Virus record (IMG/VR): IMGVR_UViG_3300028840_002770
Span: 1-48,234 of that record
From: a virus
Length of the DNA stretch: 48,234 bases
Strand: one strand, 5' to 3'
Numbering within the stretch: the stretch's first letter is position 1; every line of letters starts with the position of its first letter. This document shows, piece by piece, positions 1 to 48,234 of this stretch. Position numbers and translations under genes: made by a program. The notes under the pieces were generated by a model, which did not search any database, had not been told where the DNA came from, and saw only the letters and a program-made list of their open reading frames with translations.

Positions 1-15
1 CTGTATGTCGCGTCG
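1..15. repeat. Left copy of 15-nt terminal direct repeat (candidate cos)
   Basis: The bases ctgtatgtcgcgtcg are repeated exactly as the last 15 bases of the window. The window is therefore a closed circle, or a linear genome with 15-nt cohesive or redundant ends. When the ends are joined, a 5-bp dyad (gcgcg, 13 nt, cgcgc) surrounds most of the repeat. The position just upstream of the small terminase gene matches the place of cos in lambda-type genomes. An assembler overlap is the alternative. Confidence 0.75.
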
Positions 16-140
16 CGCCAGCTTTCGCAACTATAACGGATTTTGATTGAATATAATACACTCTAAGTGGAAAAATATTCATTGTGTCCGAAATTCGTGA
101 TTTCCTTTAAGTACATAGAATATAAGCGTTTTTTGGACAG

Positions 141-169
141 TTGTTTTCTGTCAAAGGTTGGTTTATTAT
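141..169 (+). promoter_or_regulatory. Candidate promoter of the terminase operon
   Basis: TTGTTT (141-146) and TATTAT (164-169) are separated by 17 bp. The predicted transcription start, seven bases after the -10 box, is the A of the ATG at 176, so the message would be leaderless. A perfect TATAAT also lies at 52-57 without a good -35 box. No Shine-Dalgarno sequence lies at a useful distance from the ATG, which fits leaderless initiation. Bases 16-140 hold no gene. Confidence 0.45.
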
Positions 170-175
170 ATCATT

Positions 176-844
176 ATGGACGCGGCGCCTGAACAAAATC
201 TTGTAACAAAGTACAGGTTCGCGAAGATCTGCGACGTGACGCCGGTCGCGATTCAGAACGCGGTGACGCGCGGCGAAATCGAACTGGTCGACGGGAAGGT
301 TGACGCGAACGCGCCGAAGTCGATTCGTTATCAGGCGAAGGACAAGAAGAAGAACGCGAAGAAGGGTCGCGGTCAGGTAATTCGGGAAGCGGCGCAACGC
401 GCGTTTGAAGGCGAAGGGTTCGACCCGGTTCAGAAGGGCGTCGAAGATACGCGTTACAAGAAGGCGCAAGCTGACCTGAAGTCCTTGGAATATGCCGAAA
501 AGCTAGGCGTCATTATCGATTGCGAAGCGATTCAACAGAAATTCGGCGCGTTTTACGATTTTCTTTTGAACGACTTGATCTATATGCCGGAATCGATAGC
601 TGATATCATATGGATGAAAGCGCGCGCCAGTGAAACACCGGAACGCGCGATTGAAGAAGAATTGAAGACGCAGATCAGCGACGTAATTGAAAAGGCGAAG
701 CGCGCGGCCGAAGCGGTTTCGCCGCCGGTCGACGGTGCGAAGTATATTATGACGTCGCCGGACGAAGGCGACGTTCCGGTTGAACCGGTCCCGCCGGTTG
801 AACCGCCGGTTGACGGGAAGAAAACCAAGGGCAAGAAGGCATGA
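176..844 (+). CDS. Terminase small subunit (putative)
   Basis: This 222-residue protein lies directly before the methyltransferase and the GpA-type large terminase, the normal place for the DNA-recognition subunit of the packaging motor. The N-terminal 60 residues look like a winged-helix/Nu1-type DNA-binding domain (a phrase like KYRFAKICDVTPVAIQNAV suggests a helix-turn-helix). The middle is charged and helical, and the tail is rich in proline, valine and lysine (from about residue 185), probably disordered and contacting TerL. A TTG at 158 would add six residues, but ATG 176 is preferred because it sits at the predicted transcription start. Its end overlaps the next ATG by four bases (ATGA). 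Function is inferred mainly from position and domain look. Confidence 0.7.
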   Translation: MDAAPEQNLVTKYRFAKICDVTPVAIQNAVTRGEIELVDGKVDANAPKSIRYQAKDKKKNAKKGRGQVIREAAQRAFEGEGFDPVQKGVEDTRYKKAQADLKSLEYAEKLGVIIDCEAIQQKFGAFYDFLLNDLIYMPESIADIIWMKARASETPERAIEEELKTQISDVIEKAKRAAEAVSPPVDGAKYIMTSPDEGDVPVEPVPPVEPPVDGKKTKGKKA

Positions 845-2058
845 AACAACCGACGCGCGAATTGATTCACGGCGATTGTTTTGAAGTTTTGCAAACCATG
901 GAGTCGAATTCGGTCGACGCGGTTGTGACCGATCCGCCTTATGGTTTATCGTTCATGGGAAAAAATTGGGATTATGACGTTCCGCCGGTTGACCTATGGC
1001 GCGAAGTCTGTCGCGTGTTGAAACCTGGCGGACATCTTTTGTCATTCGGCGGGACGCGGACATATCATCGAATGGTCGTCAATATCGAAGACGGCGGTTT
1101 TGAAATACGCGACCAAATACAATGGTTGTATGGTTCAGGATTTCCGAAGTCGCTTGACGTGTCGAAGGCGATTGACAAGGCGGCGGGCGAAGTGCGACCT
1201 GTTGTGGGCGTGGAAACTTTAACGAATGATATTCGCGGGAACTCCAGCAACGGGCGGGGGATAAGTGGACCTAATAAAAACACTGATCCGCTAATACGCA
1301 ACATAACCGCCCCCGCCACACCCGCCGCCGCTCAGTGGAGCGGATGGGGCACCGCGCTTAAGCCCGCCAATGAGCCCATCTGCGTGGGCAGGAAACCGTT
1401 CAAGGGGACAGTGGTCAAGAACGTTCTGGAGCATGGAACCGGCGCGCTGAATATCGACGGTTGTCGGATTGAAGGAAATTATTTCACGCGGGACCGCAAC
1501 ACGACAAAAGGCGGTTCAATGTTTAACACTGGGAAGGGCGGCGACGATTTTGTTCCCGCGTCCGGCCGCTGGCCCGCGAACGTAATCCTGACGCATTCGC
1601 CAGATTGCGAACCGGGCGAATGTTCCGACGGCTGTCCGGTTGCGGAACTGGACCGGCAAAGCGCGGGCGTTGGCGGCGGATACGGAACAGAAGGAAGGAA
1701 CAAATCAAAAGGTTGTTATGGTGATTTTTCCGGTGTGACAAATGGTAAACCTTTTGGGTTCAATGACACTGGAACCGCTTCGCGTTTTTTCTACGTTGCG
1801 AAGGCAAGCGCGGCGGAACGCGGCGAAGACAACCGGCATCCGACGGTCAAACCGGTTAAGTTAATGTCTTATCTGATCCGCCTTGTTTCGCCGCCGGGCG
1901 GAACGGTGCTAGATCCGTTCATGGGAAGCGGGACGACGGGAATCGCCGCGCATGAAGAAAACGTTTCGTTCATAGGGATAGAAAAAAACAAGGACTATTT
2001 CGACGCGGCGGTTGAACGGGTCGACCGTGCGACGCGCCAACTTGCTTTAGCGTTATGA
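841..2058 (+). CDS. DNA methyltransferase, beta-class (N6-adenine or N4-cytosine)
   Basis: The 405-residue protein has motif IV DPPYG near residues 32-36 and the SAM-binding motif FMGSGTTG near residues 360-367. This order (catalytic motif first, SAM motif last) marks the beta class of amino-methyltransferases. It should methylate the exocyclic amino group of A or C in a short site, perhaps hiding phage DNA from host restriction; no cognate endonuclease gene is near. It is translationally coupled on both sides (ATGA overlaps with the small and large terminase genes), unusual for a modification gene and suggesting methylation at or just before packaging. Bases about 1300-1440 use different codons (GCC, CCC, GAG) from the GCG/GAA-rich surroundings, which hints at a recombined target-recognition segment. 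The target site cannot be read from sequence. Confidence 0.9.
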   Translation: MKQPTRELIHGDCFEVLQTMESNSVDAVVTDPPYGLSFMGKNWDYDVPPVDLWREVCRVLKPGGHLLSFGGTRTYHRMVVNIEDGGFEIRDQIQWLYGSGFPKSLDVSKAIDKAAGEVRPVVGVETLTNDIRGNSSNGRGISGPNKNTDPLIRNITAPATPAAAQWSGWGTALKPANEPICVGRKPFKGTVVKNVLEHGTGALNIDGCRIEGNYFTRDRNTTKGGSMFNTGKGGDDFVPASGRWPANVILTHSPDCEPGECSDGCPVAELDRQSAGVGGGYGTEGRNKSKGCYGDFSGVTNGKPFGFNDTGTASRFFYVAKASAAERGEDNRHPTVKPVKLMSYLIRLVSPPGGTVLDPFMGSGTTGIAAHEENVSFIGIEKNKDYFDAAVERVDRATRQLALAL

Positions 2059-4103
2059 CCAGGAAGAACCAAAAACCGAAGCGGATTGAAACGACGTTAG
2101 TCATTCCGCCCGCCGAATGCGCGCGGATATATGCTGACCTTCAACGCATGATTGACGACTGTCCGACCCGAATTCCGACTTTGACGGTTGCGGAATTCGC
2201 AGCGAAGCACCGACGCCTTCCGCGCGGGACGCCCTATCCAGGGCCATGGAAAAACGAACGAACGCCTTATTTAGTTGAAATCATGGAATGCCTGTCGGCA
2301 AGTTCACCGATTCGCGAAATAATCCTTGCGAAGTCCGCGCAGGTCGGCGCGACCGCTATGATCGAAAACCTGATCGCGTATGTGATTAGAAGCGTTCCCG
2401 GTCCGATTTTGTATTGTACAGCGAACGAAAAGCTGTTGAAGAAGTGGGTCAATAAACGACTGACGCCGCTTCTTGTTTCCTGCGGGTTGGAAGGTAAGCT
2501 TGTACCACAACACGTCATGAAAGGACAGCGTCGCACCGGAAATACAATGTTTTCAAAAGAATTTCCGGGCGGGTCGTTGGACATGACGACGGCGGGAAGC
2601 GCGGCCGGGATGCGTATGGATTCGATCCGGAACCTGATTCTTGACGAAGTCGACGGTTATGCTTGGAACGTCGACAAGGAAGGCGACCCGGTCAGCATTG
2701 CCGAAGCAAGGACAAAAGCCTGGAAGAAGCGCAAAAAAATCCTTTATACGTCGACGCCGACGACCTTCGAAGAATCGCATATATGGCCTTTGTACGAATC
2801 CGGCGACCGGCGAAGGTATCAAGTCCCGTGTCCGTTTTGCGGCGAACGACAGACGCTTGAATTCGGTTACAGCGACGATCAGGACGAAACCGACAACGGG
2901 CCGGGGTTGAAGTGGGAATTGACCGACGGATTGCTTGACGAACGGTCGATTTATTATCAATGCGCGAACTGCGACGAACCTATTCCCGAATCGAAAAAAT
3001 ACGAAATGGTTCAGGCGGGACAATGGGAACCGACGGCGCGCAGCGGTTCGCCCTATCGGCGGTCGTATCATATCAGCGCGGTTTATTCATTAATGGAGGA
3101 CTGGGCGACGATTATTCAGACGCATATTAACAGCGAAGATCAACCGTTGAAGCGTCGCGCGTTTGTGAACACCGATTTGGGTTTGCCCTATCGGGAACTT
3201 GGAAGCAAACCGAACCCGCGCGAAATTCAGGACCAAGCGGGCGACTACAAGTCCGGCATAATTCCGGATTACCAACCCGGCCCGTTGTTTCTGACTATGG
3301 CGGTTGACGTTCAGGCGGGACGCAAGCGGTCGACCGAATTCGGCCCGCGTCTTGAACTGGAGGTCTGCGCGCATGGTCGCGGATATCGGACGTGGTCGAT
3401 TGTGTACAAAGTTTTTAGAGGTCCGATCAACGACCCGTTCGCGGGCGCCTGGGAACAAATGCACAATTGGGCGGCGAAGGGCGGTCTTGTGTTTCACCGG
3501 TCGGACGGATTTCGGTTTTCGCCGCAGATAATCGGGATCGATTCGGCGGACGGGAAGGTTCAAAACATCGTTTTTCAGTTTTGCCAGCGTTGGAACAACA
3601 CGTTTCCGATTAAAGGATTTCGGTCGCTCAAAAAAACGACGGGCAATATCGACGAAGTTCACGACGCGGAAATGTATTCAGATACCGACCGATTTCGCGA
3701 ACGCAAGAAGTCGGGAACGACAACATACCAAATTTCTACCAACTGGTACAAAAAACAGGTTTACCAAAATTTGAAAATCAAGCGGCGCGCGGCGTATCCG
3801 CAGCGACCGAATTTCATGGATCACCCGTCCGACTATCCTGACGACTATTACAAGATGTTGACAGCCGAAGAACAGCGCGACGACGGAACATTTTGGAAAC
3901 CTAGCAGTCGCCGGAACGAAGCGTTAGACCTGAAGGTCTATAACATTTGTTTGCAGGAAATATGGTTGTCGGCGCAGGTGCTACAGGCGCAACGCGCGAA
4001 GATAAAAGACGGCGCCGCGAAGGAAGCGGTCGAAAAGCTGATCCGGACGCCTTATGTTTTGGACTATCTTGAACGGAAGACGGCGCGTCGGTCGGTTGCT
4101 TGA
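2055..4103 (+). CDS. Terminase large subunit, lambda GpA type
   Basis: This 682-residue protein is the packaging ATPase and nuclease that cuts concatemers and pumps DNA into the prohead. An adenine-motif/Walker A-like segment (KSAQVGATA, about residues 94-102) follows the typical entry phrase on recruiting DNA, and a Walker B-like LILDEVDGY lies near residues 195-203. Cys pairs CPFC and CANC at about 259-262 and 305-308 form a zinc-binding insert common in the GpA family. GIDSAD near residue 495 is a probable nuclease metal-ligand stretch. Length fits lambda gpA (641) and relatives. It overlaps the methyltransferase by four bases and is followed by a strong hairpin terminator. Confidence 0.93.
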   Translation: MTRKNQKPKRIETTLVIPPAECARIYADLQRMIDDCPTRIPTLTVAEFAAKHRRLPRGTPYPGPWKNERTPYLVEIMECLSASSPIREIILAKSAQVGATAMIENLIAYVIRSVPGPILYCTANEKLLKKWVNKRLTPLLVSCGLEGKLVPQHVMKGQRRTGNTMFSKEFPGGSLDMTTAGSAAGMRMDSIRNLILDEVDGYAWNVDKEGDPVSIAEARTKAWKKRKKILYTSTPTTFEESHIWPLYESGDRRRYQVPCPFCGERQTLEFGYSDDQDETDNGPGLKWELTDGLLDERSIYYQCANCDEPIPESKKYEMVQAGQWEPTARSGSPYRRSYHISAVYSLMEDWATIIQTHINSEDQPLKRRAFVNTDLGLPYRELGSKPNPREIQDQAGDYKSGIIPDYQPGPLFLTMAVDVQAGRKRSTEFGPRLELEVCAHGRGYRTWSIVYKVFRGPINDPFAGAWEQMHNWAAKGGLVFHRSDGFRFSPQIIGIDSADGKVQNIVFQFCQRWNNTFPIKGFRSLKKTTGNIDEVHDAEMYSDTDRFRERKKSGTTTYQISTNWYKKQVYQNLKIKRRAAYPQRPNFMDHPSDYPDDYYKMLTAEEQRDDGTFWKPSSRRNEALDLKVYNICLQEIWLSAQVLQAQRAKIKDGAAKEAVEKLIRTPYVLDYLERKTARRSVA

Positions 4104-4158
4104 CAGGTCTATCGGAATAGTTCAGACTTGAATTCAGCATTGAGGTTTCCCCTCATCC

Positions 4159-4199
4159 GGCGCGCTTCGTGTTACCCCCATGCGAAGCGCGCCTTTTTT
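4159..4199 (+). terminator. Rho-independent terminator after the terminase operon
   Basis: An 11-bp perfect stem (GGCGCGCTTCG at 4159-4169 with CGAAGCGCGCC at 4183-4193) encloses a 13-nt loop and is followed by six T residues (4194-4199). This ends the terminase transcript, so the portal and head genes need the new promoter at 4747. Confidence 0.9.
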
Positions 4200-4267
4200 G
4201 TATGTTTGACAGGAACGCGGAAATTTGCGACCATTGGGAAGTCTTGGCCTTCTCCTTTGGCGGACAC

Positions 4268-4300
4268 GAACCCGGCGCGCGTTGCCACGCGACCGGGTTC
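4268..4300. other. Intergenic hairpin between terminase terminator and HNH gene
   Basis: An 8-bp stem (GAACCCGG with CCGGGTTC) continues inward with a CGCG/CGCG pairing. No T-run follows on either strand, so it is not a standard terminator. It lies just beyond the 3' end of the leftward HNH gene and may block read-through or stabilise a 3' end. The rest of 4200-4306 shows no gene; a 60-codon reading frame across 4128-4310 crosses both hairpins and is judged spurious. Confidence 0.5.
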
Positions 4301-4306
4301 AATTAT

Positions 4307-4621
4307 TTAGATGATAGGAAGGAAGTATTGATCGCCTAGTGGTTTTGTCGGAAACGGGTTGAACGGGTGAAAAACGGAAGTCCCGCCCGCGTTTTCCGGC
4401 GAGAATGGTTGATGGATTTCAAAATGACATCGACAGCAAAGCCAGGTCACATCTAACGGCATGAAATAGTTTTCATGGTGCGCGACGATTCGTTTTTTTG
4501 CCTGTCCGCATTCTGAACAACGATCCGGGCGCCGAAGTCTACCTTCGCGAATTGCCCTAAAAACGATATAGTGAACGCGCCTGATCGCCTTGTCGTGATA
4601 ATCGTGTTCCATAATTTCCAT
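4307..4621 (-). CDS. HNH-type endonuclease-like protein
   Basis: The roughly 104-residue protein has the pattern C-x2-C, AHHENY, then C-x2-C-x3-H (CSECG, WLCCRCHFEIH), the zinc-stabilised HNH fold seen in many phage genomes and in free-standing homing endonucleases. It lies on the opposite strand between the terminase and portal transcription units, as a mobile intergenic endonuclease would. A perfect TATAAT (complement of 4620-4625) overlaps the ATG at 4621. If it is the -10 box, the transcript would start at the second in-frame ATG at 4612, which may be the real start of a leaderless message. Target site and activity are unknown; the second zinc pair may be structural. Confidence 0.7.
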   Translation of the reverse strand: MEIMEHDYHDKAIRRVHYIVFRAIREGRLRRPDRCSECGQAKKRIVAHHENYFMPLDVTWLCCRCHFEIHQPFSPENAGGTSVFHPFNPFPTKPLGDQYFLPII

Positions 4622-4746
4622 TATAACCCGAAAAAACACGGAAAAACGCATGACCTGCGTTTTTTTCCTGCGGTCCTACCTCGAGATCTGACGCAAAAAA
4701 GATACATGGCAACATATGGTAACTTGCGTATATGGCAATATATTGC

Positions 4747-4776
4747 TTGACAGCTTTTCAGAAATACACATATAAA
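4747..4776 (+). promoter_or_regulatory. Strong sigma70-type promoter of the head operon
   Basis: A perfect TTGACA (4747-4752) and TATAAA (4771-4776) are separated by 18 bp. The predicted start lies at 4782-4783, on the ATG of the next gene, and no ribosome-binding site precedes that ATG. This predicts a leaderless mRNA. It drives the portal and following genes after the terminator at 4159. The remainder of 4652-4746 shows no gene. Confidence 0.8.
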
Positions 4777-4781
4777 AGAAT

Positions 4782-5084
4782 ATGTCGTGTCGTGACACCG
4801 CGAAGCGGGCGCGAATCATCGCGCTTATCCAAACAAAACAAATTCAGCTTGAAAAATTGTACGCAACCTTTGAACGCGCGCTTGAAACCGACGCGGAACG
4901 CTATCGGTTCGACAGTAACGAGGGAAGTCAACAGACCTGGCGGCGCAAGCTGGACGAAATGAAGGGCGTCATTGATTCGCTGGAATCCGAAATTGATTCA
5001 CTTTATCGGCGTTTGGAATGCGCGGGCGTCGTGAACATGAACCTGCGCCGCAAGCGCGGACCGTTCGGAAGGACTTCTTGCTAG
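4782..5084 (+). CDS. Small helical protein before portal (possible head-tail joining protein)
   Basis: This 100-residue, charged, mostly helical protein contains a likely coiled coil (about residues 15-85) and a basic C-terminus. Its place between large terminase and portal equals that of lambda gpW, but I see no diagnostic motif, so a joining role is only an inference from position. It begins exactly at the predicted transcription start of the 4747 promoter and has no Shine-Dalgarno sequence. Its stop codon overlaps the portal GTG by one base (TAGTG), and a GGAAGGA near its end at 5067-5073 serves the portal gene. Confidence 0.7.
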   Translation: MSCRDTAKRARIIALIQTKQIQLEKLYATFERALETDAERYRFDSNEGSQQTWRRKLDEMKGVIDSLESEIDSLYRRLECAGVVNMNLRRKRGPFGRTSC

Positions 5085-6715
5085 TGGGTGCGCTTGATAC
5101 CATAGGGAAGTTTTTCAAGGAATGGTTTTCCAGCGACGCCGCGCTGAACGGTTTCGGGCAAGTCGGCGCGTCATATGGTTTTGGTTATGGCGGTTACGGT
5201 TACGCCGGATATTATGGCGACACCGGTTCCGACGGATCAAAATGGGATTGGGGAATGTCGTCAACTGGTCAGTCGCCGATCCTTGATCACTGGCTGTTGA
5301 GACAAAACGCCAGGTCAGCTTACCTCGAAAGTCCTTTAGGAAAGGCGATTGTCGAAACGTATGGAAACAGCGTCGTCGACCGTGGTCTGAAATTGCAGGC
5401 GGAACCGGCCGCCGGAATTTTGGGTATTTCGGAAGATCAGGCCGAAGAATGGTCGGAAGACGTTAACGAACGGTTCCATATTTGGGCGAATTCGAAAACT
5501 TCCTATCGCGACGAAACAATGAATTTTTACCAAGCGCAACGACTAGCGGTGAATTTTCAACAGCGCGACGGGGAATATTTTTCACGGTTCTATTATTCAG
5601 ACCGGCGCGACATTTTGAATCCGCTTCAAGTTTTATTGATAGACCCGAATCAAATTCGCGGTTCTGAATATACTTCGACATATGGATTTCAGACCGACAA
5701 GGACGGAATCGAGCGTGACGCCGCAGGTCGCGAAACGGCCTTCAAGGTTTGGGTTCGCGACGCAAAAATGAATTACAAGGAAGTCAGGGTTCCGCGCGTC
5801 GGCGCCAGGTCGGAGCGCGTTTTTATGATCCATGGATATCAACCCGAATTTCCAGGTCAGGGGCGCGGGTTTTCGCGAATTTCCCATATTTTGCAAAATT
5901 TGGAAAATATGGAAGACTATGCCCTTGCAACCCTAAAGAAGTGCATTAATCAATCGAATATTACGATGGTTAATGAACCAAGCGAACACAACGCGGCGTC
6001 GAATCCTTTTGAAGACATAACCGAAGGGAACGCTGGGCCTATTCCGACCATTGACGAAAATACCGTTCCGGCGGAAGCGGCGGCGGCGATGTCAGAACCC
6101 GTTCGATTCCACCGCTTGCCGCAAGCGACCTTGAACGTTCCCGGTTCGGTCGGTGTTTTTTCGTTGCAAGAAGGCGAACGGTTGAAACCGTTTCAAGACA
6201 GTTCGCCACTTCCGCAATATCCGGAATATATGGACGCCGTCGCGTCGTATTTGTCCGCGTCCATGTCGATTCCGCTTGAACGCGTCAAGATGCAATTCGG
6301 ACAGAATTATTCCGCTTCGCGCGCGGCGCTTATCCTTTGGGATCGAATTCGCGGAATTTGGGAAGCTGAACTTGATTCTGATTTTCTGTCGCCCGCTTAC
6401 GCAATGTGGTTATCGGGCGAAGTCGCGACCGGGCGAATTGTCGCGCCAGGTTGGACCGACCCGCGCTTGCGCGCCGCTTGGTTGTGTCATAGCTGGATTT
6501 CGGCGCCTATGCCGAATATCGACCCGGCGAAAACGGCGAAGGCCGATCAGTTATATGCGACCATGGGCGGACAGACGCTTGACAGGGTCGCGCGCAACCT
6601 GAACGGGTCGTCGGGCAAGGCAAACCGGGCGAAGCTAAAACGCGAATTCGCGGAACTTGCGTCCCCCCCATGGCAAAAATCGACAAACAACGAAGGAGGC
6701 CCAAACAATGGCTGA
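5084..6715 (+). CDS. Portal protein, lambda gpB type
   Basis: The 543-residue protein forms the dodecameric ring at the DNA-entry vertex. It has the lambda-portal look: a Gly/Tyr-rich N-terminus, a region around ERFHIWA, the phrase FSRFYYSDRR, a LIDPNQI segment, then MIHGYQPEFPGQGRGFSRI and a C-terminal wing ending near WISAPMPNIDP. The GTG start at 5084 is chosen over an upstream in-frame codon because GGAAGGA is spaced 10 bases before it and it overlaps the previous stop by one base. Length equals lambda gpB (533). The C-terminal 30 residues overlap the next gene's ribosome-binding site. Confidence 0.93.
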   Translation: MGALDTIGKFFKEWFSSDAALNGFGQVGASYGFGYGGYGYAGYYGDTGSDGSKWDWGMSSTGQSPILDHWLLRQNARSAYLESPLGKAIVETYGNSVVDRGLKLQAEPAAGILGISEDQAEEWSEDVNERFHIWANSKTSYRDETMNFYQAQRLAVNFQQRDGEYFSRFYYSDRRDILNPLQVLLIDPNQIRGSEYTSTYGFQTDKDGIERDAAGRETAFKVWVRDAKMNYKEVRVPRVGARSERVFMIHGYQPEFPGQGRGFSRISHILQNLENMEDYALATLKKCINQSNITMVNEPSEHNAASNPFEDITEGNAGPIPTIDENTVPAEAAAAMSEPVRFHRLPQATLNVPGSVGVFSLQEGERLKPFQDSSPLPQYPEYMDAVASYLSASMSIPLERVKMQFGQNYSASRAALILWDRIRGIWEAELDSDFLSPAYAMWLSGEVATGRIVAPGWTDPRLRAAWLCHSWISAPMPNIDPAKTAKADQLYATMGGQTLDRVARNLNGSSGKANRAKLKREFAELASPPWQKSTNNEGGPNNG

Positions 6716-6968
6716 TCCTGTATTGGTACCGTGTCCGGCGAATCAATGGACGAAGGTTGCAACCGGCGTTTCAACTGGTCAACTTTGGAAGCAAAAAACA
6801 GATCTGGAATACTGGACAACCTATCGCGCGACGACTAACCCGGCGCCGACCGACCTGTCAGACGCGCAACCATGGGTCGGCCAGTCGGCGAAAATTTCGG
6901 CGCCTTCCGCAATCGATGTTTATGTGTATCCGAAAAAAAAGGCCGGATCGGTTAGGGTGGATTTATGA
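6708..6968 (+). CDS. Small structural-type protein of unknown function
   Basis: This 86-residue protein (MADPVLVPCPANQ...) follows a clear GGAGG at 6695-6699. It is rich in small and aromatic residues and probably all-beta. It overlaps the portal stop by eight bases and the next ATG by four. Two further beta-rich proteins follow before the prohead protease. These may be accessory head or decoration proteins, but no family is recognised. Confidence 0.75.
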   Translation: MADPVLVPCPANQWTKVATGVSTGQLWKQKTDLEYWTTYRATTNPAPTDLSDAQPWVGQSAKISAPSAIDVYVYPKKKAGSVRVDL

Positions 6969-7525
6969 CGACCAAGGAATGCTGTGAACATACAATAGGG
7001 CCGACCGTCGCCGCAGGCGGCGGGTTAACAAACACGGTTTCGGGGTCGAACGGGATCACGAATACCGGTGACAACGTCGACGCGGTTTTGACGCCGACCT
7101 ATGGATCGTCAGCGAATACGATTTGTGAAGGAAACGATCCGCGCCTGAACGTTTTTGGTCAGGACTATCAACGCGCGGAATCGCTGGCGCAATCACAAAC
7201 CACGCTTGCAACTTACCAGGACAAAGTCACATTGACGACGCCCGCGTTGACGGGAACGTATCGCATCGCGTGTGGTGCGATGGTAAACAATGCAGACAAG
7301 GCCGGGTTCGCGCGGCTGTACAATGTGACAGACGCGGGAATAATTGGCGACGAATGGAAAATGAGAATCAAAGACAGCGCCGATAATTATCCGGGTTTTT
7401 CAAGCGTGCATGAAGTTGTTTTTTCCGGTGCATCAAAACAATTCAAGGTTCAATATCGCGACGGTACAGGCGGAAACACACAGTCGATAAAAGACGCATG
7501 GATCGAAGTTTGGAGGGTTTCATGA
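6965..7525 (+). CDS. Beta-rich putative virion protein
   Basis: The 186-residue protein has a Gly/Asn/Thr-rich N-terminal third (GGLTNTVSGSNGITNTGDN, resembling phage tail-fibre or collar linkers) and a C-terminal beta domain that looks like a jelly-roll or lectin-type fold. It overlaps neighbours by four bases on both sides. Its place between portal and protease is unusual for a fibre-like protein and suggests a head fibre or decoration. Function is not recognised. Confidence 0.7.
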   Translation: MTTKECCEHTIGPTVAAGGGLTNTVSGSNGITNTGDNVDAVLTPTYGSSANTICEGNDPRLNVFGQDYQRAESLAQSQTTLATYQDKVTLTTPALTGTYRIACGAMVNNADKAGFARLYNVTDAGIIGDEWKMRIKDSADNYPGFSSVHEVVFSGASKQFKVQYRDGTGGNTQSIKDAWIEVWRVS

Positions 7526-8088
7526 CGGTTTCAAGAAATTACGCGATAACCGATTTTCCAAACGACGTCGTTTCGGCTGACGTTTTAAAAATCCAGATCG
7601 TAAAATCCGCGATTTCTGTTGAACTAACCGGAATAAACGTTGACGGACCGTCGGACAACTGCGAAGTGATTTTTGAGACCGAACCGACAGGCGCAGACGA
7701 CACGATCCTTGACGGGTTAGTTGCGGATCATACAAGCGTTTTGATAACGAAAATCGAAACCGGCGAACACCTTAAAGCCGAAATTCTCCCCGCTAATTAC
7801 GCCGCAGAATTGATCGTCAGTAGCACGGCGGCGGGTCTTGTTATCACGACAACGGTCAGCGAACTTGACATTGACGACGAAACGACGGTTGTCGCGGACG
7901 AAACGCTGACCAAATACGTGCTTATTTCGCTTGTTTACAATTCGACGTCTGACACGTTTGGGATCAACGCGTATGAAAAGACAGACGGCGAATATGATTC
8001 GCTTGACGCCGACGAATACTTAGTTCAACAGGACGTCAGCGAATGGTACGTGGTCGCGAACGGCGACACATTGATCGAGGTTGAATAA
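7522..8088 (+). CDS. Acidic beta-rich putative virion protein
   Basis: The 188-residue protein is very acidic and Asp/Thr/Val-rich, typical of exposed beta-sandwich virion proteins. ATG 7522 is chosen because it follows TGGAGGG at 7511-7517 and overlaps the preceding stop (ATGA). An upstream in-frame codon at 7498 would lengthen it by eight residues. It is coupled to a short coiled-coil gene by TAATG. No family is recognised. Confidence 0.7.
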   Translation: MTVSRNYAITDFPNDVVSADVLKIQIVKSAISVELTGINVDGPSDNCEVIFETEPTGADDTILDGLVADHTSVLITKIETGEHLKAEILPANYAAELIVSSTAAGLVITTTVSELDIDDETTVVADETLTKYVLISLVYNSTSDTFGINAYEKTDGEYDSLDADEYLVQQDVSEWYVVANGDTLIEVE

Positions 8089-8255
8089 TGGCAAACGTAA
8101 ATCCACAAGTTATCAACAAGGCGGCGGACGCGAAGACGAAGGCGCAAGGCGCGACAAATGTTCCGCAGTTGCGCGAAGCGGTTGAAGAACTGGCCGACGC
8201 CGTTGAAGATCTGAAATCGTTGGTTGCCAAGATCGAAAAGAAGGTTGGTCGCTAA
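8088..8255 (+). CDS. Short coiled-coil protein (55 aa)
   Basis: This small reading frame runs from the ATG in TAATG at 8088 to TAA at 8253-8255, which itself overlaps the protease ATG. The product begins MANVNPQVINKAADAK and continues as an amphipathic helix with heptad spacing of L, V and I to a lysine-rich end. Perfect start/stop coupling on both sides and strong codon agreement with neighbours support translation. It might trimerise or help assemble the adjacent beta-rich proteins; this is inference. Confidence 0.75.
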   Translation: MANVNPQVINKAADAKTKAQGATNVPQLREAVEELADAVEDLKSLVAKIEKKVGR

Positions 8256-9904
8256 TGAAAATATGGGCATGTGAAGAAAACTATATTGTCGGATACTTAG
8301 ACCAGGTCCACAATATAACGGCCGACGCGGAACGCATAGCTGAACAACTATCGGCGAAGGAACAATTCGCCGCGCCTAGATCCATCATTCAGATAGACGA
8401 CGACAGCGCGACGATCAAGATTGTCGGCGCGTTGTCGAAGGACGGGCCGCCGCCGTTGGCGCGCTTGTTTGGATTTGACGGAACAGCCTATTCACAGATA
8501 ATTGACGCGCTTGACGTCGCAGCGCGAACGGATAAGGTCAAAACCGTTCGCCTTGTCATGGATACGCCAGGCGGCGCGGTGAATGGCGTCGAAGAAGTCC
8601 GACAGGCTGTCGCAGACCTGGCGATGAAAAAACACGTTATCGCTGAAAATCACGGCATGATCGCGAGCGCGGGTTATTGGATCGCAAGCGCGGCGTCGGA
8701 AATTCGCGCGATTTCGCCAACGGTTGAAAGCGGTTCAATCGGTGTTGTAATTACTCAAATTGATACGTCAGAACGCGAAAAGGCGTTTGGGATCAAAAAA
8801 GTCAATGTCATTTCGCGGAACGCGCCTGAAAAGGCGCCTGACGCGGATACCAAAGCAGGTCGCGAAACGATACAACAGCGCGCGGACGCAATCGAACGGA
8901 TCTTCATTAATAGGGTCGCAGACGGTCGCGGCGTCACCGAACAAAAAGTGATCAAAGATTTCGGTCGCGGCGCGTTGCTAGTCGCGAAAGATCCGGACGA
9001 AAACCGCGCGGACGCGCTGTCGGTTGGCATGATAGACAGCGTCAACGGATCGATATTCGGAAGAATTGAAGAAACCGTCGGCGAACCGACAGCGTCGGCA
9101 AGTGTTCAAGAGACCATAACAGCGGGCGCGACGCCGTTCGCAGATCTTCCGATAGTTGACAAACCATGGGATTCGGGCGCGGCACAGACGCGCGTCAGGC
9201 GCGCGACAGGGTCGACAGAAAAACCGGGCGCGAATTACAAGAAAGCGTTTTTTTGGTACGACGCCGAAAACGCCGAAAACTTCGGCGCCTATAAGCTTCC
9301 GTTTGCGGATATCGTCGACGGACGCATGGTTGCCATTCGCCGCGGCGTTTTTGCCGCAAACGGCGCCATGAAGGGCGCCCGCGGCGGCGTTCAGATACCA
9401 AGCGCCGACAAACCAAAAGTTCAAGCGGTTATAGATCGCTATATAAAAAAGATAGAACGCGAAGACAAAAAAACTGCAAACCAACCCGCTGGCGCGGGAA
9501 AACAAATGGAGGAAAAAATGAATTTGCAGGATGCGATCAACGAGTCGCCAGATCTCGCCAGCGAGGTTGAAGCGATCAAAAACGAAGCGTTCGCGGAAGG
9601 CGCAAAAAAGGCCGAAGCGACGATCAAGGCGGCGATTCCTTATCTGGCGGGATCTGACTATCCCGAATCGATCAAGAAAATCGCCTGCGACGTTTTGAAG
9701 GGCGACATGGAACCGGCGGTTTTGACCGGCGCTGTTATTGCGTTCGACGCCTTAAAGGAGGAGAGGAACGCGAAGGCCGCGCAAGACGAACAACCGGACG
9801 AAACGCCCGCGCAGCTTGAAACCGAAACCATTTCCGAAGACGGAACCGTTTCAAACGAAGCGGAAGTTCAGGCGGCGATTGACGCCTTGAAAGGAGTGAA
9901 ATAA
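8255..9904 (+). CDS. Prohead protease (S49/SppA-type, lambda gpC-like) with C-terminal scaffold
   Basis: The 549-residue protein carries an S49 signal-peptidase-like protease domain (about residues 40-260): MDTPGGAVNG near 102-111, the catalytic-serine segment MIASAGYWIAS with Ser138, and ESGSIGVV near 158-165. A second domain (about 300-400), with phrases such as KKAFFWYDAENA and YKLPFADIVDG, resembles segments attached to other phage prohead proteases. The C-terminal 128 residues, acidic and helical, equal a scaffold. In lambda, gpC cuts itself and the scaffold during head maturation. A strong internal ribosome-binding site and ATG start the scaffold separately at 9518. It overlaps the upstream 55-codon gene by one base. 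Confidence 0.9.
   Translation: MKIWACEENYIVGYLDQVHNITADAERIAEQLSAKEQFAAPRSIIQIDDDSATIKIVGALSKDGPPPLARLFGFDGTAYSQIIDALDVAARTDKVKTVRLVMDTPGGAVNGVEEVRQAVADLAMKKHVIAENHGMIASAGYWIASAASEIRAISPTVESGSIGVVITQIDTSEREKAFGIKKVNVISRNAPEKAPDADTKAGRETIQQRADAIERIFINRVADGRGVTEQKVIKDFGRGALLVAKDPDENRADALSVGMIDSVNGSIFGRIEETVGEPTASASVQETITAGATPFADLPIVDKPWDSGAAQTRVRRATGSTEKPGANYKKAFFWYDAENAENFGAYKLPFADIVDGRMVAIRRGVFAANGAMKGARGGVQIPSADKPKVQAVIDRYIKKIEREDKKTANQPAGAGKQMEEKMNLQDAINESPDLASEVEAIKNEAFAEGAKKAEATIKAAIPYLAGSDYPESIKKIACDVLKGDMEPAVLTGAVIAFDALKEERNAKAAQDEQPDETPAQLETETISEDGTVSNEAEVQAAIDALKGVK
9518..9904 (+). CDS. Nested scaffold protein (internal in-frame start)
   Basis: An ATG at 9518 in the same frame as the protease is preceded by TGGAGG at 9507-9512, a strong and well-spaced ribosome-binding site in the middle of an open frame. 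The 128-residue product (MNLQDAINESPDLASEV...) is acidic, helical and Glu/Ala/Lys-rich, as scaffolds are. This mirrors the lambda C/Nu3 arrangement, in which the scaffold is made from inside the protease gene in the same frame. An excess of free scaffold over protease would be expected. A second ATG candidate lies six bases on either side, but this one has the best spacing. Confidence 0.8.
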   Translation: MNLQDAINESPDLASEVEAIKNEAFAEGAKKAEATIKAAIPYLAGSDYPESIKKIACDVLKGDMEPAVLTGAVIAFDALKEERNAKAAQDEQPDETPAQLETETISEDGTVSNEAEVQAAIDALKGVK

Positions 9905-9905
9905 G

Positions 9906-10343
9906 ATGGCCGCTCAAACTAGAACAGACTATACGAATTTTCCGTTTGTCCTGTCCGGCGAACCGCTTGTCAAGACTGCGGAAACCCTGTTGACCGACGC
10001 GGGCCGTTCGGCGGCGCTTGTCAAAAACACCCTTATGTCGAAGATCAGCGCGTCGGGAAAGTGGGTTCCTTTTACGGATAACACCGCTTCCGACGGTTCT
10101 GAATTTCCCGCCGGAATTATCAAGGCGGACGTTTCGGCGGCGGAACTGGTCGCGGGCGACGTTCCCGACATCCCGATCATCGTTGGCGGCGAAATCACAA
10201 TTGACGTGAATCAGCTTGTGATCGAAAATTCCAAAACCCTGGCGGACGTTATTACTTCCAGCGGTCTGACCGTTGGCGACGAACTTGAACGCCATAACAT
10301 TTACGTCGAAGCGACACGCGCAATCGACGAATTCGAAAACTAG
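9906..10343 (+). CDS. Head decoration protein, lambda gpD-like
   Basis: The 145-residue protein starts one base after the protease stop. It resembles the gpD family of trimeric capsid-stabilising proteins: a flexible N-terminus (TRTDYTNFPFVLSGEPL), a compact beta domain including PAGIIKADVSAAELVAGDV, and a conserved end near TVGDELERHNIYV. Its place between scaffold and major capsid protein matches lambda D. It would bind at threefold sites of the expanded head. Confidence 0.85.
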   Translation: MAAQTRTDYTNFPFVLSGEPLVKTAETLLTDAGRSAALVKNTLMSKISASGKWVPFTDNTASDGSEFPAGIIKADVSAAELVAGDVPDIPIIVGGEITIDVNQLVIENSKTLADVITSSGLTVGDELERHNIYVEATRAIDEFEN

Positions 10344-10357
10344 AGGGAGGTTTAAAA

Positions 10358-11575
10358 ATGGCTGACTATCAGACCAACCCACTTTCCGTCGATTTGTATT
10401 CGCGCATTATGGCGAACGCCTTCGACGAAAAAAGCGTGATCGGCGTTCCGACTGCGTTTCAATGCTTCTTCGGACGGCCGGAAACAAATTCACAAACAAT
10501 CTATTCGCCAAACGCGAACGCTGTCGATATCGACATTATTCGCGCAAACGAACGAATCGCCGCGCTTGTACCGCGCGGGACAAACGGTCGGTTCATTACC
10601 GCGCCGCAGGAAAACACACTGTCACAGCGTTTCACGAATATCAACCGGGTTTTTCCGTTGGTAGTCGAAGAAGGCGACATTGAAGCTTCACAGCTTTTGA
10701 ATCGCCTTGCCGGTGAAAATCCATACGAACGGCGGGCGCGACGGGAACGTTTGCGCGCGCTTGCGCTTCGTGAGCACCAGGAACAGGTTCGCCGGACCGT
10801 CCGTCTGTTTGAAGTCCTGGCGGCGCAGTCCGTTCTTGAAGGCAAGATGGACGCGATTCTTGGAACCGCCGACCCGGATCAACAGTACGATTTTTTAAGG
10901 AATAGCGCGCATTTTGTGACGCTGATCACACAATGGTCGAACGCCGCGGCTGACGCACTAGGCGACATTGACGATTGTTGGGATCTGATTCGCGAGAATG
11001 CTCACGTTTCCGCGGATATGGCGGTTTTCGGCGAAGGCGCGTTTGAAGCGTTTCTGAAGAATACAGACCTTATCGCGAAGGCCGACAACCGGCGATTTGA
11101 GCTGATCCTTGTCTCTCAGGAAATGCCGGTTCCGTCGCGTTATTCCCGCTTTATCGAGGCCGGAATGACTGCGCGTGGGCGCCTTCTGACGCCGCGCGGA
11201 CACGAAATCTGGATGTTCACTTATTCGGACGTTTACACGAACAGCGCAGGAACCGCGACCAAATACATGCCGAACGCGAAGGTTTTGGTTTGTTATTCCG
11301 GCGCCCGCGCTGATCGTTACTTCGGACCGCCCGAATTGCTTCCGGATATTCCGGCCCGGCGGACCTTTTATCAACAACTTTTCGGTTTCGACGTTTCAAT
11401 GCCGAACATGCCGCCGAATATCAATGGCGGCGGAATGACTGTTGAACCTGGAATGTTCTTTTTTGACGCTTACGCGCCGGAATCATGGCAACGCGTTACC
11501 GCGCGCATGCAGGCCGCGCCGATTTTCGCGACGACGCAGACAGACGCGTTCGCCGTCATTCTGAACGCGGTCTGA
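10358..11575 (+). CDS. Major capsid protein, lambda gpE family
   Basis: The 405-residue protein belongs to the phage major capsid protein E family (HK97 fold). Typical features are the N-terminal region with PTAFQCFFGR, the central helix around RRTVRLFEVLAAQSVLEGK, and the C-terminal EMFFFDAYAPESWQ-like segment (here GMFFFDAYAPESWQ). A strong AGGGAGG at 10343-10349 precedes the ATG, fitting high expression. It follows the decoration gene as in lambda. Confidence 0.92.
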   Translation: MADYQTNPLSVDLYSRIMANAFDEKSVIGVPTAFQCFFGRPETNSQTIYSPNANAVDIDIIRANERIAALVPRGTNGRFITAPQENTLSQRFTNINRVFPLVVEEGDIEASQLLNRLAGENPYERRARRERLRALALREHQEQVRRTVRLFEVLAAQSVLEGKMDAILGTADPDQQYDFLRNSAHFVTLITQWSNAAADALGDIDDCWDLIRENAHVSADMAVFGEGAFEAFLKNTDLIAKADNRRFELILVSQEMPVPSRYSRFIEAGMTARGRLLTPRGHEIWMFTYSDVYTNSAGTATKYMPNAKVLVCYSGARADRYFGPPELLPDIPARRTFYQQLFGFDVSMPNMPPNINGGGMTVEPGMFFFDAYAPESWQRVTARMQAAPIFATTQTDAFAVILNAV

Positions 11576-11577
11576 TC

Positions 11578-11838
11578 GTGTTTATTTGGAACGGACCGGG
11601 CATTTTGAAGGGAACCGGCGTCAAGTACAAACCAGGCGACGAAGTTCCTGAAGACGTCGTTCCCGACGAAATGCTTGAAGCAATGAAGGCGGACGGACGG
11701 ATTTCCGATCCTGACGCAAAACCGAGACCGGCCGCGAAACCGACGAAGTCGAAGACAAGCGCGGCGGTTCAAAAAACGACAAAGGCGGGACCGAAACCGC
11801 CTAAGTCGAAAAAGAAAAAGAAGGCTGACAATGGCTAA
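11578..11838 (+). CDS. Small lysine-rich protein after capsid gene
   Basis: The 86-residue product starts at GTG 11578, two bases after the capsid stop (TGATCGTG). An upstream ATG at 11485 would overlap the capsid gene by 91 bases and is not favoured. The N-terminal half (VKYKPGDEVPEDVVPDEM) is a compact motif seen in small phage head genes. The C-terminal half is Lys/Pro/Ala-rich and probably disordered. Function is unknown; a head or connector accessory role fits the location. Confidence 0.65.
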   Translation: MFIWNGPGILKGTGVKYKPGDEVPEDVVPDEMLEAMKADGRISDPDAKPRPAAKPTKSKTSAAVQKTTKAGPKPPKSKKKKKADNG

Positions 11839-11980
11839 AGACAAACCCGACGCCGCGCCGGAAAAACCGGACGACAAAAAACCGGCGGAAAAGAAAAAGA
11901 CGATCTATATCGGCGGAAATAAGTTCAAGGGCGAAGTCCCGAAGGGCAAACTTCCGAAGGGTATCACGATCAAAAAGTAG
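11831..11980 (+). CDS. Very small basic protein (49 aa)
   Basis: ATG 11831 overlaps the preceding stop by eight bases, and TAG lies at 11978. The product has a disordered Lys/Pro/Asp N-terminus and a compact C-terminal motif (KTIYIGGNKFKGEVPKGK). Its N-terminal half is similar in composition to the tail of the upstream protein. Function is unknown. Confidence 0.55.
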   Translation: MAKDKPDAAPEKPDDKKPAEKKKTIYIGGNKFKGEVPKGKLPKGITIKK

Positions 11981-11995
11981 GAAAGCGGCGGCGAA

Positions 11996-12607
11996 GTGAT
12001 CAACCTGCGCGAACAGGTCGAATTAGACCTCGAATTTTCACTTGAAGGCGAATGGGGATTGCCTGCGGTCCTTATCGGTCCGGACGGTGAAAAACAGGAC
12101 AGTCCGATTGTTGTTCGCGCTGACGATCTTTCGTTCGTTGCTTCCGACAAAAGCGTGAATTCGACAGCGACGGATTTTCGATATATTCGGATTTCTGACG
12201 GCGACACAATATCGATCAACGGAACCGCCTTGAATGACGGTTCTTACACTGTTCAAAATATTACACAAAACAAAATAATAGTTGTTGAATCGATAGTCGA
12301 CGAATCAGCGGGCGCGACGGTCGCAATGGTGAACGATAGTCTTGAACTGGTCGGTCAGATCATCTATGACACATTAGTTGACAACCCCGAAACAGGTCAG
12401 GAAATAATCGTTCACAAACCGGTCGTGACCTTGCGCCGGACGTCGCTTGTCAGAATTCCCGCCGACGGTGAAAAGTGGTATTGCGAAATTCCGATTGAAC
12501 CGAAGGTTGACGCGCCGAAATATCCGTTCATTGTCGAACGACCGACGGAAGACGGCGGCGCGATTGGTTTCATTCGCCTTTATCTTGTGGAGGCGGCGCA
12601 GTCATGA
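11996..12607 (+). CDS. Putative neck/head-tail connector protein with inserted beta-domain
   Basis: The 203-residue protein starts at GTG 11996. Residues 1-43 and 119-203 appear to form one domain (ending near VERPTEDGGAIGFIRLYLVE). They are interrupted by residues about 44-118, an extra beta-domain that closely resembles an insert in the baseplate J protein at 21965-22170 (shared pattern: D-S/K-S-V/I-NST-TDF ... NDG-Y-V ... I-DE-AGA-V). The position between capsid and sheath genes suggests a neck role, but the base family is not certain. Confidence 0.65.
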   Translation: MINLREQVELDLEFSLEGEWGLPAVLIGPDGEKQDSPIVVRADDLSFVASDKSVNSTATDFRYIRISDGDTISINGTALNDGSYTVQNITQNKIIVVESIVDESAGATVAMVNDSLELVGQIIYDTLVDNPETGQEIIVHKPVVTLRRTSLVRIPADGEKWYCEIPIEPKVDAPKYPFIVERPTEDGGAIGFIRLYLVEAAQS

Positions 12608-13257
12608 CAATGAATTTTCGATTGATCAAGGCTTCGGTCGTCAACCTTCTAGGCGCCGCCGAAGGCGGACGATATCGGACGATTGGATATCAGAAACCGG
12701 GACAGGGAGAAAGCGAAGTCAAGAACAACGACCGGTCGGTTCAGGTCTATTATAGTTCCGGCGATTTTTCGAAGTCCGGCGGCGGCGTCGCCGGGTCTTC
12801 GACGTCGCACGAAATAACGATCAATTTTGACTTGACGGTTTCAAAACCGGCGCTTGTCGATTTGTCTATTATTCAAAATCCAGCGTCGACGCCCGCGCAA
12901 ATACAAGGCGCGCTTGCGGCTTTACAGGAAGCGTCCGACCTGGCCGACAATTCGTTTGATGAATTGGCCGACATAATCTATCAGGAAATAATGGACGCGC
13001 GAAATGTTGATCTAGGTCTCGCGCGTCCCGTCGGTTCCCGCTGGATAAGCGGGATAAACAAGGACGATCCACTTCCGCGCGGGAAGTTGGTTGTCTTAAC
13101 TGGATCAATGCAATTAACTTGCAAAATTGACGAACAGGTCACAGGCGCGACGCCGGAACCGGCGGTTCCGCCTGCGATTGACGTCGATAATAAGTTTTAT
13201 CAACCAGACAGCGCGACCGCAGACAAGGCCGAAGCGGGCGTTTTAACAGGAGGTTAA
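12604..13257 (+). CDS. Putative tail-terminator or neck protein
   Basis: The 217-residue protein lies directly before the sheath gene, where contractile-tailed phages keep the tail terminator. It overlaps the upstream stop by four bases and uses GGAGG at 12589-12593. The N-terminal 100 residues look like a mixed alpha/beta domain (NNDRSVQVYYSSGDF, ITINFDLTVSKP). The C-terminal 40 residues are Pro/Ala/Asp-rich. No decisive motif is seen; the role is inferred from position. Confidence 0.6.
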   Translation: MTMNFRLIKASVVNLLGAAEGGRYRTIGYQKPGQGESEVKNNDRSVQVYYSSGDFSKSGGGVAGSSTSHEITINFDLTVSKPALVDLSIIQNPASTPAQIQGALAALQEASDLADNSFDELADIIYQEIMDARNVDLGLARPVGSRWISGINKDDPLPRGKLVVLTGSMQLTCKIDEQVTGATPEPAVPPAIDVDNKFYQPDSATADKAEAGVLTGG

Positions 13258-13260
13258 ACA

Positions 13261-14829
13261 ATGGGTTTAAGTGCAAACAGCCTCGCGGCCGCAGTCGGCG
13301 CAAGCGCGGAAAACGTTCAATTCGCGCCGTCCGCCGACGTGCTTCCGCGAAAAATTGTGATTATCGGGACGTATGATCCCGCAAAAACAAGCGTCGTCGA
13401 CAATGTTCCGGTTCTTGTGACCGACGAAGCGGACGTCGGCGCGAAGACGGGTTTCGGGTTCATGCTGCATAGGTTGGCGGTCCGGACCTTCGCAGGCGGG
13501 CAAGGCGTCGAAACCTGGATTGTTCCACAACCTGAAGCGGGCGGCGCAACTGCGGCGGCGGGCGATATCGATTTTACCGGGTCGGTTCCGACGGAAAACG
13601 CGACGCTGTATCTGTATATCGCAGGAATCGCGGTTCCTGTTACCGTTTCGGACAGCGACGCCGACACCGACATTGCGACGAATGTTGTCGCCGCGGTGAA
13701 TGCCGACGACGATCTTCCGGTAACGGCGGCGGTCAACGGCGGGACGCCCGCGCAGGTCGACTTCACGTCGAAGTCAAAAGGCCCCTGGGGTGACTTGATT
13801 TCCCTGACGTTCAACTGGGGATTTCAAGAAGAACTTCCCGCGGGCGTTGTTGCGGTTGTAACCGACATGACAGGCGGCGCCGGTCTTCCCGACGTTGACG
13901 ACGCGCTTGACGGTCTTGGAACCGGCGACGATCAGAACGTAAACCACAACACCGACGTTGTTCACGGTTACGGACAGGATTCAACGACCCTGAACAAAAT
14001 CAGCGTTTACAACGGGATCGGTGATACGAAAACCGGGAACTATGCGAAATTGGTTTCAAGGCCGTTTCGTGTCCTTGACGGCGACGTCGAACCCGGTTCT
14101 TCGGCGCTTTCCGCCCTTGTTGCATTGGGCGACGGACGACGCGAGACCGACCGGACAAACGGCATAATCGCCGCGCCAGGGTCGCCGAATCATCCGGCGG
14201 AAGTCGCGGCGGTGACGATTGGAATCATGGCGCGCGTCAACAACGACCGGGCGGAAGAATCATATATCGGTCAAGTGTTACCGGGAATCATTCCGGGCGC
14301 GCTGGCGGACCGCTGGACGCGGTTTTATGATTCGCGCGACACGGCATTGAAGGCGGGAATTTCGCCGACAAAGGCGGTTGGAAACGCGCTTATACTGCAA
14401 AACGTCGCGACCTTCTATCATCCGACCAGTGTTCCGATCACGTCGAACGTATATCGGTCAATGAGAAATATCAGCATCGTTCAAAACGTGCTGAACGCCG
14501 AACGCGTGAATTTCAGCGGGACGAAATGGCAAGGGATCAGCATTGTCGCAGACGTGACGAAGGTTTCAAATTCGATCAGTCGCGAAAAGGCTCGCGATAT
14601 TGACGCGGTGATTGACGACCTTCTTCGGCTGACGATTGCGTTTGAAGGGCGCGCCTGGATATTCACGGCGGCGTTTACAATCGAACGCCTTCAGGCGGGC
14701 GGACTTGTGACGATTCGCGCAGGCGGAACCGGGTTTGATTCGACTTTACCGTTGCTTGTAAGCGGCGAAGGCGGAATTTTCGACACTGTGACACAATTCG
14801 ACGCGTCGCTTGCCGTGTTGTTGCAATAA
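13261..14829 (+). CDS. Tail sheath protein (Mu gpL-like)
   Basis: The 522-residue protein forms the contractile sheath around the tail tube. It has the gpL-type look: an N-terminal segment with PRKIVIIGTYDPAK, a middle insert (about residues 85-175), the phrase NGIIAAPGSPNHPAEVA, and a C-terminal sheath domain with RERINFS-like (here NAERVNFSGTKWQGISIVAD) and RIRAGG-like (here VTIRAGGTGFDS) stretches. Length matches Mu gpL (495). A strong AGGAGG at 13248-13253 precedes the ATG. This gene shows that the tail is contractile. Confidence 0.92.
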   Translation: MGLSANSLAAAVGASAENVQFAPSADVLPRKIVIIGTYDPAKTSVVDNVPVLVTDEADVGAKTGFGFMLHRLAVRTFAGGQGVETWIVPQPEAGGATAAAGDIDFTGSVPTENATLYLYIAGIAVPVTVSDSDADTDIATNVVAAVNADDDLPVTAAVNGGTPAQVDFTSKSKGPWGDLISLTFNWGFQEELPAGVVAVVTDMTGGAGLPDVDDALDGLGTGDDQNVNHNTDVVHGYGQDSTTLNKISVYNGIGDTKTGNYAKLVSRPFRVLDGDVEPGSSALSALVALGDGRRETDRTNGIIAAPGSPNHPAEVAAVTIGIMARVNNDRAEESYIGQVLPGIIPGALADRWTRFYDSRDTALKAGISPTKAVGNALILQNVATFYHPTSVPITSNVYRSMRNISIVQNVLNAERVNFSGTKWQGISIVADVTKVSNSISREKARDIDAVIDDLLRLTIAFEGRAWIFTAAFTIERLQAGGLVTIRAGGTGFDSTLPLLVSGEGGIFDTVTQFDASLAVLLQ

Positions 14830-14843
14830 AGGAGGTTTGAAAA

Positions 14844-15224
14844 ATGCCTTATGATGTATCAGGATCGCTTCGAAAATTCACGGTCGAAGGCGTTCCGTTC
14901 AGGGTCGCCGCCGACGCGAATTTGACCGAAACGATTTCAAAATTCGAAAACAGCATGATCGCGACTTCTGGAAAGTCCATGCGTAAAATGATGAAACGTC
15001 CACCGATTCGCGAAGGGTTGGTTCTTGTGACTAATTCGGTCGAACGCGACGTTTTGAAGGGCTACGCCGAACAGCTTGAACCAGTCGCGTTTTCGTATAC
15101 GAACGCCGCAGGCGATACCTATCGTTGCGAAGGAACCCTTGAAATAGAAAACAACGAAACGGAGGAGAACCGAACAACCTGTCAAGTCCTTCCGGACGAC
15201 GACTGGACTTTGTTCGCCGGGTAG
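14844..15224 (+). CDS. Tail tube protein (Mu gpM-like)
   Basis: The 126-residue protein directly after the sheath gene matches the size and place of the tube subunit of Mu-type tails. The sequence (SGSLRKFTVEGVPFRVAADANL...GTLEIENNETEENRTTCQVLP) is beta-rich, as expected for stacked hexameric rings. AAAGGAGG at 14829-14836 gives a very strong ribosome-binding site, consistent with high copy number. The family call rests on order and size as much as on motif. Confidence 0.82.
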   Translation: MPYDVSGSLRKFTVEGVPFRVAADANLTETISKFENSMIATSGKSMRKMMKRPPIREGLVLVTNSVERDVLKGYAEQLEPVAFSYTNAAGDTYRCEGTLEIENNETEENRTTCQVLPDDDWTLFAG

Positions 15225-15243
15225 CAAAAAAGGAAAATGAACA

Positions 15244-15678
15244 ATGTCAGAAAAAAAATTGTCGAAGGAAAACGCTCAAAAGCAGCTTGACACGTTGCTT
15301 GACTATTACGATTTGGATCTTGACGACATTTCAGACGAAAACGTTCACAACGCAATCACGTCATCTTGTAACAAGCTTTTAAAAGCGATCAAAAAGGGAC
15401 GTCTTGAAATCAAGGAAGAAGACGACACCCTGAACGTCTATCAGTATCTAAAGAAACCGATAGGCGGAAAAGAAGGAAGCTTGACCGTTATCAAATACCG
15501 CGAAATTGACGGCCGCTCAAAAATCGCCATGAAAGACAACAAGGAATCGGATTATCATGGAAAGATCTATTCATTTTTGGGCGGTCTGTCGAAGGAAGGC
15601 GGCGCGGTGATAATGCGCCTGAAGGGCGTCGACATATCGATTGCGGAATGCTTGGGTGCGCTTTTTTTGCAAGTATAG
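15244..15678 (+). CDS. Tail assembly chaperone, zero-frame product
   Basis: The 144-residue protein lies between tube and tape measure genes, the conserved place of tail chaperones. It is acidic and helical at its N-terminus (LLDYYDLDLDDISDENVH). It resembles the Mu gp41-type short chaperone. The last codons contain a slippery run of seven T residues, and a -1 shift there extends the protein into the overlapping frame (see next entry). A 140-base space before the tape measure gene that looks empty in frame zero is thus coding. Confidence 0.82.
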   Translation: MSEKKLSKENAQKQLDTLLDYYDLDLDDISDENVHNAITSSCNKLLKAIKKGRLEIKEEDDTLNVYQYLKKPIGGKEGSLTVIKYREIDGRSKIAMKDNKESDYHGKIYSFLGGLSKEGGAVIMRLKGVDISIAECLGALFLQV

Positions 15679-15818
15679 TCCCTCGCGTTGACCAGTGGAT
15701 CGGAAATCTGTTCTTCCGAGGGATACAACCAAGCGAACTAAAAAGGTTGAAATATGGCGAACTGAAATATTTCAACAATTGGCACAACATGATATCTGAA
15801 AAGGAGGCCGGTAATTAA
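15244..15818 (+). CDS. Tail assembly chaperone, -1 frameshift product (gp41/42-type)
   Basis: At the heptamer T TTT TTG (15663-15669) a -1 slip changes to a frame that stays open for 49 codons, from GCA 15669 to TAA 15816-15818. The extension runs ASIVPRVDQWIGNLFF, then GIQPSELKRLKYGELKYFNNWH, and is rich in aromatic and basic residues. It ends on the tape measure ATG (TAATG). The full product is about 191 residues. Programmed -1 frameshifting at this position is conserved among long-tailed phages (lambda G/GT, Mu 41/42), where the two products bind the tape measure during assembly. Confidence 0.85.
15663..15669 (+). other. -1 ribosomal frameshift site
   Basis: The heptamer TTTTTTG has the canonical X-XXY-YYZ layout in the zero frame (codons CTT TTT TTG). 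It lies nine bases before the zero-frame stop (TAG 15676). The downstream bases (CCCTCG near 15680 pairing with CGAGGG at 15717-15722) could form a stimulatory stem, which is inferred and not tested. Confidence 0.8.
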
Positions 15819-17776
15819 TGCCCGATTTCGTTGTCAGGACGACGTTCAAAGCGAACGATAGGGTCACACCGGCCTTCAAACGCATGTCGAAGGGCGCGGA
15901 CCGCTTCGGACGCAAGTCGCAAGGCGCGTTTCGCATGGCCTCAAAATCGGCGCTTGGTTTCAAGTCTATCGTCGGCGGAATTTTAACCGCCGGAATGATT
16001 TCAAGAACGTTTGGTTTACTTCAGGAAGGCGTTCGCAACGTCACGTCTGAATTTGTCGATTTTGACGACGCGATCACTTCCGCCGCCGCGAAGTTGAACG
16101 TTCAGCGCGGAACCGAACAGTTCAAGACGCTGGAAAAAACCGCGCGCGACATAGGCGCGACGACGGAATTTACAGCCGCGCAATCCGCGCGCGCAATCGA
16201 CGAACTAGTCAAGGCCGGGTTCAATCAAGAACAGGCAATGCTTGCGGCGGCGTCAACGACAGACCTAGCGACTATTGCGGCGATGGATCTAGCGGAATCG
16301 ACGGCAATCGGCGTCAAGGCTCTTAATTCGTTCAACCTGGCGGCGGAAGATCCCGAAGAACGTTTAAAAAATTTATCCCGAATTAATAACGTGTTTTCAA
16401 GAACCGTGAATTCAGCGTCGACGGACCTTCAGGGCCTTTTCGAAACCATGAAATTCGCGGGCGCAGTAGTGAACACCGCAGGCGGCGAACTGGAAGATTT
16501 CGCCACTTTAGCGGGCGCAGTGTCGCGGGCAAGCCTGGAAGGCACCCTTGCGGGAACGACAATGCGAATGATGTTTACTCAACTGGCGGCGCCGACGGCG
16601 AAGGGTGCGAAACAACTTCGCAAGATGCGCGTCAACGCAGTCGACCCGTTGACAAAGTCAATGCGAAAACCGATTGAAATTTTCACCGACTTCGCAAAGG
16701 CGACGGAAAAAATGACGGACGCGCAACGACTAGCGGCGATCAAAATGGTTTTCGGTCAGCGCGCGATTGTGGGCGTTTCAAAGGTTCTTGAACTAGGCGG
16801 CGAATGGCTAGAAGACTACAAAACAAAAACCATTGAATCAGGACGCACGGCGAAGGAAGTCGCTGACGATATGCGAACGTCCGTCGGAAATCGCTTGCGC
16901 GTTCTGAAGTCAACAGCGATTGAAACGGGTTTTAAATTCGTCGACGTATTCAAGGATCAAATTCCGGGCGCAATCGACCGGACGGTTGAAGCGTTGCGCG
17001 GAATTGACGTCAAAAAACTGTCGGACGACTTCCGAACGTTCAAAGACGAAACGGTTGTCGGCCTTAGAACCGATTTAGATTTTCTGAAGACAACCCTTGA
17101 CGATATGCGTCCGCTTTTCATAGGTCTAGGCGTCGCCGTTGCGGCACTTAGCGCGCCCGCCGTCCTTGCGGGAATCGCGAGCCTGAAGACGCTGTTCGGC
17201 GTTATGATGTGGGGAATGTCGGTTGCATTAAAACCGCTGTTTGTGTTTCTTGCGGCGAATCCGCTTGCAGTCTATATCGCGGCGTTTGCGGCGTGGGGTT
17301 CGGTCCTTCTGACGGTTGTCAAGAACTGGGAATTTTTGAAGGTGACGTTCCTTGAAGGCGTCGAACTGGTCAGGACGGCAATCGAAGATCTTTTAATGGT
17401 GTTCATGAAGTTGGTCGCCGCAGGCGGACAGAAGGTCGCGGACTTTTTCGGAATCGACACGAAGGTTTTCAAAAATCTTAACAACCTAATGGACGACTTC
17501 AAGAAGAAACGCGACGCGGCGCGCTTCGGAAGTCATGCAGGCGTCCCCGGTCCGAAACATATGTTTGACGCCGACTATGACGAATTATTTCGCGAGCAAC
17601 TTCCCGTTTCCGGTCCGCGAACGGCGCCGAACGCGGGCGAAGTCGAAGGACGACAGCGACAAACGGAATTGATGCGCGGGAAACTTACAATCGCAGGCGC
17701 GCCGCCGGGTTCGGAATTCGAAGAAGAAATGTCGCGCCCGCGCGTCGGTGTTGAAATGCTAGGCGTGAACCCATGA
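15818..17776 (+). CDS. Tail tape measure protein
   Basis: The 652-residue protein has the TP901-type tape measure core in its N-terminal half (about residues 85-350), with the diagnostic GATTEFTAAQSARAIDELVKAGF, then TMKFAGAVVNTAGGELEDFATLAG-like phrases. A long hydrophobic stretch (about residues 430-500) is probably inserted in the host inner membrane during DNA injection. The C-terminus is charged. The ATG overlaps the frameshift-product stop by one base, and GGAGG at 15803-15807 precedes it. Its modest length predicts a fairly short tail. Confidence 0.92.
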   Translation: MPDFVVRTTFKANDRVTPAFKRMSKGADRFGRKSQGAFRMASKSALGFKSIVGGILTAGMISRTFGLLQEGVRNVTSEFVDFDDAITSAAAKLNVQRGTEQFKTLEKTARDIGATTEFTAAQSARAIDELVKAGFNQEQAMLAAASTTDLATIAAMDLAESTAIGVKALNSFNLAAEDPEERLKNLSRINNVFSRTVNSASTDLQGLFETMKFAGAVVNTAGGELEDFATLAGAVSRASLEGTLAGTTMRMMFTQLAAPTAKGAKQLRKMRVNAVDPLTKSMRKPIEIFTDFAKATEKMTDAQRLAAIKMVFGQRAIVGVSKVLELGGEWLEDYKTKTIESGRTAKEVADDMRTSVGNRLRVLKSTAIETGFKFVDVFKDQIPGAIDRTVEALRGIDVKKLSDDFRTFKDETVVGLRTDLDFLKTTLDDMRPLFIGLGVAVAALSAPAVLAGIASLKTLFGVMMWGMSVALKPLFVFLAANPLAVYIAAFAAWGSVLLTVVKNWEFLKVTFLEGVELVRTAIEDLLMVFMKLVAAGGQKVADFFGIDTKVFKNLNNLMDDFKKKRDAARFGSHAGVPGPKHMFDADYDELFREQLPVSGPRTAPNAGEVEGRQRQTELMRGKLTIAGAPPGSEFEEEMSRPRVGVEMLGVNP

Positions 17777-19083
17777 CGGAAACGCTTGACAGAATAAAGG
17801 ATATCTTAGGTCTAGGTCCGGACGATTGGAACGCGCGCCTTCGACCCAATATCAAATTCATTTCGCCGGACGGTGACGAATATTCCGGTTTTTGGCGCGG
17901 CGACACAAGGGATAAATCGAAAAAGATCGGTCTGTTCGACTATCCGAAGATCGTCGGAACAATCGCGCAAGACTTGGAAATGACTTCGTCGCGCTATGAT
18001 ATAACGTTTTTCTTCGCGGGAAAAGACAACGACCTTGACGCCGCGCGTTTTTGGACTAGCGCAGATCAAAACGGCCTTTGGGATGTTACGCACCCGGTTC
18101 TTGGTTTTTTAGATCTTCAAATGCTGTCCATTTCTCAACAGACGCAACCGATCACAAACGGAAACATAACGGAAGTCAGAACTAGCTGGATCGATCCGAT
18201 TCTTCCTGAAGACTTGACGTCGGCGCCGGAATTGAAGGGCGAGACCGACGCAAACGTCAACAACCTGAATATCAACGCCGCGCAACAATTCGCGGACAAT
18301 ATAAGCGAAAAGACGGAAACCCTTCGGAACACAATTCAGGACGTCGCGGACATAGCAACCGGGTTGACCGACGCGGCGCTTTCGCCTCTGTTTACAACAA
18401 TTGATTCATTGAACAACCTAGTTGACGGGATTCAAGGGTCAATTCAGGACGTATTGAACGCGCCGTCGCTGGCGGCCGCAGAACTTTCCGGTCAAATGCA
18501 ACAACTGACGCAGATCCCACTTCTTGCAAATAACGATATCGGGTCGCGTCTTGATTACTATGCCGACCTGACGACCGGACTTCTTGACGAACTACCAGGC
18601 GGCGCAAGCGCTGAAGACAAAAACCGGACGGCTGTTCTTGAAAATTCGTTGTCTGCGATACTAGGCGCGAATGCAAAAATTGCTACAACCGGCCTTCTTC
18701 AGACGCGCGCGGAAGCAGTTGAATTTGCGGAAGACTTGTCAACGAAATTCGCGACTATTTCCGACGCCCTTGACGTTGTAATGGCGAATTTTGAAGATAA
18801 CGACATTGACAGTCAGTTTTTCAGTCAGTCGCAATCGTTCGTTGACGCCGCGCTTGCGACGGCGTCCGCGATTAAATACCTTCTTGTTTCCGCGTTTGAC
18901 CTGAACGTTGAAAAGCGGTTTGTTTTGACCAAACCGCGCGCGCCGATTGAAATCACCATAACAGAATATGGATCACTAGGCGAAAACGATGAAAATTTTG
19001 ACCTTTTTATTTCATCAAACCATCTAAAGGGAGAAGATATCCTTCTCCTTGAACCGGGTCGCGAGGTCGTGATCTATGGCTAA
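17773..19083 (+). CDS. Baseplate/tail protein, Mu gpN-like (DNA circulation protein family)
   Basis: The 436-residue protein has an N-terminal domain (about residues 15-130: ISPDGDEYSGFWRGDTRDKSKKIG, FDYPKIVG, DITFFFAGKDND) typical of the DNA-circulation-protein N-terminus found in Mu gpN. In Mu this is part of the baseplate hub that connects to the tube. The middle is helical and likely coiled (residues 160-400). It overlaps the tape measure stop by four bases and the next gene by eight. Confidence 0.85.
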   Translation: MTETLDRIKDILGLGPDDWNARLRPNIKFISPDGDEYSGFWRGDTRDKSKKIGLFDYPKIVGTIAQDLEMTSSRYDITFFFAGKDNDLDAARFWTSADQNGLWDVTHPVLGFLDLQMLSISQQTQPITNGNITEVRTSWIDPILPEDLTSAPELKGETDANVNNLNINAAQQFADNISEKTETLRNTIQDVADIATGLTDAALSPLFTTIDSLNNLVDGIQGSIQDVLNAPSLAAAELSGQMQQLTQIPLLANNDIGSRLDYYADLTTGLLDELPGGASAEDKNRTAVLENSLSAILGANAKIATTGLLQTRAEAVEFAEDLSTKFATISDALDVVMANFEDNDIDSQFFSQSQSFVDAALATASAIKYLLVSAFDLNVEKRFVLTKPRAPIEITITEYGSLGENDENFDLFISSNHLKGEDILLLEPGREVVIYG

Positions 19084-20332
19084 AGCGACACAAGGGAAGC
19101 AATATATCGTCGTTGAAGGCGACACGCTGTCTGGAATCGCGGCGCAGGCATACGGAAACGGTCGAAAATGGCGGTTGATTTGGAGGGCGAATCAGACGGT
19201 TTTAAGGTCCGGAAACCCGGAACTGATTTTTCCAGGCGAAGTGATCACGATTCCGACCGACCCGGAACTTGCGGCGCTTGAAAACAGTCTTGCGGTCGAT
19301 TTAGTCGGAAAAGATCCTGACGCGTTCACCTTTGAAATTGAAGGGACTGAAGTTCCCGTTGAAGGCGCGTCACTAATGCGAACAATGGACACGGTCGCGG
19401 ACGGGTTCGCGGCGTCCCTTCAGTGGAGCCCTTCAGACCTTGAACTAACTGAACTAATCCGGCCTTATGGATATCAGGCCGTCAAATGCTATCTAGGCGG
19501 ACGGAAACGATTCACAGGGGTTTTGTATTCGGTCAACCCTTCAAGCGGTTCAGGCGGCGTCGTGGTTGCGCTGGAAGGCGCTTCTGCGGCGGCGGACATT
19601 GTCGATTCGACCGTGCGTCCGCCTTATGAGTCGAAAAAAATAACCCTGAAGGACCGGGCGACGGAACTGATCGAACCTTTAGGAATTCCGATTGTCTATG
19701 ATTTCGACGATAACGAAATTTTCGACCAGGTAACGGCGCGCGCGACGGATAAGATCTTTCAACATTTGGCGGGTCTCGCGACACAGCGCGCGGTTTTGAT
19801 ATCGTCAACAGTCGACGGAGAAGTGATATTTTATCAGGCAAAAACGACCGGAGCGCCGGTCGGGACACTTGAAGAAGGAAAACCGCCGGTTCGGGATTCT
19901 GCGGCGAAATTCGACGGTCGACAGCGGTTCAACGTTTACAAGGCGATTGCGAACAGTCCAAATCGAAAGCGAAAGACGGCGACAGCGAAGGACACGGCAA
20001 TTCCGAAGTCAAGATTTCTGACATTTTCCGCCGAAGATTCAACCGCGGGAAATATTCAGGCGGCGGCCGACTGGCGCAGATCGAAACAGGTCGCCGACGC
20101 GCTGACCATGGAAATTCCGGTTGACAGTTGGTATTCGCCAAACGGCGAACTATGGTCGGAAAATACGCTTGTTACTTACAAGGCGCCGTCGTTGTTTATT
20201 CCTGACGGGTTCGATTTTATCATTCGGCGCGTTGAATTCAACTTCGAAAAGAATGGAACGACGGCGACACTGTCGATTGTTCCGCCGAATGTATTCACAG
20301 GCGAACCAATAGGTGAACCATGGCGGCGATAG
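19076..20332 (+). CDS. Baseplate hub protein, Mu gpP-like, with N-terminal LysM domain
   Basis: The 418-residue protein starts with a LysM-like module (residues about 8-60: YIVVEGDTLSGIAAQAYGN, then PGEVITIP), common in hub proteins and able to bind peptidoglycan or act as a rigid adaptor. The rest resembles Mu gpP (gp27-like hub): SLMRTMDTVADGFAASLQWS and GVLYSVNPS near residues 98-155, and AIANSPNRKRK near 285. It overlaps gpN by eight bases and the spike gene by 13. Order N-P-45-46-47-48 is identical to Mu. Confidence 0.88.
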   Translation: MAKATQGKQYIVVEGDTLSGIAAQAYGNGRKWRLIWRANQTVLRSGNPELIFPGEVITIPTDPELAALENSLAVDLVGKDPDAFTFEIEGTEVPVEGASLMRTMDTVADGFAASLQWSPSDLELTELIRPYGYQAVKCYLGGRKRFTGVLYSVNPSSGSGGVVVALEGASAAADIVDSTVRPPYESKKITLKDRATELIEPLGIPIVYDFDDNEIFDQVTARATDKIFQHLAGLATQRAVLISSTVDGEVIFYQAKTTGAPVGTLEEGKPPVRDSAAKFDGRQRFNVYKAIANSPNRKRKTATAKDTAIPKSRFLTFSAEDSTAGNIQAAADWRRSKQVADALTMEIPVDSWYSPNGELWSENTLVTYKAPSLFIPDGFDFIIRRVEFNFEKNGTTATLSIVPPNVFTGEPIGEPWRR

Positions 20333-20826
20333 GTAGAATCACCGGACGCGCCGTCGGAAAAAATCGCGACGGTGACAAAAACGTCTTAATCCTTCAGGTT
20401 GAATTGACCGATCCGGACGACGTTCAGTCGGTCGAACTGTTTAGGCAGTCGGGCGAAGACTACAACCCGCCGAACGATTCGCGCGTGATTGTAATCGACC
20501 TTGGTTCTTCCTGGCGGGTCGGTGTCGCTGTTGACGACGGGATCGAACCGTCAATGAACGAAGGCGAACGAAAAATTTATTCAATCGACGCAGGCGCGAT
20601 CAAAGCGTTCATGAATTTACTATCAAGCGGCGTAATTGAAATAAACGGAAACGCCGACAACGCGGTTCGATTTTCAAAGTTGAAGGAAGCGTTTGACGAC
20701 CTAAAAACGCAATGGGACGCATTCGCGACAGCCTACGCACCGGGAACCGGCGGGTCGCCCGCTACAGCGAACCCGTCAACGAAGACAATCGACCCGGCGA
20801 AAATTGACGTAATAAAGGTTCCATAA
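20320..20826 (+). CDS. Baseplate spike protein, Mu gp45-like
   Basis: The 168-residue protein lies between the gpP-like hub and gp46-like genes. It fits the short spike of Mu and P2 tails: an N-terminal OB-fold (about residues 1-95, with VLILQVELTDPDDVQSVELF and the phrase DSRVIVIDLGSSW) and a narrow C-terminal part with repeats of short beta strands, here modified by a helical segment (KLKEAFDDLKTQWDAF). I do not see the HxH iron-binding tip motif clearly. A 13-base overlap with the hub gene supports the start. Confidence 0.82.
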   Translation: MAAIGRITGRAVGKNRDGDKNVLILQVELTDPDDVQSVELFRQSGEDYNPPNDSRVIVIDLGSSWRVGVAVDDGIEPSMNEGERKIYSIDAGAIKAFMNLLSSGVIEINGNADNAVRFSKLKEAFDDLKTQWDAFATAYAPGTGGSPATANPSTKTIDPAKIDVIKVP

Positions 20827-21275
20827 TGGCGGACAGATTTCAAGGAGACCCAAAGTTGATTTTGACCGAAAACGGTTCAGACCTTGTGTTTAATGCCGGT
20901 CAGCCTGTCATGGATCAGGGTTTTGAAAACGCCGCGTTTATTTCGCTGTTTACTGAACCCGGTTGGTGTGGAAACGTGTTGTTTCAAGACGAAAATCAAA
21001 AGATCGGTTCTGACTATGAATTTAACGGTCGCGAACCGGTGACGCTTACAAACCTAAATAACCTTCGAGATTCGGCGGAAAAGGCCCTTGCATGGATGAT
21101 AACGGAAAAAATCGCGACGCGTATTCAGGCGAACACGGCGAATCCGACCGGTCAGTTGCGCGTCACCGAAATTTTGATCGAACCGCCAGGTCAGGACGTC
21201 GAAACGCTTCTTTTGACCAAATACGGGGAAAACTGGATCAACCAGGCGACCGACCCGGCGCATAAAAAGGTTTAA
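20826..21275 (+). CDS. Baseplate wedge protein, Mu gp46-like
   Basis: The 149-residue protein resembles the GP46 family: an N-terminal DPKLILTENGSDLVF, a middle ISLFTEPGWCGNVLF, and a helical C-terminal half ending near LLTKYGENWI. In Mu it joins the spike and J-protein wedges, like gp25 of T4. It is coupled to the spike gene (TAATGG, one-base overlap) and is two bases from the J gene. Confidence 0.88.
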   Translation: MADRFQGDPKLILTENGSDLVFNAGQPVMDQGFENAAFISLFTEPGWCGNVLFQDENQKIGSDYEFNGREPVTLTNLNNLRDSAEKALAWMITEKIATRIQANTANPTGQLRVTEILIEPPGQDVETLLLTKYGENWINQATDPAHKKV

Positions 21276-21277
21276 TC

Positions 21278-22675
21278 ATGGCGCTAAAGATACCAACGAC
21301 GCAAGAACTGAAAGATCTATTCCTTACGAATTACGAAAATTCGCTGAATCAATCGGTTCCGCTTATCCCTCGAGCATTTCTGCGGGTTTGCGCCGCGATT
21401 GACGCGCTTCTTGGAACGTCGCTTTTCAGGTTCGCGGCCGAACGCGTTCTTCAAAACCTGGCGCTGACCGCGACCGACGAAGATCTTGATCGAATTGGTG
21501 AAAACTACGGTGTCTATAGGCGACCGGCGAACGCCGCAAACCTCGAAATCGAAGCGGACGCCGATCCAAGTGCTTACCTTCCTTCGACGGTCGATTGGGT
21601 CGGCGACGCAAACAATGAACGATACAAGGCCGACGCAAGCGTAAGCGAAGCGGGCGGCGTCGTAACGCTGGATATCACCGCGCGGACAACCGGCCCGGCG
21701 GGAAATCTTGAAGTCAGCGACACATTGACGATTGGAACGCAGACACCCGGAATTTCAACCGTCGGAACGGTAACGGCTGTCAACGAACTAGGGGTTGAAA
21801 AAGAAAGTGACGAATCATATCGGCGGCGAATCCTGACCGAAATCAGGACGGTCGGCGGCGGCGGGAATTCGGCGGACTATCGGACCTGGGCGGAACAAAC
21901 AACCGGCGTTGAAAACGCGTTTCCATATGCCGGAAAACCGCGACAATACACGGTCACGGGTTCGGATATTTTCTTTTCCAGTGCGGATAATTCGATCAAT
22001 TCGACAACAACCGATTTCACCGACGCGGAATTTGCAGTTGGTCACGCCGTCAACGTTCAAGGGTCGGCAAGTAATGACGGGATTTATGCGATCAATTCGG
22101 TCGCGGCGAACAAAATGACGCTTGCGGCGACTATTGCAAACGAAGGCGCAGGTCCGACCGTTGTTTGCGACAACGAGTCGCTTCCTGGCGACCGGACGGT
22201 TTTTGTCGAAGCGGTTTCAAGTATCGATCCGGACGGAATCGCGCCGCCTGCGTTGCTTGCGAGCGTTCGCGACAATATAAATACAAATCCCGACACCGGG
22301 CGAACCCGGCCGCCTTTGGGGGAGACCGACGAAACGCTTTTTGTCGAATCCATAGAACGGACGACGTTTTATTTTGAAGTTCGCGACCTAGTTGTTGACC
22401 CGGCAATTCAGACGCAGGTCGAAAGCGATATTGAAACGGCGCTGGATGAATACGCCCGCGAGATGCGTCCGTTTATAACTGGTCTTGATTTCGAGTCGGA
22501 CAAAAACAACACAATAACCGACTTGACGGTTTCGTCGGTTGTTCAGGATATTATCGAACCCGTCGGCGGTTCCGCCGGAACGGTTGGTTTCGGTCTTGTT
22601 GTTGGTATATTTATACCTTCCTATGTATTAAAACAAGGCGAAATGGCGAAGTCCGGCGGCGTGATTTTTGTTTAA
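21278..22675 (+). CDS. Baseplate J protein, Mu gp47-like, with inserted beta-domain
   Basis: The 465-residue protein has the baseplate-J core: an N-terminal helix pair (about 1-75), the phrase LGVEKESDESYRRRILTEIR near 168-187, a Gly-rich GGGGNSADYRTWAEQTTGVENAF, and a C-terminal beta domain. Residues about 226-300 interrupt the core between TGVENAFPY and DRTVFVEAV and match the insert of the neck protein at 11996-12607. The core without the insert has the length of typical Mu gp47 proteins. J proteins form the wedge ring of contractile baseplates. Confidence 0.9.
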   Translation: MALKIPTTQELKDLFLTNYENSLNQSVPLIPRAFLRVCAAIDALLGTSLFRFAAERVLQNLALTATDEDLDRIGENYGVYRRPANAANLEIEADADPSAYLPSTVDWVGDANNERYKADASVSEAGGVVTLDITARTTGPAGNLEVSDTLTIGTQTPGISTVGTVTAVNELGVEKESDESYRRRILTEIRTVGGGGNSADYRTWAEQTTGVENAFPYAGKPRQYTVTGSDIFFSSADNSINSTTTDFTDAEFAVGHAVNVQGSASNDGIYAINSVAANKMTLAATIANEGAGPTVVCDNESLPGDRTVFVEAVSSIDPDGIAPPALLASVRDNINTNPDTGRTRPPLGETDETLFVESIERTTFYFEVRDLVVDPAIQTQVESDIETALDEYAREMRPFITGLDFESDKNNTITDLTVSSVVQDIIEPVGGSAGTVGFGLVVGIFIPSYVLKQGEMAKSGGVIFV

Positions 22676-22687
22676 CGAGGTGAAAAA

Positions 22688-25615
22688 ATGCCATTAAATC
22701 CACTAATTGCGATAGATCTTCCAGGCGAACCCGCCGGCGTTCCCGGCGAAGCGCGCGTTTTTCCATATTCAAAAATCGGGTCTTCCGCCGTGACGGTGAC
22801 GCTGTCCCTTGGTTCAACCGTCGGGATAACTTCCTATTTATGGGAAATCCTAGATCAACCAATAGGCGCGACGGCGGTTTTGTCCGACCCTGCGGCGCCA
22901 GCGCCGACGTTTGACGCAACGCAAGCGGCGCCGGGTTCCTATCTAATCCGCTGTATTGGCAACAACGGTGTTGCGTCAACGACGAACGGTGTCGCGTTTA
23001 CGACAGAAAACAAAGCGCTTCGCGCGCCGGCGGCGGGCGAAAAGACGGAATTTGACGCTGTAGACGGTTGGAAAACTTCACTAAATGAAGTGATCAACGA
23101 AACCGATCTGGGCGTTTCCGGCGCGCTTCAGTATCAAGGAACCTGGAACGCGTCGACGAATACGCCGACGCTTGTCAGTAGCACCGGAACAACTGGTCAT
23201 TATTACGTCGTTTCGGTCGCTGGAACGACAGACCTTGACGGAATAACAGACTGGCAAATTGGCGACTGGGCGGTTTTTAACGGGTCGGTTTGGGAAAAAG
23301 TCGACAATACACAGCTTTTTTACTGGAATCGAACCGGGTCGGTTTTGTCGCCTGAAAATTCCGGCGATAGCTTGAAGCTTGACGCCGCCGGTGCGGCGGT
23401 TGACATCATTCGCGACGAAGACGACATGATTTCGGACGACCCGGCCGCGCTTGCAACGCAACAATCGATCAAGAAATATGTCGACGATTCTATTCCGTCG
23501 GTGTTTTGGAATCGAGCCGGGTCGGTTTTGTCGCCGCTAACCGCAGGCGATCGGGTTGAAATAACGATCGCCGATACCGAAAACGCGGTCCCGCTTTCGT
23601 TGATTCAAAACGATTCAACGAACGATCCCGACGTTTTATCGATTGAAAACGCCGGAAGCGGCGACGCGATTGCGTTCAGCGGAGGCGGATCGCATAAAAT
23701 CAGTTCAACGGCAACGCTTGAAATTGAATCCGTTGCGGTTTCGATCGATGCCTCGGCCGCTTCAAATTTTACGGTTTCCGGCGCGACCGCGGATCTAACA
23801 TTGGGCGCGCGCGCGGCAACGATAACCCTGAATGAATCAGACGAAACGACCCTTGATGGCGCGTTTACCGCGACGTCGATTGTCGGCGCGCTGAACGAAC
23901 TGAAAGGGGAAATTGTCGCGGAATCGTTGTGGAACCGCGCGGCGTCAGTTCTGTCGCCGCAGAACGCGGGCGACGGGTTGTCCGTTGACGCGACAACCGC
24001 AATCGACCTTGAATCAGACGTCAGTTCCGGATTTGCCGTCAGCGGTTCCGACGCGGGCGACCTGACGTTGTTTCTTGACGCCGCGAACGCTGGCGCAGGC
24101 GACGGAATTATTTCAATAAACGCCGATTCGGTTGAATCCGCTAGCCAATGGACTATCACGGCGGAAGATCCAAGCGATCATGTCGCATTAAAACTAATAA
24201 ATCAGGATACAACAGGCGCGCGTTCAAATGTTCTTGAAATAACAAGCAATCCGATCCCCACGGGTGCATGGAATACAACAACCGGTTATGCTATTTCCTT
24301 AAATTCGCCTACAACCTATAATATAATTTCATTTGGAGATTCAAACGGATTTTTCGGCGGTTATGCGACCGCAACGAGTCGGACCGGCGGGTTTACATAT
24401 CAGGCAACCGGCGCGGGCGCCGCTGATATATTGTTAGCAACTATAGGTTTACCCAGCGCGTCCGGCAACGCAACTGTTACTGTTGAAGGTGTTCAGGAAG
24501 ACGGCGCAACCGGCGACGCGTCCGCAAGATTAAGATCCGAAACGAAAAACGGCAACGGCGCGGCAAAAACAACCGTTCAATCAATAACGCGCGCCGCTGG
24601 AAATGCCGAAACACAAATTTTTTCAAACAACGAGGGAACCGGAACTTCGACGGTCAATGTTTGGTCGACGGGCAACGCGTCCGGTTCGGCGCTTGCGACA
24701 GTTGAAATAAGGGCGCGTCAAGCGAACGTTTCATCGACGGCGAATTCAGTTGTCCAGATTACCGCAAACAACGCAGGTTCAGGTCTTGCAACTATTGCGA
24801 TTTCAGCGCAAGACGATATCAATTTCACTGCACGATCTGGATCTATAACGCTGAACGAATCCGGCGAAACAATTCTGTCCGGTTTTTCGGCGACGTCCTT
24901 GATCGGCGCGCTGAACGAATTAAAATCTGAAATTCCTTTTCCAGATTACGCCGGAATTTTTGTCAAAGACAATTCGACGTCAACGTCAATTACACTGGCG
25001 AATTCATGGTTTAAGTTCACACTGTTCGACACAAACCTTCCCGACGAAGACAGCGTTTCCGACCAGGCGAACGACCGTGTTACAATTGGCGCAACGCGCG
25101 ATTATTCGGTGTCTTTTTCGGCGTCAGGCGAATCGGCTGTCGGAAATAAGACTTTTGAATATTCTGTTTTTGAGGTTTCGTCGACAGAAACATTGATCAC
25201 AGGGGCGACGCAAGCGAACCCGGTTGTTGTCACCGCGTCGGGCCATGGGTTGTCAAACGGTCAGAAGGTCGCGATCAAGTCAGTCGGCGGTATGACGGAA
25301 ATAAGCGACCGGATATTCACCGTTGCGAACGTTACCGCTTCAACATTTGAGCTTCAGGACGATAATTCAACGAACATCGACGGGACCGGGTTTACCGCTT
25401 ACACTGGCGGTGGTACAGCTGCGCAAGCCACAGAATTGACAGCGCATGTCAAACGTCTTTTCGCCGCAGGCGGCGCGGGCGACTTCGGCGCGTTTGGAAG
25501 CGATACAATCGCCTCGCTGACAAGCGGAAACCATGTTGAACTTTATATTTCAGGTCTAACCGACACGACGAATTTCACGATTGAAGATATCAATTTAAAG
25601 ATTGAAAGGTTATAA
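22688..25615 (+). CDS. Large tail fibre/baseplate-attached protein (975 aa)
   Basis: The N-terminal 110 residues look like an Ig/PKD-type beta-sandwich (ITSYLWEILDQPIGATAVL...PGSYLIRCIG). Residues about 130-220 form a phage-tail module with TWNASTNTPTLVSSTGTTGHYYVVSV. Then come three copies of WNR-x-(G/A)SVLSP at about 220, 275 and 417, and two of a TLNES-ET...ATS-IGALNELK-E segment at about 380-410 and 720-750. A C-terminal portion (about 840-930) resembles a beta-barrel repeat common in phage fibres (HGLSNGQKVAIKSVGGMTEIS). A repeat-based, mosaic shaft fits a fibre. RBS GAGGTG at 22677-22682. Confidence 0.8.
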   Translation: MPLNPLIAIDLPGEPAGVPGEARVFPYSKIGSSAVTVTLSLGSTVGITSYLWEILDQPIGATAVLSDPAAPAPTFDATQAAPGSYLIRCIGNNGVASTTNGVAFTTENKALRAPAAGEKTEFDAVDGWKTSLNEVINETDLGVSGALQYQGTWNASTNTPTLVSSTGTTGHYYVVSVAGTTDLDGITDWQIGDWAVFNGSVWEKVDNTQLFYWNRTGSVLSPENSGDSLKLDAAGAAVDIIRDEDDMISDDPAALATQQSIKKYVDDSIPSVFWNRAGSVLSPLTAGDRVEITIADTENAVPLSLIQNDSTNDPDVLSIENAGSGDAIAFSGGGSHKISSTATLEIESVAVSIDASAASNFTVSGATADLTLGARAATITLNESDETTLDGAFTATSIVGALNELKGEIVAESLWNRAASVLSPQNAGDGLSVDATTAIDLESDVSSGFAVSGSDAGDLTLFLDAANAGAGDGIISINADSVESASQWTITAEDPSDHVALKLINQDTTGARSNVLEITSNPIPTGAWNTTTGYAISLNSPTTYNIISFGDSNGFFGGYATATSRTGGFTYQATGAGAADILLATIGLPSASGNATVTVEGVQEDGATGDASARLRSETKNGNGAAKTTVQSITRAAGNAETQIFSNNEGTGTSTVNVWSTGNASGSALATVEIRARQANVSSTANSVVQITANNAGSGLATIAISAQDDINFTARSGSITLNESGETILSGFSATSLIGALNELKSEIPFPDYAGIFVKDNSTSTSITLANSWFKFTLFDTNLPDEDSVSDQANDRVTIGATRDYSVSFSASGESAVGNKTFEYSVFEVSSTETLITGATQANPVVVTASGHGLSNGQKVAIKSVGGMTEISDRIFTVANVTASTFELQDDNSTNIDGTGFTAYTGGGTAAQATELTAHVKRLFAAGGAGDFGAFGSDTIASLTSGNHVELYISGLTDTTNFTIEDINLKIERL

Positions 25616-25626
25616 CAATAAAAGGC

Positions 25627-25662
25627 GTCGGGTTGCGACCCGGCAAAACACAATTTTTTTTT
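25627..25662 (+). terminator. Probable terminator after the large fibre gene
   Basis: A 7-bp stem containing one G-T pair (GTCGGGT at 25627-25633 with ACCCGGC at 25638-25644) is followed nine bases later by nine T residues (25654-25662). The distance between stem and T-run is longer than ideal, so it may act partially and reduce expression of the next genes. Confidence 0.5.
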
Positions 25663-25697
25663 CATTTGCTAAACTAGGCAAACCAGGAGACACAAAA

Positions 25698-26012
25698 ATG
25701 AAAATCAAAACAACGACAAGGCTGAACAACCTAGCGGGAAAACCTTTGTTTCTCGCGATCAACGACGGGACAGAAACCAAAAGAAGCGAATTAGATCTTC
25801 GCCTTATTTTGACAAACGTTCTTCTTGAAAACGACCAGGACGCCGACGCACAGAAAAAATTCACGCGTTATCAGTTGGCGCAGAAAATACACGACGGCGA
25901 CGAAGTCGACCTGCGCGCTGAAGATATTCAAGATCTGAAGGCCCTTGTCGCGAAATACTACAATCCGCTTATTCAAGGCGCGGTTTGGAAAATACTAGAT
26001 CCGGTGAACTAA
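25698..26012 (+). CDS. Small conserved-type phage protein of unknown function
   Basis: The 104-residue product starts at ATG 25698 after CAGGAGA at 25684-25690; an in-frame codon at 25602 lies upstream of the terminator and is rejected. The sequence (LNNLAGKPLFLAINDG, LILTNVLLENDQDADAQKKFTRYQLAQKI, VAKYYNPLIQGAVWKILDP) has the character of a small helical phage protein often found next to tail or lysis genes. Function is unknown. It overlaps the gp48-like gene by one base (TAATG). Confidence 0.72.
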   Translation: MKIKTTTRLNNLAGKPLFLAINDGTETKRSELDLRLILTNVLLENDQDADAQKKFTRYQLAQKIHDGDEVDLRAEDIQDLKALVAKYYNPLIQGAVWKILDPVN

Positions 26013-26803
26013 TGAGTCCAGCGGGATACGGTTTAGGCGGTTATGGGTTTGACGAACCATGGGGAAGCGTCGACCATGGAACCGGAACGCTAAAACAAGA
26101 TCCCAAGTTCATGAACGCCGTTTTCAAGGCGTTACTTCCGCCCGGATCTATCTGGCGCCCGGTTCCCGACGGTGAATTTGATAAATTCATTTATGCGCGC
26201 GGGAATAATTGGCAATACCTCTATAACTTCATGAAGGCCCTTGCGTATATCCGCGAACCGCTTTTGACGCCTATCCTGTCCGACCTTGAAAAAGAATACG
26301 GGATTGTCACTGACACGGCGATTGACGAAGACGTTCGGCGTCAGGAACTTCATTCGGTTGTATATGCTAAACCCGGAACCGGGTCGCTTGACGACCTTCA
26401 AGACGCCTTGACGGCGGCCGGGTTCACCGCGCAGGTTCACGCGAACGACCCGATTGTTGACCCGGCGCTGATAATCACTGACGACGATCTTCTTGTAAAC
26501 GGCGAACTGGTCGAAACACAACAACCGGCGATCCTTATGCAATGCGACGGGCCGTTTGTCACCGGAAACGCGAACGCGGTTCTTGGATTCTTCCGCGACA
26601 TGAACCGGACGCCTGTTGGATATCATATTCCAACCGATCCGCGACGTTGGAATTTTATCTTCTTCGTTGGCGGAAATCGGACCGGACCGACAACAATCGT
26701 TCCGGCGAATATCCCGACGGAACGCCGGTCGGCGTTTTTGAAAATAATTTTGAAATATAAACCGCTTCATTCATGGGCGGGTTTGGTGGTCAACTATGTT
26801 TAA
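26012..26803 (+). CDS. Baseplate protein, Mu gp48-like (DUF2313/YmfQ type)
   Basis: The 263-residue protein carries the pattern of the gp48/YmfQ family: ALLPPGSIWRPVPDGEFDKF near residues 34-53, then RREPLLTPILSDLEKEYGI-like (here YIREPLLTPILSDLEKEYG), RRQELHSVVYAK and PGTGSLDDLQDAL. In Mu it links the J protein to the tail fibre. It has been separated from gp47 by the insertion of the large fibre gene. The C-terminus (HSWAGLVVNYV) is typical. It follows the preceding gene with a one-base overlap. Confidence 0.85.
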   Translation: MSPAGYGLGGYGFDEPWGSVDHGTGTLKQDPKFMNAVFKALLPPGSIWRPVPDGEFDKFIYARGNNWQYLYNFMKALAYIREPLLTPILSDLEKEYGIVTDTAIDEDVRRQELHSVVYAKPGTGSLDDLQDALTAAGFTAQVHANDPIVDPALIITDDDLLVNGELVETQQPAILMQCDGPFVTGNANAVLGFFRDMNRTPVGYHIPTDPRRWNFIFFVGGNRTGPTTIVPANIPTERRSAFLKIILKYKPLHSWAGLVVNYV

Positions 26804-26812
26804 GGTGAAACA

Positions 26813-28255
26813 ATGAAAGACTATTCAACAATTGCCAATACACAAGGCGCGTTTCCGGACGTCACGAGTAAGGATTCAACCGGACCGTCGTCAACGGACG
26901 GGACGCCGATTCAAAAGGTTCTAGTTGACGATCTTTGGGGTGCGTCGCAAGCGTTAATGAAAGACGCGGGATTCAGTCCAAGCGGCGACAGCGAAGCGTC
27001 TGACGCGTCGCAACGGTTGAACGCCCTTCGTCGGTTGTTCGCCGGGCAGACAATTTCACCGCGCGCGACAAACGAACAAGTCGCGACCGGGTTGTTTTCC
27101 GCGTCCGGCGACGGCGCGCCGATTTCGCACCCTTGGAGCGCTGGAAATCAGATTTTTCTGGGTGCGACGGCGCAGCTTGAAGGATTGGAAGTCGGATTTG
27201 ACGACGCAGGAAATCGACTTCTGTTGATACTTGAAGCTACAAACAATCGAATTCACAAATACGACCCTGAAGATCTGACCGCCGAAATCGACAATTCCGG
27301 TTCTCTTTTAGCGGCCGGGTTTCCGGCGGGAACCTGGAAACCGACAAGTTTTTGTTCTGACGGGGTTTACGTTTACGTGACCTTTACCGATACGGCATTG
27401 TCGCCGAATCAACCGTCGCGCGTCTGTTGTTATCGAATTTCAGATTATTCGGTTCGGTCAGGTTGGAGTTCCGCCGGAACGCTTTTAACGGGAACGGGTT
27501 CGCTAAATAATTCAATGATGATAGTCGCGGACGACGATCACATTGTAGTAAAAAAGGACTACTTAACAACCGGCGGCGCGGGCGTCCTGGCGTTACTACT
27601 TAGAACCGACGGAACGCTTGTCGCCGAAGGCGACGGCGACGCACCCGGCGGACTAAGTCCTTCAAGCGGTCCAATGGGCGGAATCGCGTCGAACGGGTCA
27701 GTGATAGTTTTCAGCGCGAAATCGGGGACAATTTATTATTGTGCCGCTTCGATTCCGGGTTTGGGAGATCCGGGTTTCACAACGACGCCGAAAATCATTA
27801 CCGGCGACGTCGGCCCGATTATATGCGACGGCGATCTGTTTTGGGTATTCAGCCCGACGCCGACGTCTTCGCTTCGTGTTTTCGACCCGGTCGCGGACAG
27901 TTCAATTGCGTTCAATTCACCGAAGGTCAGCGCTGCGGTCGCTTGTTTTGACGGGACAAACGCTTGGTTGTGTAGTTTGGAACCGACGCAGGCGGGCGCG
28001 GATCAATATGTCGGTTGTTCGCGGTTTCCACTTCGCGAATTTCCAGGCGACTATGACACCGGGAACGCGGTCTTCAACCCTGATCCCTACATGACGTCAT
28101 TTACGAATCCGTCAGAACTGGGAAGCTACGCGTTTCAACAGGACATCGGTCGAATGAAATTTGACGGTCGCGACGTTTGGGCAATTGTCCGGCGAGACCC
28201 CTCAGAAACCGGTTCCGGATACGTTCGCCGGATACCTCACGCGATGCTGGTCTAA
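26813..28255 (+). CDS. Putative tail fibre/receptor-binding protein (beta-propeller-like)
   Basis: The 480-residue protein begins with a short N-terminal attachment region (residues 1-95, NTQGAFPDVTSKDSTGPSSTDGT). The rest has repeated beta segments with phrases such as SFCSDGVYVYVTF, GIASNGSVIVFSAKSGTIYY, PIICDGDLFWVFS and AVACFDGTNAWLCS. These recur every 45-60 residues and look like blades of a beta-propeller. The position after gp48 matches the tail fibre gene of Mu-type phages. Receptor binding is an inference. Confidence 0.7.
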   Translation: MKDYSTIANTQGAFPDVTSKDSTGPSSTDGTPIQKVLVDDLWGASQALMKDAGFSPSGDSEASDASQRLNALRRLFAGQTISPRATNEQVATGLFSASGDGAPISHPWSAGNQIFLGATAQLEGLEVGFDDAGNRLLLILEATNNRIHKYDPEDLTAEIDNSGSLLAAGFPAGTWKPTSFCSDGVYVYVTFTDTALSPNQPSRVCCYRISDYSVRSGWSSAGTLLTGTGSLNNSMMIVADDDHIVVKKDYLTTGGAGVLALLLRTDGTLVAEGDGDAPGGLSPSSGPMGGIASNGSVIVFSAKSGTIYYCAASIPGLGDPGFTTTPKIITGDVGPIICDGDLFWVFSPTPTSSLRVFDPVADSSIAFNSPKVSAAVACFDGTNAWLCSLEPTQAGADQYVGCSRFPLREFPGDYDTGNAVFNPDPYMTSFTNPSELGSYAFQQDIGRMKFDGRDVWAIVRRDPSETGSGYVRRIPHAMLV

Positions 28256-28256
28256 T

Positions 28257-28751
28257 ATGCGATTTTACGTTGCAATCGCCCTTTTACTTGCATCATTGCC
28301 GGTTTGGGCGACCGAAACCGACGCGGTTCGCGCCTATATTGATCACAACAAGCAAGACGTCCGCCCTTCAAAACGCGCGTCTGCGCTGGAATTGGTCAAT
28401 CCGATAATTACAATATCAGCGGAAAACAAGGTTGATCCCATGCTGACCGCCGTCATGATCCAATTTGAATCCAGTTTTCGACCCGGCGTCGTCGGCAAAA
28501 AGGGCGAACTTGGATTGATGCAGGTTCACGGCATAGCGTTAAAAGGCCGCAGGTTGACGTCTGTCGCCGACGAAATCAGACACGGCGTCGAATACCTGTC
28601 GGCATGCCTTCGGCGCTGTCCGTCGATTCTGGAAGCGATAAACCGATATATGTCGGGCAAGTGCCGACCGGTTTTGACCCGGCCGCGCGCCAGGTGGCGA
28701 CATTATCAATGGGCAATCAATAAATTCAAAGGCGAACGACATGAAAAATAA
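28257..28751 (+). CDS. Secreted lytic transglycosylase (SLT family)
   Basis: The 164-residue protein starts at ATG 28257, two bases after the fibre stop. It has a signal peptide (MRFYVAIALLLASLPVWA, cleavage after about residue 18). The SLT motifs are the catalytic Glu71 in IQFESSF, GELGLMQVHG near residues 82-91, and a C-terminal SILEAINRYMSGK (in place of the usual AYN-G). It should cleave the glycan chain of peptidoglycan from the periplasm, either as the endolysin or as a virion-linked lysin. The next gene is a membrane protein, which suggests a lysis cassette. Confidence 0.88.
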   Translation: MRFYVAIALLLASLPVWATETDAVRAYIDHNKQDVRPSKRASALELVNPIITISAENKVDPMLTAVMIQFESSFRPGVVGKKGELGLMQVHGIALKGRRLTSVADEIRHGVEYLSACLRRCPSILEAINRYMSGKCRPVLTRPRARWRHYQWAINKFKGERHEK

Positions 28752-29178
28752 TTCAAAATCGACCTTTTCGCGTTCTGTTCAGTGGGTTTCGTCCACAATG
28801 AAAAATATCCTATTTATTGGTGGTTGTTTGCTTGCGGGTTTTTCTTTCATTTTAGGTATGAAATACTATGACAAGGAAGACGTCGACCAACGAATTGAAC
28901 AATCGCGTCAGACGATAATAGATCGCGGCGGGAAGCGGTTTAATCGACTGAAGGACAACGTCAAGGAAAATTCCGAAGCGATTCAAGGCGTCAAAAAAAC
29001 CGTTGGCGAAATTCAATCGGTTCAACATAAAGCCTTCGCTCGCGACGAAGCGAAACGAGTCACTTCAAGCATTCGTGACCGGCGCAAGCGTGAAAAGCTT
29101 TATGATTGGTTGGTTGACAGAAACCTTCGGCGCTTGAAGCGCGGAAAAGATCCTTGCGCGAACGCGGATTGTGATTAA
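28741..29178 (+). CDS. Membrane-anchored coiled-coil protein (possible spanin-like)
   Basis: The 145-residue protein has one transmembrane segment (about residues 18-42, ILFIGGCLLAGFSFILGM) followed by a long charged helical region (about residues 45-130) and two cysteines at the C-terminus (CANADCD). An N-in inner-membrane topology with a periplasmic coiled coil is typical of i-spanins. It overlaps the transglycosylase by 11 bases. A second spanin-like pair exists in the leftward block, so the role here is uncertain. Confidence 0.68.
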   Translation: MKNNSKSTFSRSVQWVSSTMKNILFIGGCLLAGFSFILGMKYYDKEDVDQRIEQSRQTIIDRGGKRFNRLKDNVKENSEAIQGVKKTVGEIQSVQHKAFARDEAKRVTSSIRDRRKREKLYDWLVDRNLRRLKRGKDPCANADCD

Positions 29179-29519
29179 TGCGCGAAGGTCAGAAAATTCG
29201 CGAAATTCTGAAGGACTTACCTTCCGACACGCGTCTTTTTCGGATCAACGCGGGCGTCGGTTGGCAAGGTGAAACCGTCCGGCGCGAAGGAAATATTCTT
29301 ATCCTTAAAAATCCGCGACCGTTGCGCGCCGCACCGAAGGGTTGGTCAGATCTGGTCGGTTGGCGCGCGGTTGAAATAACGAACGAAATGGTCGGAATGA
29401 CAATCGCGCAGGTCGTCGCAAAGGAAATCAAGATGTCCGGCAAGGTCGACCCGGCGCAACAGGCGTTTGGAGATCTGGTCGTTTCTATGGGTGGAATTTT
29501 TGAAGTCGTTCGTCAGTAG
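29178..29519 (+). CDS. VRR-NUC-like nuclease
   Basis: The 113-residue protein has the pattern of the phage VRR-NUC branch of PD-(D/E)xK nucleases: a beta-hairpin with INAGVGWQG, then GWSDLVGW (metal-binding Asp58), and AKEIKM (Glu83, Lys85), followed by QQAFGDLVVSMGGIFEVV. It could act in recombination or resolve branched DNA. It is the last gene of the rightward block. Before the IS66 insertion its stop codon overlapped the stop codon of the opposing caspase-like gene (29513-29515). It overlaps the preceding stop by one base. Confidence 0.8.
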   Translation: MREGQKIREILKDLPSDTRLFRINAGVGWQGETVRREGNILILKNPRPLRAAPKGWSDLVGWRAVEITNEMVGMTIAQVVAKEIKMSGKVDPAQQAFGDLVVSMGGIFEVVRQ

Positions 29520-29545
29520 TGTTCAGAATAAAAATCAAGGTGTCT

Positions 29546-29553
29546 TGAAATTT
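29546..29553. repeat. IS66 target-site duplication, left copy
   Basis: The 8 bases tgaaattt directly before the left IS end are repeated exactly at 32079-32086 after the right end. Eight bases is the normal duplication length for the IS66 family. Confidence 0.95.
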
Positions 29554-29609
29554 GTAACCGTCCGAGATACCCCGTGGCGTGCACCGGCGAGGAGGATCGC
29601 GGGCCGGAG

Positions 29610-31202
29610 CTACTCGTTTTGAATTTCGGCGTCGCCGGGGGACTCGGGCGGCGGCGGTCGTTCCCAGTTGTGGGGCAAAAGCTCGTCGATTCGTGCCTGC
29701 GGATGGTTCTGGACCTGGATCAGGACGTGGGTGAGGTATTCCTGCGGGTTGACGTCGTTGGCCACGCAGGTGGCGACGAGGGTTTGTAGGACGGCGAGGT
29801 TCTGCCCGGCCACATCGTGCCCGACGAAGAGATAATTCTTCCTGCCCAGCGCGATGAGCCGTAGCTGCCTTTCCGAAATGTTGTTGTCCATCGCGATGTT
29901 CGGGTCGGTGAGGAACAGCTCCAGGGCGTCGTAGTTCCCGAGGAAGTAGCCGATGGCCTTGGCGATGGGGCCCTTGGGGAGATGATTCGGTTCTTCTTCT
30001 TCGAGACGTTCCTTCAGGTCCTCCAGGATCGGCTTGCTCCTGACCTGCCTCATGGCGAGGTGTTTATCCGTGCCGAGGATCTTCTCATCGGCGGCGTCGT
30101 ATTCCACGATGTACAGCTCGATAATTTGATCGAGGACATGGTCGACCAGGTCGGGTGCCTTGTCACGGGCCTCGTAGAACTTGCGCCGGGCGTGGCCCAT
30201 GCAGCCGGCCCGGTCCCGCTTTTCCGGGGTGGTCACCTGGTTGTAGCCGGAGTATTGGTCCACCTGGAGGATCCCTTTGGAGTCGCCGAGGATTTTCACG
30301 GGCGTCTCGCCCGAGCGGCTGGGGCTGAAAGCGTACGCCACGAACGGCCCGGCGATGAAGGTCCACATCCACGCTTCGCGACACTTGTCTTTTTCCTGCA
30401 CCTTGATTCTGGTCTCGTCGGCGTTGATGTATTTTTCCGTGGGGACCAGCTCGACAATCCGGTTGTAGAGCGGCACGAGCAGCTCGGCCGAGCGATGGAA
30501 AATGTCGCAGATGGTGCTTCTGGCCATGGGGATGCCCGTCCGCTCGAACTGCTTGCCCAGCCGGTAGAACGGGATGCTGTCCAGGCACTTCGACACCACG
30601 GCGTAAGCGTGCATGCCCGGCCCGTAGATAACACCCTCGCTCACGCGGACAGGCGGCGGGCCGGTCAAAACGTGCTGACCACAGGTGCAGGCTTTCTTCT
30701 CGCGGCGGTGAACGATTTTCTTGAAATGGGCCGGGACAAATTCATACTCGACCGACTCCTCCCATCCCAAAAACGAGTACTTATCGCCTCCACAAAAAGG
30801 ACATTTACAAGCGTCGTCCGGGACCTTGTGCTCTTTTTCTTCCTGAGGCAGATTCTTCTTGGCGGCGGCGTTCTTCTTCCGTTTTTGCCGGGCCCGCTCT
30901 TTGTCCTTGGCGGCCTTGGACTCGTCTTTTTTGCGGCGCTTCTTAACTGCCCGGTCCACCGAAACGATCTTCTCGCTCTTTTTGCCGAACAGCATCTGCT
31001 CGAGCTGACGGATCCGGTCATCCTTCAGCTCGATGGTTTGATTTAACTGCTCAATGGTGCGAGTCAGTTTGTCGATGCTTTTCGTTTGGTGATCGATCGT
31101 TTCCTGGCTGCGTTTCACCATTTCGACGAGCTGCTCCAGCATCGCCCGCATGGCGACCACGTCGGACATTTTACTCTCGTCTTTCAGGAAATCGTCTACC
31201 AT
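29610..31202 (-). CDS. tnpC: IS66 transposase TnpC
   Basis: The 530-residue DDE transposase has an N-terminal leucine-rich coiled coil (about residues 10-75), a Lys/Arg-rich stretch (75-125), a zinc-binding region with CPFCGG and CTCGQH (about 135-180), and the catalytic domain: first Asp in INADETRIKV, second in LQVDQYSGYN, and Glu in the NNISERQLR segment. The C-terminal extension is typical of the IS66 Orf C domain. It joins DNA ends in the transposition reaction. The frame is intact. Several large opposite-strand frames here are shadows caused by high GC content. Confidence 0.96.
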   Translation of the reverse strand: MVDDFLKDESKMSDVVAMRAMLEQLVEMVKRSQETIDHQTKSIDKLTRTIEQLNQTIELKDDRIRQLEQMLFGKKSEKIVSVDRAVKKRRKKDESKAAKDKERARQKRKKNAAAKKNLPQEEKEHKVPDDACKCPFCGGDKYSFLGWEESVEYEFVPAHFKKIVHRREKKACTCGQHVLTGPPPVRVSEGVIYGPGMHAYAVVSKCLDSIPFYRLGKQFERTGIPMARSTICDIFHRSAELLVPLYNRIVELVPTEKYINADETRIKVQEKDKCREAWMWTFIAGPFVAYAFSPSRSGETPVKILGDSKGILQVDQYSGYNQVTTPEKRDRAGCMGHARRKFYEARDKAPDLVDHVLDQIIELYIVEYDAADEKILGTDKHLAMRQVRSKPILEDLKERLEEEEPNHLPKGPIAKAIGYFLGNYDALELFLTDPNIAMDNNISERQLRLIALGRKNYLFVGHDVAGQNLAVLQTLVATCVANDVNPQEYLTHVLIQVQNHPQARIDELLPHNWERPPPPESPGDAEIQNE

Positions 31203-31245
31203 CGATAATGGTAGATCACATTTGGAAAAGCTTGTCGATCCATAA

Positions 31246-31656
31246 TCAGCCCGCGATCACTTCACGATCCGATCCAGTTGCGTTTTTTTGGTGTATCAGC
31301 CCTCTTATCGGCGGATCCCAGCGTTTCGGTCGTCTCACTTTGCTGTAATCGATCCCCTCCAACAGCATCGACAGCTCACCGGAGTCCATCGGCACCGACT
31401 TGATGTCTTCTTCAATCCGGGGAAGCCGAAACCGGCCCTTTTCGAGCCGTTTATACCAAAGCGTCAAACCACCGCGGTCCCAGGCCAGGATTTTCACCCG
31501 GTCACGTCGTCTCGAAACAAACACGAACAGATGACCGCTGAACAGGTCAGCCCCAAGCTCGTTTACGACCAGCGCGGCCAGACCGTCGTGTCCTTTCCTC
31601 ATGTCGGTCGGTGCGGTGAACAGAAAGATCTTCACCGACGGGGGGAGTGTCAGCAT
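31246..31656 (-). CDS. tnpB: IS66 accessory protein TnpB
   Basis: The 136-residue protein has the IS66 Orf2 signature: LFTAPTDMRKGHDGLAALV, HLFVFVSRRRDRVKILAWDRGGLTLWYKRLEKGRF. It is needed for transposition of IS66 elements, though its mechanism is not known. It overlaps tnpA by seven bases. The C-terminal tail is slightly longer than the usual 115-120 residues. Confidence 0.95.
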   Translation of the reverse strand: MLTLPPSVKIFLFTAPTDMRKGHDGLAALVVNELGADLFSGHLFVFVSRRRDRVKILAWDRGGLTLWYKRLEKGRFRLPRIEEDIKSVPMDSGELSMLLEGIDYSKVRRPKRWDPPIRGLIHQKNATGSDREVIAG

Positions 31657-31994
31657 AAAGCCTCTTTGGTGAAGGCCGCCACCAACGAGGCAATATATCC
31701 AGGGCTCGGCAGCGACTCGAACCGCAACGTTACGCCACGACCGATCATCATCTGTAGCCCGCCGTCGGCGGCGTTGCTTTCTTCCAAAACAGGATCTCTC
31801 ACCACCTCGACAAACCTCGCGCTCGCCGTCTGCTCAAGGCGATTTCCAGGTTTCATCTTATGCATCCAGTATTGCAGGGCCGACACGGTCACGTTATTTG
31901 CCGCCGCAAACTTGGCTCGGGTAAGCCCGCTCTCCTTGTATTGCGCAACCAACCTCGCCCCGTCGGACGCACTCCGCCGCTTCGATTTTGACAT
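31650..31994 (-). CDS. tnpA: IS66 accessory protein TnpA (HTH)
   Basis: The 114-residue protein has an N-terminal helix-turn-helix (about residues 12-40, YKESGLTRAKFAAANNVTVS) as in IS66 Orf1 proteins, thought to bind the element ends. ATG 31994 is chosen because GGAGGAG precedes it; an upstream in-frame ATG at 32012 lacks a ribosome-binding site. It is the first gene of the element, 84 bases from the right end. Confidence 0.93.
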   Translation of the reverse strand: MSKSKRRSASDGARLVAQYKESGLTRAKFAAANNVTVSALQYWMHKMKPGNRLEQTASARFVEVVRDPVLEESNAADGGLQMMIGRGVTLRFESLPSPGYIASLVAAFTKEALC

Positions 31995-32050
31995 CGTCTC
32001 CTCCTTCTTCAATTTTAGGGAAATTAGAAGAACAGACTACGCCGCCGCTT

Positions 32051-32767
32051 TCAATACGGGGTCATCCGGACGGTTACTGAAATTTCATAGTCTTGCAATG
32101 TTGGAAATTCAAACCTGAAGTCGGTCAACAACGCGCGTCGCCAGGACTTCCAAAGTTTTGTCTTTGGCTGAATAAGCCACTGACCGCCCGGAACGTCAAA
32201 TTCGTCTTCAAAAATCGGTTCAGTCAGGAACCGGACGACAAACGGGTTTCGGGTTGTATGACCTGCGGTTAAATGCGCGTCAATCCAACCGCCGCGAAAC
32301 CCCTGTTTCAACATTTCGTCGCGCAGGACGTCGGCAAACCCGCCGTTCGTTCCCGGTCCGATTTTCTTCGCCTTGACTTGCTTCGTCGCGCTGGCGGTCG
32401 AACAGGCATAAAGAACGATCTTGACGTCGCGCCGACAACAGGTCTTCAGAACGTTGACGAATTCGTCAGCGCTGTTTTTTCCATAACCAATCTGAAGTCC
32501 GTTTGACCAACCATGACAGAAAATCGCCAATAAATCGGCCTTTTTCCCGCGACTGTGAATCGCTGCGAATTTTTCAACTTCAAGACGTCGCCGGAACGGT
32601 TTTTGTCTGACGCAATCCAGCGCGAGAATGTTCGCGGCCGGTGCGTCGGAACACAACGCGAATTCTTTCGCTTCCGGAATGAACGCGCCGCTCGCGTCAT
32701 GTTTTCCGAAATGATTCACGGAACCGTGAATGATTAAGGTTTTGAAATTGTTTTCTGCGTTGCTCAT
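32051..32767 (-). CDS. Caspase-like (clan CD/CHAT-like) protein, C-terminus altered by IS66
   Basis: The 238-residue protein starts at ATG 32767 after AAGGAG (complement of 32773-32778). Two hydrophobic strands end in likely catalytic residues: LLAIFCHGWSNG with His85-Gly, and VKIVLYACSTAS with Cys122. This order and the A-C-S context match clan CD cysteine peptidases (caspases, CHAT: His-Gly, then xxx-A-C-x). A third conserved-looking block is AGHTTRNPF near residue 175. Residues 231-238 (VTVRMTPY) are encoded by IS66. Without the IS the frame continues ten codons (RHLDFYSEHY) to a stop at 29513-29515. The ATG overlaps the upstream stop (ATGA). Substrate and role are unknown. Confidence 0.75.
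   Translation of the reverse strand: MSNAENNFKTLIIHGSVNHFGKHDASGAFIPEAKEFALCSDAPAANILALDCVRQKPFRRRLEVEKFAAIHSRGKKADLLAIFCHGWSNGLQIGYGKNSADEFVNVLKTCCRRDVKIVLYACSTASATKQVKAKKIGPGTNGGFADVLRDEMLKQGFRGGWIDAHLTAGHTTRNPFVVRFLTEPIFEDEFDVPGGQWLIQPKTKLWKSWRRALLTDFRFEFPTLQDYEISVTVRMTPY
32079..32086. repeat. IS66 target-site duplication, right copy
   Basis: The bases tgaaattt match the left copy at 29546-29553 exactly. This copy lies in the coding sequence of the caspase-like gene, at the codons for the segment YEIS. Confidence 0.95.
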
Positions 32768-32958
32768 CGTTTCTCCTTTTCGTAAACGTACATTCCAGAC
32801 CGAAACAACCGAACAAGCGTGTCGCCTTGCAAGTGCATTATAACGGCGGCGGGTCGCGGGTTGCGCCATGGGTAAAATTCAGGGACGACAACCGATCTTT
32901 TCGTTCTTCTCAGAATGTCCAACTGTTCTAAATTAAAAACCCTTGCCCCCTTCGTCAT
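32764..32958 (-). CDS. Small protein of unknown function, coupled to caspase-like gene
   Basis: The 64-residue protein starts at ATG 32958 after AAAGGAG (complement of 32964-32970); an in-frame codon at 32997 lies inside the helicase gene and is less likely. It is basic, with PEFYPWRNPRPAAVIMHLQGDTLVRL. It overlaps the helicase stop by four bases and the caspase-like ATG by four, so all three should be made together. If the caspase-like protein is toxic, this would be a candidate partner or regulator, but no evidence in the sequence shows this. Confidence 0.7.
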   Translation of the reverse strand: MTKGARVFNLEQLDILRRTKRSVVVPEFYPWRNPRPAAVIMHLQGDTLVRLFRSGMYVYEKEKR

Positions 32959-34457
32959 TGTGTCTCCTTTAGTTTTTTTGACGCAAACCACGCCCACCCC
33001 GGACGATATCCCTTGATCCTTGCGATTTCATATAAAAGCGTTTGATTGACCATTTTCTTCGGTTGACCTTCCGAATCGACGTTCAAGCGGTGATAAACCC
33101 ATAATTCGCGGCGACCTAGTTCCTTCGCAATGTCTAGCAGGTCAGCGACGGCGCCGCGATCAACAGCCGAATTGATCCGGTCGACATATTCGCGGCGTTC
33201 TTCAGGCTCGCGATCTGCGATTTTGACCGGTCCGGTCACTTCGACCAGGCGTCCGTCGACTTCCTTCAGGTCGCGACGTTGGCCTTTGTCGCGGACGGTT
33301 CCGCAGTTGTCGCACCGCGACCCGGTGAAATATAGAAAACACGCCGGACACAATTTCAAGGAATCGACTGCGTCGCCTTTTGGTTTTCCGCGCTTTTCGC
33401 GCCCGCGAAATTGCCATTCATGCGCCGTCAATGGGTGGCCATGTTCGCGAAGGTTGTTCACATGGTCAAGAATGACACAAGTCTTTTTTCCCTTCCAAGG
33501 GCGCAACCCGCGACCGACCATTTGCGAAAACAGCGCGCGGGACAACGTCGGTCGAAGCATGATAATACACGACACGCGCGGGACATCTAAACCATAGGTT
33601 ATCAGGTCGCAGGAAGTCAGACCTTGAATTTTCCCTTCGCGAAGCGCATCGATCAGCATGGCGCGCCGCTTGTAAGTCATGCGACCGTCGATATTTTCAA
33701 ACCGATATCCGGCGTCGTTGAACCGTTGCGCGGTTATTCCTGCGGCCTTGACTGACCGGCAATAGACCAAACAAGGAAGTCCGTCGGCGTGCTTTCGATA
33801 GTGTTCAATCGCTTTTCCGAATACCTGTCGGCGTTCTAATAGTTCCTGAAGTTCCGTTTGATCATATTCTGTCCCGCGTCGATGGAGTGTTTCGATTCCT
33901 TCTATCGGCGGGCAGAAATAACGGACGCCGGTCAGATAATTTCCGGCGACCAGGTCCGCGACCGACGGTCCTTGAATTAATGTCTGATACACTTCCGACA
34001 GTCCGCGTCCGTCAAGGCGTTCAGGCGTCGCGGTAACGCCTAGAATTTTCGCCTTCGGAAACCGCTGAACAATTTCCTTCTGTCGCTCAATATAAAGGTG
34101 AACTTCGTCAAAAATAATGAAGTCAGGCGCGCGCTTGATCTTTTCGTACCTGCGGATCAATGTGTCCTTCGACACGACATGAACTTGAAACGCCTTCGAT
34201 TCCGAATTGCCAACGGCGATCAATCCATGCTTGACGCCTAAATTTTTCAACTGCGCGCTTGATTGCTTCAACAGTTCATTTCTTGAAACGATGATCCAGG
34301 CGCGGTTATTTCGTTCGACTGCGGCTTTTGTCATCATTGAAAAAAGGATCGTCTTTCCTGAACCGGTCGGCATTTGAACACAAACGGATCGGTTCGCGCG
34401 GAACGCTTCGCGCGTCGCCTGGAAGACTTCTTCCTGATACGGTCGAAGGCTAGGCAT
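32955..34457 (-). CDS. DEAH-box helicase (superfamily 2) with C-terminal zinc ribbon
   Basis: The 500-residue protein has Walker A MPTGSGKT (residues 29-36), Walker B FDEVH (about 116-120), motif III VTATPERL (about 138-145), and helicase C-terminal motifs including LVYCRSVKAAG, SCDLITYGLDVPRV and QMVGRGLRPW. A zinc ribbon follows (CPACF...CDNCG, about 380-400). It resembles SSL2/RecQ-like phage helicases that unwind DNA during replication or recombination. Its neighbours (primase-like ATPase, RecT, exonuclease) support this. It overlaps its upstream gene by eight bases and the downstream gene by four. Confidence 0.93.
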   Translation of the reverse strand: MPSLRPYQEEVFQATREAFRANRSVCVQMPTGSGKTILFSMMTKAAVERNNRAWIIVSRNELLKQSSAQLKNLGVKHGLIAVGNSESKAFQVHVVSKDTLIRRYEKIKRAPDFIIFDEVHLYIERQKEIVQRFPKAKILGVTATPERLDGRGLSEVYQTLIQGPSVADLVAGNYLTGVRYFCPPIEGIETLHRRGTEYDQTELQELLERRQVFGKAIEHYRKHADGLPCLVYCRSVKAAGITAQRFNDAGYRFENIDGRMTYKRRAMLIDALREGKIQGLTSCDLITYGLDVPRVSCIIMLRPTLSRALFSQMVGRGLRPWKGKKTCVILDHVNNLREHGHPLTAHEWQFRGREKRGKPKGDAVDSLKLCPACFLYFTGSRCDNCGTVRDKGQRRDLKEVDGRLVEVTGPVKIADREPEERREYVDRINSAVDRGAVADLLDIAKELGRRELWVYHRLNVDSEGQPKKMVNQTLLYEIARIKGYRPGWAWFASKKLKETQ

Positions 34458-34662
34458 TGAACAACCTTAATTGTTCGCCGGACGTGACAAGGTTGTATCC
34501 TTCAAGGATTGCGCGCTTGATCAAAACGCGCGTCTTCGCGTCCCAAAACCAACGCGGGCGAAGCGGGCGACAGTCGACGAATTCGCCGTCAACCTTCAAC
34601 ACTTCAAGAAGGTCGAAACCTGAACCGTCGACGCCCTTCGCGTATATCTGACCCGGTTTCAC
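34450..34662 (-). CDS. Small protein of unknown function
   Basis: The 70-residue protein starts at GTG 34662, overlapping the upstream stop (GTGA), with GGAAGG at a useful distance. It contains FDLLEVLKVDGEFVDCRPLRPRWFWD and looks like a small beta-barrel. It sits between the 83-residue helical gene and the helicase, both in the replication block. No family is recognised. Confidence 0.65.
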   Translation of the reverse strand: MKPGQIYAKGVDGSGFDLLEVLKVDGEFVDCRPLRPRWFWDAKTRVLIKRAILEGYNLVTSGEQLRLFNA

Positions 34663-34910
34663 GCCTGCGGCCTTCCAAGGTTTGAAACGTCCGCTTCAAG
34701 CTTCATTTCGATAATCGCCGCCAGTGACGAAACAAGCATGTTCAGGATCGAAAGGTTCGCGGACATTTTCAAAAAAATGTCGTCAGGATTCGCGTCAGGT
34801 CCGGCGACGTTCTTGATCATATCGTCGGACAGTCGTTTTATTTCTTCGCGAATCGCGAACGCGCGTTTGTTTATTTCGGTTTCCTGCGCCGTCATTTTCG
34901 TTTCGTTCAT
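34659..34910 (-). CDS. Small helical protein of unknown function
   Basis: The 83-residue protein starts at ATG 34910 after GGAGG (complement of 34918-34922). The ATG overlaps the upstream ATPase stop (ATGA). The sequence is almost entirely helical, with INKRAFAIREEIKRLSDDMI and a hydrophobic helix ILNMLVSSLAAIIEMKL. The function is not recognised. Confidence 0.65.
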   Translation of the reverse strand: MNETKMTAQETEINKRAFAIREEIKRLSDDMIKNVAGPDANPDDIFLKMSANLSILNMLVSSLAAIIEMKLEADVSNLGRPQA

Positions 34911-36583
34911 TTTTCGACCTCCAAACAACCCTTTAGGATTGTGCAAACCGTCGTTCTTCCTGCGATAAGACACCGTTTATTCTTTTCAACTAGTCCGTCG
35001 TGTCGTTGCAACTGTCTGTGATAACCGCTTGTCCTTTCGATTATCTGTTTTATCTTGTGGTGATTGTTCGCAATCGCAAGAAACCCGTCGGTCGTCACGC
35101 CGACGCCGTATTGTCCCGCTAGGTTGCGAAGATAAACGCGGCCGTCGTGCGGAATGACTGTCCCGTCATATTCTTCGCAATATACGGTCGCGAGCATCTG
35201 ACCAAGCGTCATAGGTTGGCGAAGTTGGTTATCTAAACCAATCGGAATTTCACAACGGACCGATTCGGACAAAATCCGGTCGACCATATCAAGCGTTTCG
35301 TCGCGCCCGCTTTCAATCGGTTGCATTTCGTACAATTGCCGGACGCCTAGAACGGCCTCTTCTTCCAAGGGTTGAACATTGCGCCAGATCAACCAATAGG
35401 CGGACAATAACAACCCTTCGGCATAGGAAAACCGATTATCGCGCCCGGTTTCGCCGCGAATGATCGGTTCAAGGTATTCAGCATAACGCAAAATTTCAGG
35501 AAGCTTTTTCCAGGTCAGCGACCGAATCGCGGCGCAGTTCTTCGGCGTCGTCAGGTTTGAAATATTGGAAGACAGTTCGCGCCAAAGGGATTTTTGGTCT
35601 TCTGTCGGTTTTGTCATTTCAACGCGGAAGATCCGGTTTTCGTCTGCGACGTTTCCAACCGTCGGATCGATTGCGACAAACAGAAACATATTGTTCATTC
35701 TGAATATCTGCGCGCGCCCTTCCTTCGTTCCCTTCGCGATAATCGGCGCGTCGTCACTGGTCGACATTCGCATTAATGAAAACAGATCTTCGGTCGTTTG
35801 TTTTTTCTTTTTCGTGTCCTTTTCGGATTCTTCGATCACAATCGCGCAAGAATCGTTCGCGATTGCCTGACGGATCGCCGCTTCGGTTGTTCCGCCGGAA
35901 AACGCCGACGGAAGCGCGATCTTCCTGACGATATAGTTCACGATTGTCGATTTTCCGCTTTTACTAGGTCCGGTTATCAGTCCGCAGGGTCGCCATTGAA
36001 GCGCGCCGGCAAACGGCGCCAGGGCCGTCCAACCCATGATCCGAACCTTGTCAGCCTGCGACGAAAACGACAATTTCGACACGTTGTCGACGATTGCCTG
36101 ACATAGTTCAGGTTTTGCGGGTTCGTTGTTCAAACCGATATCGACGCGCGTTTTTCTCAAATATAGGCGGTTTGGATTCTTTTCGCCTATTGTGAATTGA
36201 CCGTCGTGATAACAGATCCGGCCGTCGCATTCCCGCCATGCGCCGCGACCGCGAACAAAAGACGGGTCGAAGTCGGAATTCAGCGCGGCGTCCATTATGA
36301 ACGAAGTCGAATTATCCCATTTCATACGACCGTCAATCGCGAAGTTGTCGTTCCACCAATCGACCGGCGCAAGCGTCAAAAGGAACCCTTTTCCGAATCG
36401 CTTCGGAAGTTCCGATTGTAAACGGTTGTGAATGCCTACAAAATACGCCTGACCGTCGTCGCCTAGACCTAGAATTCTGAACGGCGTCTTCGCTGGCGGG
36501 TTAGGCGGCGGCGACGGCGCTTTTTTGCGCTTCTTTTTCTTCTTCTTCGGCTGTCGGTCGTCTGCGAACGGGTCGGTTTTCAT
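34907..36583 (-). CDS. Primase/helicase-type ATPase (D5/DUF927-like)
   Basis: The 558-residue protein has an N-terminal poly-Lys/Pro linker (residues 10-32), a beta-rich domain with LGLGDDGQAYFVGIHNRL (36-70), and a C-terminal ATPase with Walker A GPSKSGKST (205-213), a Walker B-like AIVIEESEKD (about 248-257), and sensor-type residues in FLFVAIDPTVGNVADENRIFRV. This is the architecture of D5-like helicases linked to DUF927. No primase domain is clear. It probably unwinds DNA at the phage origin. The ATG at 36583 overlaps the upstream gene by four bases. Confidence 0.82.
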   Translation of the reverse strand: MKTDPFADDRQPKKKKKKRKKAPSPPPNPPAKTPFRILGLGDDGQAYFVGIHNRLQSELPKRFGKGFLLTLAPVDWWNDNFAIDGRMKWDNSTSFIMDAALNSDFDPSFVRGRGAWRECDGRICYHDGQFTIGEKNPNRLYLRKTRVDIGLNNEPAKPELCQAIVDNVSKLSFSSQADKVRIMGWTALAPFAGALQWRPCGLITGPSKSGKSTIVNYIVRKIALPSAFSGGTTEAAIRQAIANDSCAIVIEESEKDTKKKKQTTEDLFSLMRMSTSDDAPIIAKGTKEGRAQIFRMNNMFLFVAIDPTVGNVADENRIFRVEMTKPTEDQKSLWRELSSNISNLTTPKNCAAIRSLTWKKLPEILRYAEYLEPIIRGETGRDNRFSYAEGLLLSAYWLIWRNVQPLEEEAVLGVRQLYEMQPIESGRDETLDMVDRILSESVRCEIPIGLDNQLRQPMTLGQMLATVYCEEYDGTVIPHDGRVYLRNLAGQYGVGVTTDGFLAIANNHHKIKQIIERTSGYHRQLQRHDGLVEKNKRCLIAGRTTVCTILKGCLEVEK

Positions 36584-36882
36584 TTCGCAAGTTCCGTTTC
36601 CATTAAATCAGAACCGATTTTCAATGAATTTATTATGTCGATATCTGCGGTTTCAATGTCAAGAAAGCCAATCGGCAACGGTTCCGGCATGGCATAGCAT
36701 ACAAGGCCGAAACACGGCGCCTGGCGCCGTTCGACCATGCCAAGGGCGGCGCAGTATAAAGAACAGTTGTCGCGCTTGTTAGGGCATGTCAGGACGACCA
36801 CAACGTCAGGTTTGACAAGTCGCTTCAATTCGCCCGCTGGACCTATAAAAACCAATTGATGTTTTTTGCCTGTCTTCGGCAT
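36580..36882 (-). CDS. Cysteine-rich small protein
   Basis: The 100-residue protein contains five cysteines in the middle (LTCPNKRDNCSLYC, then PCFGLVC), perhaps a metal-binding site, preceded by a hydrophobic strand (PDVVVVL). It starts at ATG 36882, where it overlaps the RecT stop (TGATG). Function is unknown; the place between RecT and the ATPase suggests a DNA-metabolism role. Confidence 0.65.
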   Translation of the reverse strand: MPKTGKKHQLVFIGPAGELKRLVKPDVVVVLTCPNKRDNCSLYCAALGMVERRQAPCFGLVCYAMPEPLPIGFLDIETADIDIINSLKIGSDLMETELAK

Positions 36883-37772
36883 CAGAAAAGGTCGCCCGCT
36901 TTTTTGCCGGACTTGTCCGCTGGATGTTTTGCAAGCGGTTTGTCCGCTGGCGGTTCTTCCTGAATTGCTTTTCGTTCTTCGTCCGCTTCAACTTCCGCGT
37001 CGGTGCGTTCCGCTTCCAGGTCGGCGGCGACGTCTTCGGACGAAAACCCCTTGTCGGACACAACGTCGACAACCTGCGCGGCGGCCTCTTCCCGGTCGTC
37101 TGCAATAACCGCGCGCTGAACTTCCTTCGATATGTACAGGTTGCGAAGAAGGGCCTTGATAACCGTTTTTAATGCCATGCCCGAAAAACTTTTGTTCCAT
37201 GCTGAACCGGGTTTCGTTGACCGGGCGTAGGATTTCGCATGTTCGACGACTTCTTGCGCCGACATATATTTCAAATTTGTTTTCCCGTTCGACATTTCAA
37301 CGGCCGCGTAATATCCGATCTCGTTTCCGCGATTGGTCAGCGCGATTTCGTGAACGTATTCGTCGCCGCGAACGGACTTTGTCAACTTGAATTTGTCGTT
37401 TTCAAATACAACATCGGCGGTTATCCCTTCAACCTGCGACGATTCAAGCGCAAGGCGGATCAACCCGTTTTTCATTATCTGATAATTGGCGACGTGTTTT
37501 CCGTCCTTCTTGTAGGCAATGATCGCCGCTTCCTGAAATTGCGGGTTCAGCGACAGACCAGTTGACGCGCCGCGCTTCAAGGCGTTGTAAAGTGAATTCT
37601 GTCCCGCTTCGGATTTTAAGCAATCCTGAAGTTCGCGCGATTCGCTGATCATAAGATACGCCGACCGGACGAATTCGCCGTTTTCGTATTCAGACGAAAC
37701 CAACTTCTGAAGCGGTTCCTTCTTCGTTTCTAAATATTTGACAATACTATTTTCGTTTATTTTTTCGGACAT
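36882..37772 (-). CDS. RecT-family single-strand annealing protein
   Basis: The 296-residue protein has the RecT core: ALKRGASTGLSLNPQFQEAAIIAYKK (about residues 65-92), NYQIMKNGLIRLALES, AKSYARSTKPGSAWNKSFSGMALKTVIKALLRN (about 180-215), and a disordered acidic/lysine-rich C-tail (about 240-296). It should pair single strands exposed by the adjacent YqaJ-type exonuclease in phage recombination. AAAGGAG (complement of 37777-37783) precedes the ATG at 37772. Confidence 0.93.
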   Translation of the reverse strand: MSEKINENSIVKYLETKKEPLQKLVSSEYENGEFVRSAYLMISESRELQDCLKSEAGQNSLYNALKRGASTGLSLNPQFQEAAIIAYKKDGKHVANYQIMKNGLIRLALESSQVEGITADVVFENDKFKLTKSVRGDEYVHEIALTNRGNEIGYYAAVEMSNGKTNLKYMSAQEVVEHAKSYARSTKPGSAWNKSFSGMALKTVIKALLRNLYISKEVQRAVIADDREEAAAQVVDVVSDKGFSSEDVAADLEAERTDAEVEADEERKAIQEEPPADKPLAKHPADKSGKKAGDLF

Positions 37773-37942
37773 TGGATCTCCTTTGGGTTATGCGTCACGA
37801 CTTCGTCGGGAAGTCTGACAATGGGTTTTTCGATAAAATGAAACGGTTCGCCGCAATACGGGCAGATATAAAAAACACCGCAACGGCGCGTTTCATGCTG
37901 GACAAGTTCGCATTCGCAGGTCGGACAAAATCGGATCGTCAT
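37757..37942 (-). CDS. Small zinc-ribbon protein
   Basis: The 61-residue protein starts at ATG 37942, overlapping the stop of the small membrane protein (ATGA). It has CPTC and CPYC pairs (residues about 6-9 and 25-28), a classic zinc ribbon. An in-frame TTG at 37981 would extend it but lacks support. It overlaps RecT by 16 bases. It may assist the recombination module, but its function is not known. Confidence 0.7.
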   Translation of the reverse strand: MTIRFCPTCECELVQHETRRCGVFYICPYCGEPFHFIEKPIVRLPDEVVTHNPKEIQCPKK

Positions 37943-38064
37943 GCTGTACACCATAATTGCGACAAAATAAGGAATCCCCAAAAACCAAGATCATAACCGC
38001 CTTTTCGGGCCTTGATTGCCAAGTACAAAAACACGGCGGCGAATATGAAATTATATGGTTTCAC
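37939..38064 (-). CDS. Small membrane protein (41 aa)
   Basis: GTG at 38064 overlaps the exonuclease stop (GTGA), and the stop (37939-37941) overlaps the next ATG. The 41 residues hold two short hydrophobic stretches (NFIFAAVFLYLAIK and LGFWGFLILSQLW) with a charged turn between them, a hairpin-like membrane protein. Start/stop coupling on both sides supports translation. A longer reading frame from 38124 is rejected because it overlaps the exonuclease gene. Function is unknown. Confidence 0.6.
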   Translation of the reverse strand: MKPYNFIFAAVFLYLAIKARKGGYDLGFWGFLILSQLWCTA

Positions 38065-39002
38065 CGGTATGTCTTCCCGTCGAAGGTCGCCAGGTTGCGC
38101 CCGGTGTCGTCTTTTAAAATCCATTTTTCAACCGATTCGTCATCAATCGGGACGTCAGCCTGATTTCGCATAAAATCGACGACCAGTGTCTTCAGTTGCG
38201 ACTTCCGCTTGTTTGCCTGTCCGATTTCCTTCGTTAACGCTTTGTATTCCTGCGCGAACGATTCGACTTCTTCAGACGCAATGATCGTCCCTTTGGGCGC
38301 CTTGATAATCGCCTTCAGGTCGTTAAACGTTTTCGGTTCCGGCGGCGTCCTTCCGATTATGTGTTTTTCCCAAAATTCAACTTCCATGTCGATAATCGTC
38401 TTCTGAAGGGATTCGTTCGCCTCGATTTCGTATCGATGAAAATAACCCATATCATTTAAAACCCGCGCCCAATTAAGACAGGTCATTCGGTTGAATTCGA
38501 CAAGTTCGATCAAGTCCGCTTGACGCTTCGGAAACACAAGGACGGACACAATCGCAGACCGAAGGCCGGTCAGCGCCAAATTATGTTGAACCTGAACTTG
38601 ATAGTCGCGCGGAATTCGGTCGGTTCCAGGTTCGCCCCACTTATCGCGAAAGGTGAATTCCGTTGTCGTCTTGCCTTCAAACAGCGGTCCGGACTGAAAA
38701 ATTCCGTCAATGTGACAGGTCAAAAAATCATGTTCGCGGTGAACAAATTCGCGTTCGCGATATAGAACCGGGTCGTCATTGATTTCCTTCAGTAGTTGAC
38801 AAACGGCGTCTTCAAACGCGTTTCCTAGTTGCGTTGCGGCGTTTCCTTCAAACGGTTCAAAGTCGTATCCGTTCTTTTCACAAAAACCCGGTTCGCGCGC
38901 TTCCATGATATCGCACCAAACGCCGAACGGCGTCTTCCAGTCGTTCAACCCTAGAATCGCGGCCGACCGACTGCCTGATAAATTAACCGGAATGCTTCCC
39001 AT
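38061..39002 (-). CDS. YqaJ-type recombination exonuclease
   Basis: The 313-residue protein has the lambda-exonuclease/YqaJ motifs: GSRSAAILGLNDWKTPFGVW (about residues 10-30), LGNAFEDAV with a catalytic Glu, CHIDGIF (metal-binding Asp), and LFEGKTTTEF (Glu-x-Lys). It should degrade one strand of double-stranded DNA 5' to 3' and hand it to RecT. The C-terminal helical extension (about 230-290) is present in the YqaJ subgroup. It starts at ATG 39002 after GGGGGAA, ten bases from the previous gene. Confidence 0.9.
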   Translation of the reverse strand: MGSIPVNLSGSRSAAILGLNDWKTPFGVWCDIMEAREPGFCEKNGYDFEPFEGNAATQLGNAFEDAVCQLLKEINDDPVLYREREFVHREHDFLTCHIDGIFQSGPLFEGKTTTEFTFRDKWGEPGTDRIPRDYQVQVQHNLALTGLRSAIVSVLVFPKRQADLIELVEFNRMTCLNWARVLNDMGYFHRYEIEANESLQKTIIDMEVEFWEKHIIGRTPPEPKTFNDLKAIIKAPKGTIIASEEVESFAQEYKALTKEIGQANKRKSQLKTLVVDFMRNQADVPIDDESVEKWILKDDTGRNLATFDGKTYR

Positions 39003-39012
39003 GATTCCCCCT

Positions 39013-39216
39013 CTATTTGTAAATGTCGCCTTCGACCGGTTTTCGGTTGAACCGGATCGCCAGCATGGCGAAATATGTCAGCGTTTCCATGTTTGCCGAT
39101 TCGTCGGTTTCGTGAATCGCCTTCCAAGTCTTCGCCGCGTCCGGCGCCCGCAGGCGCTTCCCTAGTTCATAAAGAACCTGAAGAATTTCCTTCTGTGTTA
39201 TCGGTTCCGGTTTCAT
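39013..39216 (-). CDS. Small protein of unknown function
   Basis: The 67-residue helical protein (MKPEPITQKEILQVLYELG...) starts at ATG 39216, overlapping the upstream stop (ATGA). It lies directly before the exonuclease gene. No family is recognised. Confidence 0.65.
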   Translation of the reverse strand: MKPEPITQKEILQVLYELGKRLRAPDAAKTWKAIHETDESANMETLTYFAMLAIRFNRKPVEGDIYK

Positions 39217-40028
39217 AGAAATTCAAAAGTCTTTTTGTATTCTTCGACGTCTTCGGTTTCAACACCGATAAAAATCCAATCCTGAACCCAAAGGACGCGC
39301 GGGTTTCCTTCGTTTAATCGCTGTACAAAGTCAGCGAACCAAACGCGCCCTTCTAAGTGGTCAATGTCAATGTCGTTGTGGTCTGATTCAATTGTGAATT
39401 CGCCTGTCATGTCGCGTTCGCCTTCTATGAACGCGGCGCGAACGTAGTCATGAGGCCAGTCAAGGCGAACCGGGTAGCCGTCAAGAATCCAGTCGTGACC
39501 AGGCGCCGGAATTTCAACTTCGCTTCCGTCTTCAAATTGAAACCGGGCGGTCTGCGTCACGTCGTTTTTCGTGTATTTTTCAAACGCGCCGCCTTCAGTC
39601 ACCGGGAAATCGACGCCGTCGATTTTTAGGGTTCGCAATTTCGCAATTTCGCCGTCCGGTTGCGCGATCAAATTTCCGACTTCGCATTGCGGACACTTCA
39701 TTTTTATGTCGTCATACCGCTTGTTAACTTCGTTTCTGTCCGGATCAAACGGTTTAACAACGATTCCGACCGACAGGTGTTCCCGGTTGAATAGAACGTC
39801 AGGATAAACGATCCGCAGCGTTCCGGGTTCTTCGGTTACAATCCAACCCACGTCCCGCGCGCCGCGTTCGTCAAGATAGGCGTGGGCGTTCCTGAAGGGC
39901 GTCCGGACTTCCCAATTCGGTTCGCCGCAGTAGCAGACGTGTTCTATCATTGCCTGTTCGCTTGAATGATACCATTCCTGACCGCACTTCCGACATGGAA
40001 CCATTATTTCTTCGCCGTACTTAGGCAT
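39213..40028 (-). CDS. Zinc-binding protein of unknown function (271 aa)
   Basis: The product starts at ATG 40028 after GAAGGAG (complement of 40037-40043); an in-frame codon at 40190 lies inside the HTH gene and is not used. It has Cys pairs CRKCG and CYCG (about residues 12-42) and CPQC (about 108-111), suggesting one or two zinc ribbons. The rest is beta-rich and acidic (FEDGSEVEIPAPGHDWILDG, EGERDMTGEFTIESDHNDIDIDHLEG). It precedes the recombination genes in the same operon. Function is not recognised. Confidence 0.65.
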   Translation of the reverse strand: MPKYGEEIMVPCRKCGQEWYHSSEQAMIEHVCYCGEPNWEVRTPFRNAHAYLDERGARDVGWIVTEEPGTLRIVYPDVLFNREHLSVGIVVKPFDPDRNEVNKRYDDIKMKCPQCEVGNLIAQPDGEIAKLRTLKIDGVDFPVTEGGAFEKYTKNDVTQTARFQFEDGSEVEIPAPGHDWILDGYPVRLDWPHDYVRAAFIEGERDMTGEFTIESDHNDIDIDHLEGRVWFADFVQRLNEGNPRVLWVQDWIFIGVETEDVEEYKKTFEFL

Positions 40029-40350
40029 CTTGACGATCTCCTTCCGTTTTGCTATCGTCTGAACGTCGCTGTTCAGCGGCGCAATTTTTCCGGCGCGACG
40101 AATTTCCTTCCTTCGACTGCGCCGGTTCGTCGACGAAGTCCGACAACCCTTCCAAGTCCAGCGACCCGATTTTGTGAAAGTAGACCGCAACCTTCAACAG
40201 CCGGACGGCGTTCGCCATGCGTTTGGAAATGTTCCGACGTCCGCCGCGCCAGTGTTCAATGGTCGAAACATGAACCTTTAAAAAACGCGCCATGCGCGGA
40301 TTGTTGAACCCGATTGTCTTCTGAATTGTTTTGAATTCTTCAGGCGTCAA
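40021..40350 (-). CDS. Helix-turn-helix DNA-binding protein
   Basis: The product (109 residues from TTG 40350) carries a Cro/CI-like HTH: FKTIQKTIGFNNPRMARFLKVHVSTIEHWRGGRR (residues about 6-39), with a recognition helix around VSTIEHWR. The C-terminal half is charged and disordered. A GAAGGGA eight bases before TTG 40350 makes this the likely start, overlapping the upstream gene by 11 bases. An in-frame ATG at 40413 would overlap it by 74 bases. This is the clearest DNA-binding regulator in the leftward block and may control one of the operators at 40.8-41.3 or 47 kb. Confidence 0.72.
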   Translation of the reverse strand: MTPEEFKTIQKTIGFNNPRMARFLKVHVSTIEHWRGGRRNISKRMANAVRLLKVAVYFHKIGSLDLEGLSDFVDEPAQSKEGNSSRRKNCAAEQRRSDDSKTEGDRQDA

Positions 40351-40576
40351 GGAAGTCTTCCCTTCTGTAAAAACCCGTCGGACACTGAAGAACGCAGACG
40401 CGCGGGTTTTCAATGAAAAAAACCGTCGCTTCGACTTCGGTCAGGTCGCGGTCAATCCAGATCGTTATTTTGCGGTTTTTGATTTCGCCCATTGCCTTAC
40501 AAGTGCCGACCTGTCCGGCGTCGAAAACCTCCGGAACCGCACTTGACGGAATGCCCTTTGATTTCAATTCAATCAT
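40340..40576 (-). CDS. Small protein of unknown function
   Basis: The 78-residue protein starts at ATG 40576 after GGAAGGA (complement of 40585-40591), overlapping the previous stop by eight bases. It has the beta-rich segment NRKITIWIDRDLTEVEATVFFIENPR. No family is recognised; it lies between two small regulators. Confidence 0.62.
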   Translation of the reverse strand: MIELKSKGIPSSAVPEVFDAGQVGTCKAMGEIKNRKITIWIDRDLTEVEATVFFIENPRVCVLQCPTGFYRREDFLDA

Positions 40577-40814
40577 TTTTCTTGTCCTTCCGTTTCGCAA
40601 GCTTCGCGCAACGTTCGGCGGTCGCCTTGACGCGGCCGGTCGACCAGTTCAGCGCGTTCGCGATATCTAGCAAATCGGCATATGACAACGTCCTGAAGTC
40701 TGTTCCTTTGGGAACTGCGGCGCGTAATTCTTTTTCTTCTTTTCGGCGCGCCTTCCGCCTGCGGTCCGCGATTGCCGTTCTTGCTGGGTCGATTGGTGTT
40801 TTTATTCGACGCAT
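40569..40814 (-). CDS. Small basic HTH-like protein
   Basis: The 81-residue protein is rich in Arg/Lys at both ends, with a middle (TLSYADLLDIANALNWSTGRVKATAERCAKL) that could fold as a winged or simple helix-turn-helix. AAAGGAG (complement of 40820-40826) precedes the ATG at 40814. It is the first gene after the intergenic inverted repeats at 40.8-40.9 kb and may bind there; this is inference. Confidence 0.6.
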   Translation of the reverse strand: MRRIKTPIDPARTAIADRRRKARRKEEKELRAAVPKGTDFRTLSYADLLDIANALNWSTGRVKATAERCAKLAKRKDKKND

Positions 40815-40831
40815 GGTCGCTCCTTTGAAAA

Positions 40832-40935
40832 TAAAACCGCTGTCCGACGGGTTAAAAACTAAACTTTACCGCGTGAAAAACGTCCCTTCTTGTTGCGTCG
40901 TTGTCCGACTAGTTAATTGCCGGACAGCGGTTTTA
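40832..40935. repeat. 15-bp inverted repeat flanking an intergenic regulatory region
   Basis: The arms taaaaccgctgtccg (40832-40846) and cggacagcggtttta (40921-40935) are perfect reverse complements, 74 bases apart. The left arm lies just upstream of the 81-residue gene, the right arm within the last codons of the 103-residue gene. A third related sequence (tgtccgac, 40902-40909) lies between them. These repeats may be operator sites for a dimeric regulator or could pair in the transcript; no T-run typical of a terminator is present. Confidence 0.65.
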
Positions 40936-41224
40936 AATATGGTCGTCCGATTCCCCTGAAAATATTCCAACAGTCTTGAATTTGCGCGCGAAGCAAATTC
41001 CAGCGCGCCGGGTCGGCGCGAAGTTCGGTCGCCACTTCGCCGGGCGTCATTGCGCGGCCGTCGGAATGTTGCATTCCGGAAAAACCGATCCGCGCCTTCA
41101 GATAGTCGCGAAACGCCGGATTCATATATTGATAATCAAAAACGTCAATCGACCGCAACGCGTCCACGTCCTGACAAAGTCCGACGTCTTTCGCTCTACC
41201 TTGATTGTTGTTGAATGTTGCCAT
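40913..41224 (-). CDS. Protein of unknown function, leaderless candidate
   Basis: The 103-residue protein (MATFNNNQGRAKDVGLCQDVDALRS...) starts at ATG 41224 with no ribosome-binding site, eight bases after a likely -10 box. It is helical with a basic C-terminus (ELRADPARWNLLRAQIQDCWNIFRGIGR). It opens the regulator/replication operon that runs to 32 kb. Its 3' end forms one arm of the inverted repeat. No family is recognised. Confidence 0.68.
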   Translation of the reverse strand: MATFNNNQGRAKDVGLCQDVDALRSIDVFDYQYMNPAFRDYLKARIGFSGMQHSDGRAMTPGEVATELRADPARWNLLRAQIQDCWNIFRGIGRPYLKPLSGN

Positions 41225-41231
41225 AAAAAAC

Positions 41232-41261
41232 AGTCTAAACCCCTACTAGGTAAGGTGTCAA
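41232..41261 (-). promoter_or_regulatory. Promoter of the replication/recombination operon with central near-palindrome
   Basis: On the minus strand, perfect TTGACA (complement of 41256-41261) and TAGACT (complement of 41232-41237) are 18 bp apart. The TGA stop codon of the radical SAM gene is part of the TTGACA. The spacer contains cctaGtagg, an almost perfect dyad (cctactagg on the plus strand at 41242-41250) suited to a repressor. The transcription start falls at or next to the ATG at 41224, so the mRNA would be leaderless. Confidence 0.72.
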
Positions 41262-42619
41262 GTATTTGAACGCTCTATTCGCTTTTTCATCTTCTGGTAA
41301 TGCCGATATAGTTCTTTTTTGTCGGTCGCGACCTTGACGTTATCCCATGGAAAATCAAAATTTTCGTCTTTTTCTTCGAAGACATAACCGACGTCAACAG
41401 CCGCCGAAACCCGGTCAATGTAATATTCGACCGTTTCTTTTTTGGGCGCGGAATCAGGAAGGGCCTTCGCGACCTGCGGCGTTATCGGGACAAATTCAGA
41501 TATTTGCATTTTGAACCAACCAAGTGGTGATAGTGGAATTATGGGATGAACGGACAATCCCGTTTTTCCGGAACCCTTCATTCGTTCGCCTAGTTCCAAA
41601 ATTCGATCAAGGGTGTTCAGGTTGTAATATGGTTTTTCCCATTGCATAGGCGTGAAGGCGTTCGCGTTGTGGGGAATGAATGCAATACTATAAGAACCCT
41701 TCTTGTGACGCTGTCGCATATATTCGATGTCCTGAAGAAGTGCGTCAAAGTCGTTTTCGGTTTCGCCTGGAAGGTTGAATTGGTAAACCGTCCTGATTTT
41801 TTTTCCGTAAAAAAGGCATCGATCAACCGCGTCAAGCAATGCGTCGTTTTTGATCGGTTTGTTTAGAATTTTCCGTAGACGTTCGCTGAACCCTTCGACG
41901 CCCAAAGGCATCTTGACGCCTGCGGATTTTGACTGAATATGTTCGTCGGTCAGCGTTTGAATCGAAGTGCTGATGTTCAGATCTATAATGCCCTTGGTCT
42001 TCATTATCTGGATTAATTCCGGATAAAATGAAACGTCGTCGGAACTATTCGACCGCAGGTTGACAACGCGACCGTCAAACGAATCAAGGTATTTCTTGAC
42101 GCTTTCAAAGTTGTTTTCCTTGTATTCGCGCCGCCATGCGTTGACGCAGAAAAAACATTTTCTCTTGCATCCTTTTGAAAGTTCATAAAAGCCCAAACTA
42201 TAGGCTTTTTTGAAATTGTCTTCGTCATTAAAACAAACAATGTTGTTTTCCGAACAGTTTAACATTCCGCGAAGATCGAACGTTCCGTTTAGTATTTTTT
42301 CAAATGCAACGAACGCGTCACCGATAAATACATAATCCATTATCCACTTGATCGCCGTCGGATTTGTCGCAGCGTTTCCGCCCGCTATCCAGACCGAACC
42401 TTGTCGTTTGTGCTTCGCCAACTTGGCGACCTTGAACGCGTCACGCGTTGAATGAATTGAAAAGAAGACTGTTTTCATTCCTTCCAGGTCGACCGGGTCG
42501 GAAACAATAGGAACGTTTTGGGTCTTCGAAAAATATTCGACCACGCGCGGCGGTTTTCCGCTGTTCAAATGATAGAAGCAAACCGCCGGCCGCGCGAAAA
42601 GTTCGAACTGTCTTGTCAC
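41258..42619 (-). CDS. Radical SAM protein
   Basis: The 453-residue protein has the radical SAM cluster motif C-x3-C-x2-C (CKRKCFFC, Cys151, 155, 158). It is followed by an RREY segment and the typical later strands (VNLRSNSSDDVSFYPEL, LNISTSIQTL, GVEGFSERLRKILNKPI, TVYQFNLPGETENDF). The first 120 residues look like a Rossmann-type domain in the place of the B12-binding domain of some families (VWIAGGNAATNP), without the DxHxxG motif. GTG 42619 overlaps the PP-loop gene stop (GTGA). Adjacent PP-loop chemistry suggests joint modification of a nucleotide or RNA/DNA base, perhaps sulfur-based; this is inference. Confidence 0.85.
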   Translation of the reverse strand: MTRQFELFARPAVCFYHLNSGKPPRVVEYFSKTQNVPIVSDPVDLEGMKTVFFSIHSTRDAFKVAKLAKHKRQGSVWIAGGNAATNPTAIKWIMDYVFIGDAFVAFEKILNGTFDLRGMLNCSENNIVCFNDEDNFKKAYSLGFYELSKGCKRKCFFCVNAWRREYKENNFESVKKYLDSFDGRVVNLRSNSSDDVSFYPELIQIMKTKGIIDLNISTSIQTLTDEHIQSKSAGVKMPLGVEGFSERLRKILNKPIKNDALLDAVDRCLFYGKKIRTVYQFNLPGETENDFDALLQDIEYMRQRHKKGSYSIAFIPHNANAFTPMQWEKPYYNLNTLDRILELGERMKGSGKTGLSVHPIIPLSPLGWFKMQISEFVPITPQVAKALPDSAPKKETVEYYIDRVSAAVDVGYVFEEKDENFDFPWDNVKVATDKKELYRHYQKMKKRIERSNT

Positions 42620-43671
42620 GGTTCAACCCCTGGAAGGTCAGGCTGACGGTTGACCCATTGAAGGACGTCCGCCAGCTTTAATGTTTCCATACAATATCTG
42701 TATTGTTTAGGATGCGACTTTTTCAGGCGTTCAAACCGGTTCGGTCGACCTTCTAAGTGGAGGCCGAACGCGCAAAAAATACAACCGGTTTTTTCTTCGC
42801 CCTTGTCATAAATTTCGGCATAGGGAACATTGAACCGCTTTAAATATTCCCATATGTCGCGATTCAACCAAAACGACAAAGGCCATGAAACCGGATGCGT
42901 ATTGTCGAACGCATTACAACCGCCGTTTTGAAGATATTGTTTCGCCCTTGTGTTGCTATCGGACACTGTTATTCCGATCATAGGGTGCGTTCCGTTTTCG
43001 TTTTCGTACCTGTCAAGCGGATTTTTCTTCATGACTGAACAACATTCGTCGCTAATTTTGAACGGTGCTTTGATCAAGTATTGCCACTTATACGCGATCA
43101 TTCCCTTCCGCCCGCCAGGGAAACCATGAAGGCGATATTGTTTTGTCTTTTCATTCTTCGCCGTCCGATATCGGGAAATCGCGCGCGCTTGATCTTTGCT
43201 CACGACAGGATAACCATATTTTTTAATAACCTGTTTGAAGGTCAGGTCAGGTTTTAACATTACGATGTTTTTCGTCTGCCTGACGAACCTGACAATTTCC
43301 GGAAATTCGATCCCGCTGTTGACGAAGACGCCCTTCATTTCCGGATAAATCGACCGCGCCAAATGCAATAAAACGGTCGAATCCTTCCCGCCGGAAAATG
43401 AAACGGTGACTTTGCCGTTCCAATGGTCAAACCATTCAACGATCCGTTCCTTCGACAAAAGAATTTTTTCGTCAAGTGTTAGCGTCTGCCTGAAGGAAAG
43501 TTCCTTCGTGTCGATTCGCGGCCGGGGCTTTTCGTCTTTTTCCTTCGTGTTGGTTTCCTTGTAACAGGACGCGCAAACCTTCTCATTGTGGAATGCGTCG
43601 CATTCTTCACAAAAGACTTCGACGGGTAGCAATTCAGACGCGGCGTCGCAGATATAACACTTTTCCGTCAT
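42616..43671 (-). CDS. PP-loop ATPase, PAPS reductase-like, with N-terminal zinc ribbons
   Basis: The 351-residue protein starts at ATG 43671, overlapping the previous stop (ATGA). An N-terminal region (residues 1-40) has three CxxC pairs (C5/C8, C21/C24, C33/C36). The PP-loop domain has SFSGGKDSTVLLHLA (SGGKDS at 93-98), VFVNSGIEFPEI, and a DECCSVMKKNPLDRY segment like the Cys-Cys region of PAPS reductases. A CIFCAFG motif near residue 305 may bind Fe-S. PP-loop enzymes adenylate a substrate or reduce adenylylsulfate; relatives include DndC of DNA phosphorothioation. The gene pair with radical SAM is strongly coupled. Confidence 0.85.
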   Translation of the reverse strand: MTEKCYICDAASELLPVEVFCEECDAFHNEKVCASCYKETNTKEKDEKPRPRIDTKELSFRQTLTLDEKILLSKERIVEWFDHWNGKVTVSFSGGKDSTVLLHLARSIYPEMKGVFVNSGIEFPEIVRFVRQTKNIVMLKPDLTFKQVIKKYGYPVVSKDQARAISRYRTAKNEKTKQYRLHGFPGGRKGMIAYKWQYLIKAPFKISDECCSVMKKNPLDRYENENGTHPMIGITVSDSNTRAKQYLQNGGCNAFDNTHPVSWPLSFWLNRDIWEYLKRFNVPYAEIYDKGEEKTGCIFCAFGLHLEGRPNRFERLKKSHPKQYRYCMETLKLADVLQWVNRQPDLPGVEP

Positions 43672-44165
43672 GGCGCGCCGGATTCTGTCACAATCCAAGC
43701 TGACAAACCAAAAATAACCAACGATTCGACAATCAATCCAACCCAAGGAATCCAGGTCAACGCCTTCGCTTGTTGTGCCGTCTTGACCCGTCGCGCGGTT
43801 TCGCTGTCGAACAGCGTCTTCATGAAGTCGCCGCGTTGTTTTTCGGTGTCGGTCTGCGTCTTCCAAAGGTCAACCCGCTTTTCCTGAAGGGACAGTTCAA
43901 GGGTCAGCGACTTCGCGCGCGTTTCCATATAGATCCCATAGTTCCATAGATCAATGTAATCAATTAAGATGTGACCAAGGCGCGCATAACCGCCGTTCCG
44001 CCCGGTTTCAAAACAGCCGTATTCGACGCCGTCCTTTTCGATTATCACGCTTGACGGCGCTTCCCGCAACGCTGGCGGTCGCTTCGGACTATTCGTCACC
44101 GGGTCGGCGTGCGTAGTCGCGGACAGCGCGATCAATACAGTCAGGATCGCCGTCGCAATCGTCAA
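43668..44165 (-). CDS. Exported membrane protein of unknown function, overlapping spanin-like gene
   Basis: The product (165 residues from TTG 44165) begins with a signal-like hydrophobic segment (TIATAILTVLIALSATTHA, cleavage after the A of THA). Then follow DPVTNSPKRPPALRE, a soluble domain with GCFETGRNGGYARL, a charged coiled coil (about 85-130), and a C-terminal transmembrane segment (WIPWVGLIVESLVIFGLSAWIV). An in-frame ATG at 44258 would add 31 residues without a signal peptide. The gene overlaps the upstream spanin-like gene by 77 bases in another frame, like Rz/Rz1 pairs, but it is far larger than Rz1. It is coupled to the PP-loop gene. Confidence 0.6.
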   Translation of the reverse strand: MTIATAILTVLIALSATTHADPVTNSPKRPPALREAPSSVIIEKDGVEYGCFETGRNGGYARLGHILIDYIDLWNYGIYMETRAKSLTLELSLQEKRVDLWKTQTDTEKQRGDFMKTLFDSETARRVKTAQQAKALTWIPWVGLIVESLVIFGLSAWIVTESGAP

Positions 44166-44460
44166 TCGCGCGGTGTGCTTCTTCCCGTCGGCGGTTTGCG
44201 CGTTCGCGCTTGCGATCAAGTTCCGCCCGGTCGGCGCGTGCTTTTTCAATGTCTTCATTCAATCGCCCTTCCTTCTGTTCGGCCTTTTCGCGCTTGCGTT
44301 TTGCGTCAAGTTCAATTTTTTTCCTTATCGCGTTCAGGGTTTCGCCTTCGGACATGAAAAACGCGCGCATTGCGAAACCAATCGCCGCGCCGACCGCAAC
44401 AATCACGCCGACGACAGTCTTCCAGTTCCTTTTTAACCAGTTCCAAATTTTCAGAAACAT
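44089..44460 (-). CDS. i-spanin-like membrane protein
   Basis: The 123-residue protein has one N-terminal transmembrane segment (about residues 14-35, TVVGVIVAVGAAIGFAMRAFF) after a basic cytoplasmic end, then a long charged coiled coil (about 40-100) and a short C-terminal tail with two Cys. This is the topology of Rz-type i-spanins that fuse inner and outer membranes in lysis. The next gene starts inside it in a different frame. The ATG at 44460 overlaps the previous stop (TAATG). No sequence motif proves the function. Confidence 0.68.
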   Translation of the reverse strand: MFLKIWNWLKRNWKTVVGVIVAVGAAIGFAMRAFFMSEGETLNAIRKKIELDAKRKREKAEQKEGRLNEDIEKARADRAELDRKRERANRRREEAHRAIDDCDGDPDCIDRAVRDYARRPGDE

Positions 44461-44558
44461 TATTTGTCCAGCTTTTGGGTCAGGTACGCAAGCGCGGCAA
44501 GAACAACCACAATCGCGAACATTAAAAAAATTCTCATTGGTTCATAGTCTTCGATCAT
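44460..44558 (-). CDS. Tiny membrane protein (32 aa)
   Basis: ATG 44558 overlaps the preceding stop (ATGA) and follows AAGGGG; the stop TAA overlaps the next ATG. The product MIEDYEPMRIFLM continues into a hydrophobic helix (FAIVVVLAALAYL) and a TQKLDK tail, a single-span protein. Perfect coupling on both sides supports translation. It may act as a small holin partner or antiholin in the membrane cassette; this is inferred. Confidence 0.65.
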   Translation of the reverse strand: MIEDYEPMRIFLMFAIVVVLAALAYLTQKLDK

Positions 44559-44731
44559 TGATACCCCTTCAACATTGCGTCCCGCGCCTGTTTTGCAACG
44601 GCGTTGTGAATCGCCCAAAAGTCCGCGCGCAGCATTTCGGCGAATCGCGGAAACAATGCGTTAAAAATAAATAGATCAATCTTGATAAGGACCGGCGTCA
44701 CTATCTCAATTTCGACGCTATCTTCAATCAT
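44555..44731 (-). CDS. Small protein of unknown function in membrane/lysis cassette
   Basis: The 58-residue protein (MIEDSVEIEIVTPVLIKIDLFIFNALF...) has a moderately hydrophobic amphipathic middle and a charged end. The ATG at 44731 follows AAGG nine bases earlier; a GTG at 44737 is an alternative. It overlaps its upstream gene by eight bases and the 32-residue gene by four. The function is unknown. Confidence 0.6.
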   Translation of the reverse strand: MIEDSVEIEIVTPVLIKIDLFIFNALFPRFAEMLRADFWAIHNAVAKQARDAMLKGYQ

Positions 44732-44924
44732 TTTCACCGGCCTTGTTTTCGATTATCTTCGCAACCTGGCGGTCGACTTCGGTCGGTATTCTAAGGCGTC
44801 GCGGTTCTATGCGCTGACAAATTTCAATATTGTCGAACATCTTTTGAATAGGATAGGTGCCACCAATCCAACGAAGATCGAACATTGCGATTTCGCGCGC
44901 CGCCTTTTCGATCAAATCCGTCAT
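44724..44924 (-). CDS. Small protein of unknown function
   Basis: The 66-residue soluble protein (MTDLIEKAAREIAMFDLRWIGG...) starts at ATG 44924, overlapping the holin-like gene stop (ATGA). It is helical and basic. No family is recognised. It sits in the holin/spanin-like operon. Confidence 0.62.
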   Translation of the reverse strand: MTDLIEKAAREIAMFDLRWIGGTYPIQKMFDNIEICQRIEPRRLRIPTEVDRQVAKIIENKAGEND

Positions 44925-45262
44925 TGGTCGGACTTCAGGTCGCCTAGTCGGTCAACCAATGCGCGCTTGACTATCTTGCGACCATGCGCGCCGATAAATC
45001 CCGCCCAAATGCCGACAACTATCATTTCACCCCACGCGCGACCAGGCTCTAAACCAAGGACACCGGGAAGAAACGCGCCGCCGACACCAAGCGCCAACGG
45101 TAACAAGGGCAGAATTCGCCGCCAGGTTTTAGAATCCTTCAGGCGCCGCAATCGGCCGTTTTTCGCTTCGCCGATCGGGATTCGGCCGGCAAACCAGATC
45201 AGCGCAACAACCGCGAGCGCCAAAACAAAAACTTTTTTATCTATGAATAATGAAAAATCCAT
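44921..45262 (-). CDS. Holin-like membrane protein
   Basis: The 113-residue protein has transmembrane segments at about residues 10-28 (KVFVLALAVVALIWFAGRI), 50-68 (ILPLLPLALGVGGAFLPGVLG) and 78-93 (WGEMIVVGIWAGFIGAHG), then a charged C-terminus (RKIVKRALVDRLGDLKSDQ). Size and topology fit class I holins or phage membrane proteins next to endolysins. AAAGGAGG before ATG 45262 is very strong; an in-frame TTG six bases upstream is not needed. A promoter at 45291-45319 drives it. The closest cell-wall enzyme (28257) is far away, so the holin role is tentative. Confidence 0.7.
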   Translation of the reverse strand: MDFSLFIDKKVFVLALAVVALIWFAGRIPIGEAKNGRLRRLKDSKTWRRILPLLPLALGVGGAFLPGVLGLEPGRAWGEMIVVGIWAGFIGAHGRKIVKRALVDRLGDLKSDQ

Positions 45263-45290
45263 TTTCAAACCTCCTTTATTGGTTCAGGAA

Positions 45291-45319
45291 AGTTTAAGAT
45301 TTTTCAGGGTTGGCGTCAA
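45291..45319 (-). promoter_or_regulatory. Promoter of the holin-like/PP-loop operon
   Basis: On the minus strand TTGACG (complement of 45314-45319) and TAAACT (complement of 45291-45296) are 17 bp apart. The predicted start lies about 22 bases before ATG 45262, leaving a normal leader with an AAAGGAGG ribosome-binding site. This contrasts with the leaderless promoters elsewhere in the genome. Confidence 0.65.
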
Positions 45320-45606
45320 TCATTCCGGTTCGCGAGTTCGGCGGCCTCCGCGCGTTTCAAAAGTTCCTCGTTTCGTTTCCGAAGGCGCGTGTTTTCGGTT
45401 TTCATCAACCAAAAATCGCGATCGGATTTGTCCGCAACTTCGGTCAACCGATCAACTTCCTTTTTCAGCTTTTCTATTTCGCCGGCGGTTTTTATCCGAA
45501 TATCAAACGGAATGCCGGCCGGCGTATGTTGAGAACACAAAAAAACGCTATATTGCGCCGAACGAATGCAACGAGGAAAAGCGCAAGTGTTTACTTTTTC
45601 AACCAT
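45316..45606 (-). CDS. Small Cys/His zinc-type protein with duplicated coiled-coil module
   Basis: The 96-residue product starts at ATG 45606, overlapping the lipoprotein stop by eight bases; an in-frame codon at 45750 lies within the lipoprotein gene. The N-terminal part has CAFPRC...FLCSQH (C-x4-C, C-x2-H), a likely zinc site. The C-terminal part, EVDRLTEVADKSDRDFW and following, nearly repeats a segment of the coiled-coil protein at 45916-46434. The module forms a leucine-rich coiled coil. Function is unknown. Confidence 0.68.
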   Translation of the reverse strand: MVEKVNTCAFPRCIRSAQYSVFLCSQHTPAGIPFDIRIKTAGEIEKLKKEVDRLTEVADKSDRDFWLMKTENTRLRKRNEELLKRAEAAELANRND

Positions 45607-45919
45607 CGACGCCGCCTTCAGCGCCGGCGTCGGGTTCAGGATCGTGAATGCAATAGTATTTATAAGTGTTCGCCGTTCCCACATGGTAGGTTTCAAGAAC
45701 GACCTTGAACAAATGAAGGTCGGAACAGAACATTTCGGTCCGGACGACAAGAACGTTCACATTAATTTCGTATTCCGCAAGCTGGTCTTCCAAATCCTGC
45801 GGCGTTTCCGCGTTGATCCAATGTTCGTCACCTTCGATCAGTTCGCGCGGTTCTTCGTTCACGGTGTCGCCCTCGCAGGCAGTCAGAAAAAGCGCGATTG
45901 CTAAGATTAAAAACTTCAT
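45599..45919 (-). CDS. Phage lipoprotein
   Basis: The 106-residue protein starts at ATG 45919 after AAAGGAG (complement of 45925-45931). It has a signal sequence (MKFLILAIALFLTAC) with a lipobox LTAC, so Cys15 would be lipid-modified. The mature part is acidic and includes an Asp/Glu-rich linker and FCSDLHLFKVVLETYHVG. Phage lipoproteins commonly block superinfecting phage receptors or serve as o-spanins; its early location and size fit exclusion better, but this is inference. It is coupled to genes on both sides. Confidence 0.78.
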   Translation of the reverse strand: MKFLILAIALFLTACEGDTVNEEPRELIEGDEHWINAETPQDLEDQLAEYEINVNVLVVRTEMFCSDLHLFKVVLETYHVGTANTYKYYCIHDPEPDAGAEGGVDG

Positions 45920-46434
45920 TTTTTCTCCTTTTGGGTTTCGCGCGTCTGCGCCGCGCGTTTTTCGATCAATTCGATACATCTATCGTTTATCCTTTCAAGG
46001 ATAAGCGTCGACCTGGAGTCGGTCGCGCCGCGAACCCAATGAACGAAGTCGTCGCCGTCTTCCTGCGCCGCGACCAACTTCCGATTCCGCTCGCGAAGGC
46101 GCGTGTTTTCGACTTTCATTTTCCAAAAATCACGGTCGCATTTGTCCGCGACTTCCGTCAGGCGTTCGACTTCTTTTTCACTTGCTTTCAACTTGTCGTA
46201 TATTTCATCACACATAGACGTTAGTTCTCTAATGCGATCTAAATAGCGTTCGTTGTCCGCCTTCACGGTCGAGAGTTCGGTTGCCAGCTCTTCGATTTCA
46301 CCCCGTTTTGCCTCATTCGCGCCACGTTCTATTTCAAGTTGTATTCGTAGTTCCGCTAGTAGTGCCCGTTTCCCGGTGATTTCTTTCCCTAGTCTTTCCA
46401 TTTCAGGTTTATGAAAGTCATTGTATTCACCCAT
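45916..46434 (-). CDS. Coiled-coil protein
   Basis: The 172-residue protein is almost wholly helical, with heptads from about residue 10 to 135. It includes EVERLTEVADKCDRDFWKMKVENTRLRERN, the same module as in the gene at 45316-45606. The ATG 46434 overlaps the zinc-finger gene by eight bases. A structural or regulatory role is possible; no family is recognised. Confidence 0.68.
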   Translation of the reverse strand: MGEYNDFHKPEMERLGKEITGKRALLAELRIQLEIERGANEAKRGEIEELATELSTVKADNERYLDRIRELTSMCDEIYDKLKASEKEVERLTEVADKCDRDFWKMKVENTRLRERNRKLVAAQEDGDDFVHWVRGATDSRSTLILERINDRCIELIEKRAAQTRETQKEKK

Positions 46435-46762
46435 CGCCCCGCCTTTCTTTTATTTTCTGCCCACAATAGGGACAAAATCGGTACTTGTTTTCAACCGGAC
46501 CACCTGCATAAAAGAGGTGTAGATGGTCGCACGCAGTCTCCCAGTTGCCGTCTTCGTCTTCGATCCAGGTGCAAAATTTTATTTTTCCCAGATATGCTCG
46601 CGTCGCGGCACTTCCGCTCAATCCCTTTTTGATATAGGCGGCGGTGCGTCTATTTTGACACTTCTTGCAATAAGAATGCAACCCGTCCCGGTTTGCGCGG
46701 GCGCTATAAAATTCAGAACCCGGTTTTATCTGACCACAATCGCGACACTTCTTTTCAGTCAT
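46427..46762 (-). CDS. Double zinc-ribbon protein (phage-type)
   Basis: The 111-residue product starts at ATG 46762, overlapping the previous gene by eight bases; the longer frame from 46951 is not used. It has one zinc module with CRDCGQIKPGSEFY and YCKKCQNRRTA (about residues 6-38), similar to HNH/zinc proteins of phages, and a second with CTWIEDEDGNWETAC and FCPYCGQKI (about 63-102), a motif common in small phage proteins. It may bind nucleic acid; the exact role is unknown. Confidence 0.72.
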   Translation of the reverse strand: MTEKKCRDCGQIKPGSEFYSARANRDGLHSYCKKCQNRRTAAYIKKGLSGSAATRAYLGKIKFCTWIEDEDGNWETACDHLHLFYAGGPVENKYRFCPYCGQKIKERRGDG

Positions 46763-46937
46763 TGTCGGGAATTTCGGGCAATTTGTGATCGTAATTCCGA
46801 ACCGCGTCTTCGACCAGGCGTCCGACAACTTCAGATATCGGTTTTTCCCATAAGGCACAAAGCATTTTAAAACGGCGATAGGTTGCGTCGCCTGTCTTAA
46901 TGTGAACACTAAACGACCTGTTTTCTTCTTTTTCCAA
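46755..46937 (-). CDS. Ribbon-helix-helix-like regulator
   Basis: The 60-residue product from TTG 46937 has a short strand (RSFSVHIKTGD) and two helices (ATYRRFKMLCALW, ISEVVGRLVEDAVRNY), the build of RHH/CopG-type DNA-binding proteins. GAGG (complement of 46943-46946) precedes the TTG; an in-frame ATG at 46991 would add 18 residues rich in Tyr/Leu. It is the first gene of the leftward block and next to the repeat-rich intergenic region, so it is a candidate binder of the GTAAT repeats. Confidence 0.62.
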   Translation of the reverse strand: MEKEENRSFSVHIKTGDATYRRFKMLCALWEKPISEVVGRLVEDAVRNYDHKLPEIPDND

Positions 46938-47082
46938 TTGATACCTCGCATATAATATGTCTATCAAATATAAGCAATACCATGAATACACACAGGTTCA
47001 CAAGTGTTTTTTTGTGTCTTTTTTGGGGGCGTTTTTGCGGTTTGGTAATCTGGCGGAATCGGTCGATATCGGCTGTCAAACG

Positions 47083-47104
47083 GTAATAATCGCGCGATTA
47101 TTAC
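47083..47104. repeat. 22-bp perfect palindrome
   Basis: The palindrome starts gtaataatcgc (47083-47093) and its second half is the exact reverse complement (47094-47104). Each half contains the GTAATAAT motif repeated elsewhere in this intergenic region, including gtaataatcg again at 47385-47394. It is likely a binding site for a dimeric protein. Confidence 0.9.
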
Positions 47105-47402
47105 GCGATATTACTTCGCAGGTAATACGAAAACAAAAACAGTTCCGCAGTGTTGCGGGAAAATTACCGATTATTACTTATTACAGGAAAACACGCTTAT
47201 ATATATAGTGTTCTTTTTTTGGGTCAGAATTCATGATCCTTCACATAGTATAGTATATATAGTAATATTAATAATATAATAATAATAATATAAGAAGAAG
47301 AGAAAACCTTAAAAATAAAAGAGGGTTGCGAAATATCCGAATCCGATGAATTTTCAAGGGCGCAGGTAATAAGCAGTAATAACGGTAATAATCGTCAAAT
47401 CG

Positions 47403-47431
47403 TTGTTTTTCAGCCGGTTCCGCGTTACCTT
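47403..47431 (+). promoter_or_regulatory. Candidate leaderless promoter of the rightward gene at 47438
   Basis: TTGTTT (47403-47408) and TACCTT (47426-47431) are 17 bp apart, and the first base is exactly 35 bases before ATG 47438. This is the same geometry as the promoters at 141 and 4747. The -10 box is weak (3 of 6), so activation may be required. Confidence 0.4.
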
Positions 47432-47437
47432 GTGACC

Positions 47438-48148
47438 ATGGCTTTCTTTGGGGCAGACACCGACGACTTTGACGCACTTGAAGCGCTATACAAAAAAGCG
47501 CCGAAAAAATTCCGCAGCGTCACCGGCCGCGTCCTGAATACGTTCGCTTACAACACAAGGCAAGAAGCAATCAAATTCGTCCATACCGAAATGATGTCGC
47601 GAAAACCGGGATTCGCTAAAAAAGTTCTTCGATATGAAAAGGCGGATTTCTTCACACCGATCAATCAACAGGAATCGCACACCGGATCGATAAGACATCC
47701 GCGCTTCTCCGGATGGATTGAGCAAGAAACCGGAGAACAGCGTGAGGGGCGAATAGCGACCCTTCTAGCGCGCGGAAATTCAAAACGAAGGCAAGTGATC
47801 AGCGACTTCAGGTTGAAGCCTGGGAGGCGATTTAAGACGCCTAAAGACTACAAGGGGCGAACGTCAACACAGCGCGCCGTCGTCATGCTTCAGCATCTAA
47901 GTCGAACCGGATACAACGAACCGTTCATAGTTCGCGGTCACCGACGCATGGCGCCAGGTCTTTATCGATTCAAAGGACGCGGGCGGAAGCGTGGGCCTCA
48001 AATGCTGATATCGTTCAACCCAATACAAAAGCGGGTTAAGAAAAACCAATGGTTGACCAAGTCCCGCGAACGAATGTTCAAGGCGACCAGTGTTCGAAAA
48101 GTCTATCAAAAGGCGGTTTATCAGGCGTTCCGGGTTTGGGTTGAGTAA
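47438..48148 (+). CDS. Putative tail-completion or minor virion protein
   Basis: The 236-residue basic protein (MAFFGADTDDFDALEALYKKAP...) has an N-terminal helical part resembling HK97 gp10/minor tail proteins (VTGRVLNTFAYNTRQEAIKFV), a central region with RHPRFSGWIEQETG, and an Arg/Lys-rich C-terminal half. It is the first gene of the rightward block, immediately upstream of the terminase genes across the circle. A GTG at 47432 is an alternative start. No ribosome-binding site is visible, in line with a leaderless message. The function assignment is weak. Confidence 0.6.
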   Translation: MAFFGADTDDFDALEALYKKAPKKFRSVTGRVLNTFAYNTRQEAIKFVHTEMMSRKPGFAKKVLRYEKADFFTPINQQESHTGSIRHPRFSGWIEQETGEQREGRIATLLARGNSKRRQVISDFRLKPGRRFKTPKDYKGRTSTQRAVVMLQHLSRTGYNEPFIVRGHRRMAPGLYRFKGRGRKRGPQMLISFNPIQKRVKKNQWLTKSRERMFKATSVRKVYQKAVYQAFRVWVE

Positions 48149-48219
48149 TCCCCGCACTCGCAAGCGACCGTAATCATTGAATAAAAAGGTACTGTCCTGC
48201 ATGTGCCCCACTGTGCGCG

Positions 48220-48234
48220 CTGTATGTCGCGTCG
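48220..48234. repeat. Right copy of 15-nt terminal direct repeat
   Basis: These bases equal 1-15 exactly. Bases 48149-48219 between the last gene and this repeat hold no gene; a short AT-rich tract (aataaaaagg) and GC-rich bases (gtgcgcgc) near the end may belong to a cos-type recognition site. Confidence 0.8.

Follow-up and report, generated by a model that had tools for sequence, protein, structure and literature searches.

Introduction

CHAT and caspase-like proteins of bacteria are established as defence effectors, and DUF4347 is a domain that occurs in large proteins of cyanobacteria and proteobacteria. Clan CD cysteine peptidases (MEROPS) have an alpha/beta/alpha fold and cleave site-specifically, as dictated by the P1 residue. 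In these enzymes, strands 3 and 4 carry the catalytic His and Cys at their C-terminal ends, short beta turns occur in the loop that follows strand 3, and the loop after strand 5 (L5) is part of the S1 pocket, where in gingipain R an aspartate on helix 1 serves a basic residue (PMC4357240). Clostripain carries the motif -His-Gly-(X)n-Ala-Cys (PMC12445089), and bacterial caspase-fold proteins such as TPR-CHAT act in antiviral defence (PMC9729208). A phage-encoded family of caspase-type fold was found neither in PHROGs or PADLOC nor in the literature searched, subscription papers being outside its scope. Here we describe what is apparently a new, phage-restricted family attached to this known enzyme clan.

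A peptidase-like gene at the end of a phage operon

The window, which is the whole stretch of 48,234 nucleotides that was analysed, is a phage contig that encodes a terminase and a head maturation protease. The genes relevant to the locus are as follows.

8255 to 9904, plus strand: head maturation protease gene (phrog_53), separate from the peptidase-like gene
28161 to 28751, plus strand: lytic transglycosylase (SLT) gene (Pfam SLT), convergent with the peptidase-like gene across an insertion sequence (IS)
32051 to 32767, minus strand: clan-CD-like cysteine peptidase gene, 238 aa with its ATG at 32767, assigned from translation, family alignment, AF2 model and hhalign to DUF4347
32764 to 32958, minus strand: 64-aa open reading frame (ORF) between the helicase and peptidase-like genes, with an ATGA overlap with both neighbours and no relative found
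32955 to 34457, minus strand: superfamily II DNA helicase (Pfam ResIII/Helicase_C, phrog_16), in the same operon as the peptidase-like gene
34907 to 36583, minus strand: primase-like protein (phrog_35358), same operon
36882 to 37772, minus strand: RecT-type annealing protein (Pfam RecT), same operon

The peptidase-like gene is the last of an operon transcribed from one strand, with genes for a YqaJ-type exonuclease, RecT, the primase-like protein and the superfamily II helicase upstream. Its start overlaps the stop of the 64-aa ORF as ATGA, the start of the 64-aa ORF overlaps the helicase stop in the same way, and an AAGGAG-type ribosome site precedes the starts of both small genes. The sequence-only reading had assigned the range 32051 to 32958 to a caspase/CHAT-like protein; the ORF is real, but the range spans two genes, the peptidase-like gene (32051 to 32767) and the 64-aa ORF (32764 to 32958). 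A toxin- or antitoxin-like role had also been considered for the 64-residue neighbour, which has no counterpart in the loci of any family relative. A toxin-antitoxin pair was rejected because a conserved small partner gene is absent across the family loci.

An IS66-type element at the 3' end

The 3' end of the peptidase-like gene is occupied by an insertion sequence.

29554 to 32077: IS66-type insertion sequence, recognized from its terminal inverted repeats, its ORFs and distant blastn matches to IS66 transposases
29610 to 31202, minus strand: TnpC, inside the element
31246 to 31656, minus strand: TnpB, inside the element
31650 to 32012, minus strand: TnpA, inside the element
29546 to 29553 (left copy) and 32078 to 32085 (right copy): target site duplication TGAAATTT

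The element has 22-bp terminal repeats in addition to the 8-bp duplication, looks complete, and lies within the phage genome between the late and early operons; against plasmids its DNA has only short matches, which are 70 to 74% identical. A small plus-strand ORF (29178 to 29519) with a weak VRR-NUC match (E 0.031) is situated between the lysis-side genes and the element. When the flanks are joined in silico, the peptidase-like gene originally ended ...YEISRHLDFYSEHY and now ends ...YEISVTVRMTPY, such that the protein tail RHLDFYSEHY has been swapped for VTVRMTPY and only the last residues have changed. The junction falls beyond the last conserved column of the family alignment, and the insertion thus gives no sign of the selection for loss that had been proposed for it. 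Degradation of the gene by the element was likewise rejected, since the ending rebuilt from the flanks differs in the unconserved tail alone.

A family found in environmental phages

The window protein has no significant match in Pfam, PHROGs, NCBIfam, PADLOC or PDB sequences, and its similarity to Pfam DUF4347 (E 0.1, 12.8 bits) is below the gathering score of 24.6. Searching with tblastn at E values up to 10 gave no match among 50,697 phage records and a single spurious match, with no family member, among 72,556 plasmids; a single-sequence back-translation search recovered no significant relative, and DNA patterns derived from HGW..Q.G plus YAC and from DAH..GH gave chance matches or none. 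The productive search used a degenerate DNA pattern for GHxTxNPxVxRF, which picked out 12 true relatives (tblastn E 1e-15 to 1e-47) among the IMG/VR contigs; in 84,980 species genomes of bacteria and archaea it gave chance matches alone and no relative. A profile-guided viral scan widened the family to 19 contigs plus contig L023, and a second such scan returned the identical 19 contigs. In all, 20 IMG/VR phage contigs besides the window carry relatives, and a profile search is positive in 21 of 21 family contigs, the window included. The same search found no member in 745 bacterial genomes (398 Pseudomonadota, 58 from the phylum of G006 and 289 from the phylum of G007), where the sole match is a DUF4347 domain within a 1428-aa frame. 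Helicase neighbourhoods of other phages also contain no relative of the peptidase-like gene.

A terminase large subunit gene near the family gene in two members and a baseplate gene in one identify the member contigs as phages. This hitherto unnamed family is, in the collections searched, confined to environmental phages and apparently phage-restricted. All 19 full-length members are single-domain proteins of about 209 to 251 aa, and relatives share about 29 to 41% identity with the window protein, which sits on a long branch of a deeply diverged maximum-likelihood tree. Close pairs within the family have dN/dS values of 0.23 to 0.27. At one locus (L137; G416, 30000 to 31700) an apparent frameshift interrupts the N-terminal third of the L051 family gene, reflecting either sequencing error or decay.

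Conservation of the His-Cys dyad and a putative substrate loop

The two strand motifs noted from the sequence, LLAIFCHG with His85 and VKIVLYACS with Cys122, are present as described in the 238-aa reading. The positions discussed in this section are listed below.

32513 to 32515, minus strand: His85 codon of the peptidase-like gene
32402 to 32404, minus strand: Cys122 codon of the peptidase-like gene
32228 to 32281, minus strand: most conserved segment, DAHxTxGHTTRNPxVxRF (residues 163 to 180), defined by invariant columns and lying in the loop after strand 5

His85, Gly86 and Cys122 are kept in 19 of 19 full-length members, including the window protein, despite the low pairwise identity, and conservation of the dyad is therefore far beyond chance; homologues lacking the His or the Cys, which were to speak against the assignment, are not seen among these 19. 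The residue contexts, HG and (Y/F)(A/C/S)C, fit the clostripain motif (PMC12445089). Further invariant residues are D24, F29, F36, G94, G143, D146, R149, D150, H165, G169, H170, N174, P175, R179, G194, G195, L213 and R218. By predicted secondary structure, the DAHxTxGHTTRNPxVxRF segment is the counterpart of the S1-pocket loop of clan CD enzymes. By analogy with gingipain R, D24, which is invariant and lies where helix 1 begins, could suit a basic P1 residue; alternatively, R179 and H170 could suit an acidic one.

These patterns of conservation bear on whether the protein neutralizes host or rival-phage factors, acting in counter-defence or superinfection exclusion, for instance through cleavage of defence proteins or through substrate mimicry. 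The family is rare, deeply diverged and scattered at varying positions among unrelated phages, as is typical of arms-race genes, and the antiviral role of bacterial caspase-fold proteins such as TPR-CHAT (PMC9729208) adds to the appeal of this explanation. However, PADLOC models of anti-phage defence match none of the 18 members searched, the DAHxTxGHTTRNPxVxRF segment varies less than would be usual for an arms-race gene, and close pairs are under purifying selection. We regard a role of this kind as doubtful.

DUF4347 is the nearest known family

The family alignment was compared by hhalign in local mode with small alignments (4 to 12 sequences) for DUF4347, CHAT, C14, C25 and C11, a size that makes the negative results weaker than those of a search of a full database, and 60 column-permuted alignments served as controls for the DUF4347 comparison. 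DUF4347 (PF14252) aligns with a probability of 94.1% (E 1.2e-7) and with the His and Cys in register, whereas permuted controls reach at most 1.9%. CHAT (PF12770), also represented by a small alignment, gives 18.9% and a score of 31.1, where its permuted controls reach 18.6 at most; both residues are again in register. With similarly small alignments, Peptidase_C14 (PF00656) at 0.5% is no better than permuted, and gingipain C25 and clostripain C11, at 3.3% and 0.3%, are within the permuted controls; membership of C14, C25 and C11 was rejected on these grounds. A Pfam search with 11 members gives weak DUF4347 matches in seven (best 5.5e-4) and a CHAT match in one (8e-4). From the hhalign scores and these weak Pfam matches, and as judged by sequence comparison, the family is a separate one that has DUF4347 as its nearest relative and lies towards CHAT within the caspase-like fold. 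The proposal of a clan CD peptidase of CHAT or caspase type is partly supported: this is a clan-CD-like His-Cys phage protein, but its nearest family is DUF4347; of the families proposed for profile comparison, C14 and C25 show no similarity and CHAT only a weak one with the dyad in register.

The HG ... LxLG ... LLYGC pattern of DUF4347 aligns with HGW..GLQIG ... VLYAC of the phage protein. DUF4347 matches nevertheless occur mostly inside open frames of about 600 to 6400 aa, whereas the phage protein stands alone, adds the DAHxTxGHTTRNPxVxRF segment and does not reach the cut-off set by Pfam. CHAT proteins (TPR-CHAT of Craspase and SAVED-CHAT) share the register of the His and Cys and are a recurrent Foldseek match, but the profile score is weak and the phage family is without a fused TPR, SAVED or other sensor domain. 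With caspases and metacaspases (C14) the family shares the predicted order of strands and helices, with His and then Cys, but no profile similarity; with gingipain (C25) and clostripain (C11) it shares an HG plus AC type of motif and a clan-CD-like character, but no profile similarity above that of permuted controls. Head maturation proteases (phrog_53) and Prp-type enzymes (clan CR) are also phage encoded, although the head protease is a separate gene in the window and PHROGs has no family for the peptidase-like protein.

Predicted fold

AF2 models built with the family alignment have a pLDDT of 87 and pTM of 0.87 for the window protein, and a pLDDT of 91 and pTM of 0.90 for the member from contig L055. 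In both, the predicted chain begins strand1-helix1-strand2-helix2-strand3-[His]-short hairpin-helix3 and continues strand4-[Cys]-helix4-strand5-loop-helix5, an order that agrees with the one described for caspases (PMC4357240). An unrelated fold, which would have counted against a caspase-like protein, is therefore not what is predicted for either member.

In Foldseek, the window model has 36 clan CD proteins among its 50 highest-ranking PDB matches (our count), including caspases, SAVED-CHAT (probability 0.96), legumain and toxin cysteine protease domains. The best E value against the PDB is 9e-3 with TM-scores below 0.5, and neither the window nor the L055 model has a PDB match below E 0.001; for L055, NAD-binding Rossmann proteins (dehydrogenases) rank level with TPR-CHAT, C11 and caspases. 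Foldseek thus gives no more than moderate support to the clan CD assignment. Among viral proteins, the window model is closest in fold to BFVD A0A8S5P2H5 (E 9e-4) and A0A8S5MXG5 (E 2.5e-3), predicted phage proteins of which one is a fragment of a minor capsid protein and the other an uncharacterised protein from a myovirus; from their modelled similarity these are possible further clan-CD-like phage proteins.

The dehydrogenase-type matches of the L055 model, together with invariant polar residues beyond the dyad, raise the prospect of a non-proteolytic protein that shares only a Rossmann-like sandwich and uses the His, the Cys, His165, His170, Asn174 and Arg179 for other chemistry or for binding. 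We consider this distinctly improbable, as both catalytic residues are in register with the DUF4347 and CHAT profiles and are in canonical HG and AC contexts.

Gene neighbourhoods vary among phages

The family gene follows replication genes in the window and in contig L041, is found amid small early-type genes in L044 and L046, and follows tail-fibre-like genes in L043, L045, L051, L052 and L136. The sequence-only reading had placed it in a replication operon, and it does close such an operon in the window phage; a link to replication as such is not borne out, as relatives occupy other modules, several of them beside lysis genes or where tail-fibre and lysis genes meet. The position differs among phages, and position alone gives no target.

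An SLT transglycosylase gene is a convergent neighbour in the window, where two small ORFs and the insertion sequence separate the two genes, and in L045, L051 and L052; L041 has an SLT-like gene after the family gene on the same strand, with weaker similarity to the window SLT (37% identity over 78 residues). In L049 and L136 the family gene adjoins genes for small membrane proteins that look holin-like. These arrangements suggest an enzyme of the lysis module that would cleave a phage or host protein, such as a holin regulator or envelope protein, to time or complete lysis. However, L045, L051 and L052 have other genes in common and represent a single case rather than independent ones, neither Pfam nor PHROGs gives a convincing match for the holin-like proteins, and the replication and early-type settings described above are of a different kind. 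No signal peptide or membrane segment is evident by eye in the window protein, and a dedicated lysis role is unlikely overall. The neighbourhoods hint at lysis, but they are also compatible with accessory-gene sites at module ends.

Other genes of note are present in the member contigs. In L054, a 107.8-kb phage contig, a gene 6 bp downstream on the same strand (10631 to 11728, plus) codes for a GAF-GGDEF diguanylate cyclase (Pfam GGDEF 6.7e-43, GAF 1.7e-16), a phage-encoded c-di-GMP synthase. An IS607-like pair, consisting of an HTH/serine recombinase-like ORF and OrfB/TnpB, is located just upstream in L044 (2277 to 4048, plus) and is a second mobile element adjoining the family gene besides the IS66-type element of the window. 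L041 codes for two ORFs (16539 to 17703, plus) resembling by eye QueD and QueE of the 7-deazaguanine pathway, and DNA modification in this phage is possible.

Proposed function

We propose, with moderate confidence, that the family consists of accessory, site-specific cytoplasmic cysteine endopeptidases of the caspase-fold type that are specific to phages and likely cut a specific host protein during infection. What is observed is the conserved dyad, the similarity in sequence to DUF4347, the distribution among phages and the placement of the genes; the fold is predicted, and we infer protease activity, specificity and target. The protein would act as a single-domain, stand-alone enzyme of clan CD-like type, in which His85, after strand 3, would activate Cys122, after strand 4, and the DAHxTxGHTTRNPxVxRF loop after strand 5 would shape the substrate pocket. 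Strict conservation of this loop, even between unrelated phages, points to a single kind of cleavage site, and all members probably cleave after a similar residue. Cutting of a specific host protein, the most likely job, would serve host take-over, counter-defence or lysis control. Head maturation was set aside as unlikely, given the separate head protease gene of this phage and a family gene whose location is not tied to head genes.

Some observations point away from a protease, namely that Foldseek matches never fall below E 0.001, that Rossmann dehydrogenases rank level for L055 and that the C14, C25 and C11 profiles do not align; we also know of no demonstrated activity for DUF4347, which we count against the protease reading. 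A bolder version of the endopeptidase proposal, which we advance tentatively, is that the phage caspase-fold protease is an offensive tool, cleaving a conserved bacterial protein and thereby triggering or timing host death, or disarming caspase- or CHAT-type defences. If so, the fold of bacterial abortive immunity would have been turned against the host.

Phages may therefore possess their own form of a class of enzyme deployed against them by bacteria. A phage-restricted family in which the dyad and the putative substrate loop are strictly kept implies that unrelated phages act on targets of a common kind, and the family could yield a new site-specific protease. The target, once found, would reveal a new point of host take-over or a new form of counter-defence.
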